From: a virus
Strand: one strand, 5' to 3'
Virus record (IMG/VR): IMGVR_UViG_3300017788_000070
Coordinates: 1 to 39,357 of that record
DNA length: 39,357 bases
The notes beneath the pieces were generated by a model. That model was not told where the DNA came from, made no database searches, and saw nothing but the letters and a program-made list of their open reading frames with translations. A program made the translations under genes and the position numbers. How positions within the stretch are numbered: the first letter of the stretch is position 1; every line of letters begins with the position of its first letter. Below are positions 1-39,357 of the stretch, in pieces.

Positions 1-135
1 ACTAGAGCCTCCACCCTTACCGTAGTACAAAATATCGTTATTTTCGTTTAAAGCTAACTCTCCGTTTACTACCTGCCCTGTAGTTGGAGCGGTGGAGTCC
101 GTTGATCGACGCTTAATGCGAATTGTATTTGCCAT
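1..135 (-). CDS. Fibre/virion structural protein, N-terminal fragment (3' end outside window)
   Basis: An ATG at 135 opens a frame that reads 45 codons to the left edge without a stop, so this is the 5' part of a longer gene. The product starts MANTIRIKRRSTDS and continues through a GELALNE segment to LYYGKG. This TIRIKRR...GELA.NE...LYYGKG pattern is the familiar N terminus of many phage tail-fibre or other virion proteins, especially in cyanophages and other large phages, where it precedes variable domains. The upstream Shine-Dalgarno is weak (AGAAAAA region). It is the last gene of the block in the window and follows a 186-nt spacer, the longest gene-free stretch here, so it may have its own transcription start. 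The family match is from memory; the function of the missing remainder is unknown. Confidence 0.75.
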   Translation of the reverse strand, partial: MANTIRIKRRSTDSTAPTTGQVVNGELALNENNDILYYGKGGGSS

Positions 136-321
136 AGTATTTTTCTAAATTAACTGTTACTGAAAGCTGCAAGTCTAACAACATTCACCCATTGTGCCAA
201 CTTATACCAAGACAAACTTAAAAATATATTAGCATCCGTATCAAAAGATATCAAAGCTAGAGTTAAAGTATTGCCAGTTCTCGGTATGATTCTTCCTAAT
301 TAAAAATTGAAATTATTTATG
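136..321. other. Intergenic spacer (186 nt), longest gene-free stretch
   Basis: This spacer separates the stop of the 288-aa gene from the fibre-type start at 135. On the minus strand it contains an AT-rich part and one frame open from 299 down to a TAA at 150-152 (49 codons), but that frame has no ATG or GTG with a Shine-Dalgarno. I see no convincing terminator hairpin and no promoter that I can name. A late promoter for the fibre gene is possible but not demonstrated. Confidence 0.5.
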
Positions 322-1188
322 TCAGATAGGCTTATGAAAGTTCCCGATAGACAGAGAGGTAAATGATCCTCCTACTAGATCGTCTCTATCCTTAGTTGCA
401 GCTATAAGAAGAGATATAGAGTCCACTAATGGCAGCTCCTTCATTTCTATCTTTGCTGCAACAGGTTGATATGACAACCTGGCGGCCACTATATAGTTTC
501 CTACCTCATATACCTTTCTAGTGTCTGCCTCCATCCACAGATCTCCGGAATCGACTACCGGATTTGCAAAGCACCTGGCACTCAGCTGACGAATATCGAC
601 GTTGCCTACATTAGTAATCTGCGAGTTTCTAGTCTCCTGATTCTCTATGAGAATTGGAAACGGTATGCCTAAAAAGAATCCTTCTATAAATCCTGTTCCT
701 GCGCACTTTATGCACGCATTGGTAACTAATGTGGCGGTATTCTTGTCATGGCATGTGCATTTTGGCCCATAGTATCTTTTCTTAAATAGATACCCCTGCA
801 CTCCGCCTCTGTCTTTTCTGAACAACAAAGCTTCTTTTCTAAGCAACTCTCTCAACAGCCCTACATGAGATCTGTCGACGTTGCCATCAAGGCCTTTTAT
901 AGGAGAGTAGTATGTCCCAGCAGGGGTAGTCAACCGTACCCGGTAAAAAGCAGTGTTCGTCATCCCTGCAGTTCTAAATACGCCGTCAGACAGCTGGGCA
1001 ACCTTGCTGCCCTCTGCTATCAACGAGTATTCATTTGATTCAAATCCTGCACGATTTGGCGAAAACTCTAGAGTGAAGACGTGTGGAAACGGGTCGTCAA
1101 ATCTAGTGTCGAGGACCCAGGATACGTTAGTGTTGCCTAGTCCGTCGTAAAATATGAGTATGTCCTTGAACGGTTCTCCCACGATCAT
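322..1188 (-). CDS. Virion structural protein with zinc-finger-like CxC...CxxC motif
   Basis: 288 aa. Residues 1-100 look like a beta-sandwich of fibronectin-III or similar type, ending in a FYRVRL...YYSPI strand pattern. Residues 140-168 carry GPKCTC...NACIKCAGTGF, placing Cys144, Cys146, Cys159 and Cys162 as a likely zinc site. The CxC or CxxC plus CxxCxGTGF arrangement recurs in structural proteins of large phages, where I recall it only as 'virion structural protein'. The ATG at 1188 overlaps the upstream gene by 4 bp (ATGA), so translation is probably coupled. Together with the 285-aa gene it probably belongs to the neck, tail or baseplate part of the block. Exact role unknown. Confidence 0.75.
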   Translation of the reverse strand: MIVGEPFKDILIFYDGLGNTNVSWVLDTRFDDPFPHVFTLEFSPNRAGFESNEYSLIAEGSKVAQLSDGVFRTAGMTNTAFYRVRLTTPAGTYYSPIKGLDGNVDRSHVGLLRELLRKEALLFRKDRGGVQGYLFKKRYYGPKCTCHDKNTATLVTNACIKCAGTGFIEGFFLGIPFPILIENQETRNSQITNVGNVDIRQLSARCFANPVVDSGDLWMEADTRKVYEVGNYIVAARLSYQPVAAKIEMKELPLVDSISLLIAATKDRDDLVGGSFTSLSIGNFHKPI

Positions 1189-2042
1189 ACCCTATCATAT
1201 GGGCCAGGCATCCATATAAATCCACCCATGATGTTTGCCTCGAATTTACGCTCTTGGCAAAACATTTTAAATTTTTGAGACTCCTGCTCTGCAAGCTGTA
1301 TGTAACTCGGACCTTTATTTTTATCATCTACGCTGAGCCCGCCTGAACTGTATGGCAGCTGGTTTCTCATGTAGTTGTATCCTGCGATCCTCAGCAATTC
1401 ACCTATGGTTGCATTTATGTGGGTTTGACGCCATGGGAAGTTGTGTATGTCGTACTGCCCTACGTCTGGCAACATAGAATTCCAGGTCTCTACCGGTTTA
1501 GTTATACAGTGTGCGATCTCATTATCGGAAAATTCCACATCGTTCAATAGACTGTTAAGTTCTGGAAAATCTCTTAAGGCAAATCTAACTTCTGCAATCG
1601 TTACCGGACGATTTACCGAAGTTACCTTTGGTGTAATTTCTAGATATCTTGGGCATTGATATATGAGTTTTCCATCCAGATTGTAGATCTGTATGGATGC
1701 CAAGTGAAGTCCCGGCTTGCTCATTATGTCTGCGGGAATGTACACCTCTATCAAGCCATAGTCAGGCTTTGTGACGGTGCAGTCTATTTCGGTGTATGCC
1801 TCGCTAAACAACGAGTCTCTAACCACATACTTTAACTTCATATCCACTATATTCAATGCATTATTATCTGGCGTGAATACTTGGGTCGCAAAAAAGGCGG
1901 CTCCAGTCTCTGGAACCATGTCTACTGGGAGATAGTTTGATTTGGATCTATATGGGCTGGCCGGGATCTTGTGCCTGTTGGCTCCAACCACTACGGCCAC
2001 GGGCCCGAGGATTATATTATTTTGTATGCTTGGATATGGCAT
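1185..2042 (-). CDS. Putative neck/tail structural protein with BppU-like N-terminal fold
   Basis: 285 aa. The N-terminal half (about residues 60-140) alternates hydrophobic and polar residues and contains an IPADIMSKPGLHLASIQIYN stretch, as in BppU-type or Ig-like beta-sandwich domains that describe an applied 'input' followed by a strand pair. The C-terminal half is mainly helical and has EVRFALRDFPELNSLL, FSDNEIAHCITKPVETWN and LLRIAGYNYMRNQLPYS, a signature I associate with uncharacterised structural proteins of large phages. A GAGGA Shine-Dalgarno lies just before the ATG at 2042. It overlaps the next gene by 4 bp. It is a structural protein with fair confidence; connector, tail terminator or baseplate cannot be separated from sequence alone. 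Confidence 0.7.
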   Translation of the reverse strand: MPYPSIQNNIILGPVAVVVGANRHKIPASPYRSKSNYLPVDMVPETGAAFFATQVFTPDNNALNIVDMKLKYVVRDSLFSEAYTEIDCTVTKPDYGLIEVYIPADIMSKPGLHLASIQIYNLDGKLIYQCPRYLEITPKVTSVNRPVTIAEVRFALRDFPELNSLLNDVEFSDNEIAHCITKPVETWNSMLPDVGQYDIHNFPWRQTHINATIGELLRIAGYNYMRNQLPYSSGGLSVDDKNKGPSYIQLAEQESQKFKMFCQERKFEANIMGGFIWMPGPYDRV

Positions 2043-2049
2043 ATTGTCC

Positions 2050-2601
2050 TCAGATGATTACAAATCCGGTGGTGGTGTTGTTGCCTACGACTTCAACTGC
2101 AAACTTGCAAGAACTTGGAACTATGTCGGCCGAAGTAAAGTATCCGTCCCACCATAGCTCGTGCAGCATTAGTGAGGCACTGAATTTCAATTTCAAAGAT
2201 ATAGGATTGGCCGTAAGTCGTATGATGTCTCCGGCCTCCTCGCCAACAACTGCCAGTTCTGCAAATCCGTATAACTCTCCACGGAACTTGGCTTGATTAT
2301 TAGAGGTCTTTGTTTGCTCCCAAGTGTCCAGGGTAGCGGAAAGCACAAGCACCGATATAGACTTGTCGCCTACTACAAATCTGCTAGGGGACGCCGACTT
2401 ATCGACAGTCTCTATAATTGAATTGGGATCTGGATTGCCAACGCTGCCGATTACTCTGGCATCATAAAGTTTAAAGACAATATTTGAAATATCGTCTGGA
2501 ATTATATTATGAAAAAAGCGCTCCGTAGAAAAGGACATGTAAAAATCCTCTCCTACAGGAATTGCTGTAAATACAGTGTTACTTGCGTTTCCTGCAGTCA
2601 T
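2050..2601 (-). CDS. Unrecognised virion protein candidate, beta-rich
   Basis: 183 aa, ATG at 2601 and only 7 nt before the next gene. The sequence is predominantly predicted beta: FYMSFSTERFFHNIIPDDIS near the N terminus, a central VVGDKSISVLVLSATLDTWEQT, and a C-terminal IIRLTANPISLKLKFSASL. There is no signal peptide, membrane segment or Cys pattern. The N-terminal part resembles the 'expression of an applied input' layout of BppU-like domains, but this is weak. Its position between two structural candidates supports a tail or baseplate role by context only. Confidence 0.65.
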   Translation of the reverse strand: MTAGNASNTVFTAIPVGEDFYMSFSTERFFHNIIPDDISNIVFKLYDARVIGSVGNPDPNSIIETVDKSASPSRFVVGDKSISVLVLSATLDTWEQTKTSNNQAKFRGELYGFAELAVVGEEAGDIIRLTANPISLKLKFSASLMLHELWWDGYFTSADIVPSSCKFAVEVVGNNTTTGFVII

Positions 2602-2641
2602 CGGTACGCCTAATTATACCACGCTGCAAGATTTTATTTTA

Positions 2642-3676
2642 TTAATGCAACGGGTGTACTAGTGCTTCTATAATCCACGACCCGGCAGATGCGCTAAAAG
2701 AGATACATCTATAGGGAACGCTGCCTTGACTAAAGTCAGAAATATGCTCAAAAGCATAATCATTATGGTATGCAGCTGTTCCGGTAAGTCCCATATGGAG
2801 TCTCCCGTTTGCCGCTAAAGATGCAGAGTTACAAACAATCATCTTGCTGGGATCTACCATATCTGCAGATAGTGGCGCACTGCCTACAGGAATCAATCCT
2901 GGTCTATTTGCTGCAGTGTAGGTAAGGTTAGTTGCATTAGATAGAGTGCCAGTCCACGCACTAGAAGGACCTGTAACTTTCAAAGTCAATCTGTTGTAAG
3001 ACAGTCCTTTTGAAGTTTCGGCGATGCCTGGGCTGGCGCTATCAAAAAATATTAGCTCTCTTCCTTTCCAAGCACTGTAGTCGCCTCCAGCATACCCACT
3101 CACATTAGTAGCAGTGTTAATAGGTACGGTAAATTCAATTAAAAGAGACCTTGATCCACTTTTATGCCTAACCGAAGTAATTACAGGCGTAGATCTTATT
3201 CCGTCGGTACCTATATTGGATCCAGATGGGCCCGTGAACGGATTGGTAAATGTAAACGTATCTCCAGGTCGTACCCAGTAATCGTTTTCAGCCGCACTTC
3301 TAGCAGATCCAACTGAGTTTATATCCAACTGGGCACAATAAACTATATGCGATCCGTTTGCAGGAGTAGAGTTATTTGCATATACATTATTACCTCTTAA
3401 AAAGAGATAACTATCTGCATCCGACAAACAGACGTTAGGAGCAACTGTACAGTTGCTGGTGCTGCCGGAAATAGCATTTCCTCTAACATTGATTTTACTT
3501 GCCGATGTAGGCCATCCTGGCGTCTCTAGAAATAGAGTTACATTTAGGCCATGTCCAAAAGCATGAGCAGGAAAAATACCACTAGCTGGTGCCAATGGAG
3601 TGACAAAAGTGACGCTGCTCTCAGTTTTGGTAGTAAGTGCTATTCTTCTGGCTACAGGCGCTTGGTAGAAGTTCAC
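2642..3676 (-). CDS. Unrecognised Ser/Asn/Gly-rich structural protein candidate
   Basis: 344 aa, starting at GTG 3676; the choice is supported by a GAGGAG Shine-Dalgarno 8 nt upstream. The protein is rich in Ser, Thr, Asn and Gly and almost free of long helices, typical of an extended beta-structured surface protein. Two cysteines (CTVAPNVC, about residues 76-83) could pair. The motif WVRPGDTFTFTNPFTGPSG and the later HMGLTG and WIIEALVHPLH ending do not match any family I know. It follows the small helical protein directly after the capsid gene, so it could be a head fibre, a neck protein or the first tail-type protein. No function is assigned. Confidence 0.65.
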   Translation of the reverse strand: MNFYQAPVARRIALTTKTESSVTFVTPLAPASGIFPAHAFGHGLNVTLFLETPGWPTSASKINVRGNAISGSTSNCTVAPNVCLSDADSYLFLRGNNVYANNSTPANGSHIVYCAQLDINSVGSARSAAENDYWVRPGDTFTFTNPFTGPSGSNIGTDGIRSTPVITSVRHKSGSRSLLIEFTVPINTATNVSGYAGGDYSAWKGRELIFFDSASPGIAETSKGLSYNRLTLKVTGPSSAWTGTLSNATNLTYTAANRPGLIPVGSAPLSADMVDPSKMIVCNSASLAANGRLHMGLTGTAAYHNDYAFEHISDFSQGSVPYRCISFSASAGSWIIEALVHPLH

Positions 3677-3702
3677 AGCCGCGCTCCTCGTTTTCAGCTT
3701 AA

Positions 3703-4107
3703 TTAGCTGACAGCGTTAAGGAACGTAAGGAGCTCCTCATCAGATACATTGGCTACATCTGCTGCTGCTGCTTTATTCATTGAATCAACAGGGACGCCGG
3801 CAGACTCTAGGCCAGAGTCTAAGGCGTGATTAATGTTAGCCAAAGACACCTTAATCTGGCCTTCGCTAGCATGCTTAATATTCAGGTTGGAGACGATGGT
3901 GTCAATCAAGGTATCAACAGATACGCCAGAAGAAACGAGTGCAGCAAACTTACCGTTGATTTGTAAGGCGTGAGCTAAGTCTGACTCAGATTCAAACTCA
4001 AGACCATTGTCGAAGCAGGTCTTTACGAATTGTGGAATATAGTTGGTAGCAATAAGTGCCTGAAGGGCAGCGATCTTATGGGACTCGTTGTTCTGAGTAT
4101 CTGACAT
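3703..4107 (-). CDS. Small helical protein after the capsid gene
   Basis: 134 aa from the ATG at 4107. The frame also has an ATG at 4155 (150 aa), but only the inner start, MSDTQNNES, has a good Shine-Dalgarno (AAAAAGGA at 4115-4122); the outer start follows the hairpin without any. The protein is acidic and wholly helical by eye, with segments such as HKIAALQALIATNYIPQFVK and DEELLTFLNAVS. It lies directly behind the major capsid gene and its hairpin, a position often taken by head-completion or small accessory capsid proteins. I do not recognise a family. Confidence 0.7.
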   Translation of the reverse strand: MSDTQNNESHKIAALQALIATNYIPQFVKTCFDNGLEFESESDLAHALQINGKFAALVSSGVSVDTLIDTIVSNLNIKHASEGQIKVSLANINHALDSGLESAGVPVDSMNKAAAADVANVSDEELLTFLNAVS

Positions 4108-4114
4108 TTGAGAT

Positions 4115-4122
4115 TCCTTTTT
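4115..4122 (-). promoter_or_regulatory. Ribosome binding site deciding the 4107 start
   Basis: AAAAAGGA on the minus strand lies 7 nt before the ATG at 4107 (GGAATCTCAAATG context). The upstream in-frame ATG at 4155 lacks such a site, which is why the shorter form was chosen. Confidence 0.6.
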
Positions 4123-4174
4123 GGAGTGTTTTGCCTTAGCTTCTGCTAAAGACATATTCGTATTCTACTAAATT

Positions 4175-4202
4175 CCTACTGGGGGATTTCTCCCCCAGTA
4201 GG
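4175..4202 (-). terminator. Hairpin with GAAA tetraloop after the major capsid gene
   Basis: Perfect 12-bp stem (cctactggggga / tcccccagtagg) closed by a 4-nt loop that reads GAAA in the minus-strand RNA, a GNRA-type tetraloop. It starts 17 nt after the capsid stop codon. The RNA continues AAUUUAGUAG, so there is no proper U-tract; it may act as an imperfect terminator, a transcript-end stabiliser or an RNase processing barrier. A hairpin of the same design occurs at 14566-14595. Confidence 0.6.
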
Positions 4203-4219
4203 CGCATCATATCTTTGAA

Positions 4220-5197
4220 TCAGGTGAAGTCAATTCTGCTACATGCTGCAACGTTGGCAATACCGCCGCCGAGCATTTCATATGCGTACCAGCTGAGCAT
4301 TGGGCCTTCACGCTTGACGAACATTGTGGTGTCCTCAAGGAAATAAAGGCGGCCAAGGAACTCCGGTGCGGCAAAAAGGAACATGCTATTGTCCTTGACA
4401 AGATCATCCTTGATCGTGGTGATCCAGTTAAGGGCACACCACTTGTTGGCTTCGCTGGCCCAACCGTTAACAAGGATGCCTTGCGCCATATCGCCGCCGA
4501 CCTCTTCCCGAGTCCACTTTTCGAACTCAAGAGCAGTCTTCTGGTTGACAAGGGCAGTCTGAGGACGAAGGCGAGCATTTGCAGCCATCATTAGCTTCTT
4601 GGCTTCAACGACGTTCTCACGGGTGAGGCCGCCGGAGAGAGTTCTCCAGAGCTTGATGTTTGCGCCACCTGGGCCATAGGGAAGGTTCTGCTCGGCAGTC
4701 ATGTTGTCATTGGAGAGAAGCGAGTTGATCGTCTGAATGAACTTGCCGTCCTCCTCAGCCTGTAGATCCTTGAGCGCATTATCGCTAATGACCTGACGAA
4801 TGTCGAGGTCATAGTCGTGCAGCTCTGCAACGTCCTTACTGAACATTGGAGTAGCAATGCGGCTAAAGGTTACAAGCCAACGCCTACCGTAGATATAGGT
4901 GCTACTTGGGAACTCGCCGAAGGGAATCGACATAGCGCCAGGCGAATCTGGCTCTAGTTCAACAACCTTGGAGGGCTTGTCGGTAGAAACTTGCTTGGTA
5001 AGATCGTCTCCGGTAATTGTCTGTGCTGGGAGGATTTTACGAAGAAAACCCTCTTCACGCAGCCTCATGCGGATATAGTCTGAAGTAGCCCGAGAGACCT
5101 TGATGGTGGACTCAGGGTTGAACTCCATTTGATCAAGGTGTTGACGAACAACCTGGTTCGCTCTTTTTTCCATATCTGAAAGATGTTCTAGTGCCAT
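4220..5197 (-). CDS. Major capsid protein (HK97-fold type)
   Basis: 325 aa, ATG 5197 with AGGAG about 9 nt upstream. It has the layout of HK97-type major capsid proteins of large phages: a charged helical N terminus (residues 1-50, LSDMEKRANQVVRQHLDQ), a strand-rich E-loop-like region around ELEPDSPGAMSIPFGEFPSS, a long helix containing DYDLDIRQVISDNALKDLQ, and a P/A-domain-like C terminus ending in GRLYFLEDTTMFVKREGPM and WYAYEMLGGGIAN. Gene order agrees: prohead protease, acidic scaffold, small protein and decoration candidate come just before, and a strong hairpin follows. No long N-terminal delta domain is seen, consistent with a separate scaffold. Confidence is high for role, from sequence pattern plus context. 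Confidence 0.9.
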   Translation of the reverse strand: MALEHLSDMEKRANQVVRQHLDQMEFNPESTIKVSRATSDYIRMRLREEGFLRKILPAQTITGDDLTKQVSTDKPSKVVELEPDSPGAMSIPFGEFPSSTYIYGRRWLVTFSRIATPMFSKDVAELHDYDLDIRQVISDNALKDLQAEEDGKFIQTINSLLSNDNMTAEQNLPYGPGGANIKLWRTLSGGLTRENVVEAKKLMMAANARLRPQTALVNQKTALEFEKWTREEVGGDMAQGILVNGWASEANKWCALNWITTIKDDLVKDNSMFLFAAPEFLGRLYFLEDTTMFVKREGPMLSWYAYEMLGGGIANVAACSRIDFT

Positions 5198-5219
5198 CTG
5201 TAGTACTCCTGTTTAGTTT

Positions 5220-5230
5220 CTTTGTAAATT
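5220..5230 (-). promoter_or_regulatory. AATTTACAAAG leader element before the capsid gene
   Basis: The minus strand reads AATTTACAAAG 22 nt before the capsid start, upstream of the actual AGGAG (5206-5210). The same core is found before starts at 6340, 15176 and 38162, where it merges with the Shine-Dalgarno. It may be a translational enhancer or part of a promoter; its function is inferred from recurrence only. Confidence 0.4.
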
Positions 5231-5235
5231 TTAAA

Positions 5236-5874
5236 TTAGATTGCCGGCCACCAGTTAACGTAGAAGTAAAGCATTGCTACGCCGTACTGGTTCTTTACGC
5301 CAGATGCGGACGTTGCAATCCCGACGACCTGGTTATTGTTGATGGGCGCGGAGGCGGCGGTGGTGGCGGTGTAAAGAGAGTTTGCAGCACCTGTAGTGCT
5401 AGGAGCAAACGTTGCAATCTTTCCTACGGATGCGGTGCTAGCCATGAGAAGATCGCCAGCAGCTACAGAGCCGGCATACTCGGTGGTGCCGAGCTCATAA
5501 GCGCCAGTACCGACAAGGCAGGAAATTCCAACTTCACGGAAGACCGTGGAAGATGGACCAGCCTGACCGGGGGTTCCTTGGGTGGCAGTTGCACGCTGAC
5601 CAGCCAGATTGCCCTCATAGCGAACAGCGTCGTTATCAGCGCCGCCGCCACGAGCAAATAGTGGCATCTTGTGCTTTACGCCGCCGCCGAGAACAAACTC
5701 GTTGTTGGAATTGAGGTGGCCGACGGCACCTGCGACTACGGCATCAAGTGCAGTGGTCGTGGAGGTATCGCCATTGTAGATGGGGCAAACGCGTGAGAGT
5801 TGGCGCTCGTCCCACCATCCACGAACTGGTTCGAGCATATTCTTTGTCATTTGAGTAAGAGTTTTGTAAGCCAT
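5236..5874 (-). CDS. Probable capsid decoration/head protein
   Basis: 212 aa, ATG 5874 with a TTGGAG Shine-Dalgarno. It is rich in Gly, Ala, Thr and Asn with short strands, beginning MAYKTLTQMTKNMLEPV and ending VAMLYFYVNWWPAI. The stretch AGSVAAGDLLMASTASVGKI and the preceding REVGISCLVGTGAYELGT look like the small beta-barrel layout of phage decoration or cement proteins, in which hydrophobic strands alternate with loops around a 'GDLL' turn. It sits immediately before the major capsid gene, the classic place for such a protein. Role is inferred from fold type and position, not from a definite family match. Confidence 0.7.
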   Translation of the reverse strand: MAYKTLTQMTKNMLEPVRGWWDERQLSRVCPIYNGDTSTTTALDAVVAGAVGHLNSNNEFVLGGGVKHKMPLFARGGGADNDAVRYEGNLAGQRATATQGTPGQAGPSSTVFREVGISCLVGTGAYELGTTEYAGSVAAGDLLMASTASVGKIATFAPSTTGAANSLYTATTAASAPINNNQVVGIATSASGVKNQYGVAMLYFYVNWWPAI

Positions 5875-5932
5875 TTTTTATCTCCAAGTTTTGGACTTGT
5901 TGTAGTTTAGTGTAAACTTATATTACTTTCAA

Positions 5933-6340
5933 TTAGCTGAGGAGAGCTTCGCACCAGGCATTTGCAGCCTGAGAGCCGGAGCTACCTGCGACCTTTGCTG
6001 TTACGGAAGAAGGACCGCCTACTGCAAGATTACGAGCCTGGGCAACTTCTGCCTGAAGGCTAGCGATCTTGTTAGTAAGAGAGCCGATAGTCTTGAGTGA
6101 ACCCTCTGGGGTCATGATGAAATTCATGAACTCAGTTTGACGGGCCGGATCAAGACCAGCGTGCTTGACGAGATCTGCGGTACGAGCCTCCGCCTCTTTA
6201 CGATGAACAGAGACATCAGCGGCGGCCGCATATTGCGAATTTGGAGTTTCGTTCGAAATGGCAGCAACCGCCTGAGGAACTCGCTCCATAAAAGAGGCAA
6301 GTTTTTCAATTGCCCTTACTGGAAGGTTGATATTTTTCAC
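5933..6340 (-). CDS. Small helical protein of the scaffold/capsid block
   Basis: 135 aa starting at GTG 6340, which overlaps the stop of the scaffold-like gene (GTGA). AAAGGA lies 9 nt upstream and is part of the AATTTACAAAGGA leader. The protein is almost entirely helical, with an AIEKLASFMERVPQAVAAI amphipathic start and a coiled-coil-like GSLTNKIASLQAEVAQARNL near residues 84-104. Position between scaffold and decoration/capsid genes suggests a second scaffold component or an internal core protein. I do not recognise the family. Confidence 0.7.
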   Translation of the reverse strand: MKNINLPVRAIEKLASFMERVPQAVAAISNETPNSQYAAAADVSVHRKEAEARTADLVKHAGLDPARQTEFMNFIMTPEGSLKTIGSLTNKIASLQAEVAQARNLAVGGPSSVTAKVAGSSGSQAANAWCEALLS

Positions 6341-7869
6341 GACTGGATTCCTTTGTAAATTGATTTAAGTTCATTACGTAGACGACTGGCAGAGCGAAGA
6401 GTCTGGAACTTAGCTCCAGCACGCTTTACTGCACCATCGCAAGATTGAAGGTAAGCGACTTGAGCTTGAGACAGCTTATTGGCATCCAATTTGCCAGAAG
6501 CGATGAGGGCAGATGTAGTGGCAAATGCCTTTACATCAGACTCCTTCATTCCTTCCTGCTGCATGAGTGCCATAAGGGCAGCCTCCTCCTCTGGTGAAAG
6601 AGGAGCTTGTCCTACGCCCTCTGCTTCGTCTGGTGCGCCGCCACCACTTGGCATTGAGGCCATGTTTGCGAGGATCTCTTCTGCTGCGGCCTCCTCGTCG
6701 TCAGAGACCTCCTCTTCAGAGGGTGAATCTTCGCCCTCCTCCATTATCTCTTCTTCAGAGCGCTTTCGAAAGGTACCCCCTTTACGGGAGGCCCCCTTCT
6801 TTTCCGGTTTCTTTGCAGGTTCAGACTTTTCTTCTGAATCGTCGTAGCCACCTTCAGAGGCGCACATTTCTGCAGCCTTTTTGAGTAGAGCAGCAAGCTT
6901 TGCAGCTTCCTTCTTCTCCACGTCTGAGTCTTTCTTCTCATCTGCCCAGTCAGGAACGCCGTCGCCATCAGCATCGGGCTTCTTCTTCTCAGACTTAGGA
7001 GCTTCCATCATTTCAGCAAACTTTGGCATACCGTCAGCCTCTGCAAGAAGATCGTACATTGCAATCTTAGAAGCTACATCATCTATTTGGGCAACAGCTG
7101 CAGCCTTCTGATGCTGCTCAATCGCAGGTAGGACATGAGGAGCCGCAAACTTATCCATAACAGCAGTGATAGTTGTAATAAACGACTCTGCATCAAGTGC
7201 AGCAGATTCTTTCAGAGAGTTGCATGTCTCGACGTACTCAGCGGTCGCACGAGCTCTAATTTCGGCCAGACCGGCAGCCGCATCTTTACCTTGCTCCTTA
7301 GATAAAGCAATGTTTCCATCGTTTTCTTTATTCTGAGGATAAGCTTGAGTTCCCTTAGCATTATCATCGTCACTGTTAGTAGCTTCTTCTGGAGGATTAC
7401 CAGTGACATAGGTGTCAGCCCCTGAGCCAGAAGCGGAAGCTTTGATCAGATTGCGCAACTCTGTAGCAAGAATTTTTGCCTCGGAAATAAATTCTTGCGC
7501 AGCCTTGCCACTTGGGTGAGAAGAGCCCGGATCGTTGTGCTCATTTAAGTTGTACTTGCGCTCAACCTCAGGAGCCTCGCCCGATGGACGGGGGTGTAGG
7601 CCCTTGTTGTGGCCTGGGTCCTTCTGCTGACCGCCAGCTTCAAGCTTGGTGTCGCCGTCAGTACCGGCAGGATACATCGCTTTGTTATCAGAAGTATTTT
7701 CAGAATAGCGATGACCTACAACGGCTGGACGGGTGTGATCATCGGCAGCTGAATTGCTTCCACTGGGATGAGAAGTATTTAGAATTTGCTCGCCAGGATT
7801 TTCGGCGCGCTTTTGAGTAAGTGCACGAAGTTGTTCAACTAGTGCTCGGTGTTCAAAACTGGTGGCCAT
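6337..7869 (-). CDS. Acidic scaffold-like/prohead core protein
   Basis: 510 aa, ATG 7869 with AAAAGGA upstream. The N-terminal 190 residues are low-complexity and hydrophilic (His, Pro, Asn, Gly, Asp). Residues 195-290 are helical (LAEIRARATAEYVETCNSLK). Residues 299-316 hold DADGDGVPDWADEKKDSD, a calcium-binding DxDGDGxxD type loop as in thrombospondin-3 or dockerin-like repeats. Residues 345-405 are strongly acidic (EEEIMEEGEDSPSEEEVSDD), and the C terminus is basic and helical, a usual scaffold feature for capsid contact. It lies between protease and capsid genes, so a scaffold or prohead core cleaved by the protease is the natural reading. Very skewed composition makes family assignment from sequence impossible. 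Confidence 0.75.
   Translation of the reverse strand: MATSFEHRALVEQLRALTQKRAENPGEQILNTSHPSGSNSAADDHTRPAVVGHRYSENTSDNKAMYPAGTDGDTKLEAGGQQKDPGHNKGLHPRPSGEAPEVERKYNLNEHNDPGSSHPSGKAAQEFISEAKILATELRNLIKASASGSGADTYVTGNPPEEATNSDDDNAKGTQAYPQNKENDGNIALSKEQGKDAAAGLAEIRARATAEYVETCNSLKESAALDAESFITTITAVMDKFAAPHVLPAIEQHQKAAAVAQIDDVASKIAMYDLLAEADGMPKFAEMMEAPKSEKKKPDADGDGVPDWADEKKDSDVEKKEAAKLAALLKKAAEMCASEGGYDDSEEKSEPAKKPEKKGASRKGGTFRKRSEEEIMEEGEDSPSEEEVSDDEEAAAEEILANMASMPSGGGAPDEAEGVGQAPLSPEEEAALMALMQQEGMKESDVKAFATTSALIASGKLDANKLSQAQVAYLQSCDGAVKRAGAKFQTLRSASRLRNELKSIYKGIQS
6349..6361 (-). promoter_or_regulatory. AATTTACAAAGGA leader/ribosome binding site
   Basis: The element lies inside the last codons of the 510-aa gene and ends 8 nt before the GTG at 6340. 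It is one of four copies of an AATTTACAA(A)-type leader in the window, here doing double duty as coding sequence. Confidence 0.5.
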
Positions 7870-7896
7870 ATTAGGGGTGTCCTTTTCGTGTGAGAA

Positions 7897-9252
7897 TTAT
7901 TCTACAGTATTTTGACAAATTCCGCAAAAGACTAAATCATCAATGTCGCCTGCGGAAAATGCGGCTTTGATAGACTTATACGTTTCAAGCTGATATCGAA
8001 CATACTCTTTTGACCAACATGAATCTAAATCAGAAGATAGCTTAATTGGATTTAATTTTCTAATTTGTGTGCCAATAATTCTACCCATTAATGGAATAGT
8101 TGTACTACGGTAAGGCTTAATGGCATCGCATAAATTTGCAATCTTGCCAGATATCTTCATGCTTGCTGGCTCATATAATGAGCTAAAAATAAGATCCTCT
8201 GAAGAAAATTGACTTATCCCTTCGGCAACTGCAAATTTATTAAAATTTATTGCTTGGGTAGGTCCCAAAGAATTTCCAGTCATAAGGGTATAAAACTCAG
8301 ATGGACGTAGGACAATACCATTATCGCTAAGTCCCCTCATCACTGAGTCCATGTAGGTAGGAATATAAGAAGAAAGCTTTTTTACAGCCTCCTCTACTTC
8401 TTCCTGAGAATCGATGACTGCCGGTCTAGCAATACCGTCGATTCTTTTTTCCATTTTTGAAACTTTTTCAAGAATCTTCTTTTTTTCTTCTGCAGACTTG
8501 TAGTTGCAGGTCAAGGTAGATTCAATAGTATCTAAAGTATTTAAAGAATATCCTAACTCTTCTGCAAGAGCCGCACCTCCGCTAACTCCAACAGAGGCTT
8601 TCTTTAAAGTATAGGCAACTCTGTCAGCTGGACGAATGACTCTTGATATGTCGAAAAATGTAGATTGCGGGTTGTCTACTCCGACAATCTTACCGTCGTC
8701 CATAATTTTGCCTAAAGCTTCTTTTACGTGCCAGCAATATTCTTTTGGAGTTTTTGCCTTGTTAGAGCAAATTGAACATACGTCGTGGGCAATTTTGCAA
8801 GCCATGGATACCGGGTAGCTTCCATTGCGCTCAAGCAAGGATAGCTCTTCGGCACACTTGGAGTTGTCCAACTCCATCAACAGCTCAACTCTATCCATGT
8901 CGTCATTGTACATGGCCGCCTTGACCACTCCAAAGGAAGAATCAAGAGGAGTATTTTTATGATGCCTGAATACCTTTGCATGCGATACAAAGGTGGGGTG
9001 GTCTCTCATCAAATTAGCACGCTTCCAGCCATCTCCGTTTCTATTGAAGCCAAACTTCTCCGAAGCAGTCATAGCAATCGTATGAACCGCCGTTTTGTCT
9101 TTTGAAGGCGCGTATCCTTCAATCAACTTAGAAAACATGTTAGCGCGCTTCTCCTGACCAGAGTCGAGACCCTTTGAGGAAAATCTAAGAATCTCAAACG
9201 GGGCATCGCTGCCTAGGTTAAAGTGATCAGGACTAAATGCTTTGATAAACAT
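7897..9252 (-). CDS. Prohead (capsid maturation) protease
   Basis: 451 aa, ATG 9252. Residues 67-80 contain FGFNRNGDGWKR and residues 85-125 DHPTFVSHAKVFRHHKN...FGVVKAAMYNDDMDRVELL, the pattern of phage prohead serine proteases (His, then a strand 'G.V....y....RVELL'). The likely catalytic His is His97 or His98 and the likely catalytic Ser is Ser149 in GSYPVSMACKI, which matches the 'VSIG/VSMG' position of the S78-like fold. Residues 159-175 add a CSICSNKAKTPKEYCWH zinc-knuckle-like segment, followed by FFDISRVIRPADRVAYTLKKA. The C-terminal 240 residues are helical. It is placed before the scaffold and capsid genes. It should cleave scaffold and capsid during maturation. The catalytic residues are proposed from pattern, not aligned. 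Confidence 0.88.
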   Translation of the reverse strand: MFIKAFSPDHFNLGSDAPFEILRFSSKGLDSGQEKRANMFSKLIEGYAPSKDKTAVHTIAMTASEKFGFNRNGDGWKRANLMRDHPTFVSHAKVFRHHKNTPLDSSFGVVKAAMYNDDMDRVELLMELDNSKCAEELSLLERNGSYPVSMACKIAHDVCSICSNKAKTPKEYCWHVKEALGKIMDDGKIVGVDNPQSTFFDISRVIRPADRVAYTLKKASVGVSGGAALAEELGYSLNTLDTIESTLTCNYKSAEEKKKILEKVSKMEKRIDGIARPAVIDSQEEVEEAVKKLSSYIPTYMDSVMRGLSDNGIVLRPSEFYTLMTGNSLGPTQAINFNKFAVAEGISQFSSEDLIFSSLYEPASMKISGKIANLCDAIKPYRSTTIPLMGRIIGTQIRKLNPIKLSSDLDSCWSKEYVRYQLETYKSIKAAFSAGDIDDLVFCGICQNTVE

Positions 9253-9270
9253 AACTTGGCTTATACTGCG

Positions 9271-10236
9271 TTATTGAGGAATTATAGGCTGTCCGCTTAA
9301 ATTTTGTTGAGAATTGAGGCTAGATAGGTGGCCGCTGTATCCCGACCTATCTCCTCCCGTAAAGTAGTTATATGCCAAAGGAGCACCCAGGCCTACAAGA
9401 GTTCCTACTAGCCCTCCGGTCTGAGGACTGGAACGCACTCCACCTAATCTGCTAGGCAGTAGAGTTCTCGCACCTCCAAGAAGTGTTCTTGGTCGAATTG
9501 CAGGAGACGGCATTGTAGGATCAGACAGTACTCTGGCACCACGAGAAAGAAGGCCCATAGCGCCCTCAAATGCCTTTGCGGGAAGAGCCATCTCTACTTT
9601 TGCTCCTGGTGCATTGCTAAAGAATCTCTCTGCAAGTGTAGTGCCTGGAATAACCCCTCTGCCACCAGGTAGTCCTGGAAAATAAGGATATCTACTTTGA
9701 ACCGGAGGACCCTGGTTCCTGTCGATCCTGGGATCTCTACCTGCCGCTTGCTGCGGCGGCCTCATGAGCAGCGCCGCTCTGCCAGCTGCAGTTGCTGGAA
9801 GATTTTTTCCACCTATAGTTATAGGCGGTTGAAGAACTCCACCAGGCACAGTAGGAGTAACTGATATACTTGCAGCAGGACCTCTTAAATATCTGGCCAT
9901 TAGATTTTGAGCAGGACCTGGTTTTAAATTAGCAATATTTTGAAATCGAGACCCTCTAGGGTACAGATAGCTGCCTCCTCTAAATAAACCACCAGGCCTA
10001 GTAGATTCTGTCAGGATCTTGGGGAGAACGTATCCTAACGCACCTGATCCTAGGATTTCTCCAAGGTTAAATCCCTCTTGATCTCCTGATGCCATGCCAA
10101 AAGGCAACAAGTTTCTAGCGCTCATCTCAGAGAGCGGAATATTCTGCATAGTCCCTGCAGGATATACTCCTCCTGGAGAACTCTGTTTTAATCTTGCCGA
10201 AGCAAACTTAGCTAGCAATGAATTAATATCAGTCAT
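9271..10236 (-). CDS. Gly/Pro-rich virion protein candidate
   Basis: 321 aa from ATG 10236. A longer frame to ATG 10281 exists, but it overlaps the upstream gene by 44 bp; the inner ATG follows that gene's stop in TAAGATG and has AAAAGGA upstream (10244-10250). After a short helical N terminus (MTDINSLLAKFASARLKQ) the protein is dominated by Gly, Pro, Arg and Leu, with possible hydrophobic patches LGEILGSGALGYVLPKIL and GGLVGTLVGLGAPLAYNYF. Such low-complexity, basic, Gly/Pro-rich proteins are common among internal or head-associated proteins of large phages. No function is assigned. It precedes the protease gene by 18 nt. Confidence 0.65.
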   Translation of the reverse strand: MTDINSLLAKFASARLKQSSPGGVYPAGTMQNIPLSEMSARNLLPFGMASGDQEGFNLGEILGSGALGYVLPKILTESTRPGGLFRGGSYLYPRGSRFQNIANLKPGPAQNLMARYLRGPAASISVTPTVPGGVLQPPITIGGKNLPATAAGRAALLMRPPQQAAGRDPRIDRNQGPPVQSRYPYFPGLPGGRGVIPGTTLAERFFSNAPGAKVEMALPAKAFEGAMGLLSRGARVLSDPTMPSPAIRPRTLLGGARTLLPSRLGGVRSSPQTGGLVGTLVGLGAPLAYNYFTGGDRSGYSGHLSSLNSQQNLSGQPIIPQ

Positions 10237-10237
10237 C

Positions 10238-11518
10238 TTATAATCCTTTTGGTCTATCAAGACCTGTAAGTCTTGGAACAACAGCGTATTCTCTACGCTG
10301 GTCCCTCATCTTTTCTTCCATTGCTAGCATTTGATTCAAAGAAAAATCGTCTATTTGATCTCCGGCCTCGAGTCTACGACGAAGCATAGATCTAAGCAAA
10401 GGAGTTTGTTTTGAAGCAATCGGTGCTATAGAGTATATCTCGCCGAGGGCTTCTTCAATATCCTTTGGAGAATATCCGCCAACAATGGGATCCGTCTTCA
10501 TCAGCTTGTGAATATTTAGGGCATTATCAATGCGAGTTATTTGATCTACAAAGTCTGGATCTGCCAGACTGTCAAGAGCTCCACGCTGTATATCTTCCCT
10601 GGTCTGTTCTGATCCGGGAACCATCTTACCTATAGCTTCCTCTGGATTTATAGACAGTGCTGCTTTTTTTCTGACCCCCGCAGCATCATTCAACAAACTA
10701 GTTCTTTCCAAATTATTAACATATGCGTCGTGCTCGGCTTGTGCAAGTTTAGAATTTAACAGTGCCGTTTGATTATAGTTTTTAACTATATTGTCAAGAG
10801 AGTTTAACTCTTCAATACCTAAAGAAAAATATCCTACTCTGTCTTCGGCAAGCTTCTCGCAATCCTTACCGGTAACTCCAGTAGCCAGGCTGACTACGTC
10901 AATAATGTCTTTACCGTGTTTTTCTATTGTCTCTCTCGCCCAGTGAGTTTTTCTGTAGGACGACACTCCTGCTACCTTTTCCTTAAAGTACTTAATGCTA
11001 TTTGCAAGTCCTTCGCAAGCCTCGTTGTATCTGTTTCTCAAAATTTCGACAGATAGCTTTTCATTTTTGCTTAATACAGTCGCAGCTCTCTGCAACTCAT
11101 CAAAAGATGGAAGCTTATTAGAGGCAGCCTTTGAGGACATTAAAAAACTGTCATCGATAGGCTGAGAGTCAAGGAAACTTTGAGACTCGGATACGTATGC
11201 AAACGACATATTTTCAGCAATCTTATTTTTAACATCTACAGAATTAAGAATCTGTTTCAGAGCTTTTTCGCCATCGGCTAATAGAAAGGAGTTTCCCCTA
11301 TCCTCAATAGAAGCTGATTTAAAATATGCCAGATGCGCTGCACCATTGTATGCCTCTGCAGCTCTCATTATAAATTCTGGAGGATATTCATCGTTAGACG
11401 CAGCTTTAACCAAAGCATCTGTTGGAGTCATTCCACTGTTAACAAAAGATGCAGTCTTGTTAATTAAATTAACTAAGCGCTCTTTGTTTTCAGAAGTTAT
11501 ATGCTTTAATTCGGTCAT
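10238..11518 (-). CDS. Helical virion/internal head protein candidate
   Basis: 426 aa, ATG 11518, overlapping the upstream gene by 4 bp (ATGA). It is almost wholly helical, with no membrane segment or cysteine cluster. The C-terminal part, SIAPIASKQTPLLRSMLRRR and then LEAGDQIDDFSLNQMLAMEE, recalls a conserved region of uncharacterised proteins encoded near protease and capsid genes in large phages. The repeated short helices around residues 1-60 (NLINKTASFVNSGMTPTDAL) resemble those at the start of the 321-aa protein encoded next. Structural or internal virion role is by context only. Confidence 0.65.
   Translation of the reverse strand: MTELKHITSENKERLVNLINKTASFVNSGMTPTDALVKAASNDEYPPEFIMRAAEAYNGAAHLAYFKSASIEDRGNSFLLADGEKALKQILNSVDVKNKIAENMSFAYVSESQSFLDSQPIDDSFLMSSKAASNKLPSFDELQRAATVLSKNEKLSVEILRNRYNEACEGLANSIKYFKEKVAGVSSYRKTHWARETIEKHGKDIIDVVSLATGVTGKDCEKLAEDRVGYFSLGIEELNSLDNIVKNYNQTALLNSKLAQAEHDAYVNNLERTSLLNDAAGVRKKAALSINPEEAIGKMVPGSEQTREDIQRGALDSLADPDFVDQITRIDNALNIHKLMKTDPIVGGYSPKDIEEALGEIYSIAPIASKQTPLLRSMLRRRLEAGDQIDDFSLNQMLAMEEKMRDQRREYAVVPRLTGLDRPKGL
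10244..10250 (-). promoter_or_regulatory. Ribosome binding site deciding the 10236 start
   Basis: AAAAGGA lies 7 nt before ATG 10236, at the end of the upstream gene. It supports the shorter start for the Gly/Pro-rich protein. Confidence 0.6.
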
Positions 11519-12411
11519 TGTTCTTCTATTCTACCGATATTTTGGTTTTCTATAAAGCGAGGTGGATTATCAGAGTGCAGTTTGTCTATGTCTGAATTTG
11601 TGTAATTTCCAGATCGTAATGGATCTGCAGGCATGGATCCTTGATTCATTATTCCAAAGGTAAATGATTTTAACATAACGCTAACAATTTGGGAAGTAAA
11701 GGCATCGTCCTCCTTGACTCCCCCAAAAATAGCTTCAATTTTCTTGCGTTCGTTAATGTTATCTTTGGCTAATCCTATGAGTTCAGTGGCATTTCTAGTA
11801 TTTGGAACAATTCCATTCGCAGCCTGTATACCTTTTGACAGTACTAAATTGTCAAAAAGAGTTTCAAATAATTTCTGCATTTGATGCTGAGAGCATTTTT
11901 CTATTGATTCAATCATTTCTCTGCCGCCAAATATAGCAACTCTTTTCCAAAAAGCTTCAGTGCTAAATGGGGCAGAACGCATTACAGGCTCTATGACCCA
12001 GCGATTTAAATAGCCATAATTAGTAAGGCTGTCCAACACGTCAAAAAAACACATGATATAGTATTTAATTACTGTTTCACTATATCCTATAATATCTGCG
12101 ATTTCTTTATACGAATAGGACGCCAATATTCTGGTGTCTACGTCCAATCTGTACGAAGGACCATTTTCATATAGCATCAAAGCATCGGCAATATCCGGGT
12201 TGGCATCTTTATAAATCTCTACTATGTCAACTGGATCCTGCCTGATCGTCTTCAGTAATTGATATAACTCTTTTACATACTTATCGTCGTCTTTACGAGG
12301 TTCTCGCCACTCGTCTAAAAGTTTTATAACGTAATTATACCTCCAGTCGGGACTTTTCAGTCTACGAGGTGCTGGAGATTTGTCGGATAAAGATACTTTG
12401 GCTTTGCGCAT
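11515..12411 (-). CDS. Conserved phage protein with helix-turn-helix-like segment
   Basis: 298 aa, ATG 12411, sharing one base with the preceding stop (TAATG). Residues 88-121 read LASYSYKEIADIIGYSETVIKYYIMCFFDV, in the style of a sigma-region-4 or LuxR-type helix-turn-helix (KEIA..IGYSE..VKYYI) running into an FFDV/L motif that I recall from small-terminase-like and other DNA-contacting phage proteins. The remainder is helical, with a hydrophilic C-terminal tail of about 40 residues. It could be a packaging factor, a transcription partner for the beta-prime-like protein encoded upstream, or a structural protein that merely contains this fold. The helix-turn-helix reading is moderate; the function is open. 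Confidence 0.68.
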   Translation of the reverse strand: MRKAKVSLSDKSPAPRRLKSPDWRYNYVIKLLDEWREPRKDDDKYVKELYQLLKTIRQDPVDIVEIYKDANPDIADALMLYENGPSYRLDVDTRILASYSYKEIADIIGYSETVIKYYIMCFFDVLDSLTNYGYLNRWVIEPVMRSAPFSTEAFWKRVAIFGGREMIESIEKCSQHQMQKLFETLFDNLVLSKGIQAANGIVPNTRNATELIGLAKDNINERKKIEAIFGGVKEDDAFTSQIVSVMLKSFTFGIMNQGSMPADPLRSGNYTNSDIDKLHSDNPPRFIENQNIGRIEEQ

Positions 12412-14546
12412 TACACTAACTGATTAAGATCGGTCTCAACTGCAGAGCCTGAGTCTGCTTCGATCTTGCGTTCCTTAAGCTTAAGAATCAATTCTCCAAG
12501 ATTAAGGAAAGTATTTCTAACAGACTCTTCCATGCTTGGCAAATCTTCCTGACTAAAGCGCTCAGAGAACTTGTCTCCGTGGAATAGCATGAGGAAATAT
12601 ATTCTTCCTAAACGATCAAGGGCTGTCTGCAGATCTGCCATGTATTTATCGAGCGGAGTGTCTATGTCGCTGCGATTTATAAGTTCGGATATATTGGCGA
12701 TGTCGAATACGTTTCGCTCTCCGGATTGTGCTGCCTGCATTATTCTGGCTACAGACTGTTGGTCAAGACCTTGTTGGCCTTGACCCATTCCAGTAATGCT
12801 GTCCATGATTCTTTGATTAAGTACGTCTCCAGGCTGACCAGAAGTAGCAGAGACGGTGTCGGCTTGCGGGTACTGCTCTGAAACACCCAACGTAGGGTTT
12901 ATGCCCATGGGTGTTGGAGGTAAATTTGGGGTCGCAACCATGCCTGGATCAAAGAACGGTTGCGCCTTTTTATCAAAATATAGCACTACATCTTCAAAAG
13001 CAGCTGCAGACTTAAGTGCTGATTTGGCCTCTAAAATGCTCATTCCAAATCCAGCTACTAAGCCAACATACGTATCTCTCTTGGAAGCTTCTTTGAATAC
13101 TGTTTTTCCATTTATTAAAACTCGGAATCCAATCCTGTCTTTGGACACCTTGACCTGATCATTCAAACCTTTGATTCTGGCATCAATGTCCCTGGCTCCG
13201 CCGAGTTCAATTTTGCTGCGACATCTGTTATCAGAAAAAGTATGTACTTTTGCCGTCTTGGGCACGTACAGAGTTCTGTCAAACATCTTCATGCGTCTGT
13301 ATGAAGGAGACACAACAATTTTGTCGCAGCACAGTAACCCAAACACTGAATACGTAGTCACATCTCCATTAACCACAGCATTCTCCAAGGTGCATGGTCC
13401 CGCAGCCTGGCTGCCGTCAGCTTCTATGAAAACATTGAAATTTCCTTTTTTGTTTGGATCGTAGTTTTTGCTTGGAGCATCTGTCTTTGCTGAATCGGCA
13501 GACTTTAGCTTATCTACAAATGCCTTAAAATCCGATCCTGGCATGGAGGCACCCAAGGAGAAAACCTTCGAGGATTCAACCCTGTCAGACTTGCCTCCGT
13601 CCACTGCAATAACGACACTCTCCACACAGTTTGAAGAGGTGTAGGAGCATCCAGATACTGCAGAAGGAATTACGGCCATCTTGTCGACACTTCCACCAGG
13701 CATTAGAACGCTATACAATCCTGCGCAATTACAAGCGTTCAGAGCCATGGGCCCTTCAATTTTGTAAGAAATTCTTGCCAAGTTTTTACGATTGTCTCGT
13801 AAAACTACACCTTCTTCAATGAGTTCTTGTTTTTCTGAATCAGTTATGCTGTTCAGAACATCCTGAGGGCCGTGCACATCTATAACTTCAACTTCTGGAA
13901 CTTTGTTATTGTCCAATACGATGGTTTCAGATTGTTTACACTCTTTTAGACATTCATAAAGTTCAGAACCGTAGGCTTCTACGGCCACCTTATGAAGTTC
14001 TGGATTGTGCATTAAAGTCTTGGTGTATATTTCAGCAAACTTACAATTAGCGGTTTTAAGAAATTTTTTAAAGTCAACGTTAAACTGACTAGACAAATTC
14101 TGCATTCTATCCATGCTGAACTTGGTATTTTTGGTAGGGTTATATATCTTAGATAAGTCCATGCCAGACTGCATACCTGCCATGATCTCGCCTCTGTTTA
14201 ACTCAGAGGGAGCCCCCAGCTCTTCCGGTCTTGCATTTAGAATAGCGTCAACCCAGTTTTCCTTATTTGGAACAAACTGGTCCAGATTCTGATTATATAG
14301 CAACTCGGCGCCTTTGAGCTCACCGTTCTTGTAGAAGATCGGCACAAAAAGCTCTCTACCGCTTACGTCAAACTTAAAAAGACCAACGGCTTGAGTGCCA
14401 TCGTCGTTCTTATTCACTACCTCAAAACCAAGCATGTAGTCGAGCAGATTCGGAATCTTGTCCCTAATATAGGCAAAAGCCAATTGAAAGAAATTCTGCT
14501 CGAAGGATGCGTCGTCTGCAATTTTAATGAGATTCTTTCTGACCAT
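12411..14546 (-). CDS. Large conserved virion-block protein of unknown function
   Basis: 711 aa, ATG 14546, 20 nt after the hairpin at 14566-14595. Residues 60-105 contain GRELFVPIFYKNGELKGAEL and NKENWVDAILNARPEELG, a pattern I associate with uncharacterised proteins of large phages and no known enzyme. The middle has several cysteines (NACNCAGLYS, CSYTSSNCVE, LLCCDKI). The C-terminal 170 residues are Pro/Gln/Gly-rich and then helical (YMADLQTALDRLGRIYFLML). The segment YVGLVAGFGMSILEAKSALK resembles a short helical module that recurs in such proteins. It does not carry recognisable portal or RNA polymerase motifs. It may take part in head assembly or DNA ejection by context. Confidence 0.7.
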   Translation of the reverse strand: MVRKNLIKIADDASFEQNFFQLAFAYIRDKIPNLLDYMLGFEVVNKNDDGTQAVGLFKFDVSGRELFVPIFYKNGELKGAELLYNQNLDQFVPNKENWVDAILNARPEELGAPSELNRGEIMAGMQSGMDLSKIYNPTKNTKFSMDRMQNLSSQFNVDFKKFLKTANCKFAEIYTKTLMHNPELHKVAVEAYGSELYECLKECKQSETIVLDNNKVPEVEVIDVHGPQDVLNSITDSEKQELIEEGVVLRDNRKNLARISYKIEGPMALNACNCAGLYSVLMPGGSVDKMAVIPSAVSGCSYTSSNCVESVVIAVDGGKSDRVESSKVFSLGASMPGSDFKAFVDKLKSADSAKTDAPSKNYDPNKKGNFNVFIEADGSQAAGPCTLENAVVNGDVTTYSVFGLLCCDKIVVSPSYRRMKMFDRTLYVPKTAKVHTFSDNRCRSKIELGGARDIDARIKGLNDQVKVSKDRIGFRVLINGKTVFKEASKRDTYVGLVAGFGMSILEAKSALKSAAAFEDVVLYFDKKAQPFFDPGMVATPNLPPTPMGINPTLGVSEQYPQADTVSATSGQPGDVLNQRIMDSITGMGQGQQGLDQQSVARIMQAAQSGERNVFDIANISELINRSDIDTPLDKYMADLQTALDRLGRIYFLMLFHGDKFSERFSQEDLPSMEESVRNTFLNLGELILKLKERKIEADSGSAVETDLNQLV

Positions 14547-14565
14547 AGTTATCTCTTAAGGGAAC

Positions 14566-14595
14566 TTACCTGGCGGGGTTTCCCCCGCCAGGTAA
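14566..14595 (-). terminator. Hairpin with GAAA tetraloop after the 189-aa gene
   Basis: Perfect 13-bp stem (ttacctggcgggg / ccccgccaggtaa) with a loop reading GAAA in the minus-strand RNA. It begins 11 nt after the stop of the 189-aa gene and ends 20 nt before the next ATG. No U-tract follows (GUUCCCUUAAG), so it is not a classical intrinsic terminator. It shares stem length, G-run and loop with the hairpin behind the capsid gene. Confidence 0.6.
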
Positions 14596-14606
14596 TATAG
14601 CTTAAA

Positions 14607-15176
14607 TTAACCGTGTTCTGCAACTGCAATGACAACTCTTGCTACGTTTACACCAAGTGCAGGAGTAGCAGTAATTACATCGCCAGCAGCTACATCGTAT
14701 CCGGTAGATGCAACCGTGAGCTCCTTGACTCTATTGGCAGCGTCGCCAATTTGAGTTCCTGCAGTTCCAGCGGCAACAAGTGGGCCAGCAGGTGTAGCTA
14801 CAGCGATAGTTCCGTTGCCGGCAGTGCCGGATACTGGAACAAACCATGCGCCTACAACTCTACCTGCAAATTGCACAGTTGCTGTAGCTGTGGTAGTGCC
14901 GCTCAAGCCAGCAATGGTGTAAAATGTTACACCATTCTTGCCATACTTGATGTTTCCTGCAGAAAGATCTCTGAGGATGGCTTGCTTCTCAAGAATGCCC
15001 ATCGGGTGGACAAAGCTGCTCTGAACCAGTTCTACTGCTCCAACGGCAAGTTCCTTGCCGTTTGGACCGACATAAGCAAAAAATCGCTTAGCGCCGGAGG
15101 TGTTCTTGAATACGTCCGTAGTCATGAGCGAGTTACGATATGTTTCCGAATCAGTTAAATCATTACCATTAGCCAT
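14607..15176 (-). CDS. Probably abundant small virion protein
   Basis: 189 aa, ATG 15176 with a strong AAAAGGAG site inside the AATTTACAAAAGGAG leader. The N-terminal 90 residues are mixed (MANGNDLTDSETYRNSLMTT, then VELVQSSFVHPMGILEKQAI). The C-terminal half is Ala, Gly, Thr and Val-rich beta with GRVVGAWFVPVSGTAGNGTI and GYDVAAGDVITATPALGVNV, as in capsid-decoration or fibre-knob jelly-roll domains. The best ribosome binding site of the block and its own downstream hairpin point to high expression. It may be a decoration or head-fibre protein. No exact family is recognised. Confidence 0.72.
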   Translation of the reverse strand: MANGNDLTDSETYRNSLMTTDVFKNTSGAKRFFAYVGPNGKELAVGAVELVQSSFVHPMGILEKQAILRDLSAGNIKYGKNGVTFYTIAGLSGTTTATATVQFAGRVVGAWFVPVSGTAGNGTIAVATPAGPLVAAGTAGTQIGDAANRVKELTVASTGYDVAAGDVITATPALGVNVARVVIAVAEHG

Positions 15177-15182
15177 TTTTAT

Positions 15183-15197
15183 CTCCTTTTGTAAATT
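15183..15197 (-). promoter_or_regulatory. AATTTACAAAAGGAG leader/ribosome binding site
   Basis: Strong Shine-Dalgarno 6 nt before ATG 15176, preceded by the AATTTACAA element shared with three other genes. The 91-nt gap upstream (15177-15267) also contains TATGAATA on the minus strand, loosely like a T4-type late box, but this is a single weak match and is not called as a promoter. Confidence 0.5.
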
Positions 15198-15267
15198 GAA
15201 AGGGCCTTATTTAGACTAGTCCCAATCTACTACTAGTGTTATTCATAAGTATCAGAATGTAATCACC

Positions 15268-15816
15268 TTAGCGAGGAGCAGTAAAGGTTTTCCGTAGCCA
15301 ATCTTTTGCATCTTGGGTACGAGTGGTGTAGTAGTTACCGTCAGCATCAAAAGCACTTCCATCATCAAACCCGCCGCGATCGTCAAGTTTACCCTCCCGG
15401 CCCTTCCTATTAAAATTACCTAAACCAATTTTATCGAGAAGTCGCGCAGTACCGTCGCTAAGACTAGTAATTCCATTGAACACACTGCTGCCTATGTTAT
15501 GATCTACGGAGGGCTCGGTATAGTGACGGAGGGCGCCGCCGCCTAGAGCTCCAGCTCCTCCTCCTAGAATTGCGCCCATAAGCGATGAGCGAAGATGACC
15601 CCTCAGACTCTTGTCTTTTCCAAAAAGAGCATTTGCCAAAAGAGCCACAGGAATTCCTGCCATGGCTCCTCCGGCTGCGCCGTATCCAACTGCAGGAGCA
15701 TATTCTTTTGCAGTATCTAAAAACGATCCGGCTTGTTTATGAAGCCTGAGTTCGCTTAAAAGCAAAGGGCGATATTCTTCTGAGAGTTTAGATAGTTTTA
15801 AAAAAGTCTTTTTCAC
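15268..15816 (-). CDS. Glycine-zipper membrane-active virion protein candidate
   Basis: 182 aa, GTG 15816 with AAGGAG 8 nt upstream. Two hydrophobic, glycine-spaced segments, GYGAAGGAMAGIPVALLANA (residues 44-63) and LMGAILGGGAGALGGGAL (79-96), have the small-residue spacing of glycine zippers seen in pore-forming or membrane-penetrating proteins. The N terminus is basic and helical (KKTFLKLSKLSEEYRPLLL); the C terminus is polar with RKGREGKLDDRGGFDD. Similar glycine-zipper proteins occur among internal ejection proteins of phages, and this gene lies next to the RNA polymerase-like gene, so a role in genome or protein delivery into the host is plausible. This is inference. Confidence 0.68.
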   Translation of the reverse strand: MKKTFLKLSKLSEEYRPLLLSELRLHKQAGSFLDTAKEYAPAVGYGAAGGAMAGIPVALLANALFGKDKSLRGHLRSSLMGAILGGGAGALGGGALRHYTEPSVDHNIGSSVFNGITSLSDGTARLLDKIGLGNFNRKGREGKLDDRGGFDDGSAFDADGNYYTTRTQDAKDWLRKTFTAPR

Positions 15817-15859
15817 AGTTTAAGCTCCTTATATGAGGTTATGATTATAGCAAAAAATA

Positions 15860-17719
15860 TCAGTAGGTGCCTTTTGGATTCTTTGAGATTTCTCCAGTAG
15901 CCAAAGCTGGAATCCAGGATGTACCGTGTATCTGGGAGGTAGACCCCCGCTGTACATTATCCAAAAAGGTCTTTTTAAGATTAAATCCTCCAAGTTGAAC
16001 CATCCAATCTCTGTCTCCGAGCAATGACATCATAGCTCTGGTCATAGTTGGTTTAAATGGAGGAGGATTTTTATGAACGATCACGTCTGAGAATCCACTT
16101 TCTTTTAGCTCTTTGACTACAGTGGGAGTTATACGAGTTCCAATAGAATAGTGCAAAATTGGTTTTTCTAAATAATGATTTAGATATTTAGAAGGATTTC
16201 CAGTTTGAAAGCCTTGTCTTGGTTTATATCTTGAAGCTAAATAATCATAACTTACTGTGTCTTCTGGATATGCCCCTTCTACCACATCGGACTCAGTCAG
16301 CTCTACTTGATTAATCAAACCTCTTGCAACTACTTCGACATTTCTACGATGAACCGGCAGTCCATTCTCTTGTAAAGCAGATTTAAATTGTTTTACAAAG
16401 TGTCTGCGAGCTTCTCCAATTCCTTTAAGCTCAGCAATATCCTTTGGATTAATTATACCATCAGATAAGGCATCTCCAGCTTCTAACGTTTGACCTTGTC
16501 TAACGGACACTGATTGCTCTACCGGAACATAGTATTTTTCATTATTTACATAAACATAGTTTCCGCCTTGAGGAGCAGATTCTATTTTCCCAACAATGCC
16601 GTCCGCTTTAGATACCGGAGCTCCGTCTGTAAAAGTTTTTGGAACTTCTATGAGTTGATTTAAATAGTTAAAGCCAGTTACACTTCTTTTTGCCCTGCCT
16701 TTTGACACTCCCCCTGAGTGCTTGGAATTCAACATGCCCTGGCTTATAGGTTCTGCAATTGCCTGAGCAGCAGTAATCCCTACATTCATACCTATTTCTG
16801 CAAGTTTACCGTGCTCTCTTATTCCGGCAGCCAGTCTGGGCAGTCCACCAATTCCACTTACGGCTGCGATAGGAGAGTAGATCATAATGTTCTTCTTGCC
16901 AGATACGTTTAAGGCCTTTAGTACGGCAGCATCCACATACGTACCTTTCTTAAACTGCCCCTCATCTCTAGCAAGCACTCCACCTATATTATCTGGATCG
17001 TTTACTTCTACTATAAGTCCTTGGCCGTCTTCAATGTCCTCATCCGTAACAACAAGCCTATGTGCAGAGGCAGTAAGACGTTTAGCAAAATACCCAGCAT
17101 CGCCTACGGCCAATTTAGTATCAATAGCTCCTGCTCTAGCGCCATACGATCCCGCCCAGTACTCCACGGGATCCACGCCCTCTGAGTATGAATTCAGCAC
17201 AGGAATGGGAACGGGGCGACCTTTATTATCGCCGTAGAGAAGATCGCTGCCAATCATAGAGGCTAGCTGATCTTTGTTTCCACGTGCTCCTGCATATACC
17301 TGCATGGCAAAGGGATTGTCGTTTTGCAGTAACTCCTGATACACTTTATTTGCCAGAGTTTTTTGATACTTTAAAGCTACATCTACTATAGCCTCATTTC
17401 TTTGGACAGGATCCTTTACAGACCTGACAATCTCGCGTACTTCCTGTCTTAACGCATTTGTTATATCGCGTTTAATCTTTGGCGGCTTAAGACTTTCAAG
17501 ACTAAAACTAGACGAAGACGATTGTCTTGCGCTCTTCAAGCCAATCAAAGTAAGTTGCTGAACCATCTCCCTGTACTTATCGGGAGTCAATTTAGAGGCC
17601 ATTTCCGTTAGAAATTTCCTCATAGAGGTCTTGTCCCAGGTTCTTCCGTAGTCTCTGCTGTCTTCTGGAAGAGCAGAATTTATCAGCAGTTGTCCCACGG
17701 TTGTTACTGTCGGTTCCAT
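15860..17719 (-). CDS. RNA polymerase beta-prime subunit, C-terminal-half homologue
   Basis: 619 aa from ATG 17719. The protein follows the cellular beta-prime (RpoC) sequence from just after the catalytic loop to the C terminus: TTVGQLLINSALP (about residues 6-18, beta-prime 'TSVGRALMLWIVP'), YAGARGNKDQLASMIG (142-157), YSEGVDPVEYW..SYGARAGAIDTKLA...AGYFAKRL...HRLVVTDED (bridge-helix region, 178-228), VGITAAQAIAEP (313-324) and a trigger-loop-like stretch ending SKHSGG (His334 in the catalytic-His position), NPKDIAELKGIGEAR (424-438), and DRDWMVQLGGFNLKKTFLD near the end. The NADFDGD metal site would be in a separate N-terminal half, not found in this window. The Cys zinc site before VGITAAQ is missing. 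It lies among virion genes, suggesting a virion-packaged phage polymerase as in phiKZ-type phages. The family call is strong; packaging is inferred. Confidence 0.88.
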   Translation of the reverse strand: MEPTVTTVGQLLINSALPEDSRDYGRTWDKTSMRKFLTEMASKLTPDKYREMVQQLTLIGLKSARQSSSSSFSLESLKPPKIKRDITNALRQEVREIVRSVKDPVQRNEAIVDVALKYQKTLANKVYQELLQNDNPFAMQVYAGARGNKDQLASMIGSDLLYGDNKGRPVPIPVLNSYSEGVDPVEYWAGSYGARAGAIDTKLAVGDAGYFAKRLTASAHRLVVTDEDIEDGQGLIVEVNDPDNIGGVLARDEGQFKKGTYVDAAVLKALNVSGKKNIMIYSPIAAVSGIGGLPRLAAGIREHGKLAEIGMNVGITAAQAIAEPISQGMLNSKHSGGVSKGRAKRSVTGFNYLNQLIEVPKTFTDGAPVSKADGIVGKIESAPQGGNYVYVNNEKYYVPVEQSVSVRQGQTLEAGDALSDGIINPKDIAELKGIGEARRHFVKQFKSALQENGLPVHRRNVEVVARGLINQVELTESDVVEGAYPEDTVSYDYLASRYKPRQGFQTGNPSKYLNHYLEKPILHYSIGTRITPTVVKELKESGFSDVIVHKNPPPFKPTMTRAMMSLLGDRDWMVQLGGFNLKKTFLDNVQRGSTSQIHGTSWIPALATGEISKNPKGTY

Positions 17720-18549
17720 GTCAACACCTCGGAACCACACTGAGTTGAAATAGCGGCATAGTGAGAATAAGGCTTGCCCTGTATAAATCTAACTGATCCG
17801 GCCTTGACTGCAGAGGGCGAATGCGGCAAAGCTCTTTGCCCTTCAAATTTAGGTCCCCCAGTCCAATCAACCAGCTTGTTTGCTAGTGTGTCGTATCCGG
17901 GTATTTTTGACAAAAGGCTTAATAAGAAACTAAGCCCCCCTCCAACACCTTTTCCAAATCCTCCCAGCCCGTTAAAAATATTTTGAATTTTAGAATTAAG
18001 ATACGTTGTGAGCCCTCTTGATTTAGCGGCACGAGCTAAGGGAGAATTCACATCTATGCTTGACATTAACTGACTTCTAAATTGATTTGAATGTTGGTCA
18101 GAATTTGTAAGCCAATCTCTTCCCGCACCGTAAAGAGCTTGAGCAGAATCTATCGGATTACGTAATCCATAGGCCGCCACGTTACTCCATCCGCCAAGCG
18201 CTTTCGCAATGCCTGAGGGGCCTTGAAAGTCTTTGTATAGATCTGATATATTTGCATCACCTTGACGCATTCTTCTTACAAATTCAGGATCATTTGCAGC
18301 GCCCAGCACCCTTTGTCCTGCTGAAGAGATTCCCTGCATATATTCAGGTGTAAATCCCTTTTCTTGCATAGTCATATTGTATTCATCGGATCCTGGGGCC
18401 AAATGTCCGTAGGTCTGTATATCTCTGCTGACCAGCTGTCCGTATTGTTCTGGACTTTCCGCTTTATAAGCAGAATTATATAAATTGCCCCTAAAAGGAT
18501 TTGGGGTATAGGCCATCTTAACCAAGAGTTGTCTAACAGGGTCAATCAT
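17704..18549 (-). CDS. Unrecognised structural/internal virion protein candidate
   Basis: 281 aa, ATG 18549, 4 nt after the small 75-aa gene, with GAGGTG about 10 nt upstream. Composition is balanced with many Gly, Ser and Asn. The N terminus MIDPVRQLLVKMAYTPNPFR is amphipathic. Residues 195-225 (FGKGVGGGLSFLLSLLSKIP) form a Gly-rich hydrophobic stretch that could insert in a membrane. The C-terminal SVRFIQGKPYSHYAAISTQC has the style of a processed phage protein. Its 3' end overlaps the start of the polymerase-like gene by 16 bp, so the two are translationally linked. No family recognised. Confidence 0.65.
   Translation of the reverse strand: MIDPVRQLLVKMAYTPNPFRGNLYNSAYKAESPEQYGQLVSRDIQTYGHLAPGSDEYNMTMQEKGFTPEYMQGISSAGQRVLGAANDPEFVRRMRQGDANISDLYKDFQGPSGIAKALGGWSNVAAYGLRNPIDSAQALYGAGRDWLTNSDQHSNQFRSQLMSSIDVNSPLARAAKSRGLTTYLNSKIQNIFNGLGGFGKGVGGGLSFLLSLLSKIPGYDTLANKLVDWTGGPKFEGQRALPHSPSAVKAGSVRFIQGKPYSHYAAISTQCGSEVLTWNRQ
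17725..17730 (-). promoter_or_regulatory. Ribosome binding site deciding the 17719 start
   Basis: GAGGTG lies 5 nt before ATG 17719, inside the end of the upstream gene. The longer frame from ATG 17740 would overlap that gene by 37 bp and places this site within the coding region; beta-prime similarity also begins only after residue 5 of the shorter form. Confidence 0.6.
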
Positions 18550-18553
18550 TGAC

Positions 18554-18781
18554 TTAATTCACCTCTTCAAGTTTCGGATTGTCTATATCCATTCCGGTGA
18601 TTAACTTGACTTCTTGTTTAAAATTATCTAGCCCCGCATGAGTAAATTTGTATGTCCCTGCTGGAGTTAAGATTACTGCGAATATAACCTGATCGTTATC
18701 GTCGTATATTAGTATAGAAGATAAATTCTTCTCATACCTAGGTGGTACTAAAATATTGGACTTTTGAAGCCTAGCTCTCAT
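18554..18781 (-). CDS. Small uncharacterised protein
   Basis: 75 aa, ATG 18781, overlapping the Pro/Met-rich gene by 4 bp (ATGA). It begins with a basic segment (MRARLQKSNILVPPRYEKN), then has a strand pair SILIYDDNDQVIFAVILTPA around a turn, then GLDNFKQEVKLITGMDIDN. This compact layout (basic start, YDD..G/N strand pair, short helix) is common in small proteins encoded between structural genes of large phages. The four-base overlap shows coupled translation with its neighbours. Function unknown. Confidence 0.6.
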   Translation of the reverse strand: MRARLQKSNILVPPRYEKNLSSILIYDDNDQVIFAVILTPAGTYKFTHAGLDNFKQEVKLITGMDIDNPKLEEVN

Positions 18782-19257
18782 CTAAGTAACTCTGTAATAG
18801 TTTTTATATAATTATTGAAATCTTCATCGTCTACAGAAGCTTGCGCAATCATTCCCGGAGGGGGAGCTGAAGGCAGTCCCATCATTGCTGGGTCTACTCC
18901 GCCGCCCATCCCAGAAGGTGCGCCCATCATCGCAGGGTCCGTAGGAGGGGGAGATCCTGCTGGAGGTAATCCTCCTCCGCCTAGAAGTTGCATCATAGCT
19001 ATTTGCGCATCCATCAACTGTTGCAACATATCTTTGATAGATGCAATTTCTTGTTCAATTGGAGCAGCTGGAGCAGCAGGCGCTCCGCCCATCATTGCAG
19101 GATCCATAGGTGGTGCTCCGCCCATCATTGCAGGATCCATAGGTGGTGCCCCCATAGGGGGTTGTCCCGGCGGAGGAACTGGGTTACCGCCAGGAGCTGG
19201 AATAACAGCTTGCTTTGATCTGCCGCCGATAAAGAAATCTAGATAATTGTTTGGCAT
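18778..19257 (-). CDS. Pro/Met/Gly-rich repeat protein
   Basis: 159 aa, ATG 19257, weak GGGTG site. Residues 20-60 consist of Pro, Gly, Ala and Met, with two identical copies of an 11-residue unit containing PPMDPAMMGGA and further DPAMMG copies near residues 108 and 122. A central helix, APIEQEIASIKDMLQQLMDA (about 69-88), could oligomerise, and the end YIKTITELLR is helical. Similar Pro/Met-rich proteins with a short central helix occur next to structural genes in other large phages; I know no proven role. A partial copy of its central helix coding region lies upstream at 19345-19390. Low-complexity composition limits any homology call. Confidence 0.68.
   Translation of the reverse strand: MPNNYLDFFIGGRSKQAVIPAPGGNPVPPPGQPPMGAPPMDPAMMGGAPPMDPAMMGGAPAAPAAPIEQEIASIKDMLQQLMDAQIAMMQLLGGGGLPPAGSPPPTDPAMMGAPSGMGGGVDPAMMGLPSAPPPGMIAQASVDDEDFNNYIKTITELLR
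19082..19147 (-). repeat. Tandem repeat, 2 x 33 bp, in the Pro/Met-rich gene
   Basis: Two identical 33-bp units (19082-19114 and 19115-19147) encode the duplicated 11-residue PPMDPAMMG unit. Exact identity between the units points to a recent slippage or duplication event. Confidence 0.9.
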
Positions 19258-19309
19258 GTTTCACCCATTTTACACAATTAGCAATTTTCAAGACTTGTAA
19301 TTGTTATAC

Positions 19310-19402
19310 CTATAAATTTAAATTTACATTAATAGGGGCTAATTGCAACATATCTTCGATAGATGCAATTTCTGGCTTAATTGGAGCAGCAAGCGACCCG
19401 CC
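19310..19402 (-). pseudogene. Remnant copy of the Pro/Met-rich gene's central helix
   Basis: Between the giant gene and the 159-aa gene, 19345-19390 matches 19023-19068 over 46 nt with 4 mismatches by eye. The minus-strand frame reads GSLAAPIKPEIASIEDMLQL, against PAAPIEQEIASIKDMLQQL in the intact gene, and stops at TAG 19310-19312. It has no start codon and is in a different frame from the end of the giant gene. It is most simply a decayed or partial duplication. Confidence 0.65.
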
Positions 19403-19404
19403 TA

Positions 19405-22400
19405 TCAGTCAATGCCCGTGGTGGGCGGCTCAGTTTGTTCCGTAGACGGTGGCAAGCCTGGGGGATATTTACGTGGAAGAAATGGAGATGCCTGCACACC
19501 AGACAAACATATTTGTGTATGCGTAGTGCAATGTATATTTGCGTAGCCGAGATTTACTCCACTAAGTTTAAGTGGAGCGCGTTGGACGTTAAATGCTGCA
19601 TTTATACTTCCTACACAACCTACTCTGCAGGAGCAAACGCAAGATTTTCCATCTATCGTAAACTTGCAGGAAAGTTCAACATAATTTATGGTGACTATGT
19701 TTCCAAAATCAGCGCCGTCAATATTTAACTTCCCTATAATTGGAACTGGGCTGTATGCCGTATACAGCAGGGAAAGTTTTGGCGGATATAAAGAAACACC
19801 ACTGCATCCATAGATAGTCTCGCAATCGTTAGCCCCGGATATCTTAAGTAAAGAATTAACGGATGACTGCAAACCTACTAATAAATATAAACTTGCTGCC
19901 TCAGTAGATACTTTGGCATTAACAAGTTTAGTGGAAATTGTTAATTTTAAATCAGCCGGTACTAAATTTAATCGGGGTGTCGCACCTCCTTGTAAAAGTT
20001 TTGTATTACTATCTATAATTAAAGTAGGGGCAGATACTTTAAACTTACAAAGACTTACATTTACAAATATAACATTGCTTTGATTTAACTTTACACTAAA
20101 TTCAGCAAGTACTGGAGCATGGTGATCTGCTGGTTGAGTAGGAGTACTCATTCTTTGACCCCTATGTGAAACAGTCACATCAAACAATCCTACCCAGCTT
20201 TGAGGACGTCCTGAGGTTTCGATTAACTTATTAGTCTCTACGGACAAAAGATCATTATAGTTATACAAAAGCGGCAATTCATAAACTTCAATGGGATCTT
20301 GACCTGGAGCTGTATTTTTATAGGGGTGATTACTAGGAAGACTTGCTTGCAGATTAAACTTATGAGCAAGATAGCCTTCTACGATATTTATCTGTGTTTC
20401 AGTTAAGGACTCCTCAAATGCAAGTACTTCTGCATATATGTCATCGCTATCTACGTAGCTATAAGTAGTACTTGATCCAGAAGTAAATCCCACAACAGGG
20501 CGGGACATGTTGTACCTGGTTGGATGAGATCCAGAGGAAATCAAATTGCTCTGAAAAGTACTCTCTATATCTATTTCAGCACCATTTATTCTTATACCGT
20601 TATAAGTGGGGGATCCATAATAGGCGCACGCTATATTGTTACCAGTTACGGGAGAAACTGAAATAGCAGTCTTTTTCAATTGGTCATAGTACAGAACGGG
20701 CCTGCCTTGATGAAATCCAAAACCTGAAACTTTATTGGCACTCGATGATATGTAAGTCTTTCCAAATGCCAAGTTATAGTTAGAGCTAGATACGGTCTTG
20801 TTGTATACGATAAAATAAGTAAAGGCACTTAGTCCTAAAGACATAGAAGAAGTAACTAAGTCGTCTTCCTGAGAGGAAACCTTATCGAATTGTGCGCCTC
20901 TGTAAGAGCCATTGAATACAACTGATAAAGGTCTTCGAAGAGCAGAGGTAGGTGCAAAGTTAGCAGCACTAGTAGTATTGCTGCCGCTAGAGGCCCAGCT
21001 AGACACTTCGCTGCTAGGAGTAGGTAGAGATGTACTCTTATACCAAACCAATGGCAATGATACGGTGCTCGATGCGCCCGGCTCCCAATTTAAAATCTCA
21101 GCTATTCTTCCCGCTACATGGGCTCCATTACCAGAAGATAACAGTGCTTCCGTTCTGGCCGTTCCTCCAAATCTCCCTCTTAAATATGAGGGATATGTAA
21201 TTGGATTAACTGTGGTAAGTGATATAGAAGTGGCGTTTTCTGAAATGCCGGATACTGTTTCTGAAGTGCCATAGTCAATATTTTGCAAATTAAGCTGAGT
21301 ATCATCTATAGAACGCAAAATATAATCTGCTGCTGTAGAGTTATCTGAAATATCTTCTGGTTGCCGCAAAACTTTTTGTCCTAGGATACGAGAATCGAGA
21401 TTCATCCCAAACAAAGAAGCAGAATTTATTTCACACGATACACCAGAGTGTGGCATAACTGACAGCACGTATTGAGTATCAAGTCCAGTTGCTGCTCCAG
21501 ATGGCCAAGTGTCCACGCAGGAGAAGGTTTCTGCAAAGTGAACAGGTTTATCTATTGAGACTACCTCAGTGTCTCCAGTGGCTATAAACTTTCTAATATT
21601 AGTTTTTATTCCATTAAAATATCTATCCAGAGCTACCACTACAGCCCAGGAGTCGACTGCACCAAAAAGACCTGCCACATAAGACATTCCTATCAAAGAG
21701 CTGTCACCAAACTTAGCTTTATCTGTATAGTCATACATTGACACATCTGGTAAAGAAAAGTATTTTCTAATAATACTGGTGTCTATACTGTAGTCAACAG
21801 AAGATGATGCTCCGACGGAGTCTTGGTATCCCCACTTGACCATTTGTCCGACGGATGTCAGTGCATATATATGAGATCTATATGTGCTTACTTGTGCGAT
21901 AACGGCATCCTGAAGACTCTCAGTGGGAATTGAACGCAATGCTATTGTAAACGGTGGAACTGGATAGTCTGGTATAGTGCACGCTGCGGGTATAAGGTCC
22001 CCTCCAACTATCTGTATAGCGTTAGTGTCTCTATCAACTATTATCGTATATCCAGAGCCAAACATGTGGTCTCCGGTACTGTGCTCCCATTGTTTGAATC
22101 TGCCGGCAGCAACAATCTTAGCTTTCTTTGTACCGCCTCTGCGATATACAGCAGGAATATTTATGGCGTCTGTTACTCTAGATGTATCTTCTCTATAGGC
22201 CGTTTGGCAATTGACACCATAATATGGCTCGCCTTGTGGAGTTCTTACGCTAGTTGGACGATTAAAATAAAAACTATGCGTTGGAGGCAGTATCTGATTG
22301 CACAGATATCCAGAAGTATGAACCATATAGCCTTCTACCAACTCTGAATCAAGCGTGTTCTCGTCTCCTTCAGTGAGGTCTTCATGGCCATTCCTATTTA

Positions 22401-25400
22401 TAAACATTAATCCTTTAGCAGATGGACCGCCGACAGGTACAAGGCAGTTAAATCCACTTGATGCAGACATTAATGCTGTAAATTTTCCACCTGCCGCAAC
22501 TTGTCCAACTATACTTGAATTATCAAGCGCATATTTAAAGCCGGGTATATCAGTTTGGCCGTGGGCATTATCCCCAAATGCTACGGCGCTGCCGACAGGC
22601 GCTGTAAACGCTCCTCCCGATATAGGTACCGTAAAGTTTTCAAATAAGTTTCCCGCTACATGATCTATTCCACAGCTTATGCTGGCAAACTTCATTGTGT
22701 TAAATGGCTCTGGTATTGGCGTATCTGGCCCGCTGGAAGATCCGTCATATCTTCCAAAAGACACAAGCGTTCTGTCCTGGCGAATGCCGACAGTCATTCG
22801 GTCGCCGCACTCTACATCTAACAGACCGGACACTTCGCCCTCAGGAGGAATAGCCCCATGAGTTGAACTGCCCCATACAAACGCGGTTCCATCGTTACGC
22901 AATACTGCAGCGTGTGCAAACCTGCAGGTCACCTTGGTAAGCGCGTCAATACTCTTTATCTTCTCGGGCGGCTCCAAATTAGACCCCGCTACATCACCCC
23001 AAAATATTAGCGAGCCCTCAGTTCCATTTATATCATCGCTAACTATTGCAAAATATGCGTTCTCAGCGCTAGCCATCGAGATAACATGTTTTAGATCCCC
23101 AAGATCTGTAGAAGTATAAAAGTAGTCTTCATTTCTAGCCCTAATGGAGTCAGGTATTTGATTTGCATAAGGAACTGCCGCCTGTGAACTCGTAACAGGG
23201 GGAGACACTACCACATGATTGTAAGGTCCAACTAAAGTCTCATTATCTGAATTTGGAGTTACGTTGACAGCAAGGCGATCGTCAGGTTCCGGTATGAAAG
23301 CCTGCCCCCTCCATTCAAGTTGACCTCCAGGCCCCGGACTTGCAGTCTGCTCTCTGTAATTGCTACCCCAGGCATAAACATTAGTGCCGTTGGAGGCAAC
23401 CATGTGGCTCGCACGCATTCCCCTGCCAAGAACCCAAGAACTACTTGGTGAAGCAGGTGCGTCGTTTGCTAAATTCCACTGGTCTGGAGGCTGCGTACTT
23501 CCAACTCCAGGACATAGTATAACACCAGACGAATTTACAACAAAAAAATGATCTTTAGTAGATCCAATTTTGTTTTGTACCAAAGCGCCGCTATTTCCAG
23601 ATGGACCACCCCAGCCGCTATAAGAATTATTTCCCCACCAATATACAAACCCATTGCTACTTTTTCTTGCTGCAATTCTGAAATAATTACATGCTATCTC
23701 CGTTACAGCTTGATTAGATATAGCGCTTGGAATATTTCCTCTATCGTCATCTATATTTCCAAACACCACAAGCGTATCGTCTGACTTGATCGCCACTGCA
23801 AAGCTATATCCGCATGCGACCTTCTTGCACGCCCCCAGATTTGCCGGCAAGGCACTATTGTTGTACAACCCCCACACATATAATTGACTGTTATCGCTTC
23901 TTATGCCAACTGCAAGCTGGCCTCCTATCTCAATATCTTTTAGTGGGGGAAGATTTGAAGGAAGAGGAATTATGCCGCTCGAGGGGGTGTAGCCAGCTGC
24001 TATTAAAGTTCCATCTTCGTTCAAAATTAACGTGGCTTCTCCATTAGTCACTACCTTTTTAACAGATGTATTATTGTCTGTAAATGTTTTTATAAGAGTA
24101 CGCTGAAAATATGAGTCAGCCCCCCAAGCAACAAGTTTGTCGGTCAATGTCTTAGCAACAGAAAAGTCATAGCCTAATGATATATTGGTTAAGTTTGCAG
24201 ATAAAGTTGTTTCAGGATAATAGCTTTGTGGCAATACCCTTCTGGTAATCGAGTCATAACATATGATACTGCCTGCTATGGCTGATTCTTCTCGACTACA
24301 GGGAATGTCATTTTCAATAAGTGGCGATGCGTCGAACGGCGTCGTCTCAGGCGGGGCGTAAATATCGACTGTGAATGTATTGTTGTTTGCATATCTTTCG
24401 CTAAGGGGACCTGCTATTTTAAATCCGTCTCTATATATAGTAATCTGACTAGGGGCGTAAGCATGATTAGAGCTATACTGGGGTTCACCAGGAAAAACTA
24501 CCTTAGGCCAAACTCTGAGATTTTGATTAACTCCAAGTATGTTGGACGGAGTACTAGAATCATGGTTATAGTTATAATCCATGATTGCATTTGTTGGGTC
24601 CCCTGTCATAAAATCTGTTATAGGTCCGAGGTATATTTTGAAAGAAGATCCCCCAGACGGAGCATATCTTGCAGTAACAGGTTGCGAACCGCTATATATT
24701 GTGTCCTGGGGCTCCACTGCGGAAATCTGTCTATAGGTTCTCTGCACTTTAGCCATGAAATAATTTTTTGGACCTACAATATCCTGTACGCCCTTTAGGA
24801 ATGGGCCTTGACCATAGTCCCCATTGCACAAATTTTGTGTTAAAGGTTCCTCGTATGCAGCTCCAAAATTAGCTTTAAAATCCCTGTTTTCATCGAGAGT
24901 GACCAGAGATCCTCTTACTTTATTCTTATTCTCGACGGCGTTCTTATACAGTGCAAAGAAATAGGAGTCCCCCGCCACAAACTTAGTCGCCCCTTGAGTT
25001 GGCATAAACATTCTATCAGTACTCTTTAGCGCGAAACTACTCACGGAGCTGTCGTAGATCCTACCAATATAGTGCATGAATTTGTCATACCTCAATGACG
25101 GCACTAAGTCAGATACGTATTTATTTTCAGGATCAGAAGCACTCTCCCACGGTATATACTCTCCGTCTACCTTTATAGAGAAAGTGATTCCCGGAGTCAC
25201 GGGATCGTCGTCAGGTGCGTGGACGCTACCCTGATTTTGCATTCCAATATATATAAGTTTTGGGGGAGAGGGAAAATACACACTATATTTAAGATTAGCG
25301 TTATTGCTGTCTCCTACAGCTATTCTGTATCCTAGAGGATCCGCTCTCGAAATAGACATCTTAAAAGAAATAAGCGCTAAAGGATTGACTTGCTGCAGTA

Positions 25401-28400
25401 GGGTGACAGTTTGGTCATTCTCTAAGATAAACTGATCAGCATTTAAGAACAGGACTGCACCTGTTGGAAAATTGCCATAGCAATCTTGACCAACCCCAAG
25501 AGCAGGGGCATCTGGATACTCAAAGTATCCATCTATAAACTTAGCTTTATCTAAGGTTGCGTCGACTGGAAATATCGACATTGATCTATCGTCAGTCATC
25601 GACGGTTCAGCTAAGTCCTCAGTGGCATACGAATCTGAGAAATTTCTGAAATATCCAGTTACAAAATGCTCTATTGCATCTTCAGTACAACTTGTTCCGC
25701 TGAATTCGTAAGGATTCCATTCTTTTCTATTGGTGCCCGCAGGTCTAGTTGGGTAGTTGGACCCCCAGGCCAAAACAGAATCCTGGTCATCTATTGCAAC
25801 TGTGTGAAATTGCGCACAAACAACAGATTTAAATCCATACCCAGAAGCGACACTAGGCACTGTAGCCTGGCCTAGGTCCATCATCCAAGACTTCCCTAAT
25901 TCGTTAACACATAAGCCTTTTCCTATTAAATAAGAGTTATAAGGAAATGGTCCAAACAAAGGTATATAAGAGTTTAGACTAAGGTCTCCCCCAGTATGGG
26001 AGGTGACAGATCCTACTACAGGATCTCCAGGATTCGGAGTCTGTACACAAAAGCCTATGTCCTTGAGACCAAATGCAGACCTGTACCCAAAATAAACTTC
26101 CCTGAATTGATAGTTATTTCCATTTATTGTTGAATCCCTTCTCTTGAATTTGTAAAGAAGTTCAAAAGAATTTAGGCTGGTACGCTCGAGACTTCCAGAT
26201 CTTGGAAGAATTCCATATTGCTTATAACGCAGCGCTATCCCCGGCGGCAGATTTTCTTTATATTCCGGTAAGTGCGTTATATGTTTAGCTGCAACGGCAG
26301 GATGTGGGAACGAATTTGCTAAAATGTTTCTTGTAGTACTAATTTGATGCTTTATAACCTCAACATTTTTTATATCAATTCCTATTTCGCTATACCAAGC
26401 AGGATTCATAACTGGCTCAATAAACGAATAGTCTTCAAGATTAGATGGAGTTTCAAATGGAAGTAAAATCTCATCTAAAATTGGGCCGCCATCAGACTCC
26501 GTAGGGTGGTATAAAGTTGCTCCGGTAAATACGAAAATCTTATTACCAAGACCCTCTATGTTTCCCTGCCATAACAAATGGTACCCCGACAGTGAATCCT
26601 TTGTTTCTGCTGGAATAAGGCTATCGCCATTTGGAACTATCGTAAAGCCAGCTGGAAGTGGTCCTAAAAATCTCTCACAGTAAGCGGCTTTTTTAGAAAA
26701 TCCAAATACTTGGGTAGTTTCAGAGTTTTCTGCAGACATCGTAACATCTGGTGTTGCGTAAAGATTTAACTCTGACGCACTTATTGGAGTTGGGACGTTG
26801 AAGAATGCTCCAGAAGATGTAACTATCGATGGAGTGCCGTATAGAGTTCGTGTATTATTGAAGGGATTGAAAATCCTTACTTGTACTCTTCTATTATTTA
26901 TTTTTGGAGATATTCTTATGGAAGTCGGACCAAGATAAATAAATTGCACCAATCCCTCGTCGGTAAGGAGTCGGTTAAGATCAAAGAAAAACATTGACGA
27001 TCTAATATATAAGCTATTTCCAAGTTGAGGCCCAAATCCCATGTATGAAGGGGAACCCAAAATTTTTAACATACTTTGAAATTGCTCTGAAGCCGGAGAT
27101 ACGTCCTCTAACAATCTACTTGCAAGAGTAGTAGCCAGAGCTGCCGCCTGAGTATCATTGGATGGACTCCATGTTAGGTCCGGGTAATAAGTTTGATAAT
27201 CCAGCGGATTAGGTGAAGCGGAATATCCCAGGGGATTTCCCCAGACAATATATGACTTGTCTAAGTTAGTTGCTGCTGGATCGAGATCTACTGCGCTAAA
27301 ATTGCACTCTAGATACTCTTTGTGCTGTCCACCAGTATACAAATATAGATCAGAATCATAGTGGCCAACCTTCCAAGATGGCAAACTGTCTTGGCTAAAC
27401 CAAATTCTTTGTATGGGGGCCCCAGATTCAGTAGTAGATGCTACTTCAAATTTGAAAAAACTTTCAGGATCTGAAGTCGGTGGCCACGAAATACCAGGAC
27501 TACCGTTCCCCCAGCGCTCCCTAGTCACCCCTAAATCCGACCAATCAGAATGCAAAGGAGTAGAAACGGTGGTATATTGGATGTAGAATGACAGTAGTTG
27601 GTGATAGGTTTCCAACGCCAAATACTCGATCTTTAATCTATACTTTTTCCCATCTATCGCACTCGTCCCTACTGAATAGTAGTAATTGTCTAATTCCGTA
27701 TTTAGAGATATAGAATAAGCCTGTCCACTCGCTGTAACTATACTTCCCGAAGTTACAGTTGCAGACACAGCAGTTGGAATCCAGTAAGTGCCGGATTCCA
27801 CCTGTCCAGGAATATTTTTAAAATTTATATCTCCAAAAATTACAGTATCTGAGGGGGACTTTAAAACAAACTTGGTCTTATCAGAACTATATCTCGTCAG
27901 CTCTAAATGATCTCTAGAGGCTTTAGAAGAAATATTATCTTTTCTAACTCCTATGGCGTGATCCCATCCGCACGAAACAGACCAGAATCTCATTCTGTAT
28001 TTATGATAACTTGGATCGTATGAAAGACCCTCACACTTTGGAACACTGCATTGCCCTTGCTGATTATCTCCCCATGCAGCAACGGTATCGTCTATTTCAT
28101 CGTCTACCACACTCCCCACTGTTGAAGTTACATCAGTGGATTGGGTCGTTCGCAAAGCTATGCAAAAATCTCCACCAGCTCCTATTTGCTTGGCTTTAAG
28201 TCCTGGTGGAACAGAGGTTTGATTTAGATTGTTTCTACCCCAACATACTACGGTTCCGTTACTCTTTAAGGCAATACAGTGATTGTCTCCAGCGTCAACC
28301 GCCACAACGTCAGATCCCGCATCTGTGACACTGGAAGGAGGTGTACATTGACCGTAATCATTGTCGCCCCAGCAAACTACTGTTCCGTCATTTTTTAACG

Positions 28401-31368
28401 CCACTGAGTGCTTTGAGCCACAGGCAAGCACCTTTCCTGCATAAACTATAAGAACACCAGAGGGCGCCCCTACTATTGACTTAGATGCAAGAGTAACTGC
28501 AGCCGGAATTGAGCCATAATAGTTTCCGAAGTCTTCTAAAACTTTTACTGTAGATTCTCCATTGTTTTTTATGGACTGAGCGGCTGCAAAATCGTTTCCT
28601 ATAGCAAATTGTACGATGGGCAGCGGCCCCTCATCAGTTACTGCTTCTGTAGTAACTTGAGAACAATTAAGTCTATCGTACCAAATTGTGCCACGGTTAT
28701 TGCAGCCCCAGCTCTTTAAAGATCCGTCATCTTTTATGATGGATATATGGGCAACATTAAAATCAAAGTCCTTCACATTATTTATATAGCCGTCAGACAA
28801 GAATGAGCTATATACGTCAGACGGCACCGTCAAGTGTCCAAAAGTGTTATGTCCCCATATATACAATCTTTTTCCAGTCGTTCCCGAGGATGGAATTGGA
28901 GCAGTAAGAACAGCGTGTATGGATTCTCCAAGCTTTACCTTAGAAACTTTTCCACCGCTGAGCAAATAATCCCGTAGGGGTCTTGGAAGAATGGGAAGTA
29001 TGTCCGTCGACACCTGATAGCCGAAGGAAGACGGAACTACTCTACGTCCTGCGAGAGTACCGTCCTCCTTTACAAACATATGAAGACTGTTTACGTCGAA
29101 GGATGACACCGATAAAGCTTTATCGGTATTACCATTTAGCAACTCAAAATCAGCACCTTCGGTGTTTATTTTTACTCCAAGTTCACTGGCCCCCGATCTT
29201 GATATAGCCATGGAGAATTGACCTATGAGAAGATTTTTATCTCCTTCAAAGGACAGTATTCTTTCTGAGGACTGACCTTGATCTGGAACTACGATCTGAG
29301 GATCTGAAAATGCAAGTACCTTTTTGGTGCTCACGGTGGGGGCTGTATTTGGCTCTCCCCTTAAATCATGTATACATGAAATTTTATGAATATTGGCAAA
29401 CTCGTCTCCCGGCAAGCATTTTAATATGAACCATTGATACCCTGGATCAATAACAACTCTATCTGGATCTTGCTCCGATATTCCTAATATTGGAATGTCT
29501 ATGTATGCCGAAGACGGCAGAGATGAATATGGCTGCAAAGTCATTCTCAGGACGCAATCAGCGCCTGATCTAAACAGTCTATTTGGATCTACATTTTCTC
29601 CGGACAGCTCAGTGAGCAGAACGGTGTATTCAACTGGCGGATTTTCCGCTCCGCCTAAACCTCCCTGTGCGCCAACTATCATGTTTTGCTGGATTAGGGT
29701 TGTGTTAAAATTGGAGTAAAAGTGTCTTACTCCAGGTTTTATTGGTATAAAGCTTATTGAAGAATCCGATGCATGTAGCTGCGCTGTTCCGGAGACATCC
29801 TCATTGACAGGAATGAGAGCGGCATTTACTTTGAATGACGTTCCATTATTTTGTAAAAATTGTTGAAATTTGCTCGGACTAAACAGTCGCATGGATGCAG
29901 TGGAATACGTTGGAGAGAATCCCTCGATGTAAGTTCCAACTGTGCTCTCTATCCTGGAGTGAGCTAGCTTAGTAGTTGAAGAGTCTGAAGAATAAAAGTC
30001 AGATGCCAGAGACACATCTCTTTGTGGATCGGTTACATTATTATCAGGTCTATTGTGTCTCACCAAGGATGCGCCTAAGAAAAGTACAGGCGTAGTCGGA
30101 AAACTCCAAGATTGACCAGGAGAAGTAAAGGTATTTTCTAAGGCCAGAGTAGTTGCAGTTCCTGACCCGGAATTCATAGTTGCTACGGAAGAATCATAAG
30201 ATCTAGGAAATTGCGAGTACGCTCCTAATCTAGAGATATTTGGACTTAATGCATCAAATCCAACTATAGACTTACGCAATGAAGAATTATCCAGAATAGA
30301 GGCCCTGAGGAATATAAGAGTTCCCGAAGCACGTGATCTAGTGGGGTATTCTGATAATCGCGAAAGCTGAATTGCGTTTACACTTGCAGAAAGAGAGGCG
30401 GATCCCGGTTGACCGTTTCCCACCACAAATGTTTGTATTCCAAATACAGTCTGAGTTGAAAATATAGGAGAACTTATTTCATCAGAGGGTGAAGCCTTTG
30501 ATGTTCCTGTAGGTAGTGGGTATCTGGCGAATTCTTGTAACTGAGTGGGTACATCTGCAGATCCACCTGATCCATATAGATACATCTGGTTAAGGGTAAA
30601 TTTTGCCTGTATGTTGTCGGCAGTCAGAGAACTAACCCCCTGCACTGTAAAGTCAGCGCTGGGAGTTGTAAATTTGGCGGCAGAGCTACTACTTAGTCCT
30701 AAGTTTAAATTAAGGTTTAAAAGATTTACATCTAGCCTTGACTTTATTTCGTCAGGGTTTATAGAAAAGTCCTGCAAATGTCCAGTTGCAGACAATCTGC
30801 CTCGCACTAGGCTCAAATCGCGTTTGTTTGCAATTTGAAGTATTAAGCCAAATTTTGGGCGATCATTAACAACAAAAGAAATAAATATATTCGCAGCCGA
30901 CCCTGTTAAAATGTCCCCTTGCACTCTAAAAGAACTATTTAAATTTTGCGGAATTAGATCTTTTAAAATATTAATAGTAGTAGTAAGTGATATATGTTGT
31001 AATGTAAAGAAACATGGACTAGGTGTAAGCGTAGCACCTTCTAGCACTATAAATTCTGAATCCCCTACACTTCGAACATCTAACTTTGGAACTACTGAGC
31101 CACCCCACGTGCTTTGAATTACTAGAAGTGACGGTTCACCAGCAAATCTTAAATCAATTGGTGACGCCGCAAGTTCAGTAGAAGAAAAACTTTCTATTGG
31201 TGGAACAGAAAACCTATGCCTCTGGTTTTCGGCATTATTTCTATACTGAGCGTCAATGAGTCCTAAATTTGAAGTTACTCTAAGACTAGATGAAAGCTGT
31301 ACTGGTGCCGCAGCACCTGTTTGCATATCCCCCGTAACTTGAGATGTTAATAGGTTGCAGAGAGGCAT
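19405..31368 (-). CDS. Giant RCC1-repeat, LamG-containing virion protein (about 3987 aa)
   Basis: The ATG at 31368 shares its first base with the preceding stop (TAATG); the frame also allows TTG 31377. About 16 WG cores of RCC1 (beta-propeller) type are visible, in clusters near residues 800-1145 (VCWGDNDYGQC, VCWGRNNLNQT, AAWGDNQQGQC), 1850-1880 (LAWGSNY), 2400-2970 (VAWGADS, YVWGLYN, YWWGNNS, YAWGSNY, FVWGSST, VAFGDNAHGQT) and about 3170 (VKWGYQD), each after the usual 'AAG..H..AL..DGTV' strand. Residues about 3470-3680 form a LamG/concanavalin-like domain ending YLAHKFNLQASLPSNHPYK. The N and C termini are Ser/Asn/Leu-rich beta structure; near the C terminus is CVCSCRVGC. No signal peptide. 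Probably a tail, fibre or host-contact protein; its ligand is unknown. One of the longest phage proteins by length. Confidence 0.88.
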   Translation of the reverse strand: MPLCNLLTSQVTGDMQTGAAAPVQLSSSLRVTSNLGLIDAQYRNNAENQRHRFSVPPIESFSSTELAASPIDLRFAGEPSLLVIQSTWGGSVVPKLDVRSVGDSEFIVLEGATLTPSPCFFTLQHISLTTTINILKDLIPQNLNSSFRVQGDILTGSAANIFISFVVNDRPKFGLILQIANKRDLSLVRGRLSATGHLQDFSINPDEIKSRLDVNLLNLNLNLGLSSSSAAKFTTPSADFTVQGVSSLTADNIQAKFTLNQMYLYGSGGSADVPTQLQEFARYPLPTGTSKASPSDEISSPIFSTQTVFGIQTFVVGNGQPGSASLSASVNAIQLSRLSEYPTRSRASGTLIFLRASILDNSSLRKSIVGFDALSPNISRLGAYSQFPRSYDSSVATMNSGSGTATTLALENTFTSPGQSWSFPTTPVLFLGASLVRHNRPDNNVTDPQRDVSLASDFYSSDSSTTKLAHSRIESTVGTYIEGFSPTYSTASMRLFSPSKFQQFLQNNGTSFKVNAALIPVNEDVSGTAQLHASDSSISFIPIKPGVRHFYSNFNTTLIQQNMIVGAQGGLGGAENPPVEYTVLLTELSGENVDPNRLFRSGADCVLRMTLQPYSSLPSSAYIDIPILGISEQDPDRVVIDPGYQWFILKCLPGDEFANIHKISCIHDLRGEPNTAPTVSTKKVLAFSDPQIVVPDQGQSSERILSFEGDKNLLIGQFSMAISRSGASELGVKINTEGADFELLNGNTDKALSVSSFDVNSLHMFVKEDGTLAGRRVVPSSFGYQVSTDILPILPRPLRDYLLSGGKVSKVKLGESIHAVLTAPIPSSGTTGKRLYIWGHNTFGHLTVPSDVYSSFLSDGYINNVKDFDFNVAHISIIKDDGSLKSWGCNNRGTIWYDRLNCSQVTTEAVTDEGPLPIVQFAIGNDFAAAQSIKNNGESTVKVLEDFGNYYGSIPAAVTLASKSIVGAPSGVLIVYAGKVLACGSKHSVALKNDGTVVCWGDNDYGQCTPPSSVTDAGSDVVAVDAGDNHCIALKSNGTVVCWGRNNLNQTSVPPGLKAKQIGAGGDFCIALRTTQSTDVTSTVGSVVDDEIDDTVAAWGDNQQGQCSVPKCEGLSYDPSYHKYRMRFWSVSCGWDHAIGVRKDNISSKASRDHLELTRYSSDKTKFVLKSPSDTVIFGDINFKNIPGQVESGTYWIPTAVSATVTSGSIVTASGQAYSISLNTELDNYYYSVGTSAIDGKKYRLKIEYLALETYHQLLSFYIQYTTVSTPLHSDWSDLGVTRERWGNGSPGISWPPTSDPESFFKFEVASTTESGAPIQRIWFSQDSLPSWKVGHYDSDLYLYTGGQHKEYLECNFSAVDLDPAATNLDKSYIVWGNPLGYSASPNPLDYQTYYPDLTWSPSNDTQAAALATTLASRLLEDVSPASEQFQSMLKILGSPSYMGFGPQLGNSLYIRSSMFFFDLNRLLTDEGLVQFIYLGPTSIRISPKINNRRVQVRIFNPFNNTRTLYGTPSIVTSSGAFFNVPTPISASELNLYATPDVTMSAENSETTQVFGFSKKAAYCERFLGPLPAGFTIVPNGDSLIPAETKDSLSGYHLLWQGNIEGLGNKIFVFTGATLYHPTESDGGPILDEILLPFETPSNLEDYSFIEPVMNPAWYSEIGIDIKNVEVIKHQISTTRNILANSFPHPAVAAKHITHLPEYKENLPPGIALRYKQYGILPRSGSLERTSLNSFELLYKFKRRDSTINGNNYQFREVYFGYRSAFGLKDIGFCVQTPNPGDPVVGSVTSHTGGDLSLNSYIPLFGPFPYNSYLIGKGLCVNELGKSWMMDLGQATVPSVASGYGFKSVVCAQFHTVAIDDQDSVLAWGSNYPTRPAGTNRKEWNPYEFSGTSCTEDAIEHFVTGYFRNFSDSYATEDLAEPSMTDDRSMSIFPVDATLDKAKFIDGYFEYPDAPALGVGQDCYGNFPTGAVLFLNADQFILENDQTVTLLQQVNPLALISFKMSISRADPLGYRIAVGDSNNANLKYSVYFPSPPKLIYIGMQNQGSVHAPDDDPVTPGITFSIKVDGEYIPWESASDPENKYVSDLVPSLRYDKFMHYIGRIYDSSVSSFALKSTDRMFMPTQGATKFVAGDSYFFALYKNAVENKNKVRGSLVTLDENRDFKANFGAAYEEPLTQNLCNGDYGQGPFLKGVQDIVGPKNYFMAKVQRTYRQISAVEPQDTIYSGSQPVTARYAPSGGSSFKIYLGPITDFMTGDPTNAIMDYNYNHDSSTPSNILGVNQNLRVWPKVVFPGEPQYSSNHAYAPSQITIYRDGFKIAGPLSERYANNNTFTVDIYAPPETTPFDASPLIENDIPCSREESAIAGSIICYDSITRRVLPQSYYPETTLSANLTNISLGYDFSVAKTLTDKLVAWGADSYFQRTLIKTFTDNNTSVKKVVTNGEATLILNEDGTLIAAGYTPSSGIIPLPSNLPPLKDIEIGGQLAVGIRSDNSQLYVWGLYNNSALPANLGACKKVACGYSFAVAIKSDDTLVVFGNIDDDRGNIPSAISNQAVTEIACNYFRIAARKSSNGFVYWWGNNSYSGWGGPSGNSGALVQNKIGSTKDHFFVVNSSGVILCPGVGSTQPPDQWNLANDAPASPSSSWVLGRGMRASHMVASNGTNVYAWGSNYREQTASPGPGGQLEWRGQAFIPEPDDRLAVNVTPNSDNETLVGPYNHVVVSPPVTSSQAAVPYANQIPDSIRARNEDYFYTSTDLGDLKHVISMASAENAYFAIVSDDINGTEGSLIFWGDVAGSNLEPPEKIKSIDALTKVTCRFAHAAVLRNDGTAFVWGSSTHGAIPPEGEVSGLLDVECGDRMTVGIRQDRTLVSFGRYDGSSSGPDTPIPEPFNTMKFASISCGIDHVAGNLFENFTVPISGGAFTAPVGSAVAFGDNAHGQTDIPGFKYALDNSSIVGQVAAGGKFTALMSASSGFNCLVPVGGPSAKGLMFINRNGHEDLTEGDENTLDSELVEGYMVHTSGYLCNQILPPTHSFYFNRPTSVRTPQGEPYYGVNCQTAYREDTSRVTDAINIPAVYRRGGTKKAKIVAAGRFKQWEHSTGDHMFGSGYTIIVDRDTNAIQIVGGDLIPAACTIPDYPVPPFTIALRSIPTESLQDAVIAQVSTYRSHIYALTSVGQMVKWGYQDSVGASSSVDYSIDTSIIRKYFSLPDVSMYDYTDKAKFGDSSLIGMSYVAGLFGAVDSWAVVVALDRYFNGIKTNIRKFIATGDTEVVSIDKPVHFAETFSCVDTWPSGAATGLDTQYVLSVMPHSGVSCEINSASLFGMNLDSRILGQKVLRQPEDISDNSTAADYILRSIDDTQLNLQNIDYGTSETVSGISENATSISLTTVNPITYPSYLRGRFGGTARTEALLSSGNGAHVAGRIAEILNWEPGASSTVSLPLVWYKSTSLPTPSSEVSSWASSGSNTTSAANFAPTSALRRPLSVVFNGSYRGAQFDKVSSQEDDLVTSSMSLGLSAFTYFIVYNKTVSSSNYNLAFGKTYISSSANKVSGFGFHQGRPVLYYDQLKKTAISVSPVTGNNIACAYYGSPTYNGIRINGAEIDIESTFQSNLISSGSHPTRYNMSRPVVGFTSGSSTTYSYVDSDDIYAEVLAFEESLTETQINIVEGYLAHKFNLQASLPSNHPYKNTAPGQDPIEVYELPLLYNYNDLLSVETNKLIETSGRPQSWVGLFDVTVSHRGQRMSTPTQPADHHAPVLAEFSVKLNQSNVIFVNVSLCKFKVSAPTLIIDSNTKLLQGGATPRLNLVPADLKLTISTKLVNAKVSTEAASLYLLVGLQSSVNSLLKISGANDCETIYGCSGVSLYPPKLSLLYTAYSPVPIIGKLNIDGADFGNIVTINYVELSCKFTIDGKSCVCSCRVGCVGSINAAFNVQRAPLKLSGVNLGYANIHCTTHTQICLSGVQASPFLPRKYPPGLPPSTEQTEPPTTGID

Positions 31369-34300
31369 TAGGGGCAATCCGAACGCATTCCAATAATAGT
31401 ATTAAGAATAGAAGAAACGTTGAGCCGTCCAACAATGTTCGGCGGAAAGAAAGCTTTATTGTACAAAGTTACTGTCGGCACCACTAATTTCGTAGGAATA
31501 TTTGAAGGATTAAATCCTATGACTATTAAAAAAGTGTCTAAAGAATTTGTTGTATTAAATCTAAAAGCAATATTTGAGTTACCTAAATCTATATCTTGTG
31601 CAGTACTTATGAATGCGCCAGGAGGTAAAGAGTGCATGGTTACACCTATATCTTTTACCCTATCCTGCAGGAGTTCTGTCGGTCTATGTGGAATTATGTT
31701 GAATATACTAAAAAAATTAGCAGTAATTCTTGGAAGCTTAAGTAAAGGCTGTCTTACTGGGTTAGCCGGACTGGGAGGGTAACTTTCTGCCACATACGCG
31801 GCCTGAGTTTCACGATTACCGAGAGGCCCATATTTTTTAGTGCCGCAGATAAAGTTAGGGTCTGAAATAAAAGACTTTGCAAACTTTCTATTGGTGATAA
31901 TTGTGGTTTGCGCTTCACAGGGGCAGCTTGTAGTCGGAATAGTAGATGCAGTACTAAAGCTTCCTATATCGGCAACATACGAAGGCCCTAACCCTGAAAA
32001 TTCGTTCCAAACTCCGGATCTATCAGGGCCAAATAAAACATATGGAACATCGCCAGCGTCTACTTCAGCCTCTATGGTAGCTGTAACGGTATATCCGGTA
32101 TAAGAGTGATTAGTATTTGTTATGTCCTCAATCACTATGTTTACGGTCGTCTGATCAAACTTGGGCACGGTTATCGGTGCTAGATCCCATGGCGGCTCCG
32201 TCACTGCAAACGAGGTGGGATTCACGGATACCGGGTAGTAGCACCCTTGCTTAGACAGTGCAGGTATGGTGGCAGCTAGATTGAGGCCGTTTATGTAGAA
32301 GTTGGCTGTCGACTGAGTGTATGAGCTCGGGTTTGCAGGATTTAGTCCGGCCTCGCTATATGTGTCCGACGGATTGTCTGAATAGGAATACGCCTTGGAT
32401 GGAGAGAATCTATCCGATATCTTGAGAGAGACAGAGGCTCCGGCATTGACCTTTAGGTATGCGGGATTGGTTCCGGCTCGTACTCTATCCAAAAGGACAA
32501 ATGTGCTCCTTCTGTAAGGAAGTTTAAATGTCAGATCCGATAGGGGCACATCTACACCCGTGCTTGCATGGTTGAACGTGAGCGTTACGTCGAGCCCCCT
32601 GAGCCTCTTGGAGAATCGAGCAGCAGGTATGGTTATGGGCACAGTGCATGTACTTACCGTGGTGCCTGCGACAAAAGTCAAAGGAGTTGCCGTACTTTCA
32701 GCATAAACCACCCTAACAGGATCGGTGACCAAGGTATACGATTCTCCGCAATATACTTTTGCCGATCTAGAGAACAGCATTGGCACTATCGGAGCCATGC
32801 CGTCAGAAAGCTTTCTTTCCTTTCCTGCGGTCTGATTTTCACATCCGTAGCCCACTATGCCTAGCTTGCATATCCTTCTTTGGCCGAAGTGAATCTCGCC
32901 ATTTGGTCTGGACATGAAATGCAGCCTGAAGTCTGCCAGGTTGTTTAGGTGAGTATTGTCCTGTATTACGTTGTAGTTTGGACAAGCGGAGCTGAACAAA
33001 ATGGCACTGTGCAGGGATCCTGCCGCATAGTCCACCACGTAGTCTGTGTAGCTTTGGCGTGCAAAGTTGAGCGGAGAGTGGTATTCAAGCTGGGTATTAA
33101 GCGATGCGTAGTTTGATTGAGCCTCTTCTGCTGCCGTAGCGCAGCACACGGTTCTATTCAATCCTTGGCCAGACTGCAACGAAGAGAACGATACCCACGG
33201 TCGATACACGCCTACGGGAATGCCTGCCATCATTGTGCCATTGAGCAAAGTCCTACCAGTCAAAATAGGATTTGTGAATGACGTTGGATACTGATCCGGC
33301 TGGAACTGCAGCATCGACTGCATAGACTCGCAAAGATGGTGGCCTGCCGGTAAATTCATTTCTAACGAAGATGTTTGATTAAATCCTCCGTCTTCTGATG
33401 TCGTAGCAGTCCCCAGGGTGAAGCCATTTGTGATAGCCTGGACAAAGTTAGGTAAAGCGTACGAACTGTCGATTACACTATGAGCATTCCATCGATAGTG
33501 ACCATAGTAGTTCTCCCAATCATCAGTATTAACTGAGAGAGACTGAGTAGGGCTCGAGGCTAATGCGTCATATCTACTTATGGCATGGGTATCTAGAAAC
33601 CAACTTCCATATGTCGCAACCCCCCGGTGACCATATGGGTATCCAAGTAGTGAAGTGCCGTACTCTCTGCCATCACCTGCTCCAAATGCAAGAAGTACAG
33701 GACGGCTAAATTGATGATCTGCGGTTCCGGCTGCGGCGGCAGCTATAAGTTTTGTTGGAATTTCAGTCAAACTGCCTGAGGTAAATAGCCTGGTACCAAG
33801 TTCAGTAACTAATTTAGGGACTTGGGCTTGCAAAGCTGGGCTGCCAGAAGTCACCAAATTGGACAAAGACTTAGCGATCGGCCAATCCCCGTCACTTACA
33901 GCTAATATGTGAGCCTTGCCTGCCTTAATTTCTTTAAATGGAATACTAGGTATTAAGGTAAGATCCAAAGCAGAGCTGTAATATCTATATATCGTAGAGT
34001 CTACGTATGATCTACGGGACTGAAAATAGCAGGACCATGCAGTAGGCCTATTGTCCATTCCAACCACTGCACACACCATGTTATTGCTTGCCAGTACAGT
34101 TGTAGCATTAACATAACTTATAGAGACTGGAGTGGTATTTATTGTCGGGTTGGCTATACCAGAACTTTGTTTAATTTCTCCAAAGTACAAAGACTTAGTA
34201 TTAATCTTTATACCAGTGGCATTACTGTGTATGTAGGCGGCGGATGAACTACTAGAATTACCCACTTTATTAGATCTTACTAGCCTTCCTCCAGATGAAA

Positions 34301-37300
34301 ATGGATTATTTGCTTGCATTCTTCCGTATAGGCTAAGCACACTGGCGGAAAGCTGGCCCTGGCTAAAAAATCCCGCCAAAGAGTTGTCTTCGGCAGAAGT
34401 ACCTGAATAATAATAATCAGATCCGGTAAAGAAAACAGAACTTTGATGATCAAAGGTTGCTCCAGAATTATTATAAGTGGCGGTTGTGCCGTTGGCTGCC
34501 TGTCCCGGATATAGCTTTACCGAGCTTTGAGACAGAGTGTCTACATACCCGGCATATATTGAATAGTCTCCACATGAAGCCATATCCTTTACTTTAAATT
34601 TGCTTATTGTTACTGGGGAGCCACTTTGAAAACTAGAGCCCACATTTGAAAGTAGCGATGTAGAGTTTTCATAAGTCCAGGGTGGATCACTGACACTTCT
34701 ATTAAGCAATTCGAATGCTCTTGGAACATAATTGTCATTATCAGGATTGAAATCATTTGAAGAGCCGTTGTACAAATTTCTAATAAAACTTGCGGCCCCC
34801 ATTCCACATATAGTTCCAGCCGGATTATATTGTTGAACCCCAGCTACACCTGTTGTATTGGTGGGACTATTGGATGATCTTGACCATTCCCCCACTGCAT
34901 CTGATCTTGGCATTAATTGACATATTCCGGTAGGGCCTGTAGCAAATCGAACAGCGCCTCTTGTTCCATATACGCTGCCCCAGGATACTACTCTTCCATG
35001 CAGTTCTACTCTGTCGTTACTTGTATAAATGTTAGCAGATGTTCCTCTATATACATCGTAGACTATTCCGTGAGTACTGAATGGCCCGCAGACTACTTTT
35101 TTAAATCTAAGATCTTGAAAATATCTAGATTTACTATTGGCGTTAATATCAGTAGCAAATCTAAATAAATGAGGAGCAGAGTAAGCGGGCGTGTGGGGGG
35201 ATGCCGTATGATATGGAGCTCGGTATTGGCTCATGCTTTGACAGTAGTGCGGATACGATCCAAATAGCCCTACATAAATAAAGGGTGAGCCATCGAGTCC
35301 GCCTAGGACCGGATCCATCGCGTTGCTGCCGTCAGATGTACCTAGACTGTAGGAACATCCCCAATGAGGACGTGTACTAGTGTCGACTGCAGTGCTATAC
35401 TCATGTGCTTGGAATATAGTATCTATGTTTACTTCTGGATCGTTATTTGCAGAATTGTAACTAGGTCCTCTGCCAGCCCCTATACACTGTATGTGAAAGA
35501 ATCTGTCTACTACAGCAGTGTGGAATGCTCCGGCTGCTATATACCCCTTGCATCTAATTCCTGCCTCGTCTTGCTCATTTGCGCAAAAGTTTGCAGCAGT
35601 TTTTTGACCAACTACATTGCCGGCCCGATCTGATACTGAAGAAACACTGCTGGAAGAATAGGGTGTAAATACTGCATAACTATTTACTGCTGCATTAAGA
35701 GTTCCTGGAGGATTTTGGACTGGGTTTGCAAATCCGTAATACGTAGATCCATTTACTACTGTTCCTTGTATAACGCATTGAGCAAAGTGCACGCTTTGGC
35801 GTACGTTGGCGGGCGCTTCGCTTGATGGATATGGCGTGCTAGAATGAACTAAATAGCCTGGATACGTAACACCTGATAGGGCGCTGGTCACAGTGTGGTT
35901 GCCTGCCCCCCAAGCATACAAAACTCCCGATTTTGATCTTGCTAAACTATGGAAGGCGCCGGCAGAGACCTCCATGATTGGGTCAAGATTTTGGCCAGTC
36001 CTTACATTGCCCGTCGAATCTATTAGATTTATTTCTGCCGGCACAGAACACTGATTGTAGGTGTCGTTCCCCCATGCATAGACCCACCCCGTTGCAGTGA
36101 CTATAAGCACATGTCCAGGAAGATTTTTAAAATTTATATGCCCTGCGTACCTTACGTTATTGGCAGCTTCATTGTAAATAGGCGGATAGTGATACGCCAT
36201 ATAGTATGTTTTAAAATTATAGAATTTACTGTCGTGATTAAGATAGCTATTGAAAGCTGCGAAGTCTCTGGCAAGAAATTCAGCCAATTCATCTGAGTAC
36301 ACTGAGTGCGTATGAAAGGTCTCTTCGCCAAGACTGGTGTCGTTAGTGCCTATTCCAGCCAATGCCGGAGGAGAGTTTGAAACAGCTACATCTATTATTG
36401 CAGCACTAAGGCCAATCACTGAAGGGGGCACTATGCATTGACCCCATCTGTTGCTTCCCCATACGGCTATCTTTCCGCCGGATACTATCGCTCCGTTAAA
36501 GGTGCCGAGAGCCATAACATGACCCCCGCCACCGTGTATTATGTGATCAGCACTAAATGCTGCCACTCCGGCAGTTGTTTTATATATCGAATCTGCCGAA
36601 TACCCATTGGCAAGATCTGCACCTAGCGCCATGTTCGCAGCAGGTATATAGTCTGCGCTTCTCGGAGGTGGATGTATCAGCTTGTTTATTACCTGCGCAG
36701 CGCTGGATATGTAACCTGGGTCGTAATGAGGTTTGAACATGTATTCTAAATGTTTGGTATTTTTATTTAGAAATACAAATCCATACTGAGTGGAAACTAC
36801 GTCCGAATATTGGTTCCTTGCTGTAGTCTCTGGGAATATATCTGACCACCACTGGTTATTCTGCGTTTCACTATTATTAGATAAAAAAGAATAATTAATT
36901 CCAAAAGCAGGTTTTATTCCAGCGCCTTCTATGCTGGAATTAGTACTGGCAAAGGAGGTGCCACGATAGTAGTGAACATCTAGAAATTTAGCCCTAGGAG
37001 AGGATTGGTTAAGAGCAGAAAACATTCCTATCCCTACATAACTACTGCTTTCTTGAATTGCTGCAAACGTATATACACCTGCCGCAGAGCTTTCAGATTT
37101 GTAGAATGCAAGTTTTTTAATATAGTTAGCAGAAGAAACTCCCGATCCAAACACACTTTGGTTTAGATCAAACGCCCCCACTGAGTTAGGGGCCGTACTT
37201 AGACAAAGTAATAAACTATTATCAAGATCAGTCTCCCCCATTAAGGTTGAGTTAGTGTGATATTGCGCATCGGTTCTTTGGCTTGCGGAAATATCGACTA

Positions 37301-38000
37301 CTGTGTTCGACGAGGGGATAACGGGGTACTTCTTAACTTGCACTGGTCCTGCGCCCCTCAAATCGCTAGAACTGGAAGAATTCCTGAAATATATGTTAGT
37401 AGAATTTCCAGAAAGATTTATGCTCATTCTAGGAGTCGAAGTTCCATAGTTCCAGAGCATATTTACCCCATCAGCCATATTCTGATAGGTGAAAGTATGT
37501 TGAAAAGATGAACTTGACTGATGCACGTTATTGACATCTGATGGAGGAGTGCCAGAAGTAGTATTAGTGATACTGGTAGGAGATGTTGTGAAATACAGCT
37601 CAGCTGGAAGTCCTGCCAAAGATATGCTTTTTATACCTAGTGTTTGCTCTGGAAGATATGGGCCAATTGGATTTACAGTCTCGTATGTGGCCACATGCCT
37701 ACCGCCTGCAATATTATAAGTAGGTTGCTTGACCTCTAGCCGTATCCTATTACCAGAATATGGAATATCGTCGTGAACTATCGCCCTAAGCACTACACTA
37801 TTTGATGAGGCAAACACTGAATCATTTACTAGTGTACCTTCGCCTTTAACTTTAAATTTAATTTTTATATTTACTGGAAATGCTCCAGGGCATGTTAAAG
37901 CGGACCCCTCGGTAGTACCCAAGGTGCTGTCAAGAGATCCTTGAAATTTTATCCCGGATGCTGAAAAGTCCGGGTTCACTCCAAGATATATGGTGGCCAT
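31368..38000 (-). CDS. Giant RCC1-repeat virion protein (2210 aa)
   Basis: ATG 38000 with AGAGG about 6 nt upstream, and it ends in the TAATG overlap with the second giant gene, so the two are made from one message. RCC1-type elements are clearest at residues about 515-530 (IAVWGSNRWGQCIVPP), 640-650 (VYAWGNDTYNQCSVP), 685-705 (AGAFHSLARSKSGVLYAWG), and are degenerate near 825 (AAGAFHTAVV), 975-1007 (VSWGSVYG), 1140, 1357 (KAGKAHILAVSDG) and 1660. The N-terminal 150 residues (MATIYLGVNPDFSAS...) and the last 400 are beta-rich and Ser/Thr/Asn/Pro-rich without known domain. It resembles its neighbour in composition and repeat type, so the two may be old duplicates or parts of one complex. Role inferred as tail or fibre. 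Confidence 0.85.
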   Translation of the reverse strand: MATIYLGVNPDFSASGIKFQGSLDSTLGTTEGSALTCPGAFPVNIKIKFKVKGEGTLVNDSVFASSNSVVLRAIVHDDIPYSGNRIRLEVKQPTYNIAGGRHVATYETVNPIGPYLPEQTLGIKSISLAGLPAELYFTTSPTSITNTTSGTPPSDVNNVHQSSSSFQHTFTYQNMADGVNMLWNYGTSTPRMSINLSGNSTNIYFRNSSSSSDLRGAGPVQVKKYPVIPSSNTVVDISASQRTDAQYHTNSTLMGETDLDNSLLLCLSTAPNSVGAFDLNQSVFGSGVSSANYIKKLAFYKSESSAAGVYTFAAIQESSSYVGIGMFSALNQSSPRAKFLDVHYYRGTSFASTNSSIEGAGIKPAFGINYSFLSNNSETQNNQWWSDIFPETTARNQYSDVVSTQYGFVFLNKNTKHLEYMFKPHYDPGYISSAAQVINKLIHPPPRSADYIPAANMALGADLANGYSADSIYKTTAGVAAFSADHIIHGGGGHVMALGTFNGAIVSGGKIAVWGSNRWGQCIVPPSVIGLSAAIIDVAVSNSPPALAGIGTNDTSLGEETFHTHSVYSDELAEFLARDFAAFNSYLNHDSKFYNFKTYYMAYHYPPIYNEAANNVRYAGHINFKNLPGHVLIVTATGWVYAWGNDTYNQCSVPAEINLIDSTGNVRTGQNLDPIMEVSAGAFHSLARSKSGVLYAWGAGNHTVTSALSGVTYPGYLVHSSTPYPSSEAPANVRQSVHFAQCVIQGTVVNGSTYYGFANPVQNPPGTLNAAVNSYAVFTPYSSSSVSSVSDRAGNVVGQKTAANFCANEQDEAGIRCKGYIAAGAFHTAVVDRFFHIQCIGAGRGPSYNSANNDPEVNIDTIFQAHEYSTAVDTSTRPHWGCSYSLGTSDGSNAMDPVLGGLDGSPFIYVGLFGSYPHYCQSMSQYRAPYHTASPHTPAYSAPHLFRFATDINANSKSRYFQDLRFKKVVCGPFSTHGIVYDVYRGTSANIYTSNDRVELHGRVVSWGSVYGTRGAVRFATGPTGICQLMPRSDAVGEWSRSSNSPTNTTGVAGVQQYNPAGTICGMGAASFIRNLYNGSSNDFNPDNDNYVPRAFELLNRSVSDPPWTYENSTSLLSNVGSSFQSGSPVTISKFKVKDMASCGDYSIYAGYVDTLSQSSVKLYPGQAANGTTATYNNSGATFDHQSSVFFTGSDYYYSGTSAEDNSLAGFFSQGQLSASVLSLYGRMQANNPFSSGGRLVRSNKVGNSSSSSAAYIHSNATGIKINTKSLYFGEIKQSSGIANPTINTTPVSISYVNATTVLASNNMVCAVVGMDNRPTAWSCYFQSRRSYVDSTIYRYYSSALDLTLIPSIPFKEIKAGKAHILAVSDGDWPIAKSLSNLVTSGSPALQAQVPKLVTELGTRLFTSGSLTEIPTKLIAAAAAGTADHQFSRPVLLAFGAGDGREYGTSLLGYPYGHRGVATYGSWFLDTHAISRYDALASSPTQSLSVNTDDWENYYGHYRWNAHSVIDSSYALPNFVQAITNGFTLGTATTSEDGGFNQTSSLEMNLPAGHHLCESMQSMLQFQPDQYPTSFTNPILTGRTLLNGTMMAGIPVGVYRPWVSFSSLQSGQGLNRTVCCATAAEEAQSNYASLNTQLEYHSPLNFARQSYTDYVVDYAAGSLHSAILFSSACPNYNVIQDNTHLNNLADFRLHFMSRPNGEIHFGQRRICKLGIVGYGCENQTAGKERKLSDGMAPIVPMLFSRSAKVYCGESYTLVTDPVRVVYAESTATPLTFVAGTTVSTCTVPITIPAARFSKRLRGLDVTLTFNHASTGVDVPLSDLTFKLPYRRSTFVLLDRVRAGTNPAYLKVNAGASVSLKISDRFSPSKAYSYSDNPSDTYSEAGLNPANPSSYTQSTANFYINGLNLAATIPALSKQGCYYPVSVNPTSFAVTEPPWDLAPITVPKFDQTTVNIVIEDITNTNHSYTGYTVTATIEAEVDAGDVPYVLFGPDRSGVWNEFSGLGPSYVADIGSFSTASTIPTTSCPCEAQTTIITNRKFAKSFISDPNFICGTKKYGPLGNRETQAAYVAESYPPSPANPVRQPLLKLPRITANFFSIFNIIPHRPTELLQDRVKDIGVTMHSLPPGAFISTAQDIDLGNSNIAFRFNTTNSLDTFLIVIGFNPSNIPTKLVVPTVTLYNKAFFPPNIVGRLNVSSILNTIIGMRSDCP

Positions 38001-38012
38001 CTGGCCTCTAGT

Positions 38013-38225
38013 TTAAAAAATTGTTGGAATAATTTTTTTACCTACCGAAGGAGCAGGCTCTGGAGCAGGCTCTGGAGCAGGCTCTGGAGCAGGCTCTGGA
38101 GCAGGCTCTATTTCTGCTAAAGTAGGATTTTCCGCAGATTCTGAAATTGGATCTTCAATCATCTTATTATCCTCCTTGTAAATTTTAGATATTTTAGGAT
38201 GATGTATTTTTTTGTCTTTAGACAT
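38013..38225 (-). CDS. Small protein with Pro-Glu repeat and two possible starts
   Basis: 70 aa from ATG 38225 (AAGGAG 5 nt upstream, right after the terminator). An in-frame ATG at 38162 gives 49 aa and has an even better AAGGAGG 8 nt upstream inside the AATTTACAAGGAGG leader. The N-terminal 21 residues of the long form are basic (MSKDKKIHHPKISKIYKEDNK); the rest is acidic with a PEPA repeat, ending SVGKKIIPTIF. The PEPA tract would be an extended spacer, as in TonB-like or fibre-linking proteins, but there is no membrane segment. It stands 12 nt before the first giant gene. Function unknown. Confidence 0.6.
   Translation of the reverse strand: MSKDKKIHHPKISKIYKEDNKMIEDPISESAENPTLAEIEPAPEPAPEPAPEPAPEPAPSVGKKIIPTIF
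38050..38109 (-). repeat. Tandem repeat, 5 x 12 bp, coding for PEPA units
   Basis: Five exact copies of ggagcaggctct (plus strand) in a row, encoding Ala-Pro-Glu-Pro units on the minus strand. Length variation by slippage would keep the frame. Confidence 0.92.
38171..38184 (-). promoter_or_regulatory. AATTTACAAGGAGG leader/ribosome binding site
   Basis: It lies 8 nt before the in-frame ATG at 38162 of the PEPA gene and belongs to the four-copy AATTTACAA(A) family. A second strong site (AAGGAG, 38231-38236) serves ATG 38225, so both a 70-aa and a 49-aa product are possible. Confidence 0.55.
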
Positions 38226-38240
38226 AAGTACTCCTTAAAA

Positions 38241-38272
38241 TAATAAGGCTGCCCATTTGAGCAGCCTTATTA
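38241..38272 (-). terminator. Rho-independent terminator
   Basis: Perfect 12-bp stem (taataaggctgc / gcagccttatta) with an 8-nt loop. On the minus strand the stem is followed by UUUUAAGG, giving a short U-rich tail (UUAUUAUUUU including the stem end). It separates the coiled-coil/membrane-peptide genes from the PEPA and giant genes. It reads as a normal, perhaps leaky, terminator. Confidence 0.8.
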
Positions 38273-38298
38273 TAGCTAGAATTTTCTCAACTCTCTAG

Positions 38299-38427
38299 TT
38301 ATCTCTTGTTCCAAGGCAACTTTGGAGAAACCCAATCCCAAAGTGGCTTTCCAATAAAGGCGCCTGCTACGAATACAACGATAGTAAAAAAAACGGTGCC
38401 GAGTACTGATGAAAATAGTTCTTCCAT
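38299..38427 (-). CDS. 42-aa single-span membrane peptide
   Basis: ATG 38427 lies 1 nt after the stop of the coiled-coil gene (TAAAATG), and the frame ends in TAA at 38299-38301. The product starts MEELFSSVLG, has one hydrophobic span (VFFTIVVFVAGAFIG, about residues 12-26) and a short tail WDWVSPKLPWNKR. Tight coupling and the following terminator argue that it is real. Small phage membrane peptides next to a membrane-anchored coiled-coil protein can be holin, spanin or membrane-anchor components, but there is no endolysin in the window to support a lysis cassette. Confidence 0.65.
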   Translation of the reverse strand: MEELFSSVLGTVFFTIVVFVAGAFIGKPLWDWVSPKLPWNKR

Positions 38428-38428
38428 T

Positions 38429-38836
38429 TTATGATTCCTTTTTAATGCAATTCTCTAGTTCTATTTTTAAATGCGTATTTTCTTTAATTAAAACACTACA
38501 AGTTTTCTCCAAATCATTATTTTGATTTTTTAATGCTTCTATTTGTTTAATCATATTTACACTTGATATACGTAATTCAGATAACTCGTACTCTAACTTT
38601 AGATTCTTTTTACTTAACTCATCGGTTTTTTGCTCGAGTACTTTAAGAGAATCTTCTAACTTATTGGCCATTCTCAAAGCAACGTCTACTATCTTAGCTT
38701 CGCCTTCTGCAGATATTCTCTTTGCTTCCGCTATACTCTTAGACTTATCCCAATATCCTTTAGCAAATACAGAAACAGCTCCGCCTGCGGCTAAAGCCGT
38801 TAGAAGTTCTAAAAATTTAGATACTTCTATTTCCAT
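38429..38836 (-). CDS. Membrane-anchored coiled-coil protein
   Basis: 135 aa from ATG 38836; a longer TTG start at 38851 overlaps the upstream stop by 4 bp (TTGA), and neither has a clear Shine-Dalgarno, so the start is uncertain. After MEIEVSKF there is a hydrophobic segment LLTALAAGGAVSVFA (about residues 10-24), then a basic patch and about 100 residues of heptad-like coiled coil (EDSLKVLEQKTDELSKKNLK, then IKQIEALKNQNNDLEK), ending CIKKES. This 'short anchor plus long coiled coil' shape is seen in spanin-like, holin-associated and some tail proteins. Only the shape is established. Confidence 0.7.
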   Translation of the reverse strand: MEIEVSKFLELLTALAAGGAVSVFAKGYWDKSKSIAEAKRISAEGEAKIVDVALRMANKLEDSLKVLEQKTDELSKKNLKLEYELSELRISSVNMIKQIEALKNQNNDLEKTCSVLIKENTHLKIELENCIKKES

Positions 38837-38847
38837 AAATTCAAAGA

Positions 38848-39357
38848 TCAATCTAAGGTAATTACAATTGCTCCGGAAGTGAAAACCGGCGTATCGTTCT
38901 GCTGAACCGATCTTACGGAAGCCAGATCCCCATAAGCAATAACTACTGGAACAGTAGTTGGGGCAGTCGCTAAAATATTTAAATTGTTAGCTGTGGCGCC
39001 AGCAAGGCCGGTGGTGGTGTCTGCGACCCCGCCATTATTCAATTGAGCAGAGCTAATGACAAATCCGTGAATGTTGTTCGCGGTGCTGCCACTGTTCAGG
39101 GGGAATCCAATTTGGCCGTTAGTGGTTACCTTCCAAGCGCCGACGGTGCCGGTAGTTTCTGCAGAGTTAGCAATAGTCCAGCCATACCATTGGTGATTTC
39201 CTGTGGCAACAGTGTTGTTCACAGTACACATTCCTTGATAGCTAGTGTAGGAGGCAAAGGTGTATCCTGCGGTACTACCTGCAGAAGTAATACCGTTTTG
39301 GCCCAAGTAGCCGTCTAGCAGTGATGTAATAGAAGTGGTGTCCCTTTTAATAAGGTC
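38848..39357 (-). CDS. Virion/fibre-type protein, C-terminal part (5' end outside window)
   Basis: The frame is open to the right edge: it enters as DLIKRDTTSITSLLDGYLGQ and continues for 169 codons to a TGA at 38848-38850. A TTG at 39306 is therefore unlikely to be the real start. The product is Thr, Gly, Asn and Ala-rich beta structure, with GWTIANSAETTGTVGAWKVT, GFVISSAQLNNGG and an end VQQNDTPVFTSGAIVITLD. That final 'gd.p.f.sGalvitLD' strand pair resembles the end of a common small phage tail-fibre-like domain. It overlaps the coiled-coil gene's TTG start. Structural role probable; exact family unsure. Confidence 0.65.
   Translation of the reverse strand, partial: DLIKRDTTSITSLLDGYLGQNGITSAGSTAGYTFASYTSYQGMCTVNNTVATGNHQWYGWTIANSAETTGTVGAWKVTTNGQIGFPLNSGSTANNIHGFVISSAQLNNGGVADTTTGLAGATANNLNILATAPTTVPVVIAYGDLASVRSVQQNDTPVFTSGAIVITLD

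Follow-up and report, generated by a model that had tools for sequence, protein, structure and literature searches.

RCC1-repeat proteins are already on record in tailed phages, both as virion proteins and as giant genes. Mass spectrometry has found them in the virions of W70 (PMC11370258) and GAP32 (PMC5259590), and phAPEC6 encodes eleven (PMC7247149). Proteins of the W70 and GAP32 type (W70_237-239 and GAP32 gp1, from Vequintavirinae and Rak2-like phages; phrog_4219 family) are about 400 amino acids (aa) long, consist of a single propeller and often occur in tandem. In Salicola phage SCTP-2, a cultivated phage, one RCC1 gene (gp442) is 10.4 kb long. In annotation and discussion alike, phage RCC1 proteins continue to be treated as factors of chromosome condensation. 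The fold and repeat signature are those of UVR8, BLIP-II and RCC1, which have other functions; a common fold does not imply a common ligand. A β-propeller is also present in a myovirus structural protein, phiKZ gp131, the C-terminal domain of which is seven-bladed (4GBF) and was reported at the baseplate periphery (PMC4901313).

The window analysed here, a virus record of 39,357 bases, is a fragment in which nearly all real genes lie on the minus strand. It contains two adjacent RCC1 genes, A and B, whose products share their repeats with the W70 and GAP32 proteins but are far larger, have few dense repeats and include long stretches outside RCC1 (Table 1). What is new here is the size, the pairing and the exchange of the pair as a cassette. 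An earlier note on this DNA had taken RCC1 proteins to be rare in virions, a view that the mass spectrometry of W70 and GAP32 and the dozens of viral contigs that carry RCC1 do not support.

Table 1. Features of the giant RCC1 gene pair and its surroundings in the window
Feature	Position	Strand	Basis
Major capsid protein, homologous to that of Arash (gp226)	4220..5197	-	homology
RNA polymerase beta-prime C-terminal gene (Rpb1_5), conserved flank	15860..17740	-	profile match
Pro/Met-rich protein directly downstream of B, conserved cassette flank	18778..19257	-	relatives compared
Gene B, 3987-aa giant protein with two RCC1 clusters	19405..31368	-	uninterrupted ORF from ATG at 31368
Candidate ConA/LamG-like domain of B (residues 3430-3690), with EGYLAHKFNLQASLPSNHPYK at its end	20299..21081	-	motif
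RCC1 cluster 2 of B (residues 2389-2943), with about 10 units in orthologues	22540..24204	-	profiles
B residues 1841-1872, lone RCC1 unit, same in orthologues	25753..25848	-	profiles
RCC1 cluster 1 of B (residues 811-1150), predicted to form a propeller of about seven blades	27919..28938	-	profiles and model
B residues 1-279, fast-evolving N-terminal region	30532..31368	-	relatives compared
TAATG, stop of A overlapping start of B	31366..31370	-	junction sequence
Gene A, 2210-aa giant protein with RCC1 core	31368..38000	-	uninterrupted ORF
A residues 487-701, three secure RCC1 units	35898..36542	-	profiles and PDB sequence matches
Small Pro/Glu-rich gene directly upstream of A	38013..38225	-	same-place counterpart in sister phage G004
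Terminator-like hairpin AATAAGGCTGC-N8-GCAGCCTTATT then ATTTTA, upstream of cassette	38242..38271	-	read from sequence
Conserved membrane and coiled-coil protein, upstream	38429..38851	-	weak hol-like PHROG match

Both genes are open on the minus strand with the sizes and positions given in the earlier note, and the TAATG contact that it described is evident in the junction letters (...CCCTAATGCCT...). If B began at an upstream TTG instead, its product would have 3990 aa. The overlap likely couples the translation of the two genes. In relatives, the stop of A and the start of B are 1-3 nt apart (near-abutting in G007, G008 and G010), and the tight linkage is thus conserved. Together the genes make up 18.6 kb of late coding sequence inside a structural gene block, and their products are near-neutral to acidic (pI 6.6 for A and 5.2 for B).

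The Pfam profile RCC1_2 matches eight stretches of B (E = 6e-48, 160 bits) and also matches A (E = 6e-7, 29.5 bits), with a cut-off of 22 bits. At E < 0.01, an independent profile, for which small RCC1 proteins from other phages were the sole source, detects 10 units in B, a single one in A, 11-13 and 1-2 in the respective orthologues, and none in 30 shuffled versions of the pair. The profile searches thus recover the RCC1 repeats that the earlier note had read in both proteins, and show them to be real. Two PHROG RCC1 families match B (phrog_7220 at 2e-14 and phrog_16766 at 4e-13) and none matches A; sequence matches of A in the PDB are to BLIP-II and UVR8 (E 6e-10 to 1e-9). Units were mapped with a profile made from the A/B protein family itself. 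Dense repeats are confined to the two clusters of B, which has another single unit near residue 3157 besides the one in Table 1. In A, conserved degenerate G-x-x-H/Y and WG blocks, read by eye, continue beyond residue 701 to about residue 1760. Within A, only residues 487-701 are secure. The greater share of both sequences has no recognisable RCC1.

Cluster 1 of B is predicted to fold as an RCC1 propeller of about seven blades. We modelled B residues 785-1180 with AF2 from 18 sequences; because RCC1 homologues were among them, the model confirms the fold rather than discovering it. Mean pLDDT is 60, with blades at 70-93 and the third blade below 50. The nearest structures by Foldseek and VIA-align are BLIP-II, UVR8, RPGR and RCC1 (Foldseek E 2e-14), and superposition on UVR8 gives Z 20.6 and an rmsd of 3.3 over 252 residues. 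The propellers expected by the earlier note are thus supported for this cluster; the model of A residues 478-1677, with four homologues in the input, has a pLDDT of 25. The cluster 1 model also resembles the propeller of phiKZ gp131 (Z 11.7), a protein that is much smaller than B, shows no sequence relation to it and has a binding role that is likewise putative.

Towards the C-terminus of B, the EGYLAHKFNLQASLPSNHPYK motif is one that B shares with cyanophage virion structural proteins, and the C-terminal motif of a B orthologue matches phage structural proteins at E 5e-7 to 4e-5 over about 40 residues only. The candidate ConA/LamG-like domain that ends in this motif has no match in Pfam or the PDB at E <= 1. 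Fibres usually attach by their N-terminus, and the N-terminus is the most variable part of B: the length before a conserved anchor is 279, 402, 509 and 921 aa in four phages, the longest of which (G010) contains a tandem array of a 135-nt unit (45 aa). Short perfect tandem repeats also occur in both small Pro-rich flank genes (19082-19149 and 38050-38109; 33-nt and 12-nt units).

Upstream of A, the small Pro/Glu-rich gene is followed by the terminator-like hairpin, which is absent from the list of our hairpin scan, and then by a small membrane protein gene. Downstream of B come the Pro/Met-rich protein, a 281-aa protein and the RNA polymerase (RNAP) beta-prime C-terminal gene. The capsid homologue identifies the window as a virion-structure module, and a homologue of the Arash protease is encoded further on. 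Salmonella phage Arash is a myovirus in whose virions RNAP subunits rank with the most abundant proteins (PMC10585845), which makes a virion polymerase likely here as well. The C-terminal half of RNAP beta-prime is a separate gene in the head module (window 15860-17740, minus strand); in the relative G002, a single gene at another genome position encodes the remaining RNAP (1640 aa; L031 12002-16921).

Relatives were reached from the RNAP beta-prime gene, which led to eight IMG/VR contigs. As the earlier note had suggested looking for, an adjacent A-B pair is found in the near-identical G002, G007 and G009 (2109 and 4030 aa) and in G008 (2152 and 3908 aa). G010 has an A gene of 2177 aa and the start of B, the remainder of which was not found at the opposite contig end. 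In G002 (174,569 bases), the pair accounts for about 10.5% of the sequence, which also encodes a baseplate wedge protein, two tail-fibre-like genes and a split RNAP. The portal, terminase, capsid, tail and RNAP genes of G002 have counterparts in Arash, and most of these are also present in Vibrio phage D181; no giant RCC1 pair was seen in the stretches upstream of RNAP in Arash and D181. The source phage is uncultivated and is best explained as contractile-tailed and distantly related to Arash.

A and B are the most divergent of the large genes. Between the window and G002, the capsid is 92% identical, the protease 82% and RNAP 80%, and A and B are 41-45% and 31-38% identical. A 344-aa protein of the structural block (2642-3676, minus strand), at 28% identity to its G002 counterpart, is as divergent as gene B and is another candidate surface protein. 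The contigs of six relatives (G001, G002, G003, G005, G009 and G010) stop within gene B or no more than about 1.5 kb away, a pattern that strain variation at this gene would produce if it interrupted assembly. A diversity-generating retroelement was considered as a source of variation and rejected, as no reverse transcriptase was found in the ten relatives' contigs, which are fragments. No relatives of A were found among 50,697 phage records; in the same records, the N-terminal 2789 aa of B yield RCC1 core matches only. Bacterial homologues of full-length A were also sought, and the matches were limited to the RCC1 core.

In the sister phage G004 (L023; 183 kb), RNAP is 79% identical and the flanks are in unchanged order. 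Between them lie an 839-aa Gly/Cys-rich protein unrelated to the pair and a 262-aa protein, and no RCC1 was found in the 183 kb. The presence of other genes between unchanged flanks indicates that the cassette was exchanged or rebuilt. The 262-aa protein weakly resembles the B C-terminus (0, 1 and 5 of 300 shuffles), so kinship is only suggestive. The GC content of G004 is 66%, compared with 43-47%, a strong shift that accompanies the replacement of the pair and perhaps reflects a move to a high-GC host.

Scanning with a B profile identified 52 loci, many of them tandem RCC1 proteins of ~400 aa, as well as giants of 1758 to 4227 aa. One of these loci (L082) has another linked giant pair (4227 and 2277 aa), which comes after a tail-fibre gene and near a tail sheath stabiliser and a head-tail adaptor. 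Elsewhere among unrelated phages, RCC1 genes come after the tape measure gene (L067) or, in cyanophage S-SRM01, after the long tail fibre distal subunit. In L079, a 3840-aa protein has 46 RCC1 repeats and, in addition, four Laminin_G_3 domains, which are lectin-like. Like A and B, SCTP-2 gp442, the L082 pair and the L079 protein are giants with an RCC1 core, sometimes in a linked pair and in a tail-gene neighbourhood, although they align with A and B in the RCC1 repeats only. The L079 and L082 proteins are also far more repeat-rich, and their contigs, which may be fragments, have no detected RNAP homologue, unlike the window.

We favour the explanation that a contractile-tailed phage carries A and B in its virion, where they probably form a large surface appendage that grips the host. 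Genome position, coupling, divergence, exchange and the neighbours of RCC1 genes in other phages all point to this. An appendage with a host-surface role, already put forward in the earlier note, appears to be the best fit to the fast divergence, the cassette exchange and the placement of RCC1 genes beside tail-fibre and tape-measure genes. A and B would be produced together from one coupled message and would assemble into an appendage, tail-side or head-side, that takes hold of the host envelope. RCC1 β-propellers, long variable inserts between blades and the candidate lectin-like domain would provide many contact sites, and the gene pair would be a cassette that can be swapped when the host changes. 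We infer the presence of both proteins in virions, their assembly with each other, their surface location and their binding of ligands. A and B have no tail-fibre or attachment-domain match among PHROG tail-fibre profiles and NCBIfam; their sole PHROG tail match, phrog_13857 at 8e-5, runs through the RCC1 part. As G002 has separate tail-fibre genes, A and B need not be receptor-binding proteins, and other roles would be compatible with fast divergence too. More specifically, and only tentatively, we suggest a two-chain appendage of about 670 kDa in which several RCC1 propellers with long inserts in their blades and a lectin-like domain would sample many ligands of the host surface simultaneously, made by coupled translation and swapped as a single cassette among related phages as these move to very different hosts.

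The setting among capsid, protease and virion-RNAP homologues in a late structural block also speaks for the appendage. As for other roles, N4-like and jumbo phages have giant proteins that are ejected. The A-B pair directly precedes the RNAP beta-prime gene, whose Arash counterparts are abundant in virions (PMC10585845). They could therefore be internal virion proteins that are ejected with the DNA and act in the host at the start of infection, alongside a virion RNAP. We regard this as unlikely, given that domain searches of A and B found no enzymatic domain, that fast divergence and cassette replacement better suit surface proteins and that RCC1 genes of other phages are grouped with tail fibres. 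A role outside the virion, either within the infected cell or at its surface (perhaps as secreted or surface-exposed factors of exclusion or of the lysis stage), would find some support in the upstream membrane and coiled-coil protein with its weak holin-like match and in the terminator-like hairpin between that gene and the cassette. It seems improbable for 18.6 kb of late coding sequence inside a structural block; no signal peptide was noticed by eye, and virions of other phages contain related RCC1 proteins (PMC11370258, PMC5259590).

Condensing or ordering of capsid DNA, as proposed for the RCC1 proteins of phAPEC6 (PMC7247149) and W70 (PMC11370258), is an idea founded on the eukaryotic name, regulator of chromosome condensation. 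We give it hardly any credence for A and B, which are not basic, given also that proteins are the ligands of bacterial RCC1 folds such as BLIP-II and that RCC1 genes of other phages have tail-gene neighbourhoods. Neighbourhoods, divergence and cassette exchange point instead towards host-surface binding. The origin of the pair is a separate matter. Adjacency and an identical repeat type had led the earlier note to propose an ancient duplication, but whole and tiled profile-profile comparisons share RCC1 repeats alone (64 columns), and the similarity between the tail of A and the ends of B is inside the range of control tiles; descent from one ancestral giant gene is thus very improbable. A stalk repeat shared by the end of A and the start of B was also considered and was not significant against control tiles.

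If A and B do form a host-gripping appendage, RCC1 propellers would be phage adhesins of a class that is widespread but too little recognised, with A and B as examples of extreme size. Among the smaller phage RCC1 genes, those of ~400 aa alternate with genes of ~230 aa in five unrelated viral contigs (L057, L060, L063, L064 and L081).
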